From contig CM072343.1 in the NCBI GenBank assembly GCA_036874045.1, forward strand, positions 11,862,001-11,926,000: a stretch of 64,000 nt of DNA. The letters run 5' to 3'. This document shows positions 1-64,000 of the stretch, piece by piece. Positions within the stretch are counted from its first letter, which is position 1, and the number at the start of each line of letters is the position of its first letter. A model generated the notes under the pieces. That model saw nothing but the letters and a program-made list of their open reading frames with translations. It ran no database searches and had not been told where the DNA came from. The translations under genes were made by a program, and so were the position numbers. This DNA is from Cymodocea nodosa. Taxonomy: Eukaryota; Streptophyta; Magnoliopsida; Alismatales; Cymodoceaceae.

Positions 1-505
1 AGATACAATATAAAAGGCATAGAATTCTCGTTGATCAGTTATCCTTGTACACTAAATGAAATATATTTTCAGGGATCAAAAACACCTTTCGGGGAAAGCT
101 CTCAAATGGAAGAAAATTCAGTGAAGCAGAAATAGGTAAGATTTATGTCATTGAAGTATGAGGAGAAAGTAAATTTGGTGAAGCAAAGAAAGACAAGATA
201 TTCGTCATTGAAGAATTACTAAAGAAGAAGAAATATCTCAAATAAGGAGAAATATTCTAAATTCTGCAAATTAGTTTTCTCTATTTGTAGTTATGAAATT
301 GTATAGATGAAACATGGTATCGATATATAATTTCATCTACAATTTCTGAGGAGAATTGAATTGTATATTGTAATTAAAACCTTGAATAAAAATGATTTTA
401 TGAAAATAGTGTCTCGATTTGTTTTTAATTTTGAAGTTTCAATTATAATTGAAAATGTTGAAAAACACAATTCACCCACCTCTTATGTGGCCATACGATC
501 CTACA
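1..505 (+). repeat. C1 Copia 5' LTR (3' portion only)
   Basis: This is the right-hand part of a Copia LTR whose start lies outside the window. It ends in CCTACA three bases before an iMet-type primer site. The same LTR family is present complete, in reverse orientation, at 47991-49674 and 53101-54751, which confirms this stretch as LTR. Diverged direct repeats of a GTGAAGCA/TCATTGAAG type occupy about 70-240; in the reverse copies they form a longer minisatellite. Confidence 0.9.
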
Positions 506-507
506 AG

Positions 508-519
508 TGGTATCAGAGC
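508..519 (+). other. C1 primer binding site (tRNA-iMet type)
   Basis: TGGTATCAGAGC complements the 3' end of plant initiator methionine tRNA, the usual Copia minus-strand primer. It lies two bases after the LTR end. Confidence 0.9.
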
Positions 520-705
520 GATGTTAATAATCTTTGATATAAAATCAATACCAACTTATTTAATATCATTGCTTATTCTGCCTTCCTTGTTTTCAAATAG
601 AAATTAATATCTAAGCATACATTTGACCTTCTTGATTTAAGGCTCAAGTTGTTTTAAAGTTTTTAAATTGTTTAAAATCAAATAGGTTGAAAAATCTAAG
701 GTAAG

Positions 706-1513
706 ATGGCTACTAGAAATGGTAATTTTTTCTTGTATGAAGGTCAAAATCTTAATCGTCCTCCTTTATTTGATAGAATTCATTTTGAATATTAGAAATA
801 TAGGATGATAGTCTTTCTTCAAAGTATAGATCATAAGTTGTGGTTCATGATTTCTAAACCATATACTCCGCTAACTACCCCTTATAATACTTGGACAATT
901 ATTGAAAAAGAAAATGAAACTCTGAATGCTAAAGGCTTAAATATTTTATTTTGTGCATTGAGTTATGAATAGTTTAGTAAAGTATCGGCATATAAATCTG
1001 CTTATAAGGTGTGGCATGCATTAGAAGTTTCACATGAAGGTACTTCTCAAGTTAAAGAGATTAAGATTAATATGTTAATTCATAAGTATGAACTCTTTAA
1101 GATGCATGAAGACGAAAGTATTTTTGAGATGTTTTCCAAATTCCTTGATATCATAAACTCTTTAAAATGCTTAGGAAAGAATTTTGAATAGGACTTAGTG
1201 AGGAAAATTCTTAGATCCCTAAGTTCTAAATGGTCTCATAAAGTAACATCAATTGAGAAATCATGAGATTTAAATATTTATACCATAAATGAACTTATAG
1301 GAAACTTAACTGCTTATGAAGTTCAATTAAATGATTCACTGAGTCACAACAAATTAAAACTGAAGAAAGAAATAGCCTTCGAAATTAATTCAAATTCTGA
1401 AATATCTACTAATTCTAACGAGGATTTGATTTTGCTGATTAGGAAATTTAAGAAAGCATGGAAAGTTAGAAAACAGCAAAGGAACAAAAATGACAAACCC
1501 TCAACGTCAAAGT
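706..1513 (+). pseudogene. C1 gag, 5' part (interrupted by C2)
   Basis: This encodes the N-terminal half of a Copia gag with a UBN2-like capsid region. It starts MATRNGN at the first ATG after the primer site and leader. The block from about 930 to 1330 (LNAKGLNILFCALS ... VRKILRSL) is typical of SIRE-type gag. In-frame stops occur at 793 (TAG where FEYWKYR is expected), near 970, near 1189 and near 1264, so it is dead. It is cut at 1513 by insertion of C2 and continues at 24025 after the AAAGT target duplication. The joined gene would have the zinc knuckle in its second part. Confidence 0.85.
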
Positions 1514-2964
1514 TGTTAGAACCCTAGTATTTTGATAATGCAAAAACCTGTGTAAGGAAATATATTGTATTTCACAATGAAGATAGTGCAGCTAAAGTTC
1601 AGAAGGCAGATAAATAGAATTGGATAGTTCAAAATTTACTACTATAAAGCTACAAGAAAATCAGATAGTTACCAAGCCAAGTATCTGGAAGAAAGTTAAT
1701 TTTTAGTAGGTTACAAGCTTAAGTATCTTAAGAGTAAAGTAGCAGAAATACCTTCGGACAGTTAGAAGGATAACAATTTGAATTTACAAAGTCTTTGGAG
1801 AGTTAAATGATCGGATAGTTAAGAAAGATTGAATGATCAGAGAGTTAAGGAATTAACTATCCGAAAGCTAAAGGACTTTTCGGTAAGTTAGAAAAGCTAA
1901 CTATCCGAAACTTAAGTCATTCAATTACCCACATGCAGAAATCCAAAATAGAAGACTTAAGTGATTTTTCGATGAGTTAGAATGCTAACTATTAGAAAAA
2001 CAGGAATTCTTCGGTGAGTTACAGGTATAACCATCCGAAACTTAAGTCAGTCTATTATGCACATGCTGAATTAGATAAAGCAGTCAAAAACTTAACGAAG
2101 GATTTCAGAGGGTTACTGTAGCTAACTATCCGATAGTTAAATAACAGTTTGGTAAGTTACAGCTGCAAGTATCTGATTGAATGACAGTTCATTGTACGAC
2201 CTGAAATCCTACATGACAGAAAGACTTAAGTGGCTTTTCGGTGAGTTAAAGATGTTCTTCGGTGAGTTACACATATAACCATCCGAAAATCTAAGGGAAT
2301 CGGAAGGTTGCTTATTGAACATCAGATAGAATGGTAACTTACTATTTTTGGGACTGCTACATATCTAGTACAGCAGAAAACATTCGTTGGAAGTAAATAT
2401 GTTCGTTATACTTCTTGGTATATATATGAGAAGTAAAGAGAAAATAAAGGAGATATAGAGAAAACGAATATATCATACTATGAGCTACACAAAAATTCCA
2501 CATACACTCTCAAGGCAGCAACATTCAAGAATACTCTTCAAGAGTCACTGCAATAGAAAAGCTCCCTATGCATAAACTCTGATAGAAAGTTCAAGCTGTT
2601 GGTTCATGAGTTTCAACCTAAAAACTCATTATTGGTTGAGAGCTTCAACCTGAAAGCTCGAAGAAAGGTTGGTTGTTGAGCTTATACTTGAATGCTCTAA
2701 GTGTTGGTTCTTGCTTCAACTTGAAAGCAAGTATCGTAAGTACTTGACTACTTAGTGAAGCCCAAGTGTTTCTTAGGGGTGGACTAGCCAAATTGGTGAA
2801 CCACCTAAAAATTGCTGTGTGTTTCTTTCTACTTACTGTTGTGCATCTCATTTAATTTAGTTCTACACTCTATTTAATAGAATCAGCTGATTCTAAATTA
2901 AGAGAAGTAAAAATTACACACCTTCACCATTCACCCCCCTTTGGTGAGCCTATCGATCCTAACA
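1514..2964 (+). repeat. C2 5' LTR
   Basis: This 1451-bp LTR matches 22597-24024 along its length with scattered substitutions. The middle (about 1750-2300) is dense in motifs such as TCGGTAAGTTA and TAACTATCCGA, often in facing pairs. The rest resembles an ordinary LTR with a TATATATGAGAAG stretch near 2420, a possible TATA region. The end is CCTAACA, followed by the primer site. Confidence 0.95.
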
Positions 2965-2966
2965 AT

Positions 2967-2978
2967 TGGTATCAGAGC
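2967..2978 (+). other. C2 primer binding site (tRNA-iMet type)
   Basis: TGGTATCAGAGC lies two bases after the LTR end and complements initiator tRNA-Met. Confidence 0.9.
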
Positions 2979-3015
2979 TTAGTTAATCCGTTATAAGATT
3001 TAACCATCTAGATTT

Positions 3016-4379
3016 ATGGCTCAATTTGTTGAGGGACAAAACATCCACAGACCTCCTCTATTCAATGGTTCCAATTATAACTATTGGAAGAATAGAATGG
3101 AGTGTTTCCTTAGGAGTTCTGATGTAAAACTCTAGAAGATTGTTGTTCTTGGAACTACACTTCCAACCAGTGATGTTATGAACTGGTCTGAGGAGGATGA
3201 GAGAATCATCTAGTTGGATGCTAGAGGGTTGAATGTTATATATTGTGCACTAACTTCTAAACAATATAACAAAGTTTCTGCATACAAGTCTACACATGAG
3301 GCTTGGAAAATTCTTTAAGTTACTCACGAAGGTACAAGCCAGGTAAAGGATACCAAAATCAACATTCTATTGAGAAAATTAGAACTGTTTAAAATAAATG
3401 AAAATGAAAATATAACTAAAATGTTTTCAAGATTTACTGAAATTATTAATAGTTTAAAATGCCTGGGAAAGGAATTCTCTTCTCTTGAACAAGTACAAAA
3501 GATCCTAAGAAGTTTAACTGTGGAGTGGAAATAGAAATCCACCTCCATCCAAGATTCCAAGGATCTCAACAATTACACAGTTGAAAATTGTTGGGCAATC
3601 TTCTGGCCCACGAAGTTCAAATGAAAGACTGGAATGAACAAGAGGGAATAGTTGAAAAGAAAGCTGAAAAGAAAAAGGAAATTGCATTTCCTTCAACTAA
3701 AGAAGCCCTAAGTTCAGATGATGATGAGATCATGTTGCTGGCAAGGAACTTTAGGAAGTTCATGAAGAAAAAGAATAAGATCAGCTCCTCCAAAAGAAGT
3801 GTCCCTACATGTTTTAAATGCAAAAAGCAAGGGCACATACAGACTTTTTGTCCATTTCAGACAAATAAGAGGAAGAGATGGAAGGATAAAAAGAAGATGA
3901 CTCTCAAAGCTACATGGGATGATAGTAGCTCATCAAGCAGTTCATCTGATTCTAAAGATGAAACTGCAGCACAAGAGGTATGCTCTTCTTCTTCTAGTTC
4001 AGAAAATGAGCATGATGAATTAGATATTAACAGTCTTCTGTCTACTGTAGATAATTTATATGTTAAATGTAGAGAATTTAAGAAAGAAATTAGAAGGTTA
4101 AATAATTGCTTAGAAGATTCTTTTGTTGAATTAGAAACAGCTGTAGTTGAAAATAGAAATCTGAAATCTAACTTGGATAAATATAGTTGTGTTAACTGTG
4201 AATTAAAAGAAGAAAATAAAAACTTATTAACTACAATATCTGATTTGAAAAATACCATATGTAAATTTACTCAAGGTCAAAAAGGACTAAATAAAATGAT
4301 AGGATCTCAACGACCTAATGGAAATAAATATGGCCTAGGGTATGCTACACCACACCAAGTACCTTATTGTGGTGGAATT
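3016..4379 (+). pseudogene. C2 gag polyprotein fragment
   Basis: This is a Copia gag beginning MAQFVEG after the leader. The UBN2-like region covers about 3060-3600 and a frameshift lies near 3590. After it, the frame from 3588 holds a lysine-rich linker and an intact zinc knuckle CX2CX4HX4C (CFKCKKQGHIQTFCP, about 3810-3855). A KATWDD block with a serine/acid run (about 3905-4000) and a likely coiled coil (4040-4260) follow. Stops in the first half include TAG at LWK (about 3136) and TAA/TAG at glutamine positions. It is cut at 4379 by the C3 LTR; the remaining C2 reading frame resumes near 19000, apparently with some sequence lost. Confidence 0.85.
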
Positions 4380-5572
4380 TGTTAGGAATTTTGTTTTGAT
4401 GATATATGTTTTATTAAAGTTTTTAAATAAGTTTAAATAATATTCTCTAAGTATAATAGTTAACAGATTATCGGAAAGTTTCATTTTTATGTCAGATAAG
4501 TTAAAGATTTCCGAAAAGTTAGATTTTTGATAGTTAAACTTTCGGATAGTTAACGTTTCATTTTTGTTGAATAGTTTATGTTAAAAACTCGTATAGTTAA
4601 GTTATCTACACGTGTGTTTTTAATGTTTTAAGTTGTCACATGTTTTCCATGTGCGTTCGGTAATGAAAATCGAATAGTTAGATAACTGTTCGAGTTTTTA
4701 TACGCATGGATAGATAAGTCTTTGAGTTTTATAAAATGACTAACGAACAGATAAGTTTGCTATGTTTAGTCATGTGTTTTACAGGTACAAAAACTTGAAG
4801 AGTTACAGATAAGTGTTCGAGTTTTTACAGGACTTAAATGATAAGTGTTCGACTAAATTGAAGACTTAGAAGATATTCTATAAGACTCCAGGAAGATAAA
4901 GTTTCAGTGAATCTAAGAAAGGAGATCGTGGAAATTCAAAATTATAGTGGAGAAAGTGGAAACTCAAAAAGTTAGTAATTTGGATTAATGAAAAAATTAG
5001 TACGTGGATTATGGATTAAGTGAATGAACATACTGAACATGAAAGACAATAGAGTTCGACTACTAATAGAGAGTACGAGCTACATTACAACAAGGGATCC
5101 CAATCTCAAAAACCAAGTCTGAATATTCAATCTAGATCCCTAACTGAAAAGTTAAGTTTGAATATTCATATTCTGAAAAGTTCTCCAACATCAGAAGAAG
5201 TTCAAAATTTCAAGCAATTTTAGAAAAGGAGCTGCAAATGTAAGAAGTCTGACAATTCGACAATTGGAGAAGAAGAGATACAGAAGCTGAGCGAAGAGAA
5301 GGAAAGAAGCTGTGTGCATAAAGATTAGGTTTTATACAATTCGAAATTAGTTTTGAATAAGAGCTTTATTTTTCTATTTGAATTGTATATCGAACATTAC
5401 TCTATCAAAACCTTCAAGAAGGGAATTGAGCTGAAAAGATATTGTAAATTTTGTCTTTACATAAAGAATAGAATTTCATTTACGAGTGTTTTGCGCTCTT
5501 GTTTTATCCACTAGTATTTTAATTACTAAAGATACAATTCACCCCCCTTCTTGTGATACAGACAATCCTACA
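4380..5572 (+). repeat. C3 5' LTR
   Basis: This 1193-bp LTR is closely matched by 17737-18944 and, in reverse, by 43834-45061. Its first 500 bp contains many copies of the YCGNNNAGTTA motif, for example TCGGATAGTTA near 4543 and the facing pair TCGAATAGTTA/TAACTGTTCGA near 4671-4695. It ends CACCCCCCTTCTTGTG...CCTACA. Confidence 0.95.
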
Positions 5573-5574
5573 AC

Positions 5575-5586
5575 TGGTATCAAAGC
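5575..5586 (+). other. C3 primer binding site (variant iMet type)
   Basis: TGGTATCAAAGC is the iMet-type primer site with one G-to-A change from the canonical TGGTATCAGAGC. The same variant follows the 3' LTR at 18947, so it belongs to this family and is not a fresh mutation. Confidence 0.85.
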
Positions 5587-5667
5587 ATTTTATCTTAATT
5601 AAGAGCTTTTATTTCTCTATTTAGGAATCAGTTTTTCCTATCATTTACTCAAGATCATCTGTTTAAA

Positions 5668-5871
5668 ATGGATAATACTGAAATCTTAGTTATGACTAAG
5701 GGATAGACCACTAATCGTCCTCCTATGTTCGAAGGTAGCAATTATGGCTACCAGAAATATAGGATAAAAGTATTCTTTCAGTCGATCAATTTCAAACTAT
5801 GGAATATAATTAGCAATCCTATAGTGTTAGTTATGACTCCATATGAAACTTGGACTTTTGATGAAAAGGAG
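5668..5871 (+). pseudogene. C3 gag, N-terminal part
   Basis: The frame starts MDNTEILVMT and contains FEGSNYGY and WTFDEKE, the start of a UBN2-type Copia gag. TAG replaces a codon at about 5704. It is interrupted at 5871 by an A-type solo LTR and resumes at 8023-8028 with RMTLNAKGLN after the AGGAG duplication. Confidence 0.85.
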
Positions 5872-8022
5872 TGTTTGGGTTTTCCCAACACTACACTAGA
5901 AAAACATGGATTTGTTACTTCTATTTTTACTTAGTTAATTTATCTTTATGCCTATTCTTTCTTTTAGAAGTAAGCAAACAACCTTTAATACAATTTAGAT
6001 ATTAATTCCAATTCGTACTTTAATTGCAAGTGCATAGTGTCTATTGTATCAGTGTGCAAGTACAGGTCGATCCCAAAGGGAATTGCTGACGAATTTAAGA
6101 AATGTTTGATTGTGAACAATTCAAATTTATATTCCATAAGCACTCCGTTGAGTTACAGTTAACTCAACGAACTTAGTTCGTTGAGTTATGGCTAACTCAA
6201 CGAACTATCCTCGCGGACTTAAGTTAACTCCACGACCCTATCTCTTCTTTATAATACTGCTATTTACAGAGGAATTCGACCAACCATTGGGCGATTCCAT
6301 AGATTGTAAATAACATCAATTAAGCTTTTTAATGCTAGTTAACATTGGATTTATCATTAAGCAATACTAACATTCAGATGATTCAAATAGTCACCATTAA
6401 AATCTTTAAGTTTTTTGTACGAACCAATTTCAGTAAACTATAAAATTAAAACTAACATAAAACAGTCATAAAACTGATACAGATAACATTAATCACGATA
6501 CAACACTCAAATACAACATACAAACAAAGATAAATTGTTTTCGGTATTTTTGTTTTGATGTGAACATGGAAATGGGCGAAAGGTGAAATGTAAAGTAATC
6601 TCACTTGACAGTAAATACTTCCGACACTACTTGCAACGCGATTACACCATTGAAAATTAAACCACTTACAATTCTGTCTCCTCTCCCTATAGAATCGCGA
6701 GTCTAGAATTGCAAGATGATCTCCTCTTCAGCATACAGGCATCAACCCGAAGCCAAGGCTAAAAGCTTTACGATCTCCTGAAATATGAGTCGGCATTTGG
6801 TGAAAATGTCTTCCCTTCCCGCAACGCGATCACTCCTCACAGTGGTTGTCAGGCACTGTGTTTGGCTCGGAATCGACCCGACATCAGGCAAGTATCCTCA
6901 CAGACCTCCGATGATTGGTGATTATGGTGGTGATAACGATGGTTGGTGTGATACTTCGGAGAATCGCCGATACTATCTGCAGAAAGCTCGGTGCTCCTCC
7001 TCTATATACACTGGCCATCCATCAATCACACTTTCTTCTTTTTTTCTTCTTTTCTTTTATATTTCTTCAGTAGTAACTGCTTCTGCTTGAATGATCGGTT
7101 GGATTTCCTTCCTTCAGATCAACGGCGATGCTTCCTTCTCCATGCGCGATTGAATTCCTATGTGATATGTGCAAACGTGGTTTTTCCTTCCAACTGTCTG
7201 TTTCTGCAACCGCTACAGTGGCCTTTTAGAAAATAACTATAAAATACATGCAATAAAGAAATAAGCTGCTAACCTAACGCGTTACCTTAGTGTATATTCA
7301 TGTAACTCAACGCGTGCAGTTATACTAACTTAACGAGTTAAACATGTGCATCTCACATGATATTCTAAAGCATTTAAATTCAACACGTGCATAAAATACA
7401 TGCAATAAAGAAATAAGCCGCTAATATAACGTGTTACCTTAGTGTATATTCATGTAACTCAATGCGTACAGTTATGCTAACTTAACGAGTTATAACTTAA
7501 GTAAATCTACTAGATCTCGACACGTGTCAGCAGCAGTTTAAACATAAAATAACATTTCGGAGAGTTACAGGTATAACTATCCGATGCTTAGATGCATTTT
7601 TGGATAGTTACAGCTAACTCACTGAAAATTCACTTAAGACATTCATTCTGGTTTCAACATGTGTACATCTAGAAATAATAAAATATTCTCTCTAAACATA
7701 ACTTTTCGGCAATTTAAACATAGCTATCCGATACATATTCAGTCTGTTAAACATAACTGTCTGAATTTGTTCGGTATGTTAAACATAACTGTTCGAAATA
7801 TTAGAAAATTCGGATACTTAAGAATTTCACAGTCTGCAACTTACCGACAATTCATAAATGTACTAAATTAACATTAATTCCCCAAAATTAAGTAGATTCT
7901 TCAATTAAAGCATATAACCGTGCAATTATAACATAATGGCTTAATTCTCATATGATAAGCTAAATATTATGCAATTAACCATCATTTAACCGTTAATAAT
8001 ATGCACCTTTTCATTCTAAACA
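5872..8022 (-). mobile_element. Solo LTR of Gypsy family A, reverse orientation
   Basis: This 2151-bp sequence is the reverse complement of the element A LTR (25457-27325) with indels. It is flanked by the perfect 5-bp duplication AGGAG (5867-5871 and 8023-8027). Its ends are TG...CA. No internal region remains, so it arose by LTR-LTR recombination. Facing motif pairs such as CCGTTGAGTTA (6145) and TAACTCAACGA (6160) mark it. It also has ACACGTGTC near 7522 and a comparatively GC-rich block at about 6600-7200. Confidence 0.95.
6785..7090 (+). other. 101-codon ORF antisense to the A-type LTR
   Basis: The frame starts MSRHLVKMSSLPATRSLL and ends VTASA. It runs antisense to the LTR that contains it. 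The equivalent LTR region in element A (26087-26392, minus strand) has an ORF of the same length, start and end with a few substitutions. I recognise no domain. It may be chance conservation in young copies, part of an antisense transcript, or a captured host fragment, given the higher local GC. Confidence 0.3.
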
Positions 8023-9484
8023 AGGAGCGAATGACACTGAATGCTAAAGGTTTAAACATCTTGTTTAGTGCTTTATCTCATGATCAATTTAATAAAGTTT
8101 ATGCATATCAAACTGCATATGAGATATGACATGCATTAGAAGTTGCCAACGAAGGTACTAACCAAGTCAAGGAATCTAAGATTAATATGTTAGTACATAA
8201 ATATGAGCTTTTTAAAATACATGAAAATGAATGTATCTCTAACATGTTTTCCCGTTTTCTTGAGATTGTAAATTCATTAAAATCTTTAGGTAAGAAATAC
8301 AAGGAAAAAGACTTGGTAAGAAAGATTCTTAGATCTTTAACTAAAATTTGGGCTCAAAAGACAACATCTATTGAAGAGTCCAAAGATTTAAATACGTATA
8401 CTCTCGATGATCTCATAAGAAATCTGACAGCCTATGAAGTACAACATTTAGATCCAAAAGGGAAAAATCCTAGAAGGGATCTAGCTTTTAAGGCTGATAA
8501 AGTCTCAAAAGTCATTAGTGATTCTAATGTTGATTTACTATTGTTGACCAGAAATTTAGAAATCTGTTGAAGAAACGTAGGAACTTCAGGTCAACAAAGA
8601 CATCTGGAGATATGGAGAAGAAGTCATTCACAAAAGACAAAAGCATATGCTACAAGTGCAACAGACTGGGTCACTTTCAAACTGATTGTCCCCTCAACAA
8701 AGATAAGAATAATTCGAGGAGGAATTTTAGGAGTAAGAAATTTAGAAAGAGAAGGACACTTAAAGTGACATGGGATGACTCTTTAGCTTCACAAAGTGAA
8801 GAAACAAAGGATTCAACAACAAACAATAAATCCTCATCAACATTAGATTTAGAAGAAAATCTGGCAAACGTATGCTTCATGGCAAAATCCAGTGAGGTAT
8901 CCTCTAATCAAAATGCTAACTTGGATAGTTTTGATGGATTACTTGTTAAATATAATAGGCTGGCCAGAAAATATAAGAAAGTCAAAATAGAAAGAAAGAA
9001 CACTAGGAAAATGCTAGATGAATCTAAAAATAAGATTGATTTTCTAAACTCTACGTTGAATAAATTTAAAGAAGAAAATCAAAGGCATGCATAGGAAACT
9101 TTAAAGTTTACTACTATAGAAAGAAAATTGCATGCTAATTGTGAAAATTTAATTGCTGATAAGAAGAAAATGATCTATGAAATTGAAAAACTGGAACTGG
9201 CTATTATTGATTTGTTAAAGATTAAGGTCTGCGATCAAAAGGCTATATTAAGTAAATGGAATAATAGTGAAACTATAACAAATGAACTTAGTAGTAAAAT
9301 ATCAAATGTAGAAAAACATGGTATTGATTTACACGATGCATCTTCTGAAAATTATATATTGCATGATGGTATTGCTAAAAATAATGTCTTTATTTCCAGT
9401 ATTAAGAATAGTAAAAGAAAAACTATTCCATGTGTGATTAAGAGGGAGATAAATATGTGTAAATTGATAAAATGTAGCATATAA
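8023..9484 (+). pseudogene. C3 gag, remaining part
   Basis: This continues the capsid region (LNAKGLN ... KILRSL, 8028-8400) and reaches a zinc knuckle CYKCNRLGHFQTDCP (about 8650-8695, CX2CX4HX4C intact). A lysine/arginine-rich stretch, a VTWDDS block and a helical, lysine/glutamate-rich coiled-coil tail (8900-9480) follow. TGA at 8127 sits where EIWHALE is expected (TGG to TGA). There is a TGA at about 8568, then a frame change. In the intact element gag would run on into pol. Confidence 0.85.
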
Positions 9485-9848
9485 ATGATAGCACACGATG
9501 TAAGAATGTCAAAAGAAATTTTCAGAACAATCAAGCTAAGTCATTTGAGAATTTTAATATTCTTGATCAATTTTCTTCATATTTAAAGAATATCAGATAT
9601 TGGAATTAGAAATCAAATAATGTTAGAAATGAAAATTTCAACTCTGGTTTACATAGAGATAAATGTTCTGATAATTATAACACTAAGAGAAAGAAACGCA
9701 AGAATAATTATCAGAAAATAGATAAGTTGAAGTTTAAAAATATTGATAATTTTGATATGGCTCTCTCTAAAATTCTTGGACCCACTCAAAAATGGGTTCC
9801 AAGAGATAAAATCTCTTTTTGACTGTTTTGTAGGTACACAAATCAAAA

Positions 9849-12800
9849 TGGATAATGGACAGTGGAGCATCCAACCACATGACTGGAGATATACGATTAC
9901 TTACAGAAATAACAAAGACCAAGAATGGACAAGTTACCTTTGGAAATAAAAGCAAAACAAATATCCTTGGGTCTAGCAAGGTTCAGGTAACTAAGAAATA
10001 CTTTATAAATAATGTCTTATTAGTGGAAAACTTAGGTTATAATTTATTGAGTGTTCCTATTTTAATGAAGTTTTACAGAGTAATTTTTGAAAAAGATTCC
10101 TGTAAAATTATGGACATGTCTACAGACGAAATTTTATTCACTGCATACAAGAAAGGATCCGTTTGTATTAAAGACAATGCTTGCTTAATTGCAAAATCAG
10201 ATGAAGTTATTTTATGGCATAGAAGGCTAGGACACTCAAACTTAAAATTATTACAAAAGCTGTCTAAAAAGAATCTAGTTAGAGGTTTACCTAGTATTAA
10301 GTACTCGAAAGAGTTTATGTGTGATGCATGTCAACTAGGTAAATTACATAAAACATCCTTTAAAAGTTTAAATGAAATAACAAGCAAAAGAGTATTAGAA
10401 CTAGTGCATATGGATTTATTTGGACCTATTAGGACAACCAATCTAGGAGATAAACATTATGCTTTTCTACTAGTTGATGACTATTCTAGATTTACTTGGG
10501 TCTATTTTCTAGCTAATAAAACTGAAGTTTTTGAAAAATTTAAGATATTCTGTAATAAAGTTCAGAATGAGCAAAATGTTAAAATTCAAAAACTTAGGAG
10601 TGATCATGGTACAAAATTTGATAATGATCAAATTGACACCTTTTGTGAAGAATTAAGCATAGATCATAGGTACTCATTTCCAAGAGCTCCTTCACAAAAT
10701 GGGATAGTAGAACGTAAAAACAGATCACTTCAGGAAATGTTTAGAACCATGTTAAATGAGAATAAGTTACCCCTATTTCTCTAGGTAAAAGTAGTTCATA
10801 CAGCATGCTATGTTATAAATAGAGTACATCTAAGACCAATTTTTGATAAAACTCCTTATTAGATAAGGTATAACAGGGTTCCCAAAATAAGTTATTTAAA
10901 ATCCTTTGGCTGTAAGTGTTTTATTTTAAACACTAAGGAACGAAGAGAGAAATTTAGAGTCCAATCAGATAAGGGTATTTTTGTTGGTTATTCCACTAGA
11001 AGTAAGGCATATAGAGTTTTTAACAAATCAACAAAAACCATTGAGGAAACCCTACATGTGAAATTTCATGAAAATTCTCATTTGGATGTTAGACATGTTG
11101 AAAACTTTGATTCAGAAATTCTCAAAGAAATGGTACCAAATGATGTTGATAGAGAAATTGAGAGATTATTTGACAGAATGAGAAATATAAACTTGAATGA
11201 TGAAAATTTAGAACAAAATAATGTCATACCTATAGAAAATATGGAACAACATAGAAATTGGCGTTATGCTTCATCTCATCCTATTGATCAGATAATAGGC
11301 AATCCTAATCAAGGAGTTAAGACTCGGTCATCAATAGTCAACATTTGTGGTGCTTATTCATTTGTTTCTTTACTAGAACCTAAGAAAATTGAAGATGCCT
11401 TAGAAGATGAATTTTGGTATTTAGTTATGCAAGATGAGCTAAATCAATTTATAAGAAATGAGGTATGGGATCTAGTTCCACCACCTGAAAATCAGTCCAT
11501 AATAGGAACAAGGTGGGTATTTAGAAACAAAGTAGATCAAGATGGACATAGAGTTAAAAATAAAGCTAGATTAGTTGCTCAAGGTTACAAGCAAGAGGAA
11601 GGAATTGATTATGATGAAACATTTGCTCCTGTTGCTAGAATAGAATCAATACAAATTTTGTTAGCATATGCTTGTTATATGGATTTCAAATTATATTAAA
11701 TGGATGTTAAGACTGCTTTCTTAAATGGATATATAAAAGAAGAAGTATATGTAAAACAACCTCCAGGTTTTGAAGATTCAAAACATCCTGAATATGTTTA
11801 TAAGCTTAAGAAGACACTATATGGCCTTAAACAAGCCCCTAGGTCTTGGTATGAGAGATTATCTAAATTTCTTATGGAAAAAGGGTATTCTATGGGAAAG
11901 GCAGATCACACTCTTTTTATCAAGAAGATCGAAAAAGATATATTGGTAGTTCAAATCTATGTAGATGACATTATATTTGGAGCAACAAATGATAAATTAG
12001 TTGAGTCCTTTTCGAAAGACATGACTAATCAATTTGAAATGAGTATGATGGGTGAACTATCATTTTTTTTAGGCTTACAAATTAAGCAATTAGATCAGGG
12101 TACTTTTACTTCACAAGAAAAATATACTCAAGATTTATTAAAGAGGTTTGGTTTAGACAACACTGAAACAAAGAATACACCAATGAGTACTATCACTAAG
12201 TTGGATAAAGATGACTCTGGAAAAACTGTAGATGGTAAAACAATATAGTAGTATGATTGGTTCAGTACTTTATTTAACAGCTAGCCAACTAGATATTATG
12301 TTTAGTGTGTGTACTTGTGCTAGATATCAATCTAATCCTAAGAAATCACACCTACTTGCTGTTAAACGAATTTTTTAATATCTATTAGGAACCATCAATT
12401 TCAGACTGTTTTACTTTAAACACAGTTCTTTAAACTCAGTAGGTTATAGTGATTTCGCAGGATGTAAGTTTGAAAGAAAAAGCACTAGTGACACTTGTCA
12501 ATTATTAGGAAATTCTTTAGTGTCATGGTTTAGCAAAAAGCAAAATTGTGTAACATTATCTACAACTGAAGCTGAATATATAGCTACTACACTTTGCTGT
12601 GCTCAAATCCTGTAGATCAGACAAACTTTAAAAGATTTTAATTTATACTATGAACCAACTAAGATTTTCTGTGATAGTAGTTTGTAATAAGTTTGTCTAA
12701 AAATCCTGTCTTACATTCACGAGCAAAACATATAGAAGTTCGACATCATTTTCTAGGGGATAATGTTATAAAAGGAAAAATAGTATTAAATTTTGTTCCT

Positions 12801-12903
12801 ACCACAGAACAATTAGCAGATCTATTTACAAAACCCTCAGATGAAAATACCTTTTCAAAATTACGATTAGAACTTGGCATCTGTAGGTTATCTAATGTTT
12901 AAA
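9849..12903 (+). pseudogene. C3 pol: protease, integrase, RT, RNase H
   Basis: The protease active site DSGASNHMTG is at about 9855-9885. Integrase shows the HHCC zinc region (WHRRLGHSN ... CDACQLGK, 10216-10340) and the D-D-E core (MDLFGP, RSDHG, NGIVERKNR). RT spans about 11390-12240 with [11 protein letters not shown]-type and YVDD motifs; YVDD near 11965 is intact. RNase H runs to 12900 with DFAGC and STTEAEY. Lesions are TAG at 10782 and 12613 (expected Trp), TAA at 11697 (expected Gln), a frameshift near 12240 and double stops near 12685. This order (PR-INT-RT-RH) is diagnostic of Copia. Confidence 0.92.
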
Positions 12904-14160
12904 TTGTCTTGTTCATTGCATTTTGGTTTGTTAAAAAGGTAGTTTTAGAAATTAATGTCTTTATTATAAAAAACAAAACAAAACAAAATATCTATTTTTG
13001 AATTACAAATTTCTAGTAGTTAAGAATTTATGAAATTCTGATTTTTATCGAAGTCAATTTATTTAAGAAAAATTCAGAAATATTACTTAAGGAAAGTTAA
13101 TTTGATTCAATGTGAGTACCAATTGCATTTTTGTTACTTATGTATATGCTATTACAGAGATTTTAATAGGAAAATACATAGAAAGTATGTACTTTTTATT
13201 AAAGGAAAGTTATTAACATTTTGTTAGAAAAATTAAGTCTTGTGGTTGCCTCTAATTTAATTTACTGTCTTGTTTTATTTCTTTTTTATTTGCAATTACT
13301 TGAGTAATTAAGTCCGTTGGGGGATCTTAAACCCTAGTCACTTAAACCAACTGGTTTGGGATGTGTTGACTGAAAACTCATTTTGCAAGTAATTCAGATT
13401 ATATTAAAAAAATTTTTTTTTACCTGTTCTCACTTGTCATTGAGTAACTAGTTATCTTTCCTCTAAGTAAGAGATTGTGATCATGTAAAAAGATGATATC
13501 ATGGGAGGTAATACATAAAATATATATATATATATATATATATATGAATATAAAAAAAAAAGGGGCAATATACTCAAGCTTAATTTATTTTTCAAGGTGT
13601 TATAACAATCTTGCCATAATTTTTGCATATAATCTTTGTTATTCTTCCTTGTTGTTATCTTTTTTTTTTTACACATAATATATGTTATTTATTTTCTTAA
13701 GTTCGTGTACTCATTATTGAATTCTTTTAAAGTTCTTGAAAGTACATCTCTATGAATTATCTTTTGTAAACTGAATAAGATAAAAGCTAGAAAGTCTAAA
13801 TTGTTAAATCTACTACTTATTTTTGTATTTAATTCATATTTAAAAAAAATAAAAATAGAGAGACTCAAATCTATTTAAGGCTTAGCATCGTTTTTAAGTA
13901 AGCTATTTAACCTTTTAAAGCCAAATCTACTTAGGGCTTGGCAACCTAGTTTAAGTACGCCATAGATTCTTTAGACTACATTTATGTAGGGGGAGCAATT
14001 TCTCATATAATAATTCAACTCTTATGAACTATTATATATTTTCATGGAAGAATCTGCATAATTTTAGGAAATTAAAATTAATTAAGTACATTTCTAAACT
14101 ATTAGTGAAATACAAGTTTTTTTTTTAATTCATAAGTATCCAAATTTTTTGAGATTTCGA
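12904..14160 (+). other. C3 spacer after RNase H
   Basis: No coding region is recognisable here. It is AT-rich and holds a (TA)n tract at about 13519-13545, poly-T/poly-A runs and an internal polypurine-like TAGGGGGAGC at about 13987. Two imperfect copies of an AAATCTAnTTAnGGCTTnGCA phrase lie near 13868 and 13922. C4 has a comparable spacer with a similar internal purine tract before its accessory ORF. Confidence 0.6.
13519..13545. repeat. (TA)n microsatellite
   Basis: An uninterrupted TA dinucleotide run lies within the C3 spacer. Confidence 0.9.
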
Positions 14161-14172
14161 AAGACCATATTG

Positions 14173-14786
14173 AATGTATATCGAACAGTTATGTTTTAAA
14201 CGTTCAATAGAATATTTTATTATTTCCTAAAGTACACGTGTCAAAGCCTAAATGCATATCTTAAGTGAATGTTCGGTAAGTTATCTAGTAACTCTCCGAA
14301 ATGCATTTGAGCATCAGATAGTTAGGTTTATAAGTATTCGAAAATATCTGAACACCTTAAGTTAGAATTATGCATGTGTTGAATTTCATTGCTTTATTAT
14401 GTCTCAATTGAAACCCGAACAGTTATGTTTAACTCTTTGACTTTCATACCTATCCATTCGAGAAACTCGAACAGTTAACTTAATATTCTTTTTTTTTTTT
14501 TGAAAGACTTAATCTCTGACAATAACTATTCTCGTTTGTCGTATAGTTATGTGCTTTACTGCTCACAAAACTCAAATAGTTATCATAAGTCTTCGAGTTT
14601 TCTCACTTTTCACTTAGCCCGAAGTTATTTTCTTTACATGAATAGTTACGCTAAGAATTTTGCTTTTATTGGTTGTAAAACTTGTACAGTTATTGTAAGC
14701 ACTCGAGTTATTTATCAATAACAGATCTTATATTTATGATTTCAACGATTGAATCTGTTTATCTGTTTATAAACTCGAAGAGTTAT
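14173..14786 (+). promoter_or_regulatory. TAACTNNNCGR motif array ahead of C3 accessory ORF
   Basis: Matches include TCGAACAGTTA (14181), TCGGTAAGTTA (14273) facing TAACTCTCCGA (14288), TCGAACAGTTA (14467), TCGTATAGTTA (14539) and TCGAAGAGTTA (14775). A CACGTG core sits at about 14234. The accessory ORF begins at 14892, roughly 100 bp past the last copy. The same motif fills the LTRs. A role as an internal promoter or enhancer is inference from position and repetition. Confidence 0.5.
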
Positions 14787-14891
14787 AAATGTTTTACTGA
14801 CAACCTTTCGTGTTTCTACCTTGGTAAAACCCTAGCTTCACAATCTTTACTTCCACTAAGTTCTATAGTGCACAGCGAAGATTAATCAACA

Positions 14892-17443
14892 ATGTTAGGA
14901 CGTGGAAGAGGATGTGGTAGAATGACAAAAGTGCAGAAAAGAGAGCTGGAACTTCAGAAAATGCAAAGTGAAATCAACGACATCTACTCAAGGTACACTT
15001 TTACAAATGAAATACTGCATGAAATTAGAAAAGCTGTTCAAGACAAGAAAAATTTTTGTTGGAAGTTTATTCGCAATTATGCTAAAACACAGTTTAGACT
15101 AAAACAAACTGAACTTTGCGCATTACAACTATGGAAATGAACTTTACAACCTAACCCTGCGGTTGTTACAAGTTTTGGACATGTACCTAAAAAATCGATA
15201 CAATCTATCACTTACTATGGAAAGAAATGGGGACCAATGATAGAAAATGCAAACAGGGAATTAGAATCATTATATTCCCAACATTATTTTCCCTTGGTTG
15301 TTTTAGATGACATTCAACAGTTATAAATGAACAGAAAACTATCATTAGGAAAATGGGCTTTCGAAGTGAAGGACAAAAAGTTTATCAACTAAAAATGGCA
15401 AAGGTTGAGAGCATAAAACTCTATATTCCATTATTACCACCTAGGCATCATGGTGAAGGACCATCATGACCATAGGTGCCTTTAATAGGAGAAATTAAGA
15501 AAATTTTAGAACCTCTTGAACAACCAGAAACATTGCAGCCATATGGTCGGAAAAAGAAAAAGACAATAGAATATTTTGGACTAACTACAATTGTACAAGG
15601 AATATTGTAGCAAAAAGAAGAATCATTGAAAAATGGAAAACTATGTTCCATTGCAAAAGTTGGACAGACGTTTGTATCAGGAATCCCAATAGATGTAACA
15701 AATATTGGATTACGCGCATGCACTCTAAGGTATTGTGTCACATTAGTGCATAATGTATCTTTTAATACAATGGACAGTTTTTCACATCATGCTGCAAGCA
15801 CACATTCTTTTCCTATGGAAAGAGAACATGTAGGAAATTTTGATGATACATATATAAATGATATCAATTTTGATGATATAGACACTACGTCTATGAATGT
15901 TGAAGATATTTCATTTGAAGAGGAGTGTACAGATATTCTTCCTTTAACTATATCTTGGATAGAAACTTTTGATTTTTGGTATAGTTGATTATACTACAGT
16001 TTATACATATGGTTATGTCTGTTACAGTATATAATATACTTGTTGATAAATGTATATAATCAACAACATACACAGTTACAAATTGAATATCACACTGCCA
16101 ATGTCTCAAGTATAGAAATTTCAGAAATACAGAATGAATCTATTATAGAACATTCTTTCCTACAGAGACAGTTGTTGTATAGATCAATCATAGATATACA
16201 TGTTGCTGACAAACAGATTAATATAGAGACTATTGCTACTAATATGTCTCAAGAAGATCAAACATAAGAAGTTTAGTAGATTATTGATACGACAATAACA
16301 GATATTTCAGACATTTATACCAACTTTGATAGAAATTCCACTAGTTCTGAAAGCTCTGAAAATATAAATATTATTGATAATATTGAAACCAGTCCCAGAG
16401 CAGAACATCATGACAGGAAAATACTTAATCCTGAACAAAGTTTAGACGAAAATACATTATTATGGTTTAGAAATAGTTCCTGTTATGAAAAATTTCAAAC
16501 ATATAAAACTTTTACAGTTTTATATTCAAGACCAGTTAAGTTTGAAGGGATGGCACATATACGAGAAATGTTTGAATTTCAAGGCTTATTGACTCTACTT
16601 CCACAACAGCCAGGCCATCTTGTTATACCAGAACTTATTAGTTGTTTTTACTCAAACTTAACAGTGGAAGAAGGTATTCCTGTTTCGAATATACAAGACA
16701 ATGACATATATTTAACTCCAGATTTACTTTATCAAGTACTTGGTTTGAAAAATGAAGGAGTTAAATTATCAGAAAGAAAACAGGTTTATCAATTGGGATG
16801 GGACATTAAAAGTTTAGCCAAAGATCTAACTACCAACAAACCATTGAGATTACTAAATGATTTAAATGGCCAAGCTCATTTTATTGCAAAAATACTACAT
16901 GCTTCATTGTTTTAGAGGTTTGGTCATGATGCAGAAGTGGGCAGATGTTGTCTTTATGCTACATATGCATTAATTAACCATGTATAGGTGAACTGGTATG
17001 ATATTTTTGTTTCTCATATCTTACATTTGCAGAGTAAATTATTTTATGGTGATACGATTTTGAGAATTGTGGCAAGTCAAACAAATATTACACTTTGGCC
17101 ATAGAAAAGATTAAAGTCAAGATCTTTCTCTGCAAAGGAACTCCAAAAATACCAGGAAGCAGATACACCTATAATTCAACAACAACAACAACATGATCGG
17201 CAAACATAGTCACAATAGCAACAGCAACAATCAACACAATTTTCAGAACAACAACAATATATAGATATAGATACAGGTATAAATACAGACATTTATTTTG
17301 AATTTTTACAACAACCACCACAAGTTTCACAAAATGATTTAGATCAAGCGGTAATTGATCATATAAACAAAGTAAGTTCAGAAATTGCAAAGCAAATTTT
17401 AGATACTCTGATCAGTATTTTTCGAAGACAAAGAGGCTTGTGA
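14892..17443 (+). pseudogene. C3 accessory (env-position) protein, decayed
   Basis: A first frame starts MLGRGRGCGRMTK at 14892 and is basic and helical. The region carries several stops and frame changes (15138, 15323, 15607, 15986, 16265, 16913, 16985). The best-conserved block is 16500-17100, with YSRPVKFEGM, FEFQGLLTLL, ISCFYSNL, LGLKNEG, LNGQAHFIAKIL and KLFYGD. It resembles the family annotated in plants as 'putative plant transposon protein'. The C-terminus is glutamine-rich (17175-17280) and ends with a short helical tail. Homologous blocks occur in Gypsy A (34250-34860) and C4 (51430-52090). The function is unknown. Confidence 0.7.
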
Positions 17444-17721
17444 TTATACAAATTATGTATTACATGATTTATTTCTTGTAATTTGTAACCAAAAATATTA
17501 TGTAAAATTTTTATTGCATTTAATGCTCATGTGATTATTTTTTTCACAATTTATATTTAAACAGTTTATGCTTAATCCATGAAAGTTATGCATGTTTAAA
17601 AATATTTTTTTAACAATATGTACTTAGAATATTTTTCTTCCTTACATTTTATTTACTTTTTTATAATGCCAAAAAGGGGGAGAAGAGATAGATTATTTGA
17701 CTTATTAGGTTTTGACATCAA
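17444..17721 (+). other. C3 3' noncoding region
   Basis: AT-rich sequence lies between the accessory ORF and the polypurine tract. It contains an additional AAAAAGGGGGAGAAG tract at about 17671-17685, giving the element two polypurine-like tracts. Confidence 0.6.
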
Positions 17722-17736
17722 CAAAAAGGGGGAGGT
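17722..17736 (+). other. C3 polypurine tract
   Basis: AAAAAGGGGGAGGT directly precedes the TGTTAGG start of the 3' LTR; it is the plus-strand priming site. Confidence 0.9.
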
Positions 17737-18944
17737 TGTTAGGAATTTTGTTTTGATGATATATGCTTTATTAAAGTTTTTAAATAAGTCTAAATAATAT
17801 TCTCTAAGTATATTTCTCTAAGTATAAAATAGTTAACAGATTATCAGAAAGTTTCATTTTTATGTCGGATAAGTTAAAGATTTCTGAAGAGTTAGATTTT
17901 CGATAGTTAAACTTTTGGATAGTTAACATTTCATTTTTGTCGAATAGTTTATGTTAAAAACTCATATAGTTAAGTTATCTGCACGTGTGTTTTTAATGTT
18001 TTAAGTTGTCACGTGTTTTCCATGTGCGTTTGGTAATGAAAATCGAATAGTTAGATAACTGTTCGAGTTTTTATATGCGTGGATAGATAAGTCTTCGGGT
18101 TTTATAAAATGACTAACGAACAAATAAGTTTGCTATGTTTAGTCATGTGTTTTGCAAGTGCAAAACTCAGAGAGTTATAGATAAGTGTTCGAGTTTTTAC
18201 AGGACTTAAATGATAAGTGTTCGACTAAATCGAAAACTTAGAAGATATTTTACAAGACTCCAAGAGGATAAAGTTTCGGTGAATCTATGAATGGAGATCG
18301 TGTAAATTCAAAATTATAGTGGAGAAAGTGGAAACTCAAGAAGTTAGTAATTTGGATTAATGAAAAAATTAGTACATGGATTATGGATTAAGTGAATGAA
18401 CATGTTGAACGTGAAAGACAATAGAGTTTGACTACTAATAGAGAGTACGAGCTACATTACAAAAGGAGATCCCAATCTCAAAAACCAAGTCTGAATATTC
18501 AATCCAGATCCCTAACTGAAAAGTTAAGTTTGAATATTCATATTTTGAAAAGTTCTCTAACATCAAAAGAAGTTCGAAATTCCAAGCAATTTCAGAAAAG
18601 GAGCTGCAAACGTAAGAAGTCTGGAAATTTGACAACTAGAGAAGAAGAGATACAGAAGCTGAGCAAAGAGAAGGAAAGAAGTTGTGTGCATAAAGATCAG
18701 GTTTTATACAATTCGAAATTAGTTTTGAATAAGAGCTTTATTTTTCTATTTGAATTGTATATTGAACATTACTGTATCAAAACCTTGAAGAAGGGAATTG
18801 AGTTGAAAAGATATTGTAAATTCTGTTTTTACATAAAAAATAGAATTTCATTTACGAGTGTTTTGTGCTCTTGTTTTATTCGCTAGTATTTTAATTACTA
18901 AAGACACAATTCACCCCCCCTCTTGTGATACAGACGATCCTACA
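17737..18944 (+). repeat. C3 3' LTR
   Basis: This 1208-bp partner of 4380-5572 has the same motif-rich first half and the same CCTACA end. It carries a 16-bp local duplication of TATTTCTCTAAG-like sequence near 17805-17825 that the 5' LTR lacks. A 152-codon frame at 18428-18886 is open here but broken in the 5' LTR, so I do not treat it as a gene. Confidence 0.95.
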
Positions 18945-18998
18945 ACTGGTATCAAAGCATTTTATCTTAATTAAGAGCTTTTATTTCTCTATTTAGAA
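18945..18998 (+). other. Extra C3 primer-site/leader remnant after the 3' LTR
   Basis: ACTGGTATCAAAGC and the next 40 bases repeat the C3 5' leader (5573 onward) directly after the 3' LTR. C2 pol sequence begins at once after it. A simple insertion would not leave this. It implies a former tandem or recombined C3 copy, mostly deleted. Confidence 0.85.
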
Positions 18999-18999
18999 G

Positions 19000-21900
19000 A
19001 TCAAGTCATATGTGGCTGCCAAGAGGCAATAGATTTAATGTTTTAAGGACTAACTCTACTAGTCCCAAGAAGATTTGGGTACCAAAAGCCTTAATTTTAA
19101 TATAATTTGCAGGATGACAAGGAGCTCTAAGCATGTACACTAAATGGATTGTGGACAGTGGATGCTCAAAGCACATGACAGGTAAGAAAAGTTTTCTTGA
19201 TTCTGTTAAAAGCTTAAGTTTAGGATCCATTAAGTTTGGAAATAATGAAAAGTGTAAAATAACTGCAATAGGAAATATTACATCTAAAAATGGTATAATT
19301 GAGAATGTCTTGCATGTCAATAGATTAAAACAAAATTTATTATGTGTAGGACAATTATGTGATAAAGGTTATACAATTTCTTTTACTGCTGAAAATTGTC
19401 ACATTATTGATCTAGCTACAAATGAAATAAAATTTACTAGTATTAGAAATTGCTCAATTTATACATTAAACTTTCCATGTGAAAATTCTGCAAGCAATTC
19501 CTGTTTGGTAGCATCTAGTGAAGATGATTGGTTGTGGCATAAAAGACTTGGTCACATTAGTATGAAGACTCTCAGAAAGTTATCCAAGGGTGATCTTGTC
19601 AGGGGACTATCTAAACTTACATTTAAGAAAGATAGGGTGTGTAGTGATTGTATGCTAGGGAAGTAGAAGAGAACTTCTCTTCACAGCAAAAATGAATTTA
19701 CCACCAAAAGGCCATTGGAATTGCTACATCTGGATTTGTTTGGCCCTTCTCAAGTATCAAGTCTTGGGGGTCGGAAATATACCTTTGTTATTGTTGATGA
19801 TTTCTCTAGATTAACTTAGGTAATATTTTTGACTCATAAAAATGAAACTTGCAATGAGTTCAGAAACTTCTGCATAAGAGTTCAGAATTAGAAGGAACTA
19901 ATAGTGAAGAAAATCAGAAGTGATCATGGAAGAGAATTTGAAAACTTTGAATTTGAAAATCTTTGCAATTCATTTAGAATCCTACATGAATTCTCCTATC
20001 TTAGAACTCTAGCTCAAAATGGAGTTGTGGAAAGGAAAAATAGGACATTGTAAGAAATGGCTAGAACTATGTTGAATGCCATTGATCTACCAAAATTTCT
20101 CTATGCTGAAGCTGTAGGAACAACTTGTCACATTTCCAACAGAACTCACATCAGATCTATGATGAATATGACACCATTTGAAATTTGGTTTTATAAGACT
20201 CCAAATGTTGGCTACTTTAAGACATTTGGATGCAAATGCTTTGTCTTAAACACTGGAAATGCTAAAGACAAGTTTGATGCAAAGTCTAAACCTGCCATAC
20301 TTGTTGGATACTCATCTAGAAGCAAAGCTTACAAAGTATATTTTGCTAAAGATAGAAGAGTAGAGGAAAGTATAAATGTTCAGTTTGATGAAGATCTGAA
20401 ACAGAATTTCAAAAACTTGAAGATTGACAGTGACAGTGAAAATGAATATTTTGAAAAAGATAACTACAAGCAGAAACTCAAATCCCAAGCTTCAGATCAG
20501 AATAATAACAATAGGTATCAGAATCATAACAATTGGAAGTTCAAATCTGATCATCCCGTGGAACAAATAATTGGAAATATAATTAAAGGGGTACAAACTC
20601 GAAGCATAACACAAGATATTTGTAATTTTTGTGCATTTGTGTCAAAAATAGAGCCAAAATCAGTAGATGAAGCTTGTGAGGATACTTACTAGACAATGGC
20701 TATGCAGGAAGAATTAAATCAGTTCCAAAAAAACAATGTCTAGGAATTAGTGGAAAAACCTGTAGGAAAATCCATCATTGGAACTAAATGGATTTTCAAA
20801 AACAAATTAGATGAAGAAGGAAACATACTCAGAAATAAAGCTCGACTAGTTACACAAGGCTATAATCAGCAAGAAGGTATTGACTATGAAGAAACTTTTG
20901 CACTTCTAGCCAGAATAGAAGCTATCAGAATGTTGCTTGCTTTTGCAAGTAGTATGAAGATAAAATTGTTTCAGATGGATGTGAAAAGTGCCTTTTTAAA
21001 TGGAGAAATTCAGGAAGAAGTTTTTGTTAAACAACCTCCCAGATTTAAAGATGAAGTCAAGCCAAATCATATCTACAAACTAAGAAAGGCTTTATATGGT
21101 CTGAAACAGGCACCTAGGGCTTGGTATGAGAAATTGAAAAAGTTTTTAACTAAAAACAATTTCTCTATATGCAAAGTGGACAGCACTTTGTTTATCAAAA
21201 CTTTTGACTTGCACATTTTGATTGTATAGATACATGTTGATGATATAGTTTTTGGAGCCACTTTAGAAAAACTGTCATGGATTTCAAAATTTGATGAAAA
21301 ATAAATTTGAAATGAGCATGATGAGAGAATTGAAGTTTTTCTTAGGCTTACAGATCCATCAAGTGCAAAATGGCATCTTTGTCAACCAAGAGAAATACTA
21401 TAAAGAGATGAAGAAATTTGGTTATGAAAACATCAAATCTACAAATACTCCAATGAGCTCTAGCACTAAACTTAAAATGAATGATTCAAGTGTTGTAATA
21501 GATCAAAAGAAATATAGAGGCATGATTGGATCCCTGTTGTATCTTTTAGCAAACAGGCTAGATATTATGTTCAGTGTATGCTTGTATGCTAGATTTCAAG
21601 CATCACCTAAGGAATTTCATTTGAAATCAGTCAAAAGAATTTTCAAATATCTACAAGGCACCAAAGCTTTTAGATTATTCTACTCAGCTGACAGTAATCT
21701 AATATTAATAGGCTATAGTGATGTAGATTATGTAGGCAGCAAAACTGATAGAAAAAGTACTAGTGGCGCATGCCAACTACTTGGAAATTCATTAATCTCT
21801 TGGTTCAGTAGGAAACAAAACTATATTGCATTATCTACTACTGAAGCCGAATATATTGCAGCAAGTCTGTGCTATGCTCAAATTCTTTGGATACAACAAA

Positions 21901-22178
21901 CCTTAGCAGACTACAAACTGAAAATTCAGAATACAGTTATATTTTGTGATAACAGCAATGCAATAAGCTTATCAAAGAATATAGTACTTCATTCCAGAGC
22001 CAAGCATATTGAGATCAGACATCATTTTCTGAGAGATCATGTGGAAAAAGGGAATATCTCACTCAAGTTTGTTCCAACAGAAAATCAACTTGTAGATATT
22101 TTCACAAAACCATTAAATGAATCAACTTTTAATCATATTAGAAGAAATCTGGGCATATGTTCATTTCATGATCTATAA
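19000..22178 (+). pseudogene. C2 pol: protease, integrase, RT, RNase H
   Basis: Protease DSGCSKHMTG is at about 19150. The integrase HHCC region (WHKRLGH ... CSDCMLGK) is at 19540-19665, and the core has LDLFGP, RSDHG and NGVVERKNR. The linker carries GVQTRS (20590). RT runs from about 20690 with QMDVKSAFLNG; its catalytic motif reads HVDD at about 21235 instead of YVDD. RNase H extends to 22178 with DVDYVGS, STTEAEY and a C-terminus ICSFHDL. Stops include TAG at 19666, 19817 (Trp expected), 20051, 20690, 20741 and 21227, and there is a frameshift near 21290. The last 295 codons (21291-22178) are uninterrupted. Confidence 0.92.
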
Positions 22179-22596
22179 ATGCTTTCATTTATTATTCCTC
22201 AAGCTCACCATATGGGAGCTTGCTTTCTGCTAACATGTACTTGTGTAGGACATATTAGATATTAGTCTTACAGTTGTACATATATCAGTCACCTTTTTAT
22301 ATAATGACAAAAAGGGGGAGAAGAATATGGAAATTGGAAAAGAATATGGAAAACTTATATTATTTCCAGCATAGACAGAAGGAGAAGTATTAAAAGGGGG
22401 AAGAAAATCCCAACACATAGATAGGGGGAGAAGACAACACTCAGTTAGGGGAAGGAATTATTTTCTCTTCATTATATTCCTTGTAAGTCGTTGCCTTACT
22501 TAGTTTCTATGTGACTGAATGTATAGGAACAACCTAGGGAGTGAAATACATGTAAATTAATGTAAAGGATTTTGTCATTATCAAAAAGGGGGAGAT
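22179..22596 (+). other. C2 3' noncoding region with repeated purine tracts
   Basis: No ORF is present. Purine-rich tracts AAAAAGGGGGAGAAG (22308), AAAAGGGGGAAG (22393), ATAGGGGGAGAAG (22421) and the terminal AAAAAGGGGGAGA (22583-22595) repeat before the LTR. Multiple polypurine tracts are a known trait of SIRE-type elements. Confidence 0.8.
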
Positions 22597-24024
22597 TGTT
22601 AGAACCCTAGTATTTTGATAATGCAAAAACCTGTGTAAGGAAATATATTGTATTTCACAATGAAGATAGTGCAGCTAAATTTCAAAAGGCAGATAAATAG
22701 AATTGGATAGTTCAGAATTTACTACTATAAAGCTACAAGAAAATCGGATAGTTACCAAGCTAAGTATCCAGAAGAAAGTTAATTTTTGATAGGTTATAGG
22801 CTTAAGTATCTGAAGAGTAAAGCAGCAGAAATACCTTCGGACAGTTAGAATGATAACTATCCGAATTTACAAAGTCTTCGAAGAGTTAAATGATCGAACA
22901 GTTAAGAAAGATTGAATGATCAGAGAGTTAAGGAATTAACTATCCGAAAGCTAAAGGATTTTTCGGTAAGTTAGAAAAGCTAACTATCCGAAACTTAAGT
23001 CATTCAATTACTCACGTGTAGAAATCCATAACAAAAGACTTAAGTGATTTTTTGGTGAGTTAGAATGCTAACTATCTGAAAAATAAGAATTTTTTGGTGA
23101 GTTATAGGTATAACAATCTGAAACTTAAGTCAGTCTATTATGCACGTGTTGAATTAGATAAAGCAGTTGGAAACTTAACGAAGGATTTCGGAGGGTTACT
23201 ATAGCTAACTATCCAACAGTTAAATAACAGTTCGGTAAGTTACAACTATAAGTATCTGATTGAATGACAGCTCATTATACAACTTGAAATCCTACATGGC
23301 AGAAAGACTTAAGTAGTTTTTCGGTGAGTTACACATATAACCATCCAAAAATCTAAGGAAATCGGAAGGTTGCTTATTGAACATCGGATAGAATGGTAAC
23401 TTACTCTTTTTGGGACTGCTACATATCTAGTACAGTAGAAAACATCCGTTGGAAGTAAATATGTTCGTTATACTTCTTGGTATATATATGAGAAGTAAAG
23501 AGAAGATAAAGGAGATATAGAGAAAATGAATATATCATACTGTGAGCTACACAAAAATTCCACATACACTCTCAAGGCAGCAACATTCAAGAATACTCTT
23601 CAAGAGTCACTGCAATAGAAAAGCTCCCTATGCATAAACTCTGATAGAAAGTTCAAGCTGTTGGTTCGTGAGTTCAACTTCAAAATTCACTGTTGGTTGA
23701 GAGCTTCAACCTGAAAGCTCGAAGAAAGGTTGGTTGTTGAGCTTATACCTGAAAACTCTAAGTGTTGGTTCTTGCTTCAACCTGAAAGGAAGTGTTGTAA
23801 GTACTTGACTACTTAGTGAATGCCAAGTGTTTCTTGGGGGTGGACTAGCCAAATTGGTGAACCACCTAAAAATTGCTGTGTTCCTTTCTACTTATTGTTG
23901 TGCATCTCATTTAATTTAGTTCTACACTCTATTTAATAGAATCAGTTGATTGTAAATTAAGAGAAGTAAAAATTACATACCTTCACCATTCACTCCCCCT
24001 CTAGTGAGCCTATCGATCCTAACA
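22597..24024 (+). repeat. C2 3' LTR
   Basis: This 1428-bp partner of 1514-2964 carries the same motif pairs, for example TCGGTAAGTTA facing TAACTATCCGA near 22963-22993. It ends CCTAACA and is followed by the AAAGT duplication. Confidence 0.95.
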
Positions 24025-25456
24025 AAAGTTATTGAATGAAAAGAATTCTTCATTCAGAAAGTATGTATGTTACAACTATATGAAACTTGGACATCTTTTT
24101 CCAAATTGTCCTATAAGGAAAAATGAAAAGCAAAGCAAGACAAATAAGAAGAAGACGGCTCAGAAAACTCAAAAAAAGTTTTACAAGAAAAAGGCTTTGA
24201 AGGCCACTTGGGATGACATGTTAGAAGAGTCTAAATCTAAGGAATTATCATCAAAATCTTCACATTCAGAAGAAGAACAAGAGTTAGAAGACGTTGCTCA
24301 TGTGTGCTTCATGGTAGATGAGTCTAAGGTAATATCTGATCCTAAAAGTCATTCAGATTTTAACTTTGATGAATTATTATGTGCTTATCATGCATTATTA
24401 CAAAAAGTTAAAGTTTGTAAACTGGAAAATAAGAATATTAAAAACTCTTTGTCCATTTTGGAAGAAGAAAATTGTTTCCTATCTACTACTTTAGAAAAGT
24501 TTAAATGTGATAATGAAAATCATGCTAGAGATTTGCATAAATTTAGATTTAATGAATGTGTCTTGCATGAACAAATATAGAATACAAATGCTGAAAAATT
24601 AAAGATAGAATCTGAAAATGAAATGGTGAGAAACAACATAAATGATATTGAGTTAGAGATTGATAGATTAAAAATGAGAGAGCTAGATTTAAATTCCACC
24701 ATTGAGAAATGGAATTTAAGTCAAGCTAAGTTAGACAAACAAACTAGTACCCATGCGGTGTCATATAAATTTGGCTTAGGATTTGATTATCCTAAATATC
24801 CTGAATCTCAAGCCAATAAAGGATTTATTAGTTGTAGTTCAAGTAAATCTAAGACTAAAATTCCTTTTATCATGAAATAAGGTAATAAATATGTAGAAGT
24901 AAGTATTCAAGGGATGAATCATGTAGCAATAATATAAACCAATGTGATTTATCTAAATGTACTTCTAACATGACTATTAATGTTTCTAAAAATCTTATTT
25001 CTTGTTTTGGAAATTCAGTCACTAATGTTTCAAAAATGTCAAACAATTGTAGTAAACTAAAAATTTAGAAACTTGAGAATGAAATTCAAAACTCTAGTGT
25101 TAGACCAATTACTCATTCTGCATGTTCTTTATATGAAAATTCTTGTGTAGAAAAATATTTTGTATGTACTGACAATTCAAATACAAGTACAAAATCTTGG
25201 TATGAACTTACTAAAATGTATGAGCATGACCAAAATAAATTAACATCTGATAAAAATTTGTTTGGTCTTGGTTATACTACATCTGAAAACAAAAAGAATG
25301 ATTATAAGAGAAATAATGCTATAAGTAAGTATGATGCTAATGATAAATCATTAGTACTTACAACTAATAAGAATGTAAATGATAATGTTAAATTGTTTTT
25401 AAACAAAAAGAAGAAATATGTGTTTAATGAACTTGGTCCTCCACAACATTGGGTAC
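24025..25456 (+). pseudogene. C1 gag, 3' part
   Basis: This resumes the gag cut at 1513. The zinc knuckle near 24065-24110 reads CYNYMKLGHLFPNC: the second cysteine is tyrosine (TGT to TAT), so metal binding is lost. A lysine-rich linker, KATWDD (about 24200) and a long coiled-coil tail (24370-25480) with stops at 24578 and 24878 follow. The end NELGPPQHWV is where Copia gag leads into the protease. Element A is inserted there at 25457. Confidence 0.85.
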
Positions 25457-27325
25457 TGTTTAGAATGAAAAAGTGCATATTATTAACGGTTAAATGATGG
25501 TTAATTGCATAATATTTAGCTTATCATATGAGAATTAAGCCATTATGTTATAATTGCACTGTTATATGCTTTAATTGAAGAATCTGCTTAATTTTGGAGA
25601 ATTAATGTTAATTTAGCACATTTATGAACTGTCGGTAAATTGCAGGCTATGAAATTCTTAAGTATCCGAAAATGCATCTGAGCATCAGATAGTTATACCT
25701 GTAACTCTTCGGAATGTTATTTTATGTTTAAACTACTGCTGACACGTGTTGAGAGCTGGTAGATTTACTTACATTATAACTCGTTAAGTTAGTATAACTG
25801 CACGCGTTGAGTTACATGAAAATACACTAAGACAACGCGTTAGGTTAGCGTTATAAACTTAAGTTGTTATTTTTGCATGTGTTTTATAGTTAAATCAACG
25901 AAGGAAGTCCGTTGAGTTATCTGTAACTCCACGGACTATATATTTTCTAATATGCCACTGTAGCGGTTGCAAGAACAGACAGTTGGAAGGAAAAACCACG
26001 TTTGCACGTATCACGCAGGAATTCAATCGCGTAGGGAGAAAGAAATCATCGCCGTTGATCTGAAGGAAGGAAATCCAACCAACCATTCAAGCAGAAGCAG
26101 TTACCACTAAAGAAATATAAAAGAAAATAAGAAAAAGAAAGAAAGAGTGTGATCGATGGACGGCCAGTGTATACAGAGGAGGAGCACCGAGCTTTCTGCA
26201 AATAGTATCGGCGATTCTCTGAAGTATCACACCAACCATCGTATCAGCACCATAATCACCAATCATCGGAGGTCTGTGAGGATACTTGCCTGATGTCAGG
26301 TCGATTCCGAGCCAAACACAGTGCCTGACAACCACTGTGAGGAGTGATCGCGTCGCGGGAAGGGAAGACATTTTCACCAAGCACCGACTCATATTTCAGG
26401 AGATCGTAAAGCTTTTAGCCTTGGTTTCGGGTTGATGCCTATATGCTGAAGAGGAGATCATCTTGTAATTCTGGACTCGCGATTCTATAGGGAGAGGAGA
26501 CAGAATTGTAAGTGGTTCAATTTTCAGTGGTGTAATCGCGTTGCAAGTAGTGTCAGAAGTATTTACTGTCAAGTGAAATTACTTTACATTTCACCTTTCG
26601 CCCATCACATCAAAAAAAAAATACCAAAAGTAATTTATCTTTGTTTGTATGTTGTATTTGAGTGTTGTATTGTTGGTGTTGTATTGTTGGTGTTGTATCG
26701 TGATTAATGTTATCTGTATCAATTTTATGATTGTTTTATGTTAGTTTTAATTTTACAGTTTACTGAAATTGGTTCATACAAAACAACTTAAAGATTTTAA
26801 TGGTTACTGTTTGAATCATCTGAATGTTAGTATTGCATAATGATAAATCTAATGTTAACTAGCATTAAAAAGCTTAATTAATGTTATTTACAATCTATGG
26901 AATCGCCCAATGGTTGGCCGAATTCCTTTGTAATTAGCAGTATTATAAAAAAGAGACAGGCTCGTGGAGTTAACTTAAGTCCACGAGGATAGTCCGTTGA
27001 GTTATCAATAACTCAACGAACTTAGTCCGTTGAGTTAACTGTAACTCAACGGAGTGCTTATTGAATATAAATTTGAATTGTTCACAATCAAACATTTCTT
27101 AAATTCGTCAGCAATTCCCTATGGGATCGACCTGTACTTGCACATTGATACAATAGACACTGTGCACTTGCAGTTAAAGTACAAATTGGAATTAATATCT
27201 AAATTGTATTAAAGGTTGTTTGTTTACTTCTAAAAGAAAGAATAGGCATAAAGATAAATTAACTAAGTAAAAATAGAAGTAACAAATCCAAGTTTTTCTA
27301 GTGTAGTGCTGGGAAGACGTGAACA
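25457..27325 (+). repeat. Element A 5' LTR
   Basis: This 1869-bp LTR runs TG...CA. It carries ACACGTGTT (25741), TCGTTAAGTTA (about 25782) and facing pairs such as CCGTTGAGTTA/TAACTCCACGG near 25909-25935 and again at 26995-27055. The R/U5-like region (about 27110-27190) has GGGATCGACCTGTACTTGCAC, which also occurs in diverged form in the B LTR. The middle (26000-26600) is less AT-rich and has an antisense ORF. Confidence 0.95.
26087..26392 (-). other. 101-codon antisense ORF in element A 5' LTR
   Basis: It matches the ORF at 6785-7090 in length, start (MSRCLVKMSSLPATRSLL) and end (VTASA). The 3' LTR has lost this segment by deletion. No known domain is recognised. Confidence 0.3.
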
Positions 27326-27332
27326 AGTTTTA

Positions 27333-27350
27333 TGGCGCCGTTGCCGAGGA
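27333..27350 (+). other. Element A primer binding site (tRNA-Asp type)
   Basis: TGGCGCCGTTGCCGAGGA complements the 3' end of plant tRNA-Asp with one mismatch (GAGGA for GGGGA). This primer is typical of Athila-like elements. It lies seven bases after the LTR end, and only 21 bp separate it from the first ORF, leaving almost no leader. Confidence 0.9.
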
Positions 27351-27371
27351 TCTTAATTGAATTGAACTGAA

Positions 27372-30300
27372 TTGAATAAATATAAGCAAATTTTAGAGCT
27401 ATTTCATTTTAATAGTCAGAGTTGTGTGTTTTCTTCTATAATTGAGAATATGGTATATGCTTATGCTCAAAGATTTCTGAAACCTTTAATTAGCATATGT
27501 GAATTCTGTAATTCTGAAGGACACGACATTTATGATTGTTTGAAATTGAGACATTTACAGATTGATAGATCCCATGAACAACAAATGAATTATCCTCAAT
27601 ATAATAGAGCTGAGTATGAGAATCCTATAGTTTACCCAACTGATGGTTAGTATAGAATGTGTAATATGATGAGAGACACTGAAGTTTGGGATAGCTATGA
27701 CAGACTGGAGCATAGTATAGATCAAAATCTGGACAAACTAGAATACTTTGTGTGTCAACAACAAGAAGTCAACCAACTAAACTATAAGGAGGCATATTCA
27801 GAACCTAAACAGGATATAATTTACGAAACTGAAATAGCCATAAAGAAAATTGATCAAAAATTGAATGTAATGAAATTAAATGATCTGGAAACAAAATTAA
27901 AAGCATTAGATAAAAATGCAATGAAAATACAAGTTTTGCAATAGGACAATGAAAATTATAATGTTATAAACCTACACAACTTGCAAAATATACAACAAAC
28001 AGAAAACACAAATGTAAGAGAATTTAAAGAATGCACTTTAAAACTAAAAACAATTGAAGATCATAATCACGAAAATGATATACAAAAACATCATGAAAGT
28101 AATGAAAATCTGGAAGATGTATGTGTAACATTAAGATCTAGAACTGATATACCACCAAGAACTCAAAATGAAAATGATATGAAGGTGGACAAGAGTAAAA
28201 ATCAAAATGATAATGAGAATGTAATAGCTGAAAATCTAGAAATCACTGAAAAACAATCTGAATGTGCAATTGAAGCTAAAAATGATCAAACAAATCAACT
28301 GAAAGAAAAAGAGTCTTTGAAATCAAAATCTTTAGCACCCTATCTTGAAAGATTACAACAAACAATTCCTGAAAAACAAGAAAAAATAAGAGAAATTTTT
28401 GAAAAAGTACAAGTTAACATTCCTTTGTTAGATCTATTGCAGAATATGCCACATTGTGCTAAATTTCTAAAGGATTGGTGTACTAAGAAAAGAGAGCGAA
28501 AAGTTCTTAGAAAGGTCTTTTTAGTTGAGCAAAGTAGTTACCTATTTCTACCACAAATTCCTAAAAAGTTATCTGATCCTGGAATCCCTGTTATATCATG
28601 CACCATAGGAAATACCATTCTAGAAAGAACCTTAATAGACTTAGGTGTAGGTATAAATGTTATGCCAAGTGATATATTTGCATCCTTAGGATTAGAAGGC
28701 TTAACTCCTACTAGTACGGTTATTCAATTGGCTGAAAGAAGTATAAGATACCCTAGAGGAAAAATAGAGGATGTCTTAATTAAAATCAAGAATTTTATAT
28801 ATCCTATTGATATTGTAATTCTGGATTCCCAACAAATTAAGCATAAAAATAGTGATACATCTTTAATTTTGGGAAGGCCATTTTTAGCAACATCAGGGGC
28901 TGTTATAAATTGTAAAACTGGAGTAATGAAATTAGCATATGGTAATGAGGATACTCAATTAAATATTTTTAAACCAGAAAGGTTTGAGGAGTTAGAAATG
29001 TCTTTACATACCATAGACTTTTTAGAGGATGAAGGAGATATGTTAGATGATGTGATTCAAGAAGAATTAAATAGGCAAATCAATTTTGAAACTTTAGAAG
29101 AAAGTGAAAGCATAAATATAGAAGGAGATCAGGAAGAAATTAATTTAAAAAATGATGATGTTCAATTAGGAGCTCTAGCTTCTAATGGGCAGCAATTAGA
29201 ATTAAAACCTTTACCTCCTGAATTAACCTATATATTTCTGGAAGATAAATGGACCTGTCCAATCATTATTGCTTCAGATTTGAAAGAGGATCAAATAGCT
29301 AAATTAAAAGAGGTAATAAAAAGTTATAAAGAAGCAATAGGATGGACTATGACTGATATAAAAGGGTTAAGTTCAACTTTATGCTGTCACCACATATATT
29401 TAGAAGAGAATGCTAAACCTGTTAGAATTCCTGAGAGGAGATTAAATCCAAACCTTAAGGAAGTAGTCAGGAAGGAAATAGTTAAATGGTTAGATAATGA
29501 TATAATATATCCGATTTCTGATAGCTCGTGGGTTAGTCCAATCCATGTAGTTCCCAAGAAATCAGAATTAACAGTTATTAGGAATGAAAGTCAAGACTTG
29601 ATACCTACTAGAATTCAATCAGGCTGGAGAGTATGTATAGACTATAGAAAGCTAAATGTTGTGACTAGGAAAGATCATTTTCCCTTACCTTTTATAGATC
29701 AAATGTTGGAAAGATTAGCAGGGCAAGAATATTTTTGTTTCCTAGACGGGTATTTAGGGTATAATGAAATTCCAGTAGCATTAGAGGATCAAGAGAAAAC
29801 AACTTTCACCTATCCTAATGGAACTTATGCTTTTAAAAGAATGCCATTCGGATTATGCAATGCACCAGCTACCTTTCAAAGGTGTGTGTAGGGCATATTT
29901 ACTAGAATGACTGATGAATTTTTAGAAATATTTATGGATGATTTTACTGTATATGGCAACTCATATGAAGTGTGTTTAAGCAATTTAGACCAAATATTAA
30001 AATGCTGTGTGGAAAAAAATCTGGTTTTAAATTGGGAAAAATGTCACTTCATGGTTAAACAAGGAATAGTCTTAGGGCATGTTGTTTCTAAAAAAGGGTT
30101 GAAGTAGATAAAGCTAAAATAGAAGTAATTTCTAATCTACCAAAACCTAAATCAGTAAAAGATATTAGATCATTTCTAGGACATGCTGGTTTTTATAGAA
30201 GATTTATTAAAGACTTTAGCAAGATAGCTAGACCTTTAACTAATCTATTAAAAGATGTTCCATTTAACTTTGATAAAAATTGCAAGGAAGCATTTTTTAG

Positions 30301-32090
30301 ACTTAAGACTAGCTTAATTTCAACTCCTATAATTCAAGCACCTAATTGGAATCATCCATTTGAATTAATATGCGATGCTTCTGATTTTGCTGTAGGAGCA
30401 GTGTTAGGACAGAAAATAGAAAAATCTCCTAGAGTGATTCATTATGCAAGCAAAACCTTAAATGATGCTCAAGTTAATTACACAACTACTAAAAAAGAAT
30501 TATTAGCTGTTGTGTTTGCTTTAGAAAAGTTTAGACCATATTTGATTGGAGCTAAAGTAATAGTATACACGGATCATTCAGCTCTAAAACATCTAATAAA
30601 GAAAAAAGAAACTAAACCTAGATTGATCCGATGGATATTATTATTGCAAGAATTCGATCTAGAAATTAAAGATAAAAAAGGTTGTGAGAATGTAGTAGCA
30701 GATCATTTATCAAGATTACAAATAGAAAAATCAAATATTGAAATTAAGGATAATTTTCTTAATGAACAATTAATGACCATCAACACAATGCCTTGGTATG
30801 CAGACATAGTTAATTACTTAGTTACTGGTTTAACACCTAAGGATTGGAATAGACAGGATAAGAAATTGTTTTTCTCAAGAGTAAAATATTACTATTGGGA
30901 AGACCCTTACTTATTTAAGAAATGTCCTGATCTGGTTTTAAGGAGGTGTGTTCTAGAAACTGAATATTCGAGCATATTGTCTTTCTGTCATGACCAAGCT
31001 TGTGGAGGACATTTTGGTTTAGGGAAAACTACTGCAAAAATTCTGCAATGTGGGTTTTATTGGCCAACACTATTCAAAGATGCTCATAAATATTGCTTAA
31101 GTTGTTTAAGATGTCAACAAATAAGAAGAATATCAAAGAGGAATATGATGCCTCTTAATCCTATTATTGAGGTTGAAATCTTTGATGTGTGGGGAATAGA
31201 TTTTATGGGTCTATTTCCTATATCTAATCAATTTAATTACATATTGTTGGGAGTGGATTATGTATCTAAATGGATAGAAGCTATTCCTACAAAAACTAAC
31301 GATAACAAAGTGGTAATACAATTTATAAGAACAAATATATTTGCCAGATTTGGAATACCTAATTATCAATGATAGAGGAACTCATTTCTTTAATAGAAGT
31401 TTTGAAGCCTTAATGAAGAAATATGGAGTAAACCACAAAATTGCAACATCATATCATCCGCAAACAAGTGGACAAGTAGAAAGTGCAAACAAACAAATTA
31501 AATTAATCTTGGAAAAAGTAGTAAATCCTACTAGAACAGATTGGGCTAATAGATTGATTGATGCACTTTGGGCTTATAGAACTGCTTATAAAACGAGCTT
31601 AGATATGTCACCTTTTAGGCTAGTATATGGAAAAAGTTGTCATTTACCTGCTGAAATAGAACATAAAGCTTATTGGGCATTAAAAACTCTGAACACTAAT
31701 TTAAAGCAAGCTGCTGAAAATAGGAAAATGCAACTAATTGAATTAGAAGAATTTAGAAATGAAGCTTATTCAAAGAGTATAAGAGAAAAAGAGAAAATGA
31801 AATTCTAGCATGATAGGAAAATTATTCCTAAAAACTTTGAAAAAGGGCAAGAAGTATATCTTTATATGGCTAGACTCCATAACCATCCAGGAAAATTAAG
31901 ATCTAGATGGGTAGGACCTTACATAGTTCGAAATGTTTATCCTTATGGAGCTATTGAAGTTGAAAATCTTAAAAATCAGAATATATTTAAAGTAAATGGA
32001 CAAAGACTTAAACCTATTCTGAAAACACCAAAAAGCTCCTTTGGAATTATAGAAGAAATCAGAGTAGAGGACTACTTGAGTTTTACTTAG
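27372..32090 (+). pseudogene. Element A pol with N-terminal zinc knuckle: PR, RT, RNase H, integrase
   Basis: The frame opens with a zinc knuckle CEFCNSEGHDIYDC (about 27505-27545, CX2CX4HX4C) and then an acidic helical region. Protease is near 28635 (LIDLGVGINVMP; the usual DLGAS has become DLGVG) with LGRPFLA near 28880. RT has DYRKLN (29640), FLDGYLGYNEI, RMPFGLCNAPATFQR and FMDD (29935). RNase H has [19 protein letters not shown] and YTDHSALK. Integrase has the HHCC finger (30990-31125) and D-D-E residues ([21 protein letters not shown]). Lesions are stops at 27648, 27943, 29889 and 31806 (Trp expected), and frameshifts near 30097 and 31357. No capsid domain is present here; it is at 36119. 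Confidence 0.92.
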
Positions 32091-32112
32091 TAAGAAATCA
32101 GTTTTTATGTTT

Positions 32113-32132
32113 ATATATATATATAAAAAAAA
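32113..32132. repeat. AT/poly-A tract after pol
   Basis: An (AT)n run followed by a poly-A run lies about 25 bp after the pol stop. Confidence 0.8.
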
Positions 32133-32164
32133 AAACATTAAAAATATATATAAAACATAAAAAT

Positions 32165-32450
32165 AGTTGCGGTTCAACCGACTGGATCCATCGGTATGGC
32201 CAGAAAATTAAAAAAATATTTAGGTCTGACCGAAGCGTAGCATCGGTATGACCGGAACATTAAAAAAAAGATATTGGTTTTACCGAAGCATAGTATCGGT
32301 TAAACCGGGAAAAAAAATTGAATATTAATTTTCAGAAAAAAATTTGTTTTACCAAAACATAGTATCGGTTCAACCAAAAGAAAGATAAAAAAATAAAAAA
32401 ATATTTAGGTCTGACCGAAGCATAGTATCGGTTAAACCTGTAAAAAAATA
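32165..32450 (+). repeat. Diverged tandem hairpin repeat (ACCGA...TCGGT)
   Basis: Five imperfect units each contain ACCGA, about 10 bp, then TCGGT, so each can fold on itself. The units begin near 32177, 32229, 32282, 32351 and 32414, separated by A-rich sequence (spacing about 52-69 bp). The core phrase is ACCGAAGCATAGTATCGGT. It lies between pol and the motif array of ORF2. I do not know this repeat from elsewhere in the window. Confidence 0.75.
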
Positions 32451-32502
32451 GAAAAACTATTCTCTATAATATTTTTATTATTATATTTGCTTGTACGGGG
32501 AG

Positions 32503-32600
32503 TCCGTTGAGTTACGCTTAACTCAACGAGCTTACTCCGTTGAGTCTTGAGTTAGTCAACGAGCTTATTCCGTTGAGTTACATGTAACACAATGGAGTAC
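32503..32600 (+). promoter_or_regulatory. TAACTNNNCGR motif array ahead of element A ORF2
   Basis: TCCGTTGAGTTA (32503) faces TAACTCAACGA (32519). Further copies are at 32537 (degraded) and 32570. The array sits 180-280 bp upstream of the ORF2 start at 32780. The same facing pairs occur in this element's LTRs. An internal promoter role is inferred. Confidence 0.5.
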
Positions 32601-32779
32601 TGTAGCTAAGATCGCGGATGAAATAGTAATAGTTGGTTCGGGAAATGACCCGATTACCCGCCTAAACTTAGTGCTTATTTAAACTAAAACCTAGGGTTTT
32701 GGGGGCATTATCCGACAAATCATTTAGAATCTAGAACAGTAGAAATCAGAGCGATTACGTGTTATTGTGTAACTCCACA

Positions 32780-35006
32780 ATGATGAAGATGACGCCTAAA
32801 TTCTGGGAAGATGTTGTTGATACATCAGAATTTCTGAAGGAATCAGAAGAGTGGCACACGCGGTAGAAGATCAGAAATACGACAAGAGAGAAAGAGCTAC
32901 AGAAGGTAGAATCGGAACTTTTCAAGTTGAGAAGAGATTTAGTAGATATGGATATACGAATACCTCAAATAATGGAAACACGAATCAATATAGCAATAGA
33001 AATAGCAGTAAGTAAGGAAAGACAAATAAGGCCAAGTAACGAAGTTGCCCTAGAATTAATCCAGCGTAAGTCCCGACTCTGGTTCAAAAGACGAATCTGT
33101 AGACAAGCTAAACGGGTGATCTGGGAGCAAGGAAGGAAAGCAAATGAAGAGGCAACTGAAGAATAGGAGGAACCAACTGCTGAAAGACCTGTTCCTAAGG
33201 AGCAGCAGCCTAGACCTTCAGTTCCACCATTTAAGCCGTTGGCACGAGTAGAAATGATGGGGCCTTCGACTAAAGAAGAAATAAGAGAATTTGCAAAACT
33301 GGTTCAAGTTGGAAAAAACCAACGAGAATCAAAAGACTTGGCAGTGGTTAAAGCACACCTGGTGTTTGATGCACTGTACAAAAAGAGGGCTGTAGAAAAG
33401 TTGAAAGCCCAATATAAAATCAAGGTGGAACAGCATCACGCAGGTACTGCCAGAACTACTGCCAAATCTGCTGCAAAAGAAGATGAAGCTGGTCCTTTGA
33501 GACCAGTAATTATAGGAAAAGTTAAACAGGAAGAGCCAGTACCTGTGGCTCGAAGGCCTGTAGAGCCTACTTTTGTAGATTTAATTTCAGAAGATGAAGA
33601 GGAAGAACAGGCACAACTAATCAGAAAAAAGAAAGGAAAAGGAAAAGTGCCTAAATATGAGGAAATTAAATCTGAAGTAGTAATTTTTACAAGGCCTGTG
33701 GAGCAGATTTTTATTAACCTACTATCCGATTCTGAGGAGGAGCAGGAGGAGCAAAGAAAATAAAAAAATCAGGCTGAAATTAGTCTGCAGCCTGTACAAG
33801 AAGAAACAGAAATTAGGGCAGAAACTGAATTGCTCGTGACTCCATCCCAATCTGTTACAGAATCAGAAAGAACAGTAACAGAACAGATTGGTAGTCAGGA
33901 GGAAGAAGAAAGAGTAGAAAATGAAGAGGTTGAAAGAAGCCATTTGGACAAAAATAATTTCACAGATTCCACTAAAGAGCAAGAAACTCTTCAGCAAATT
34001 ATGGAAAGAATTCAAGACAGAGTGGAGAGTTCTGCCGGCTCACCACCACAGACAGAAGCAAAAGCAAAAATTCAGGAATCTGAAGAGAATGTCCAAATGC
34101 AGCCTATGCTAGAGGAAGAGCAAGAGCAAACCCCTCTAGAGCAACAAAGTCACCTTCCTAACCCGACTGAAACAACAATTTTGAATGAAGTACATTTTTG
34201 TAGTCAGGAAGCTTATATCAAATACCAAGAAATAAGGGGTTACGATATTATTTATAGTAGACCAGTAAATTGGGATGGAATGCAAGAAATCAAAGATCTA
34301 TTTGAATTCCAAGGTCTACTGCAATTTATATCTCAAGATAGAGGGCATGCAGTATATGAGAATTTAGTGCCCTGTTTCTATGCAAATTTAAGAGAAGGAG
34401 AAGGAGAATTAATTTCAAACGTGGAGGAAGCTGATGTACAGATAACACCAGAGCTTCTCCAACATATTTGGTTTAAAGAATGAAGAAACAAAAATTTTGG
34501 AGGATACAACTGCAGTTGAATGGACTAAGCAGCAAATTAAGGATTGTTTAGCTATCAATCCTGGTGTGCCATTATTAAACAGATTGAAGCATTTAAATGG
34601 TAAAGCACACATGGTAGCTAACATTCTGATTAAGAATGTCTATCAACGACAGGGCCATGACATAGAATTAAGTCAATTTGTCAAATGGGCCACGTATGCA
34701 GTTGTAAATAAGATCCAAATAAATTGGTATGCAATTTTTATCTCCAAGCTGAAAATAGTAAAGAAGAAATTATTTTATGGAGATTTGATTCCACTGCTGA
34801 TGGTGGATAGTATTGATTTCACTAAATGGACATTAAAAAGGATAAGATCTAGAACCATTTCGATGAAAAAATACAAAAATTTTGTAGCTGTAGAACTAGC
34901 AGTATCTTCTGGAGGAATTGTAGGAGCAGTAGAGAGGATAAATCAATTAGAGCAGCAATTAGAAAAACTCCAGAAGGAAGTAGATGAACTTAGGCATAGA
35001 GATTAA
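32780..35006 (+). pseudogene. Element A ORF2, accessory 'plant transposon protein' type
   Basis: A single reading frame can be followed from ATG at 32780 through stops at about 32864, 33164 and 33761 to a frameshift near 34470, then on to 35006, about 740 codons. It has a basic helical N-terminus, an acidic/glutamine-rich middle (33590-34140) and a conserved block from 34190. That block has YSRPVNWDGM, FEFQGLLQFI, VPCFYANL, LGLKNE, LNGKAHMVANIL, INWYAIFISKL and KLFYGD. A leucine-heptad coiled coil ends it (about 34935-35000). The conserved block is clearly homologous to C3 (16500-17100) and C4 (51430-52090). It occupies the place of Athila env-like ORFs; I see no signal peptide or membrane segment. 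Confidence 0.75.
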
Positions 35007-35449
35007 ATTGTATTGTTCGTCTACTTGTGTAAAATTGTATGAAATTGTATGATGTACTTGTAATGTAATTGATTCATATTAATGAATATAATTTTTCAGA
35101 TGCAATTTTCATACGTGTTTTGAATGTGAAATGAATGGAAATTATTGAATATTATGTTATTATGAAACTTTATGAATGAATATGTAACAGATTTACAATT
35201 TGCTGAATGACAAGATAACTGCTTAAAAATTTCTGCATGTTATAAGGTAAAATGTAAATTCTGCATAACATAAAATGACCTACAATTTAAATCTTTATAT
35301 AATGTTCAGATTTAAATGTATTTTAATCAAAATGAGGCATTAATGACAAACATTTAACTTTATTACAATTAGTAGAATGACAAAGAAAAAAAAAAAAAAA
35401 AAACAGAATATAAAACTTACGAGAGTGAAACTTAGAAGTTGCTAAGTGT
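35007..35449 (+). other. Spacer after ORF2, with poly-A tract
   Basis: The spacer is AT-rich without an ORF. A run of about 18 A lies at 35386-35403, about 380 bp after the ORF2 stop and 50 bp before the next motif array. Confidence 0.6.
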
Positions 35450-35620
35450 TAACTCAACGAAGTAAGTCCGTTGAGTTAACCGTAACTCCACGAGGTTAGT
35501 AATATAATATAAGGTCACTCCGTTGAGTTATCTGTAACTCAACGAAGTTAGTCCGTGGAGTTAGCAACAGTAACCGATTGTGTTTTGTTGAGTAATCTGT
35601 AACTCAACGAGGTTAGTTCG
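35450..35620 (+). promoter_or_regulatory. TAACTNNNCGR motif array ahead of element A gag
   Basis: TAACTCAACGA (35450), CCGTTGAGTTA (35468), TAACTCCACGA (35483), CCGTTGAGTTA (35520), TAACTCAACGA (35535), CCGTGGAGTTA (35553) and TAACTCAACGA (35600) alternate in orientation, making nested inverted repeats. It is the densest internal array in the window. It lies upstream of a small ORF (35689) and gag (36119). Confidence 0.55.
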
Positions 35621-35688
35621 TGGATTAAGCAGAATGGTTATTCTTTTAACCACAAACGAAACTTCGTCGGTTTAGCGGTTACCAAAAT

Positions 35689-35934
35689 TTGAAATTAGTA
35701 GTGGTACACGTACCTATTAAAATAGGAACCACGATGCACGTTGCAAGACACGTTCTTGCAATGAGATTTATTCACTTTAGGGATGCGCAGTATATATATG
35801 AAACAGAATGTTGTTTACGAGTTACCAAGACTTTTAAGAGAAAGGAGAAAGCATTGGAGAAACTGGAAGGAGAAGTAGCTGATTCAACCTTCATCCGACA
35901 ACAAATATTTATAGAATGGAAAGCTTCAGACTAG
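35689..35934 (+). CDS. Small ORF of unknown function between array and gag
   Basis: This 81-codon frame (MKLVVVHVPIK ... WKASD) is basic, with a helical C-terminal half. I recognise no domain. It begins about 70 bp after the motif array and ends 185 bp before gag, so it could be an upstream ORF in the gag leader or chance. The start could also lie upstream. Confidence 0.25.
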   Translation: MKLVVVHVPIKIGTTMHVARHVLAMRFIHFRDAQYIYETECCLRVTKTFKRKEKALEKLEGEVADSTFIRQQIFIEWKASD

Positions 35935-36118
35935 TATGTAATTAATCTTCTGTTATTTATTTATGAGCACATGGACTCGTTCTCTAAGCACTAAACGATT
36001 AGTAAGAACACTTATCTAGGAATTTTCATTGTAGAGGGGTACTGAAAAATTTTCTGAACTGAACTTTAACGAAATTCTTTGGGGTGTAGCTAACCTTTCT
36101 TTAAAAGAGAACGTAGAG

Positions 36119-37306
36119 ATGACTGCTCTAGTAGAAAAACCATTAGGAGAGATTCTATATCCTGAATTAATTGATGAACCTTCATGTATTCGATTGCCAA
36201 ACTTTGAGGGAGATAGGTTTGAACTGAAATCTAATTATATTAGTCAATTGCCACATTTTCATGGATTAGAAAGAGCGGATGCCTATTATTTCCTTAGAGA
36301 ATTTAACGAAGTTTGTCAAATGATGAGAATGCCGAACATGAGTATAGATGCTATTAAACTTAGATATATCCCTTTTGCTTTAAAAGATACAACTAAGAGA
36401 TGGTTATATACTCTGTCGCCTGATTCAATTTCTACATGTATTGAATTTTGCTCTATTTTTCTGGAAAAATACTATCCAACACATCAAACGATTAAAAAGA
36501 AGAAAGAAATATTAATGTGTAGCCAAAAACAGGGTGAATCATTCTAGAAATATTTTGAAAGATTTAAAGATTTACTGACTCAATGTCCACATCATGCAAT
36601 GAGTAAAGCACAATTAATAGGCATAATTTATGAAGGCATAGATGTTTCAACAAAATCTTTATTAGAATCTACTTGTCAAAATGGATTTTTAAAATTATGT
36701 AGTGAAGAAGCATGGGCATATTTAGAAAATTTTACAAAAAGAACTGCATAGTGGGAAAATTCGGCTGAAGCTATTGTAGATAAAAGATTATTACCAAGAG
36801 GAATGCATGAAATAGATTCCAATACTATGCTTGAGGTGAAATTAAATGAATTAACAAAGAAAATAGAAGAGTTATCATTAAATCAAAAGCTAGCAGAAAA
36901 GAATACAAACATAAATGACTTAGATATTATTTATGCTAGAAACCAGAGAGATAACTTGGGAAATTCTTATAATCTTAATTGGAGAAATCACCCGAATTTA
37001 TCTTGGAGAAACAACAATTTCCAGGGAGGAGAAAATATAAATGAGAAGAACATAAGTTATGAAGTATTAATTGAACAAGGAGCTAGAATAGAGAAATTAG
37101 AAAAGATAATCCAACAAGTAAACAATCGTCTAGAATTTATATTTGAAAATGCTATAAATCAAAATCAGAATAGAAATATACCACTTAGACAGAAGGAACC
37201 AATGGAAGTTAGACCTACTAGAGGATTGCCAATACAAGCTATACCTAAACCTGTCAATAGAACGGTTAATGAAATTGATACCACTTCTAGGAGGGCAGCT
37301 GAATGA
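36119..37306 (+). pseudogene. Element A gag (capsid), located 3' of pol
   Basis: One frame of 395 codons starts MTALVEKPLGEILYPEL, the usual beginning of Athila-type gag. The retrotransposon gag domain covers about 36175-36740 (LPHFHGLERADAYYFLREF, LRYIPFALKD, FLEKYYP, YFERFKDLL, then AWAYLENF). The C-terminal part has the family phrase NWRNHPNLSWRN (36975-37015) and a coiled coil (37060-37140). Only two in-frame stops break it, TAG at about 36544 and 36748. The zinc knuckle expected between capsid and the RNHPN phrase is missing; a knuckle is instead at the start of pol (27505). It is followed by a motif array and the F-box gene. Confidence 0.88.
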
Positions 37307-37388
37307 AGCAGCATATCTGAAGCAACTATCTGTATGTATATATGTTTTTATTTTTATTTTAAGTTAATAGTATCGTAGTGTTAATTTT

Positions 37389-37433
37389 TAACTCAACGAA
37401 CTTAGTCCGTTGAGTTATGCCTTAACTCCACGA
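37389..37433 (+). promoter_or_regulatory. TAACTNNNCGR motif array ahead of the F-box gene
   Basis: TAACTCAACGA (37389), CCGTTGAGTTA (37406) and TAACTCCACGA (37423) lie in alternating orientation, ending about 70 bp before the F-box ATG. It is the shortest of the internal arrays. Confidence 0.5.
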
Positions 37434-37501
37434 GGGTGTGCAGTAGTTATGTTAATTTTTGTCTTTGCTAAATTTTTGTTTTTATTTTACAAAATCGACA
37501 A

Positions 37502-38440
37502 ATGGAATTAATGCAATTACCGTTGGATGCACAAAGGGAAATACTAAGTAACTTGTCAGCTAAAGATCTGTGCAGGATGTGTTGTGTATCAAAGGAAATT
37601 AAAGACTGTATTGAAGAAAAATATTTTCAGGGACTACAAGCTGCAAAAATGACTAAGATTAGAGATGGATTCATATGGAGGTCATTTAATCGTAGTTCAA
37701 ATACCCATGAATATCTGGCTATGGAAGAAACTACTGGAATTCCAACTAATGCATTAGAAGAAATGAGTTATATTATGGGGATAGATGAAGGATTAATCAT
37801 ATACAAAATGAGACCAAGGTATGCAAGTTTATCATTACCTGAGATTTTGATAAGAAATCTTATAACAGGAGAAGAATGTAATATAGGAAGACCTAATATA
37901 TTTGAAGCACCAACTGAAAATTGTGGGTTAGATTTAATATTTTCTAATAAAAATTCTGCAATTCCTGAAAAATTATATTATTGGAGACCTACAGGAAATT
38001 GGGGTGAAGATTTACGCTTAAGTGTGTATAATTTTCTAAACAGATCTTGGAATGAAAACATTATAATATATTTAGGACAGAAATCATTAATTAACCAAAC
38101 ACATGTCATACTTGATGGTTATATTTATTTAGTCACGGAGATATCAATAGCATATAAATCTGATTTATACATAGTGAGCATAGACAGTTATGATGATTAT
38201 ACAAAAATTTTACCTGTCCTGAGTGAAATAGTGAAACCACCATCTAAAAAATTTAATAAAATTCAAATAGGAATGTGGTATAATGAAAAAGATGATCCTA
38301 CTTTATGTCTGATAATATGGTGGGATGAACTGATGAAATTTCAAATATGGATTATGGAAGACATGAATGAATGGAAGTGGGAAGAGGAGTATATTGAAAT
38401 AGATGTAGAAATAGAAACTGCTACATTACCCTGGAACTAG
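37502..38440 (+). CDS. F-box protein gene carried by retrotransposon A
   Basis: The ORF has 312 uninterrupted codons. Residues 1-40 form an F-box (MELMQLPLDAQREILSNLSA, then KDLCRMCCVSKEIKDCI), the SKP1-binding module of SCF ubiquitin ligases. The remainder looks like an F-box-associated substrate-recognition region: PEILIRNLITGEE near residues 118-130, VYNFLNRSWNE near 177-187, then alternating strand-like segments. F-box plus FBA proteins of plants are typically about 300-420 residues, so the length fits. The gene lies between gag and the 3' polypurine tract, 70 bp after a motif array, with a poly-A tract 245 bp downstream. It is open whereas gag, ORF2 and pol are broken. A host target is unknown. 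It may be a captured host gene kept for the element's benefit, or a recent passenger. Confidence 0.8.
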   Translation: MELMQLPLDAQREILSNLSAKDLCRMCCVSKEIKDCIEEKYFQGLQAAKMTKIRDGFIWRSFNRSSNTHEYLAMEETTGIPTNALEEMSYIMGIDEGLIIYKMRPRYASLSLPEILIRNLITGEECNIGRPNIFEAPTENCGLDLIFSNKNSAIPEKLYYWRPTGNWGEDLRLSVYNFLNRSWNENIIIYLGQKSLINQTHVILDGYIYLVTEISIAYKSDLYIVSIDSYDDYTKILPVLSEIVKPPSKKFNKIQIGMWYNEKDDPTLCLIIWWDELMKFQIWIMEDMNEWKWEEEYIEIDVEIETATLPWN

Positions 38441-38996
38441 AAAGGATCCCTTTCTGCATTACATATCATTAATGGTAATACACTCGTATTTGGAATTTAT
38501 AATATATTGCATGTTTACAAATTAAAAAGGACCAAGAACTGCATTAAAACATAATTAATAGCAAGAAGAACTATGCCTAAAAAGTTTGCTTGGACTGATA
38601 CATTTATTCTATTTGTTTCTACTTTCAATCATGTTCTTAAGTTGTGATTTTGTGTGTTTAATGTTGTGTATTCTGCATTTATTTAAAAAAAAAAAAAAAA
38701 AAAAACAAAATATCAATCCAGTTTGTTGGTATCTGTTCTAGGAAACCAACTAGCTTGCTTGTGAGCCACCAAAGGCATAGAAGCCTGGGTTCCACACAAG
38801 ACACTGATTTATTAATACCTGTTAAATGTTATTTTGTTTTATATTCTGTGTTTATCTGGGAATGAATAGTTTTTCAGAGAAAAAAATGAATATGCAGAAA
38901 GAGATACAAATGGAACAACCAATTACTTATCTTGAATTTTAAATCAAACAAAACTTTATTCATGCCTGCTACAATTACTGTACTTATTGTCAAATC

Positions 38997-39039
38997 TTTT
39001 ACATTGAGGACAATGCAAAATGTAGGTATGGGGGGGAGG
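38997..39039 (+). other. Internal hairpin plus polypurine tract (first copy)
   Basis: A stem TTTTACATTG/CAATGCAAAA with loop AGGA is followed by AGGTATGGGGGGGAGG. Element B has the same unit (60209-60250, minus strand) with a perfect stem. Position about 1.3 kb before the LTR suggests a second, internal plus-strand priming site. Confidence 0.7.
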
Positions 39040-40317
39040 TAATTAAAGTAACAGCCATGCAAGTTTGTTAATTAAAGGAATTAAAATGGTATTGCAAAGT
39101 TTTGAGGAGATTGAAAATTTTTATGAACTTGTTGTAACTATCCGATAATTGAGACTGTAAAATTTTTATAAACTGCTTGAATGTTATATTTAGAAGGCTA
39201 TAGAAGATGCTATAGAATTTATTATTTATGTAAATCTAGATATAGTATCTTATGATTTTTCTGAATTTCATGAGTTTAACAGTTTCACGATTTTAAAATG
39301 AAATCAGAATATTTAATGCTTAATCAGAAAATTATCTGAAGTCTTGAAGGAGCTGAGATGTGAATTCTAGATTAAATGAAACACATATGATGAAAGATAC
39401 ATTTACTTTGACTAATTGAACTTGTAGAATGATTTTTGTGTAGATCTTATTAAACTACAGATAAAGTATGAACTTATTATTATGGATTCATATCTTTAGT
39501 AAATGATAGAAGCAGGATTATATGAGATTGGTGTTTTATTGCATCTGTATTAATGAAATACATGCATATACAGTATGTGATTAATGCTTTGTTTTGTGTG
39601 TGCATTTATTTTTAGAAAAAAAAAAAAAAACCTTAAGAGTTTATTGACTTGTTTGATCATGAGCCTTTTGTACTTGAGTAGATAGGTATGTAAGGATTGT
39701 TGACCTGAAAAAGGACTCTAAAAATCTGGTAACCTAAGATCTTGATCAGATCTGGGATTGTTGACTGAAAGCTCGTTACATGGGTACATTAGAAAGCTCT
39801 TGCATGATTCAAGCTTGTCAAATTAACTTTTAAAGTACACAAAAAAAGAAAAAAAAAAAAAAACATATACTGTTCTGAAAAGATACAAGTGTTTTGTGAA
39901 ATACAGATATCTTATGAATCGAGTATATTTTCTGTTATTTAGAATTGCTGAAATACAAATCTGGAATTGACTTTTGAAGTTGTTTAATGGAAATACAATT
40001 CTTTATTCTACTTGTCTTAATCAGATTGAATTGGATTGTACCTTGATTCGTATGTTGTTGAAATTTCTTCTAGAAAAACTTATTGGAAAATTCAAGATTA
40101 CAGATGACGAAAAGAAGAACAAACGATAATATAATTAACACCTATATGAAGATGATATACTTTGTATGTAATTTACATATATTCTAAATATCTTTGCAGG
40201 TTGATTACTGAAACATACAGAATATATGTTTATGCTAAATAGAAGAAAAAAAAAAAAAAACAAAAGGGGGAGAATTAATTCTAGCACTTTTTGAAAGACC
40301 AATTAATTAAATCTTAG

Positions 40318-40355
40318 TTTGCTAAGGGACTAGCAAAATTTAGGTATGGGGGAAG
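40318..40355 (+). other. Terminal hairpin plus polypurine tract of element A
   Basis: Stem TTTGCTA/TAGCAAA with loop AGGGAC is followed by TTTAGGTATGGGGGAAG and then the LTR. B has the same arrangement at 59033-59069 (minus strand). Confidence 0.85.
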
Positions 40356-41300
40356 TGTTTAGAATGAAAAAGTGCATATTATTAATGGTTAAATGATGGT
40401 TAATTGCATAATATTTAGCTTATCATATGAAAATTAAGCCATTATGTTATAATTGCACTGTTATATGCTTTAATTGAAGAATCTGCTTAATTTTGGGGAA
40501 TTAATGTTAATTTAGCACATTTATGAACTATCGGTAAATTGCAGGCTGTGAAATTCTTAAGTATCCAAAAATGCATCTGAGCATCGAATAGTTATACCTG
40601 TAACTCTCTGGAATGTTATTTTATGTTTAAACTGCTACTGACACGTGTTGAGAGCTGGTAGATTTACTTACGTTATAACTCGTTAAGTTAGTATAATTGC
40701 ACGCATTGAGTGTTGTATTGTTGGTGTTGTATCGTGATTAATGTTATCTGTATCAATTTTATGATTGTTTTATGTTAGTTTTAATTTTACAGTTTACTGA
40801 AATTGGTTCGTACAAAACAACTTAAAGATTTTAATGGTTACTGTTTGAATCATCTGAATGTTAGTATTGCATAATGATAAATCCAATGTTAACAAACATT
40901 AAAAAGCTTAATTGATGTTATTTACAATTTGTGGAATCACCCAATGGTTGGCCAAATTCCTTTGTAATTAGCAGTATTATAAAGAAGAGACAAGCTCGTG
41001 GAGTTAACTTAAGTCCACGAGGATAGTCCGTTGAGTTATCAATAAATTTGAATTGTTCACAATCAAACATTTCTTAAATTCGTTAGCAATTCCTTGTGGG
41101 ATCGACCTGTACTTGTACACTGATACAATAGACACTGTGCACTTGCAGTTAAAGTACAAATTGGAATTAATATCTAAATTGTATTAAAGGTTGTTTGTTT
41201 ACTTCTGAAAGAAAGAATAGGCATAAAGATAAATTAACTAAGTAAAAATAGAAGTAACAAATCCAAGTTTTTTTAGTGTAGTGCTGGGAAGATGCGAACA
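40356..41300 (+). repeat. Element A 3' LTR, internally deleted
   Basis: This 945-bp LTR matches the two ends of the 5' LTR but lacks about 850 bp, joining sequence equivalent to 25812 to that at about 26660 at a shared TTGAGT. A second loss of about 60 bp is at 41044. The deletion removes the GC-richer block and antisense ORF. Confidence 0.93.
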
Positions 41301-41305
41301 AGTAC

Positions 41306-42906
41306 CAAGGAATAATTCTTCTTAATTTGTTTTGCAGGAGGAAACAACATCAAAATGGATCTTGGATAGTGGAGCATCAAGTCACATGACCGGATAGAAA
41401 AGTCTACTAAAAAATTTTACAAATACCAAGAAAGGAAATGTTACATTTGAAAACAAAAGCAATGATAAAAGCATAGGTATGGGCAATGTTCAAATAACTC
41501 CTACTTGTGTTATTTCAAATGTACTATATGTAGAAAACCTATGATTTAATTTTTTAAGTGTTATAAAACTAATTGATAAAGAATATTATATATTATTTGA
41601 AGATAATGTATGCAAAATTATTGATAAAAGTACAGATAAACTTAAGTTTACTCCTAAAATAAAAGGTTCTATATGTATTTTATCTTTACCTTCTAGTGTA
41701 GTTGATTTAAATTCATGTTTGCTAGCTGAAATTAGTGATGCATATCTATGGCATAGAACGATCAGGCATATAAATATGAAACTATTGCATAAATTATCTA
41801 GAAAACATTTAGTGAGAGGTTTACCAAAGATTAAATAGTCAAAGGACTTTATGTGTGATGCATGTGAATTAGGTAAACTTCACAAAAACTCTTTTAAATC
41901 CAAAACTAATATATCAAGCAAGAGAGTCTTAGAACTTATACATATGGATCTATTTGGACCAACAAGAATCATGAGTCTTGGTGGTAAACGGTATGTATTT
42001 GTTTTAGTGGATGACTTCTCTAGATACACTTGGGTATATTTTCTAGCATCTAAGATAGAAGTTTTTCAAAAGTTTAAAATGTTTTGCAATCTTGTTCAAA
42101 ATGAAAAAAGTGTCTTTGTTCAAAAACTTAGGAGTGATCATGGTACTGAATTTGATAATGATCAAATGGATAATTACTATAAAGATCATGGCACTGATCA
42201 CAAATTTTCTTTTCCAAGAGTACTGTCTTAAAATGGTGTTGTTGAGAGAAAGAATTGATAAGTTCAGGAAATGGCCAGAACTATGTTAAATGAACATAAT
42301 TTATCTCAAAATCTTTGGGTTGAAGTAGTGTATACAACTTGTTATGTTATTAACAAAAGTCACTTAAGACCTCTTGTTAATAAAACTCCTTTTGAAATTA
42401 TGTTTGATGGGGTTCCAAAAATTTCCTATATGAAACCATTTGGTTGCAAGTGTTTTATCCTTAACACCAAGGATAAAAGGGATAAATTTCAAGCCAAAGC
42501 GGATGAAGGAATTTTTGTTGGTTACTCTACTAGAAGTAAAGCATATAGAGTATATAACAAGACTTCTAGAACTATTGAAGAAACCCTCCATGTAAGCTTC
42601 AATGAAAATTCTTTTAGAGAATCTCAATCTAAAGTGGATAATGATGATATGATCAATTTCCCAAAAGAATTAGAGATCAATAGAGAGATTGAAGATTTAT
42701 CTGAGAAAATCAAAAATATGAACTTAAATGATCAAACTAATGATCAAAGTGGTGTACCTTTAGATGTTGATGAGAATATTGAGGAAAATCATATAAATTG
42801 GCATTATTCTTCATCACATCCCATCACTCAAGTCATTGGTAATATTAATGAGGGAGTTAAAACTAGAGCTTCAGTTAATTTAAATAGTGTGTATGTAGAG
42901 AGATAG
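41306..42906 (+). pseudogene. C1 protease and integrase remnant
   Basis: Protease WILDSGASSHMTG is at about 41354-41392. Integrase has the HHCC region with CDACELGK (41850-41880; the usual GH reads RH at 41767) and a core with MDLFGP, RSDHG and NGVVERKN. It continues through the FGCKCFILN region (42435) to GVKTRAS (42855), where RT should begin. Stops lie at 41394, 41544, 41836, 42229 and 42257. The frame ends abruptly at 42906, where inverted C3-type sequence starts; RT, RNase H and the 3' LTR of C1 are absent from the window. Confidence 0.88.
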
Positions 42907-43698
42907 GGGTAACTTATTTTCATTTAACATGGTTCTAGACATTTCTTGAAGTGATTTGTTGTTACGTTCTACTATTCCATTTTGTGAAGGAGCTCTTGGG
43001 AATGAGTACCTATGATCTATGCTTAATTCTTCACAAAAGGTGTCCATTTGATCATTATCAAATTCTATACCATGATCACTCCTAAGTTTTGAATTTTAAC
43101 ATTTTGCTCATTTTGAACTTTATTACAGAATATCTTAAATATTTCAAAAACTTCAATTTTATTAGCTAGAAAATAAATCCAAGTAAACCTAGAATAGTCA
43201 TCAACTAGTACAAAAGCATAATGTTTACCTCCTAGACTAGTTGTCCTAGTAGGTCCAAATAAATCCATATGTACTAGTTCTAATACCCTTTTGCTTGTTA
43301 TTTCATTTAAACTTTTAAAGGATGTTTTATGTAATTTACCTAGTTCTAATACCCTTTTGCTGGTTAGTACCTTCATTGGCAACTTCTAATGCATGCCATA
43401 TCTCATATGTAGTTTGATATCTAGAAACTTTGTTAAATTGATTATAAGATAAAGCATAAAACAAGATGTTTAAACCTTTGGCATTCAATGTCATTTGCTC
43501 ATTTTCATCAAAAGTCCAAGTATCATATGAAGTCGTAACTAATACTATAGGATTGTCAATTATATGCCATAGTTTGAAATCAATTGACTGAAAGAATACT
43601 TTCATGCTATATTTCCAATAGCCATAATTGCTACCTTCAAATATAGGACAATTAGTGGTCTGTCCTTCAGTCATAACTAAGATTTCAGTATTATCCAT
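42907..43698 (-). pseudogene. gag-integrase fusion remnant of inverted C3-type copy
   Basis: Gag starts MDNTEILVMTEG near 43697 and keeps the first third of the capsid region without stops through EVANEGTN (43365). It then joins integrase at ELGKLHKTSFKS and runs through MDLFGP to the RSDHG-NGIVE region with a frame change near 43070. The 21-bp phrase at 43341-43361 recurs at 43275-43295, marking the junction. Confidence 0.85.
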
Positions 43699-43833
43699 TT
43701 TAAACAAATGATCCTAAGTAAATGATAGGAAAAATCGATTCCTAAATAGAGAAATGAAAGCTTTTTAGATACTTTGATACTAGATGTAGCAGAGTGTAGA
43801 CAATCTAATAAGAATTTAAGCTCTGATACTAGT

Positions 43834-45061
43834 TGTAGGATCATTGTATCACAAGAGGGGGGGTGAATTGTATCTTTAGCAATTAAAATTACTAGTGGAT
43901 AAAACAAGAGCACAAAACACTCGTAAATAAAATTCTATTCTTTATAAACTTTAAAGACATAATTTATAATATCTTTTCAACTCAATTCCCTTCTTGACGA
44001 TTTTGATACAGTAATGTTTGATATACAATTCAAATAGAAAATTAAGTCTTTATTCAAAACTAATTTCGAATTGTATAAAACTTGATCTTTATGCACGTAG
44101 CTCCTTTCCTTCTTTTTGCTCAGCTTCTGTATCTCTTCTTCTCTAGTTGTCGAATTTCCAAACTTCTTGTGTTTGTAGCTCCTTTTCTGAAATTGCTTGG
44201 AATTTTGAACTTCTTCTAATGTTGGAGAATTTTTCTAGATATGAATATTCAAACTTAACTTTTCAGTTTGGGATCCAGATTGAATATTCAGACTTGGTTT
44301 TTGAGATTTGGATCCTCATTGTAATGTAGCTCATACTCTTTATTAGTAGTCGAACTCTAACTTCATGTTTAGCATGTTCATCCACTTAATCTATAATTCA
44401 TGTACTAATTTTTTTTTTTTTAATCCAAATTACTTTTTTTTTTTTGAATTTCCAATTTCTCCACTATCATTTTGAATTTCCACGATCTCCACTCGTAGAT
44501 TCACCAAAACTTTATCTTCCTGGAGTTTTTTAGAATATCTTCTAACCCTTCATTTTAGTCAAACACTTATCCTTTAAGTCTTGTAAAAACTTGAATATTT
44601 ATTTGTAACTCTTCAAGTTTTTGCACCTGCAAAACATGTGACTAAACAAGGAAAACTTATGTATTCATTAGTCATTTTATAAAACTCGAACAGTTATCTA
44701 TCCATGCATATAAAAACTCGAACAATTATCTAACTCTTCGATTTTCATTACCGAATGCACATGGAAAACACGTGACAACTTAAAACATTAAAAACACACA
44801 TGCAAATAACTTAACTACACAAGTTTTTAACATAAGTCTTCGACTAAATCAAAACATTAACTATCCGAAAGTTTAACTATCCGAAAATCTAACTATCTGA
44901 AAACTTTAACTATCCGAAAGTTAACTATCTGAAATTTTAAATGAAACATTCTGATAACCTGTTAACATTTAATTACGTGACAATTATACTTAGAGAATAT
45001 TATTTAGACTTATTTTATAAACTTTAATAAAGTATTTATCATCAAAACAAAATTCCTAACA
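43834..45061 (-). repeat. LTR of the inverted C3-type copy
   Basis: This 1228-bp sequence is the reverse complement of the C3 LTRs, ending TGTAGGATC at 43834 and TCCTAACA at 45061. It has TAACTATCCGA-type motifs near 44869-44925. Confidence 0.93.
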
Positions 45062-46422
45062 TTATTTTCTATTATTTGTTCATATTGAGTTATTTTGATG
45101 ATCTATTTCAGTTTAGCTATTCTTGAGAATATTTACTGAATTCTTGCTCTTGTTTAATTATTTTCTTCTTTCAAAATCTTTTTCAATTTTTTTTTTTAAA
45201 TAAAAAAAATATTATAAAAATCACAACATTTGTTTCATGAGAATTTCTACTAAGTTTGTACTTTACAATGATTTTCTTCATCTATATTAAAATCAACTCA
45301 GATTAATTCACAAAAATTATTGAAGGCTACAGCTCCACAAATAGAATAATCCCCACATGACACTTAGAATGAGGATCTAAATCCGAAAAATAGCCAAGTT
45401 ACCTTATTAATTTAGTGATTGTATTCCTATTTGCTAGACTGAATGTTACATGATTAGATAATTTAGAGGTATTTAATATGTGTGAGTGAAAAACAAGGAA
45501 AAGTGGTTGAAAGCAATAAGACTCAAGATATTTAACTTGACCTTGTCCAAATGTTTTTAACTTTCTAAACTTTCATATTCTTCATACTGTCAAAGTGATT
45601 GCAAATACAAAAAAAATAAAAAATGGAATGTTTGTTGCAAAAAGCAACCAACACCAAAAAAAAAAAAAACAAGGGGGATGCAAAACCCAAATTATGGCTA
45701 TGCAGTACTAAAAGTTTCAAACTCTCAATGTTCTTCTTTTCCTCTTAGTTAATTACATAACAGACATTGTTAAGGGAAAATATACCTTGGGGTTACTTCA
45801 TGGAAATTTCAAATTGGCCGGAGAGAACATATTAAATACTTTTGAATTTTTCTATTCTAAAAACATTAAGTTATAGCACTAAAGTATATGAAAACTTTTT
45901 TTTTAAGGTTAATAAGGTGAACCATAGGATCGAGTCCTTATGCTGAGTGAAATGTGCAATTTATCTAAATGTGGTGCCTTGAATTCTTTAGTAATCTTCA
46001 CAACAATTTAATCTTTTAAAAATTAAAAAAAAAAAACTTTATTTTTTTTTACTCTTTTAAATAGGGGGAGTTTATAAATCTTTTTGTTGTTTCTTTTTCT
46101 TTCTTGATATTTCTGATTTTCTCCATTTTTAGCTATATTATTTTCTTTTGGTCAGCATATATTTAGAGGGAGTTATTTTTTTACCTAGATAAGGGTTGGG
46201 AGTTTTCAAAGAGTTAGCATATTGTCTTAAGGAGTTTTCGAACAGTTATCTTGTAACTATCTGAAATTCTCTTTCTTTTTAGTAAGTTAGGCCTCTAACT
46301 CACTAATCTTTGGAACTTTCTGTTATTTATATGCTTTCAGAGGGTTATCTTCTCACTCTGTCTTAACCTTCTAATTCTCAAACCCTTCGTCTGCTTCATT
46401 TTTTTTTCACGCCTTCTCCTTC
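45062..46422 (+). other. C4 spacer (upstream of accessory ORF)
   Basis: AT-rich sequence without a recognisable ORF. It has an ACAAGGGGGATG tract at 45669, an AATAGGGGGAGT tract at about 46061 and homopolymer runs. Layout resembles the C3 spacer. C4 gag and pol are absent, so the element is missing its 5' half. Confidence 0.6.
46200..46365 (+). promoter_or_regulatory. Degenerate motif array ahead of C4 accessory ORF
   Basis: TCGAACAGTTA (46238) faces the near-match TAACTATCTGA (46253). AGTAAGTTAGG and CTAACTCACTAA (about 46281-46305) and AGAGGGTTATC follow. The array lies 60-220 bp before the ORF start at 46423. It is weaker than the arrays in A and C3, consistent with an older element. Confidence 0.4.
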
Positions 46423-47037
46423 ATGGCTTTGTCTAAATGATTTTCTGCCCTCTCTCAGCAAGAGCAAGAACAGAGGATTCAAATAATGGCACAAGAACTC
46501 TAGACAAGTATGGCAGATCTTTCTCCTACAAAAGCTCAACTCATTATTTCTATCGGAGAAGAGGTCACTAATATTGAGTTAGTTTATGGAACCTCAGAAA
46601 TAGTTACTTGTTTCCTGTGTTTGGAGAAACAATTGTCTGTTCTTAATAAATATCGTCCTATTAGCACCTTTGATAAAAGTGGGAATCAGTTGAAAACCAA
46701 AAATCAAGCTTTGAAGAAACAATCGACCAACACTCCAACTGATAATAAGAAACAGAAGACCAAGTCTACATATTCTTCACTATGTAGTAAGACACCTTCT
46801 GTTAATACTAGGGTTTCTAAGGATTCTTCCTTAGATGATGAAGAAATATTTACTGCTAAAGTTAACTCCTTAGAACCTTAGTTTAAATCTGTTTATGAGG
46901 CTTATGTTAGCCAATTTTTAAGTACTTCTAAGGATACTAGTGTCTCTAAGAAACGTGCTTTGCACATGGCAATTCAATTACAAGTCGTCTTACTCAAGAG
47001 GAGAAATCAGGTTTTACTCAATTGACTTAGTGAGCAA
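46423..47037 (+). pseudogene. C4 accessory protein, 5' part
   Basis: The frame starts MALSK with TGA at 46438 and TAG at 46501, then MADLSPTKAQ and a helical, basic region. It is interrupted at 47038 by the B-type solo LTR. The frame resumes at 50891 after the AGCAA duplication (LGIKIQETTERTCY). No domain is recognised in this N-terminal part; its position and continuation identify it. Confidence 0.65.
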
Positions 47038-47990
47038 TGTAAAGTACCAATTTGTGCATTTTATATATGTTAATTCATGCACATTAAGGATTATAAGTTA
47101 TCATTATATATGTTCTTCTAAAGAATTAGATGGAAATCATATTTTTAGACATATGCATGAATTAGGGATTAAATAGTTGATAATGTACAAATTTATCCTT
47201 TATCAATTAAACACCTAGTCAATAGCCCTTGTATTAGACATAATTCTTATAATTCTTCAATATATGACTTTGTATACATTGTATGATTGCCAAATCACTT
47301 AAATATGATGGTAAACTAAAGAACTTTAAGTAATTCATGTATGCACATGTGAAAAAGTTGTGGACCAAAACCTTCCTAATTTGGCAACTTTCCATATATG
47401 GCAACTCATGCATGCATGTATACTATATTTACATCATATGATTTATATTCAATGTATATGTGCATCCAACTTGGTTTTGAGTTTTATAGGTCAATAAATC
47501 ATGAAATCAAGATGGATTAAAGAGGAAAAAGCATGGGCCATTGGATGCAACTTATTGGAGATCAAGTTACAAAAGCCTAGACTATTTAAAGTGTTTGTTT
47601 ACTCAATTCTAGGCTATCTCCTCCTCTTCCAACACATTGCAGCTGGTGGTTCCAGCCATTCCAACATCTCCATCTAGAAAGTCCCATCTTCCCCTTGATC
47701 TTGAACAAGCTTCCTTCAAGAATGGTGAGCCTTGGCGTCTTCCCCTCTTCCTGGAAGACACCTTCTCTTCAATTCAAACAGTCATATGTTAGGATCTCCT
47801 TGGGCATTGATCTTGGTGGATTGGGAGGCTCGTGTGACTAATTTGGAGTGGAGCAAAAGATTAGGATCTTCAGGGTTGAGTCATTGGAAGCACCATCCTT
47901 AGACGTGGAAGCCAAAGTTGTGGGTCTTGGAGGTAAGATCTTGAGGGCATGCACCATTCTTCTTCAAGGCAACCCTAGAAGCTTCACTTG

Positions 47991-49674
47991 TGTAGGATCG
48001 TATGGCTACACAAGAGGGGGGTGAATTGTGTATTTTTAATATTTTTTGAAATATAATTGAAACTTTAAAACTCAAAAACAAGTCGAGACATTGTTTTCAT
48101 AAAATCATTTTTATTCAAGGTTTCAATTACAATATATAATTCAATTCTCCTCAGAAATTGTAGATGCAATTATATTTCGATACCATGTATCGTCTAAACA
48201 ATTTCATAACTACAAACAGAGAAAACTAATTTGCAGAATTTAAAACTTTTCTCCCTATTTGAGATCTTTCTTCTTCTTCTTCTTCTTCTTCTTCAGCAAT
48301 TCTTCAGTGACGAATATCTTGTCTTTTCATGCTTCACCGAATTTTCTTTCTTCTAATACTTCAAATCTTTAGTGACGAAAATCTTACTTTTTTATGCTTC
48401 ACTGAACTTTCTTCCTTCTGATAATTCAAATCTTCAATGACGAAAATCTTACCTTTTTATGCTTCACTGAACTTTCTTCCACTTGAGAGATTTCTTCAGT
48501 GACGAAGGTGTTTTTGATCCCTAAAAAAGATTTTTCTTTTGGTGTGCAGGGATGGTTTGATCCTTGAAAAGATTTTTCTTTTTGTGTGCAATGATAAATT
48601 GATCAACGAGAATTCTATGCCTTTTATACTGTATCTTCATTTCATGCATATCCTTCACGTTTAACCACCACCAGTTTTCCACTTCTCCACGTCTTTTCTT
48701 TTTCCTTCATCGAAACACACACGTTCTAACCTACGTTTATATTTCGAATTTTCTTTAATCATCAGTCTTGGATCTCTGAAAAATTTCCTACAAAATAAAC
48801 TTTCTCGTCCAAAAGTTTTTCATCAGTGTAATAAGAAGTTGTTACTTTAATGTTAACTAAACGAGTAACACAAGTATATATATAACTTAACATTTCTAAC
48901 TTAACGAGTTCCTCATGTGCCATTTCACGTGACAAGTACTGTAGCTAACTCAATGAACTAAGTCTGTGGTGTTATGCTAATTCAACGAACCATCTCCGTT
49001 GTGTTATGGTAACTCAACGAACCATCTCCGTTGTTTTATGATAACTCAACGAACCAGTAATAAACAAATGTTTTTATAATAAGAATTTTATCATGTGCAA
49101 AAATAACAACTTAAGTTTATAACGTTAACCTAACGCGTTGCCTTAGTGTTCAATATAGCAACTCAACGCGTTTAGTTATGTTAACTTAACGAGTTAAACA
49201 TGTGCACCTCACGTGATACAATACAACATTCGTAACTTATAACTTCACCACGTGTATAACACTAACTTAACGAGTTCGTCTCTTCTTTTACTCACTAACT
49301 TAACGAGTTATTACGTGACCTATTTTAACCTTTAAACCTCTAACTTAACGAGTTCTCACGTGACCTCTATACAAAAAAAACTCTAACTTAACGAGTTGTC
49401 TAAACATGCACTGTTCATGATACAGAAGATATAACATTAAAACATATCATGCTTTTCAATAAAAACACACGTTAACTTAACGTTTAGCTAAATGAGAAAT
49501 TAATGCAACGAAACGACTAGTTATTAACTTCAGATCCAATACAGACAAGTATTTATATCAGTAAGCTTTTTCTGTATTAATTGATGATTTTAATTTCTTT
49601 TCACAAGCAATAGTAATTAAGCAAATATGATTATTTTCATTCAGCACACATCATCAAAACAAAAATACTCAACA
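47991..49674 (-). mobile_element. Solo LTR of Copia family C1, reverse, nested in B-type LTR
   Basis: This 1684-bp sequence is flanked by the perfect duplication ACTTG (47986-47990 and 49675-49679). It matches the reverse complement of the C1 LTR end at 1-505. It contains a (CTT)n run near 48268-48293 and three to four copies of a roughly 60-bp repeat with CAGTGACGAA (48295-48510). A long series of TAACTTAACGAG motifs with CACGTGACC elements lies at 49130-49400. Confidence 0.95.
48295..48510. repeat. Minisatellite in C1-type LTR (about 60-bp unit)
   Basis: Units share TTCAGTGACGAA...ATGCTTCACTGAA and repeat three to four times. The other copies (1-505 reversed, 53400-53610) have diverged or fewer units. 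Confidence 0.75.
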
Positions 49675-50885
49675 ACTTGGACGTGCTACAGGTGGTGAAA
49701 GCCTTGTGGAGCATCAATTTCAAGGACTATGGGGAGTTATTGCTTGAAGAAACATGGAAGATTAAAAGGTATGATGGAAAGGAGAGATCCTCATACTAGT
49801 TTTCACGTTTTACAATTCTATATGTATGAGTATAGTTTGCGTTTGTGGAAGAATGGAATTCTATGCATAAATCTTTGTTTCAAATGTTCTAAATTAAAGA
49901 TCATATATTGTTTTGATGTTAATTGATATAAGAATTGAGTTCATATCATATGTATAGTTTGAATGAATGTGATGATGTGAATTGTGAAGGCAGTTTTATG
50001 TTTCTTGGATGGCCAGATTGTTAGTAGTTTTTGTTGGAATTGTATCCACTTGTTTGTCATCTCTAAATTCCTTTTTTGTTTTTTTTTTGTAAGTATAATG
50101 AGTGTAGAACAAGTTCACAAAGTTTTAGAATTTTTTAGAATGTTTTTTGAAGATTTTTGATTTTATTTTGTAAAGGTATCAGCGGTTTTGAGTCTCTATC
50201 AAGTGCTAGTTTTGAGCTCGACGCCTGTGTTGTGCTTGCGTCGTGTATTTTGTGGAATTTAGTTCTGTAAATTTTTCTTGTTAGTGTAACAGATCTACTT
50301 TCAAGGTGCGCTTATTTTGTAGCATTTCATAAAGATTTGACGGAGATTTGATTTTTAAACTGAAGGTGCATTTTTGGAAAGTTTTCATAACTATCTATGC
50401 CCCTTTCTTAAATAAGATATTGCCAGCATTTTAATTTGAGTGAATCCACAAAATCACTACCATTTGAAAGATATTCCAAGGATCTTTCCAACCGTTATTT
50501 ATTCTGGATTTTTAAACATTCAAGTTGGAAGTTATTCGAGTTAAAATTTGAGCTTAAATTCTATGATTTCAGGATTAATACTCATTGATTTCTTGAATAT
50601 CTTATCATAACTTAAGAATTAATTGAACTTCGGGGTAATCTTATAAACCTTAATTGTGCTACGAATTTTGTATATTAATATAAAGTAATTAGAGTTTAAT
50701 TATGAGTTAATTTAGTGTGGGTATTCAATCAGATAATCAATTTAATAAAATTTATTTAAGACAAACTCCTTGTGGATTCGACTCGTACTTGCACATGCTT
50801 ATTACAATGGGCACCGTGTGCTTGCGGTTATAAATGTAAAATTTGTACTTTTTCCGTTAATTTAACAACACGTAAAAGCGTTACA

Positions 50886-52405
50886 AGCAACTAGGAATTA
50901 AAATTCAAGAGACTACAGAACGTACTTGTTATCATGATTTTTCTAATATGGTAGATAAGAAGAAATCAGTGGCTAAACCTAAATTCTTTTTGCCCAAGAA
51001 AGGAGTTGATTTCAGGCATGTGGCTGGTAGAACATATCCTCAAATTCCTGATATTAGTATTGGCACTTTAAACCAAATTGCTCCTGGTCCTCCTCATTTG
51101 ATTTCTACACCTCCCAAATTTTTACTTACAACTTCAATATTTCCTCTTCCAACCATAAAATTTATGTATTCTAGGAGAAGAAAGAAATTTCTTTCCTCTC
51201 ATCCGAAGGTTGGAAACAGACAATCTACATTTCTGGAAGTCTCACCTCCTCCTAGCCCTCCTCAGGATCATCCTAGTTTATCAGATGAAGAATCTCATCC
51301 AACTCCTTCTCCTCCACCTATTACCATTAAAGTCATTGGAGATCAGGAGGTGAAATCAAAATTTTCTTCAGATATCCCTACAGATGTATATTATTTCAGA
51401 TCTACTGTAGCTAGGGATTTCTTTTACAATAAATATAAAAACATGAAGATCATCTATAGTAGACCTATAAATTTTTAAGGAATGGATACAATTCACAGTC
51501 TACTTAATCATCAAGGGCTTTTAGGTCTCATTTCTACTCCATCTAGATTATTAGTTTTTGAAGACCTAATTCCCCTTTTCTATTCTAATCTTGAAATTTT
51601 TCCCATTATTTTCTCCTACACTTACAACATCAAAAATAAGGATTGATGGAGAATTTTTGGAGACCCTTTTTCAAATACCATCTACTAGTATCAATGTTGC
51701 TTTTTCTCCATTAGAATTGGGGTGGCAAGAAATTGAAATGAATAAATTGATTAGCAAATTTCCTGATAAACATTTTAAGCTAGTTAAGACAGCTGATCTT
51801 CATGGTTTGGCTTGGATTGGAGAGGAAAGTCTACCATTAATATTGCCACCATTTTGTCTTCCTCTATATTTCAGAAAATCGGTCATGTAGATGAATTGGA
51901 GAGGAAAGTCTACCAAGCAACTTATGTTGTGATGGCTAGTATAAAGGTTAACTAGGCAAAAGTAATTATTGCTTAGATTTCTCATCTGCAAAGTTTTCTG
52001 TTTTATGGAGATTTCATTTATCATCTGATGACCAGATATATTGATTTATCGGGCAAACCTTTGAAATCCATTAAAAGAAGAGTACTACAGCTTAAGGATC
52101 TTTAGAGAATGTCCTCCTCTAATCCGGTTGAGTTGCCCCCTCCTTTTCAACCATCTGCAACTCAAAATTCAGCATCTCATTCTACAGCAGCTTCACCTCC
52201 TACCGCACCTCATTCTACAGAAACTCCACCTCCTGCAACACCTACTCTAGATCCAGCAGCTCCATCTCCAATAGTTGACAATTCTGTTACCCTCTTAAAA
52301 CAAAATGAGCTTCTACTTCAACATAATCAAATGCTTTTGAATCAAGTAGCTCATTTAGAACAACTTCTGAGGGAGAGGGATAAGTTAATTCAAGATTTGT
52401 TATAG
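50886..52405 (+). pseudogene. C4 accessory protein, 3' part
   Basis: The frame runs through a proline-rich section (51240-51320) to the conserved block: IIYSRPINF (51455), NHQGLLGLI, EDLIPLFYSNL, LHGLAWIG, LQSFLFYGDF (about 51990-52015). It then has a second proline/threonine/serine-rich linker (52120-52280) and a leucine-heptad coiled coil (52300-52400). Lesions are TAA at 51477, a frameshift near 51590, a 21-bp duplication at 51817/51895 and stops near 51953, 51974 and 52103. It is homologous to C3 (16500-17100) and A (34250-34860). Confidence 0.7.
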
Positions 52406-52607
52406 AAAAAGTCAACTGATCATTAGTATTTTTTTGTTTCCTTTTGATGTAATTTTCTTTGTTTGTTTTCCTTTATATCCATCTTGTTGCTTCTTCTCAA
52501 CAATGCAATTACATTTTATTTATCTTAGTGTATCTTTCGATAAATTTCTCCACCTTTTAATTCTGACAAAGGGAGAGAATATATCTATTTATAGTTTTGT
52601 CATCATC

Positions 52608-52621
52608 AAAAAGGGGGAGAT
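52608..52621 (+). other. C4 polypurine tract
   Basis: AAAAAGGGGGAGA immediately precedes the TGTTCGTTCA start of the LTR. Confidence 0.88.
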
Positions 52622-55600
52622 TGTTCGTTCAATTATTTTATCAATTAATTTTGATGATGAAAAATGTATGGTTTAATTATTTCTACAATATTTCAACAGT
52701 CTTTTTACTAAAATGAAAATTATTTAACTACTATGTACTTAGAACCTTTTAAATTAGATTTCGATAGGTTGTTATTTCTACAATGATTTGATCGGAGAGT
52801 TAATATATAAGTCACCAAACAAAATAGGACAAATCGGATGGTTAAGCTTCTCTCTTAGCTTTTCGAATAGTTATATTAGTAACTATCCGAAAAGTATTTA
52901 TGTTCGATGAGTTAAGTACTTTTATGTCCGGATATATATTCTTTATGCTAAGTATCTGAAATCCCTTCTGTTTCAGATAGTTAAGGGTTTTTATTCCAGA
53001 TAGTTAGCTATTTCTTTGATTTAATGTATTTTTTGGTTACTTTCTTTTGAAGGACACTTGTCAATTTCTCATCGCTTAACTTAAGTAACTTTTCGGAAGG
53101 TGTAGGATCATATGGCTACATAAGAGGGGGGGTGAATTGTGTATTTTTAATATTTTCTGAAATATAATTGAAACTTTAAAACTCAAAAACAAGTCGAGAC
53201 ATTGTTTTCATAAAATCATTTTTATTCAAGGTTTCAATTACAATATACAATTCAATTCTCCTCAGAAATTGTAGATGCAATTATAACTCGATACCATGTA
53301 TCATCTAAACAATTTCATAACTACAAACAGAGAAAACTAATTTACGGAATTTAAAATATTTCTTCCTGTTTGAGATCTTTCTTCTTCTTCTTTTTCTTCT
53401 TCAGCAATTCTTCAGTGACGAATATCTTGTCTTTTTATACTTCACCGAATTTGCTTTCTTCTGATACTTTAAATCTTTAGTGACATAAATAATACCTTGT
53501 TCTACTTCACTGAATTTTCTTCCACCTGATACTTCAAATCTTCAGTGACATAAATTTAACCTTTTCTGCTTCACTGAATTTTCTTCCACTTGAGAGATTT
53601 TCCCCGAAGAGGTGTTTTTGATCCCTGAAAAAGATTTTTCTTTTGGTATGCAGAGATAGTTTGATCAATGAGAATTCTATGCCTTTTATACTGTATCCTT
53701 ATTTCATGCATATCCTTCACGTTTAATCACTACCAATTTTCCACTTCTCCACGTCTTTTCTTTTTCCTTCATCGAAACACATGTTCTGACCGACGTTTAT
53801 ATTTCAAATTTTCTTTAATCATCAGTCCTGGATCTCTGAAAAAATTCTTGCAAAGTAAACTTTCTCGTCCAAAGAATTTTCCATCAAGTGTAATAATAAG
53901 TCGTTACTTTAATGTTAACTAAACGAGTAACATAAGTATATATAACTTAACGTTTCTAACTTAACAAGTTCCTCGTGTGCCATTTCACATGACAATTACT
54001 GTAGCTAACTCAATGAACTAAGTTTGTGGTGTTATGTTAACTCAACGAACCAGCTTAACCTTTCTTTCGGAAGGTTAAACGATAACTCACCAAAAATAGT
54101 TTAAGTTTCGGATAGTTACGGTTGTAAGTCACCGAAAAACTCTTTATACCATAAAACTAGTGAGACACGTGTCAAGACCTGAAAACATGACTTAAGTTAC
54201 CTTTCGGATAGTTACAACTATAAGTCTCCGAAAAAACTTTAACTCACCGATTTAGTAATAAACAAATGTTTTTATAATAAGAATTTTACCACGTGCAAAA
54301 ATAACAACTTAAGTTTATAACGCTAACCTAACGCGTTACCTTAGTGTTCAATATAGCAACTCAACACGTTTAGTTATGTTAACTTAACGAGTTAAACATG
54401 TGCACCTCACGTGATATAATACAACATTCGTAACTTATAATTTCACCACGTGTATAACACTAACTTAACGAGTTATCTAAACGTGAACTGTTCATGATCC
54501 AGAAGATATAACTTTAAAATATATCATGCTTTTTAATAAAAACACACGTTAACTTAACGTTTAGTTAAATGAGAAATTAATGCAATGAAATGACTAGTTA
54601 TTAACTTCAGATCCAATATAGACAAGTATTTATGCTAGTAAGCTTTTTCTATATTAATTGATGATTTTAATTTCTTTTCACAAGCAATAGTAATTGAGCA
54701 AATATGATTATTTTTCATTCAGCACACAATATCAAAACAAAATACTCAACAGAAGGTTACGCTGTAATTATCCAAAAACTCTTAAGAATCAGAGAGTTAC
54801 CTTCAGTAAGTATCTGAAATTGGTTTTAAGATTTGGATAGTTAATTTTTTATTATTTCTGACTTAAGTGACTTTTGAGAAGGTTACTTGTGTAACTATCT
54901 GAAATGACTTAAGGTTTGAAGAGTTATCTTTTATAAGTATCCGAAACATGTTTTCTCTATCAAATAGTTTATTTTTTTATGATGCTGTTTCAGAAGGACA
55001 CGTGTTTCAATTTTAATACATGACTTAAGTGGCCTTTCGGAATGTTAGTTCTATCTATCTGAATTGATTTTGAGTTTCGACAAGAAATCTTTCTTAGTCT
55101 CCTATTTTCTACAAGCCTTTGAAGATTTTATTTTTACAAAATCTACAACTGTTATTTATTGACTAACTATTTTGGCAAGATATCTTTTGATTGCAGACCT
55201 CAAATTTATTTTGATTGAAGGTTGCTGGAAATGAATTACTGCATAAGACATCTGACCATTTCAGAATTGTTTCCACCTATGCAAATTTCGAAGGAAGAAC
55301 AAAAAGGATTTGTAGGAAACCAAAACTGATACACACATAGAATTTTTCAACACTCGAAAGGAGAAATTGGTTGCTCAGCAATTCTGCAAACATTCTGAAG
55401 ATTCATTTGCAACAAAGTCCAGAAGATCAAAAGCTGCAAATCAATCAAGAATTCTCCTCAGAGCTTCATATGTCAACTCTTCATAGGAGTTGATCTAGTG
55501 TTGTGTGTCATTTTCATTTTTGAGTTAGTGACTCTTAAGTTTAAATTGTTTTCTCACTTACTTGAAAACCCTAACTTACAAGGGTGTTGTGAGTATACCT

Positions 55601-56008
55601 TCACAAGGTCGGGGCCTTAGTGAAGAGAGTGAAGTGTGATACTTCACTTGCTCAAGATTAGGGTCTTGAGTACACAAAGTTGGTGCTTTGTGTGAGGTTT
55701 TTGTTTAGCCTTTAAAAACATCTGTAAGGTTGTTACTTAGCCTGCAAAGCAACTTGTTTAAGGTTTGTGGTTTTCCTTAAAAGCACTTAGTGTAATTCTC
55801 GAGGTTGTGACCTTGAGGAGTGGACTACCTAGTTTGGGTAACCACTATAAATCCTCTGTGTCATTTACTTTCTGCACTGCATTCTGTAATTACAAAATCA
55901 ATTAATTAGGGTTCATTAGTGTCAACAGCTTCCAAATGATTTAAAAGTAACATAAACTTTATTAGAACACTATTCACCCCCCCTCTAGTGTGCCATTCGA
56001 TCCTTTCA
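52622..56008 (+). repeat. C4 3' LTR, split by a solo LTR
   Basis: It starts TGTTCGTTC and ends CGATCCTTTCA. Without the insert at 53101-54751 it is about 1730 bp. The first part and the section after the insert carry TCGAATAGTTA facing TAACTATCCGA (near 52864-52892) and related motifs. No 5' partner is in the window. Confidence 0.85.
53101..54751 (-). mobile_element. Solo LTR of Copia family C1, reverse, in C4 LTR
   Basis: This 1651-bp sequence is flanked by the perfect duplication GAAGG (53096-53100 and 54752-54756). It closely matches 47991-49674 but has a section with TTCGGATAGTTA/TAAGTCTCCGA-type motifs (54060-54250) where the other copy has TAACTTAACGAG repeats. It also contains ACACGTGTC (54165). 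Confidence 0.95.
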
Positions 56009-56158
56009 GTATATTGTATTTGTGTGCAAGTACAGGTCGATCCCACAAAGATTGAGTAAGAATTGTGTACTATTTCTACTTTTTATATTGAAGTTTATAT
56101 GTGTTTAGTTAAGCACTCTGTTGAGTTACAGTTAACACAACGGACCTAGCTCATGGAG
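56009..56158 (-). repeat. Diverged A-type LTR end fragment, reverse
   Basis: GTGCAAGTACAGGTCGATCCCA (56030-56050 region) and CTGTTGAGTTACAGTTAAC match the reversed end of A-type LTRs (compare 6040-6165). The remainder differs, so it is a different subfamily or old copy. Confidence 0.6.
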
Positions 56159-56858
56159 TGTTTAGACTAAAAAGTGCATAATATTAACGATTAAATGATG
56201 GTTAATTGCATAATATTTAGCTTATCATATGAGAATTAAGCCATTATATTATAATCACACTATTATATACTTTAATGAAAGAATTTACATAAGTTTAGAG
56301 AATTAACGTTAATGAAATATATTTTTGAACTATCGGTGAGTTACAGGCTGTGAAATTCTTAAGTATCCGAATTTTCTATTATTTCGGAGAGTTATATTTA
56401 AAGTACTAGACAGTTATGTTTTAAACGCTAAAAGAATATTCAGGTATGCAGTAACAACTCGTTGAGTTAAAGGCTTAAAGATGTAAAAGGTACAAGTAAC
56501 AACTCGTTGAGTTAAAGGCTTCAAGATGTAAAAGGTACAAGTAACGACTCGTTGAGTTAGTGAGTAAAAACTGTAAGTTGTATATCTGAACTCATTAAGT
56601 TAGAATTATGCACGTGTTGAATTTAAATACTTTAGTAGATCACGTGAGCTGCACGTGTATAACTCGTTAAGTTAGCATAACTATATGCGTTGAGTTACTT
56701 GAATATACACTAAGGTAATGTGTTGTGTTAGTAGCTTATAAGTTATTTCTTTATTGCACGTGTTTTATAGTTAAATCAATGAAGTAAGTTCATTGAGTTA
56801 TTTGTAACTCCACGGACCATATATTTTCTAATATGCCACTGTAGCAGTTGCAGAAACT
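56159..56858 (+). repeat. A-type LTR 5' fragment, forward, cut by element B
   Basis: It starts TGTTTAGACTAAAAAGTGC like the A LTR and follows it to TATGCCACTGTAGCAGTTGC (equivalent to about 25965), where B is inserted. It contains a private 45-bp tandem repeat. Confidence 0.85.
56451..56570 (+). repeat. 45-bp tandem repeat containing TCGTTGAGTTA
   Basis: Two nearly identical 45-bp units (56451-56495, 56496-56540) and a partial third each carry one copy of the YCGNNNAGTTA motif. Equivalent A LTR positions elsewhere lack this expansion. Confidence 0.85.
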
Positions 56859-59032
56859 TGTAACTTTTTTATGTGTTGTTAAATTAAATGGAAAAAGCAC
56901 AAATTTTACATTTATAACTGTAAGCACACGGTGCCCATTGTAATAAGCATGTGCAAGTATGGGTTGAATCCACAAGGAGTTTGTCTTAAATAATTTTATT
57001 AAAATGATTGTTTGATAAAACATCCACACCATTAAATCCACAATTAAAACTCTAATTACATACAATTAAGTTACAATTTACAAAAATACAATAAATATTT
57101 CAAAAGTAGCATAAAACTTGTTAATTCCTAGAGCTAATAGCTAGAAAACTCAAGAAAATCTTAAGTTCACGTTTCTGGAATCACAGAAATTAATCCGAAT
57201 TCTAACTCTTCTTCCTTCCAACATGGACATTCAAAAATCTAGAGAAAATATTTGTTGGAAAGTTCATTGAGTTATCTTTAAAATGACAGTGATTTCCAGG
57301 ACTAATTCACTCTAGGTTGCTGCCAAAGTCGGATATACAAACAGTGCGCAAAACGATTCTGAAAACTTTCCAAAAACGCATTGTTGGTTTAAAAATCATA
57401 ACTCAACCAAATCTTCATGAAACACCACGAAATCACCGCACCTTGAAATATAACTCGTTTCTCTAAGCAGGAAAATTTAAAGGAAAACATTTTGTAATGC
57501 AGAAAAGCAAGGCAATACGAAGGCATCGAGCACAATTTCTGTCACTCGACCAGTAAAACAGAGCAGATGCTACCTTCGAAAGAATAATTGAAAAACCAAA
57601 GAAATGCATTCTAAAAAATTCCAACAACACTACATACGTATTGTACACTTAAATTACTTACAAAACAAGCTATAACATGACATATAACGCTGAGAAATCA
57701 AATCGTACAACATATAACAAAACGGAACATGTATTGGAATTTATAGTAAATAGGATATACACACATTCACAAAGGTTAAGAGTTAGTTTTATGCACAACA
57801 TTCACATGAAGTAAGCATTTTCTACGAAATATATTATAAAATAACTAATATTCTTAAAAAAAATCATCATTTAAATAACATACTACATGTGCACATAACA
57901 AATGAATTGAAAACCTAAATACTCATACACATATGATATGAAAATTTGGTATTCAAGTATGAGGATCTCTCCCTTCTCTTTTACCTTTAATTCATCCACT
58001 TCTCTTCAAGCATTTGATCTCTATTTGATGATGAACCACTTTGTCCGCTCCTCTACAAGCCTGTCACCACTTGCAAATCACGTCCAAAGGAGAACCGCCT
58101 ATGTTTGCTTTGGAGAAAATGGGTTGCTCGTCCTCAATCCACTTCCAAGATACATGAATTTGTTGGCTTTCTTCTTCAACTTTGATGCTTCCTAATTACC
58201 TCACCTTGAAGATCACGTCCCAAGCTCTTCCAATGCTGCACACATGCCTCCAATACCAACAAATTCACCTGTGGAGATCCTTACGTATGTTGGCTTGGAG
58301 TGGAGAAGAGGAGGTCATCTAAGATGAGGGGGAAGGCGCCTAAGCTCACCAATCTTGGAGGAAAACTCTTTCAAAATCTTGGATGGAGGAGGATGGATGA
58401 AAATTGGAGTTGGAGTTCTTACCCTTGCGTGGAGGAGAAAGAGAAGATGATCTTTCCTTTGGCCAACCATCCTCTTTTGCTTTCCATTGTCATCCATCTA
58501 TGGAAATATTTCAAACTCCTTCCAATTGAGACCTTTTAATTTAGGCAAGTTTTAATCATTGATTGATTGATTGATTTGGAGTTTGAATTGGATGATCATG
58601 AGTTGTTGATTTCCCATAATTTAATCCAAGGGTCCATGTCCTCACCTATTATCAACAACTCAAAAATAACATTAAATGCATATGCACATTACACATAAAT
58701 TGCTACTCAATTATAAAGCAAAAAATGAAATGTGCATAATATATTGCTTGCTCAATTGAGGATTATTTGATTTCATATCTTAATGATAATTATTTTAAGA
58801 TATGCATGAAATCAATATATAAATTACTTATATTTACACATGTGCTAATTGACTAGGTGTTAATTTAATAAAGGATAAATTTGTGCATTATTGACTATTT
58901 AACTAATAAAACATGCATAGTTCTAAAATATGATTTTCATTTAATCTTTCATAAGAACATATATAATGATGACTTATAATCCTTAATGTGCATGAATTAA
59001 CATATATAAAATGCACAAATTGATACTTTACA
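56859..59032 (-). repeat. Element B 3' LTR
   Basis: This 2174-bp LTR (on the minus strand, TGTAAAGTATC to AAGTTACA) matches the solo LTR at 47038-50885. It has the conserved GTGCAAGTA/GCACACGGTGCCC block at about 56925-56965. It almost lacks the TAACTNNNCGR motif that fills the other families' LTRs. Confidence 0.93.
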
Positions 59033-59069
59033 CACCCCCATACCTAGTATTTGCTAGTCCCTTAGCAAA
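59033..59069 (-). other. Terminal hairpin plus polypurine tract of element B
   Basis: On the minus strand a TTTGCTA/TAGCAAA stem is followed by ACTAGGTATGGGGGTG and the LTR, as in element A. Confidence 0.85.
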
Positions 59070-60208
59070 GGACTAAAACTAAACAATGATAACACAAAGC
59101 CCATATGAAAAAGCACTTATTAAAAATAGAAAACAAAAATAACTAATAAACAAATAACAAAAATAGAACTAACCTAAGCCACTTTCGTAGGGATCACGAC
59201 TACACTTAGCATGTGCAGCAAGTCTTTAAACCCCTAGGTCACCCTAGTGGTGTTGTGTCTCTAGAGGGTTTTCAGCGGATATACCCACAAAATTCAAAAC
59301 AAAGCATAAAACAACACAATTGAAAGACAAAAATGACAAAAATATGCTCTTGGTTTCCTAAACATGGATAAAATTGCTCTTAAGTAGTCTTGACCTATTA
59401 ACTTTACCTTTATTCAATCACCTCTCACCTTTCTAGTTTGGATTCAAATGATCATTCAATTTCCATCCTAAGAAAGTAAAGTACTATATAAATAAGTGTA
59501 TGTGAAAATAGCCAAGACTAAGAAATAACCTACTCAACTCCCTCCAAGTTACCTAGGTAATCCCAAATGTCTATCCTTGAGTCCATTGTCCCTTTATTTT
59601 GACTCTCTCTTTTTTTTTTCTTTTTTCTCTTTTTTTTTCTCTCTTTTTTTAGATTATATCCTACTCCAACACCTTTTTACGTGACCACAATCCCTTGCTT
59701 AGGGAAAAGTTAATCGGTTACTTAGTAGCCTTTGTAAGAACAAGTAATCAATCTCTTTTCTTCTTCTTCTTTTCTTTCTTTTTATTTTTTATTTTTTCAT
59801 TTTTCTTGTTCTTTTTTTTCTCTCACCCTAGCCCTCTACCCTTAAGAGTGCCTTCCACATCATTGTATGGGAACAGGCAAGTTTACCTTAGCCCTTTTAT
59901 TTTACCATTCTCATAGGACAACCCAACGATATATTCCTAAGTTTTTACCTAAGTTTCCCTTCAAGAGGAGTGGTTCCTTCCTAGTCAAGGCCTCATGTAA
60001 GTGCAATACTACATATAAGCTCAAAAATATGAATGGTTTTGAATTTTATTCTTCTCCTCTCCTTAAGGTTCAAGGTTTCTTTCTTAAAGGATTCACTTTT
60101 AGTTCTCACTTATACCTAAAAGAACTCTATCCATTAGGGCCTATGAGCATTTATAAAACAAAATAAACAAGAAAAAGCACAAAATCGAAAAAAACTATCG
60201 TCAAATGC

Positions 60209-60250
60209 CTCCCCCCCATACCTAAATTTTACATTGTCCCCAATGTAAAA
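60209..60250 (-). other. Internal hairpin plus polypurine tract of element B
   Basis: On the minus strand a perfect 10-bp stem TTTTACATTG/CAATGTAAAA with loop GGGA is followed by TTTAGGTATGGGGGGGAGG, about 1.2 kb before the LTR. Confidence 0.75.
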
Positions 60251-60640
60251 GAAAGAATTTAGGCAATAAGATAAAAGGCAAGAAGACGACAAAAACAAAA
60301 GAAACAAACTATGACAAGCAAGGAAAGATTACACCCCCATACCTAACATGCAATCCATATGCACTTGTGTAAATTTAAATTGTATTATTCCTAAAACATA
60401 CAATGGAGATTGAGTAGTATGCTAAAGAAATAATGGTCAATATATGTATCATTCAAATGCATCATAAAGAAATAAGGTTAAGAGTGCGTACCTTGCTTGA
60501 TGAAGAAAAGTAATAAACTACAAAACTAACAAACATATCAAAACAGAAAAAAAAAAAGAATTTTACATAAAAAGAACTATGGCATGCGATTTAGAATAAA
60601 ATACTAACAACAAATTTTATTTTATTTTATTTCTTTTCAC

Positions 60641-62035
60641 TCATGCAGATGGTGAAGGGTTGGTTCTTGAAGTCTCTCCTTGTGCCAAGTGCACACCTAC
60701 CATGTGGGGATTTGGTACAGTGTTACTTGGTAATTCTCCCTGTGCTCTACCTCCAGATGAAGTAGACAATCTATCAAACTTTGCTTCTAATCCCTTAATG
60801 ATTTGGTCATGGCTAGCTAAAATGGGATTTACTTGTCCGCTAACTTGAATTAGGGATTGAATCCCTTTCTCCATTTCAATAAATCTTTTCTCCAAAGTAG
60901 ATATTCTATTGCTTAAAATTGGTTGAGTGGGTCCATGATGCTCAATACGGTTTCTAGGTGCTTCCAGTTGTCACCACCAAAAATTGGGATGGTTTCTCCA
61001 TCCTGAGGTATAGTGTGATGACGGTTGGAATGACCTTTGTCCCATACCAATGGCATTGACTTCCTCAAACTGTTGTCCTTGCATTGCAGGACATTCTTTC
61101 ATGATGTGCCTAGGAGTTCCACATGCTATATACTTTACTTCAACCATTTTATCTTTTCCTTTTTGTTGACTTATAATTAAATCTTCTACCTTCTTAACCA
61201 TGGACGACAACCTAGCTTCCATGCCTACCATGGGGTCTATTGTGTGCATTCCCCTTGCCAAAGTTCTGCCAAATGTTCAATCTGATGAACTTTCCATTTC
61301 CATTGTTCTCTCAGCAAGGTCCACAAGTCTATCCCATGCATTGACTTCATCTAATCTCATGAATTGTCCAGGACATACAGATTCTAGCATCAACTTGGTC
61401 TAATAATCCAATCTTTTATAGATTACTTGACACTATCTTGATTTAGGTAGACCATGATTAGGACATCTTGCCACTAGTCTATTGAAACGTTCAAAATATT
61501 TCCGAAAAGGTTCATTGGTTTGCTGGCAGATGTTTAGAATAGCATTCTTAGCTTAAATGGTCTTATGCAAAGGATGAAATTTCTTAATAAAGACAGCACA
61601 AAAATTAGTCCAAGTACAAATTGAATTAACAGGAAGGGTATTCAACCATAGCTTTGCATCATCTCGAAGGGCAAAAGGAATAAATCTCAACTTTATTGCA
61701 TCAATAGGCACTTCAGGTAGATTACTCATGTTGCAAACATCATTAAAGTCATTTAGAAATGCATATGCATCTTCCTTATCTAGTCTATGAAATCTAGGCA
61801 ACTGATTGACATAATTCATATGTAATTGAAATTTATGTCCATCTACTTGTGGCAAAACAAGATAAGAGGAATGGTCATGTATTTGAGGATAGCAGATGTC
61901 CTTAAGAGAAGGTAAATGCTGGTTACCCTACTGCTCTGCCATTCCTAATGGTTCTCCTAATGTTCTACCCTCTTCTATGGATGTACTTCTCACAAGCCTA
62001 GAAGTGCGATCTCTCACCCAACTAGAAGGTTGCAT
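60641..62035 (-). pseudogene. Element B gag, located 3' of pol
   Basis: The frame from ATG at 62035 (MQPSSWVRDRT) reaches TAG near 61930, then SLKDICYPQIHDHSSY and the gag capsid domain (61855-61450: LPRFHRLDKEDAYAFLNDF, LRFIPFALRDD, FIKKFHPLHK). A spacer helix, a zinc knuckle with its first cysteine changed to tyrosine (KYIACGTPRHIMKEC, about 61140-61095), the phrase GWRNHPNFWW (about 60975) and a coiled-coil tail to 60641 follow. Stops also lie near 61555, 61400, 61280 and 60970. Domain order matches element A gag except that A lacks the knuckle. Confidence 0.88.
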
Positions 62036-62228
62036 GCAATAGAAAGATATTGAAATAGCAAGTGTAGAGGAAAATAACACTTACATTGAAGCAGTCTCCA
62101 AGTCCAACCTACATGTTAGATGAGTGAGTAGCATGAATCAAAATGCATAATAGAAAAGAAATAAAAGGAATAGAATAACTATACAAAAAGGAAAAAAAAA
62201 AGAAAAAAGAAAAAGAAAAACTATTATC

Positions 62229-64000
62229 CTATTCAGCATAGATAGCATCTACTAAATTAATATTCTCTCCTTTACCAAATACTCTTTGCTGCAAAAATGG
62301 TTTCAACCGATGTCCATTGACCTTAAGAATTACCCCATTTTTAATATTCTCTATCTCAACTGCTCCATGAGGAAATGTACTTTTTACCATAAAAAGTCCT
62401 ATCCACTATGATCTAAACTTACCAGGGAATAAACGTAATCTAGAATTATATAGCAATACCTATTATCCTACTTCAAAATTCTTAGCTATCCTTGAATTCT
62501 CATATGCCTCTCTCCGTATTTCTTCTAATTCAATTAATTGAAAATTTCTTTTCTTACCAACAGCCTTTAAATCTAAGTTGAGCCTTTGAATAGCCCATCT
62601 TGCCTTATGCTCAAGCTCTACTAGCAAATGGCATGCCTTTCCAAATATTACTCTATATGGAGACATTTAAAATAGACTTAAAAGTAGTCCGATAAGTCCA
62701 TAATGCCTCATCTAACTTTTCTACCCAATCTTTTCTTGTCTTTCCTACTATCTTTTCCAAAATTTTCTTAATTTGCTTATTAGCATTCTCTACTTGTCCA
62801 TTGGTTTTTGGGTGATAGGGGGTTGTCATTTTATGATTTACTCCAAATTTTTTCATTAATACTTCAAAACTTCTATTATTAAAGTGTGTTCCCCTATCAC
62901 TAATGATTGCTCTAGGAATGCCAAATCTAGCAAAAATGTTGCTCTTAATAAAATTGATTACTACCTTAGAATCACAAGTCCATGTGAGAATAGCTTCAAC
63001 CCATTTTGACACAGTCAATAGCTAACAAAATATACAAATAACCTCCAAAATTAGGGAAGGGTCCCATGAAATCAATACCCCACACATCAAATACTTCAAC
63101 TTAAATAATTGGTGTAAGTGGCATCATATTTCTTCTAGTCAATCTTCCCACTTTCTAACAATCCATAAAATTCTTAATATAGAAGTATGCATCCTTATGC
63201 AATGTGGGCCAAAAAAAAACCACATTGAAGAACTTTAGCTGTAGTCTTAATAGAGTTAAGATGACCACCAGCAGTTTGGTCATGACAAAAAGATAGCACA
63301 CTATGAATTTCCATATCTTTGATGCATCTCCTCAAAATCAAATCAGGGCCTAACTTATAAAGATAGGGGTCATCCCAATAAAATTCTTTGACCCTAGCTA
63401 AAAATCTCTTAATATCTTGCCTTGACCAATTGCTAAGTAGTCGTTTTGTCACAAGATAATTCACAATATCTGCAAACCAAGGGATTGGAGTTATAGCTAT
63501 CAACTGCTCATCAGGAAATGATTCATCAATAGGTAACTCCCCTTGGGGTATGACAATATGAGACAAGTGGTCGGCAACTACATTCTCACATCCTTTCTTA
63601 TCTTTTATCTTAATATCAAATTCTTGCAAGAGAAGAATCCATCTAACTAATCTAGCCTTAGCATCCTTTTTAGCTAATAAATATTTAATGGCAAAGTGAT
63701 CAGTGAAAATGATAACCTTAGAGCCTAACAAATAAGATCTAAACTTCTCAAGAGCAAAAACTATAGCTAAAAATTCTTTTTCTGTAATTGTATAGTTCAA
63801 TTGGGTTGTATTAAGAGTTTTAGTAGCATAATAGATTACCCTAGGTAATTTATCAATTCTTTGCCCTAACACAACACCAATTGCATAATTTGAGGCATCA
63901 CACATCAACTCGAATGGTTGAGACCAATCGGGTTGATACACAATAGGAGCTGAGGTGAGGATTCCCTTAAGCTTATCAAAGGCATCTTGACATTCTCTAG
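62229..64000 (-). pseudogene. Element B pol: RNase H and integrase (5' part beyond window)
   Basis: On the minus strand it enters in the RT/RNase H connection ([15 protein letters not shown]) and reads RNase H ([38 protein letters not shown]) to about 63530. The integrase zinc finger begins at about 63290 ([10 protein letters not shown]); a frameshift near 63200 and stops follow. The core at 63018-62653 has SDRGTHFNNRSFE and GQVENANKQ, and the end ILKVNGHRLKPFLQQ (about 62300) closes pol at 62229. The order RT-RH-INT is Gypsy type. Closest relative in the window is element A pol. Confidence 0.9.

Follow-up and report, generated by a model that had tools for sequence, protein, structure and literature searches.

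A Ty3/gypsy retrotransposon family with gag downstream of pol in the genome of Cymodocea nodosa

Results

Genes and features of element A

The window, the whole stretch of DNA analysed here, comprises 64,000 nucleotides of contig CM072343.1 from Cymodocea nodosa. It contains element A (25457..41300), which has two LTRs, a TSD and a tRNA-Asp-type PBS (Table 1). The LTR pair shows 3.5% divergence (939 aligned sites), and the 5 bp TSD (ggtac/agtac) matches at 4/5 positions. The ORFs follow each other in the order pol, encoding a CCHC knuckle, protease (PR), reverse transcriptase (RT), RNase H (RH) and integrase (INT), then a Transposase_32-like ORF, gag and a captured F-box ORF in front of the 3´ LTR. 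In the textbook Ty3/gypsy layout, gag is located in front of pol. The A family has the two LTRs, the PBS, the 5-bp TSD and PR-RT-RH-INT inside pol that are expected for Ty3/gypsy, but gag does not come first. The initial annotation had placed gag downstream of pol behind a tRNA-Asp primer site; this site was found, and the domain order in A, its copies and sister families bears the claim out. The capsid gene had been described as complete: its ATG at 36119 was confirmed, the completeness was not, since two stops lie in the frame.

Table 1. Features of element A (positions in the window)
Feature	Position	Strand	Remarks
5´ LTR, TG...CA	25457..27325	+	holds two CGTTGAGTTA palindrome clusters
PBS TGGCGCCGTTGCCGAGG, tRNA-Asp type	27333..27350	+	one mismatch to the tRNA-Asp pattern
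pol, frame start	27366..27650	+	about 16 bp past the PBS; first ATG 27450
pol, linker, protease (DLG motif), reverse transcriptase	27945..29891	+	from frames and domain scan
pol, RNase H and integrase	30092..32090	+	frame interrupted by stop codons in A
LTR-type palindrome array, before extra ORF	32505..32580	.	exact 9-mers in 8/10 copies; stretch deleted in the other 2
Extra ORF, Transposase_32-like (PF20167) in copies	33167..35006	+	frameshifted in A
LTR-type palindrome array, before gag	35450..35610	.	in 10/10 copies
gag (capsid), no zinc knuckle	36119..37306	+	ATG 36119; frame 36035-37306; two stops in A
LTR-type palindrome, before F-box ORF	37389..37417	.	in 9/10 copies
Captured F-box gene	37502..38440	+	F-box domain 39.2 bits, curated cut-off 20.5
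3´ non-coding region	38441..40355	+	no palindromes; purine-rich tract at the end, adjoining the LTR
3´ LTR, internally shortened	40356..41300	+	about 0.9 kb missing compared with the 5´ copy

The zinc knuckle opening pol (at 27498), which had been overlooked before, is also present at the pol start of L029, L031, L043, L047 and L048. The stops within pol (27945-32090) are private to A. Pfam scans of the RH-INT frames (without 31809-32090) detected neither a second RNase H (aRH) nor a chromodomain. The extra ORF and the F-box ORF had likewise been missed. Assignment of the extra ORF to Transposase_32 was made via the copies L009 and L013 (E=2.2e-5, under the curated cut-off); the ORF is missing from both sister elements that were read. 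The gag piece of A scored 22.1 bits with PF03732, slightly below the curated cut-off of 24.1, and the intact gag of a relative scored 79 bits (E=3.3e-22).

The F-box frame is open for about 389 amino acids in many copies and ends at 312 in A; an F-box-associated domain (F_box_assoc_1) was detected weakly, below its cut-off. F-box relatives outside the genome were not found at E<=0.001 among 412 candidates from a protein collection seemingly poor in plant proteins, nor in the PDB at E<=0.1. A host donor gene was not found either, the 127 scored genome matches being 91-100% identical.

Copies of A share the gene order

Ten copies, selected via the junction between extra ORF and gag, were fetched from the genome. 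All ten contain the series extra ORF, gag, F-box, and six of them show the complete series from LTR to LTR. TSDs were present at 9/9 flank pairs tested (9 of 11 copies), five of them exact. Exact 20-mers were counted 846 times in the genome for gag and 625 times for the F-box gene. In match lists obtained with independent probes, the parts were co-located in the pol-first order only, apart from odd pairs: the pol start precedes gag by 8.9-9.1 kb (3 pairs), the junction between extra ORF and gag by 7.7 kb (5 pairs) and the F-box by 9.8-10.0 kb (6/7 pairs). Some pairs fit no single element (PBS-gag at +19.5 and -10.6 kb, pol start-F-box at +2.6 kb). In an odd gag-F-box pair at -6.0 kb, the gag belongs to L004, a sister-type element next to a copy of A. 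Derivatives lacking much of pol (L033, L034, L041) have retained gag.

The order of the retrotransposing unit is LTR-PBS-[knuckle-PR-RT-RH-INT]-[extra ORF]-[gag]-[F-box]-LTR. Nested elements are abundant in this part of the genome, and other elements interrupt several of the fetched copies, so that a nested insertion, a chimera or an assembly error might come to mind as the cause of the order in A. The chance of this is practically nil: copies with the same order are bounded by TSDs and lie on many contigs, the 20-mer counts run to hundreds, diverged families share the order, and no LTR copy is located between pol and gag (32090-36119), where the similarity to the LTR is limited to short palindromic repeats. 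The initial annotation had already argued against two nested elements and had named two observations that would speak against its claim, gag before pol in most full-length copies or an LTR or insertion boundary in this interval. Neither was made when the copies were collected and their domains scanned; the pol-then-gag order was consistent and TSDs were present.

Related families with the same order

Among 22 neighbouring pairs of knuckle-protease and gag matches, 19 have gag 4.29-5.27 kb downstream (protein identity 42-100%; 18 gags, one being shared by two pairs) and none has the standard order. For this count the best 150 of 4640 gag candidates were used, and one short fragment was left out of 114 matches. 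The remaining three pairs lie at +14.7, +3.4 and -6.3 kb, the gag of the last being the +5.0 kb gag of C18:6258994. Integrase was located directly upstream of gag in all 8 best gag matches (150 scored). Two sister elements that were read support the pol-first order, and a second pol-first example is present within the window on the minus strand. A capsid followed by a protease was found at none of 12 sampled tRNA-Asp PBS sites, and no standard-order relative was seen at two places read that had matched with PR only. In the L043 family the pol-first start was confirmed; for the L043/L045 family no gag was found within 4.4 kb past the integrase. A Copia element in the window has the expected order knuckle-INT-RT. 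The pol-then-gag order is a trait of the A family and of related families, which have diverged too far to be copies of A; it is older than the A family and does not go back to one rearranged copy.

Selection on the ORFs

Against six diverged copies, Ka/Ks was 0.25-0.47 for the pol start; against diverged copies it was 0.31-0.49 for gag and 0.25-0.60 for the middle and C-terminal parts of the extra ORF, and near 1 for its N-terminal part. In a comparison with a copy at about 20% divergence the F-box gene gave 0.35 (bootstrap 0.19-0.66), and in a second comparison 0.67 (0.39-1.28); frame controls were 0.61 and 0.99, with overlapping intervals. The best explanation is that the F-box gene is an accessory acquired later, under some purifying selection. 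Inside the A family the N/S ratios are close to neutral for pol, gag and F-box alike. Shared and singleton variants did not differ there (p 0.06-1.0) in a test that had no power, and our guess is that C-to-T decay lies behind this outcome.

These values bear on the idea that the sampled elements depend on a partner with the standard gag-pol order, which provides the capsid, the downstream gag being a passenger ORF. The superclade often carries extra ORFs (PMC6317226; citations here and below refer to parts of the papers named), no gag was seen in the part of the L043 family that was read, and the derivatives short of much of pol imply that supply in trans occurs. However, no standard-order relative appeared among the PBS samples, the knuckle-protease/gag pairs and the two PR-only places, the diverged copies hold gag at the Ka/Ks given above, and even the pol-less derivatives still have it. 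We therefore regard a passenger gag as improbable.

Expression of gag

Because gag and pol are separate ORFs, gag having a start and a stop of its own, and pol comes first, Gag and Pol would be separate proteins, and the initial annotation was right to ask for a separate expression route for gag. Since gag is located about 4 kb (A) or 0.4 kb (relatives) behind pol, with ATGs in between, it would be translated from its own mRNA. In the A family this mRNA would most likely come from internal promoters that reuse the palindrome module of the LTR, a reading to which we give about even odds. Palindromes of the LTR type precede each ORF, which speaks for internal promoters without proving them. In the sister families no LTR-derived repeat was found before gag, thus the promoter idea holds for the A family at best.

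Gag and the F-box protein might instead be made from spliced subgenomic RNAs whose donor site lies in the 5´ leader, as for retroviral env, and the palindromes would then not be promoters. We consider this somewhat less probable than internal promoters. T-rich stretches followed by AG sites were seen by eye upstream of gag in A, L029 and L031, and splicing is the usual route for the 3´ ORFs of LTR elements (PMC5408684). However, none of 11 deletion junctions (one of which, in L026, is an element boundary) was intron-like with GT-AG ends, which leaves splicing unsupported, and spliced RNAs have no need for arrays before each ORF.

The arrays could also be targets of an anti-silencing protein encoded by the extra ORF or the F-box gene, by analogy with VANC, whose targets in VANDAL elements are tandem repeats of short motifs in non-coding regions (PMC10398659). 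The arrays are indeed confined to the LTR and three intergenic gaps, outside the coding parts. The 1.9-kb 3´ non-coding region contains none, however, and a role before each ORF fits better, which makes this explanation unlikely.

Discussion

We conclude, with a probability of roughly 0.75, that A belongs to an Athila-like lineage of Ty3/gypsy elements in which gag was relocated to a position after pol and the Gag-Pol polyprotein was abandoned. A has the tRNA-Asp PBS, the extra 3´ ORF and the absence of aRH and chromodomain that are typical of Athila, with Athila elements compared by description; all relatives of A that were found belong to this same genome. It shows neither the aRH nor the tRNA-Arg PBS of Tat/Ogre. 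aRH marks Tat/Ogre. The Ogre PBS corresponds to tRNA-Arg (PMC2533021). Like A, elements of the Athila lineage (Athila, Calypso, Diaspora, Medicago Mtr60) have a tRNA-Asp PBS a few bases past a long LTR, the DLG protease motif, a CCHC motif, an ORF behind pol and a length of 10-16 kb (PMC1142308, PMC2533021). In contrast to A with its separate capsid ORF behind integrase, Diaspora has a single gag-pol ORF in standard order (PMC1142308), and Mtr60 is described as GAG-RT-IN (PMC2533021). In two further respects A differs from Athila elements: its Pol begins with a knuckle of its own, and it carries an F-box gene.

In open-licence PMC papers we found neither the pol-gag order nor an F-box gene described for an element of this kind. 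REXdb lists 8453 Ty3/gypsy elements as GAG-PROT-RT-RH-INT, with GAG unidentified in 159 (PMC6317226), and has the same protein domains as A. According to the part of that survey drawn on here, unexpected domain orders were 'in every case removed' as likely mispredictions (PMC6317226), which may explain the lack of a published description.

The pol-gag order would have a single origin, probably a tandem or recombined element from which the first capsid and the second pol disappeared. From the anatomy, Pol would be made without fusion to Gag. This is similar to foamy viruses, in which Pol is separate and unfused and packaging must go another way (PMC3705302, PMC3196705); the likeness concerns Pol production, not kinship. 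In foamy viruses, however, gag comes first and Pol is made from a spliced RNA, whereas in A gag follows pol and requires an RNA of its own. The knuckle of Pol suggests RNA-mediated packaging: as foamy-virus Pol does, Pol might enter the particles unfused to Gag, and its own RNA-binding knuckle might help in this. LTR elements of bdelloid rotifers also have accessory genes behind pol, and Juno1 an extra pol knuckle (PMC5408684). Unlike in A, gag is ORF1 there and the captured genes named in that source are esterase, exonuclease or env, not F-box (PMC5408684).

The polerovirus protein P0 brings about the degradation of a host silencing factor. Tentatively, and with well below even odds for the whole, the parts could be joined as follows: the Gag-Pol polyprotein was abandoned, the knuckle brings Pol into particles, an internally promoted gag RNA sets the Gag:Pol ratio, and the F-box protein, like P0, directs a host silencing factor to its degradation.

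The gag-before-pol order underlies the setting of the Gag:Pol ratio and the packaging of Pol in LTR elements. A high-copy lineage without this order is a natural test of the need for Gag-Pol fusion and a plant counterpart to the foamy viruses. Since odd domain orders were dropped from the survey, such lineages may be absent from annotation libraries (PMC6317226). An F-box gene conserved in a retrotransposon with hundreds of copies is a candidate weapon of the element against its host.

Element A carries gag downstream of pol

The anatomy of element A, a Ty3/Gypsy LTR retrotransposon, is near certain (see table). Its LTRs differ by 3.5% over 939 aligned sites, about 0.9 kb of the 5' LTR is missing from the 3' LTR, and the flanks read ggtac and agtac. 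The PBS lies a few bases 3' of the 5' LTR and has one mismatch to the tRNA-Asp pattern TGGCGCCGTTGCCGGGGA, which has 298 exact occurrences in the genome. Pfam detects RT, RNase H (RH) and integrase (INT), with a weak protease (PR) match. Stops interrupt pol and gag in this copy, and its F-box frame comprises 312 aa compared to 389 aa in many copies.

Features of element A and of further elements in the window
Feature	Position	Location or content
Element A	25457-41300	LTRs with TG start and CA end
pol frame	opens 27366; first ATG 27450	
Imperfect repeats	32152-32454	five 52-69-bp units, ACCGAAGCRTAGTATCGGT core, directly 3' of integrase
Extra ORF (ORFx)	33167-35006	3' of integrase
gag	ATG 36119	3' of extra ORF
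F-box ORF	37502-38440	3' of gag
Part of sister-type element (minus)	63998-62292; 61906-60707	RNase H/integrase; then gag
LTR copies or pieces, A-like families	5882-8022 (minus); 56159-56852	
ORFs in other elements	16466-17152; 51425-52096	36-46% protein identity to extra ORF of A
Copia element	8534-12245	usual order knuckle, integrase, RT

Three DNA probes (ORFx-gag junction, LTR-PBS-pol start and gag-end/F-box stretch) were searched against the genome, and for each 40 places of about 4000-4800 candidates were scored; nearly all were full length with 94-100% identity. The separate lists co-locate in a single order: from pol start, the junction follows after 7.67-7.72 kb (five pairs), gag after 8.9-9.1 kb (three pairs) and the F-box after 9.8-10.0 kb (six pairs, with one further pair at 2.6 kb), and the F-box lies 0.93 kb behind gag (four pairs, with one odd neighbour pair at -6.0 kb). 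Ten copies were picked via the junction probe, which makes gag 3' of ORFx a selection criterion but not the remaining order. All ten carry the F-box 3' of gag, and six contain the full series LTR-PBS-pol-ORFx-gag-F-box-LTR, with the 5' LTR shortened in one and the 3' LTR cut in one; the other four are without parts of the 5' half. The LTR pairs of nine copies diverge by 2.9-4.8%. The claim of the initial annotation that gag lies 3' of pol in A was thus borne out by the whole-series copies and the co-locating lists, and the order is consistent in copies bearing TSDs, which were present in all nine pairs tested (five exact, four with 4/5 bases) among A and the ten fetched copies.

Exact 20-mers taken from stretches common to all ten copies occur 846 times (gag) and 625 times (F-box) in the genome, the reversed pattern 0 times; on one contig (C1), the F-box 20-mer was located 0.7-1.2 kb 3' of the gag 20-mer in 29 of 30 same-strand pairs. 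A single odd copy can be rejected, since the order recurs across probe lists, fetched copies and 20-mer pairs.

The reversed order in sister families

At the eight best gag matches (150 scored of 4640 candidates), integrase with about 67% DNA identity lies just 5' of gag. One sister element (L029/L030) has two LTRs 5.6% apart and contains a leader, knuckle-PR-RT-RH-INT and then gag; a second one (L031/L032) has the same order, with a second knuckle in its gag, and the extra ORF and the F-box are absent from both. The knuckle-protease probe from L031 yielded 113 usable places, 22 of them within 15 kb of a gag among the best 150 of 4640 candidates, all on the same strand. In 19 of these 22 pairs gag is located 4.29-5.27 kb downstream (protein identities 42-100%); the remaining three (+14.7, +3.4 and -6.3 kb) are odd or distant neighbours, the gag at -6.3 kb being the +5.0 kb gag of another protease. 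The sister-type element on the minus strand of the window shows the same reversed order.

Twelve tRNA-Asp PBS sites, spaced along 100 listed of the 298, were read for 2.5 kb each. Eight window-type sites and one of a new family (L043) lead directly to knuckle and protease, two to a knuckle and the integrase end with PR-RT lost, and one to spacers and gag with pol missing. Copies with gag before pol, named as contrary evidence in the initial annotation, did not appear: capsid followed by protease was found at none of the twelve sites, in line with the 19 of 22 pairs. Likewise, no capsid was located upstream at two further places matched by protease alone, both of which open with a knuckle. A single odd family is rejected as well, since both sister elements, these pairs and the minus-strand element share the order.

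In another tRNA-Asp family, represented by L043 (117-998) and L045, knuckle-PR-RT-RH-INT directly follows the PBS; no gag was found within 4.4 kb 3' of integrase, which counts against a universal rule. Derivatives that have lost either PR-RT or the whole of pol within the sequence read were also seen (L033, L034, L041); gag is present in the first two, and the sequence read from L041 ends in the spacer ahead of gag. The reversed order is real and general. No report of it was found in the open-licence PMC papers searched and, as far as these searches show, it is undescribed.

Evidence of selection on gag and the F-box gene

Comparison with diverged copies gave Ka/Ks values of 0.31-0.49 for two parts of gag and 0.25-0.47 for the knuckle of pol. 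In the extra ORF the ratio was near 1 at the start and 0.25-0.60 in the middle and at the end; pol gave about 0.1 when compared with sister families, at saturated Ks. For the F-box, comparison with a copy diverged by about 20% gave a ratio of 0.35 (0.19-0.66); this copy is 82% identical in the F-box versus 76-78% in the adjoining non-coding stretch. Wrong-frame readings of the same alignment gave 0.61 and 0.99, the intervals overlapping. A second F-box pair gave 0.67 (0.39-1.28). Within the window family all ratios were near neutral, and shared and singleton variants did not differ. These comparisons are good evidence that gag has been under purifying selection and moderate evidence that the F-box has been.

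The matched stretch is free of stops in 52 of the 127 best F-box matches (6463 candidates). The retrotransposon housing the F-box gene has at least 625 copies by exact 20-mer, and a subfamily diverged by about 20% (L046:1-326) carries the gene too.

Relation to Athila and possible origin of the order

A matches Athila in its tRNA-Asp PBS, DLG protease motif, long LTRs and 3' extra ORF, and has neither aRH nor chromodomain (features for comparison from the Diaspora paper, PMC1142308, and from PMC6317226). A thus appears Athila-like by features, a match made against descriptions of Athila. The gag of A ends about where, judging by motif, standard Athila polyproteins presumably pass into the protease linker, and pol begins just before this linker, as though this border were where the capsid block was severed. 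Such a border fits a tandem or recombined ancestor, which would have lost its first capsid and its second pol.

Proposed expression and packaging

Since gag is preceded by pol (4.7 kb) and a further ORF (1.8 kb), it would need its own RNA or internal entry, which supports the separate expression route proposed in the initial annotation. The LTR contains two clusters of a palindrome (CGTTGAGTTA...TAACTCAACG), further sites precede the extra ORF, gag and the F-box, and none were found in the coding parts of A or its 1.9-kb 3' region, which precedes no ORF. Exact palindrome 9-mers precede gag in 10/10 copies, the F-box in 9/10 and the extra ORF in 8/10, the other two being without that stretch; no repeats of this type were found in the sister families. 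Because the palindrome precedes each downstream ORF across copies, the sequence favours a shared cis module with internal promoters. The sites might instead be targets of a VANC-type anti-silencing protein; targets of this type look similar (PMC10398659). Alternatively, gag may be made by splicing, to which the deletion junctions in the copies give no support.

An intact CCHC is present at the pol start of A, L029, L031, L043, L047, L048 and six of ten long copies, and in the downstream gag of L032 only, L030 and the minus-strand sister being too broken to judge. The nearest mechanistic parallel are foamy viruses, which according to PMC3705302 make Pol without Gag fusion, but in which gag comes first. 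As the CCHC opens pol, the window family carries the nucleic-acid-binding knuckle on Pol and the capsid on Gag, and we infer a model of expression and packaging in which Gag would be expressed separately and Pol packaged without fusion to it.
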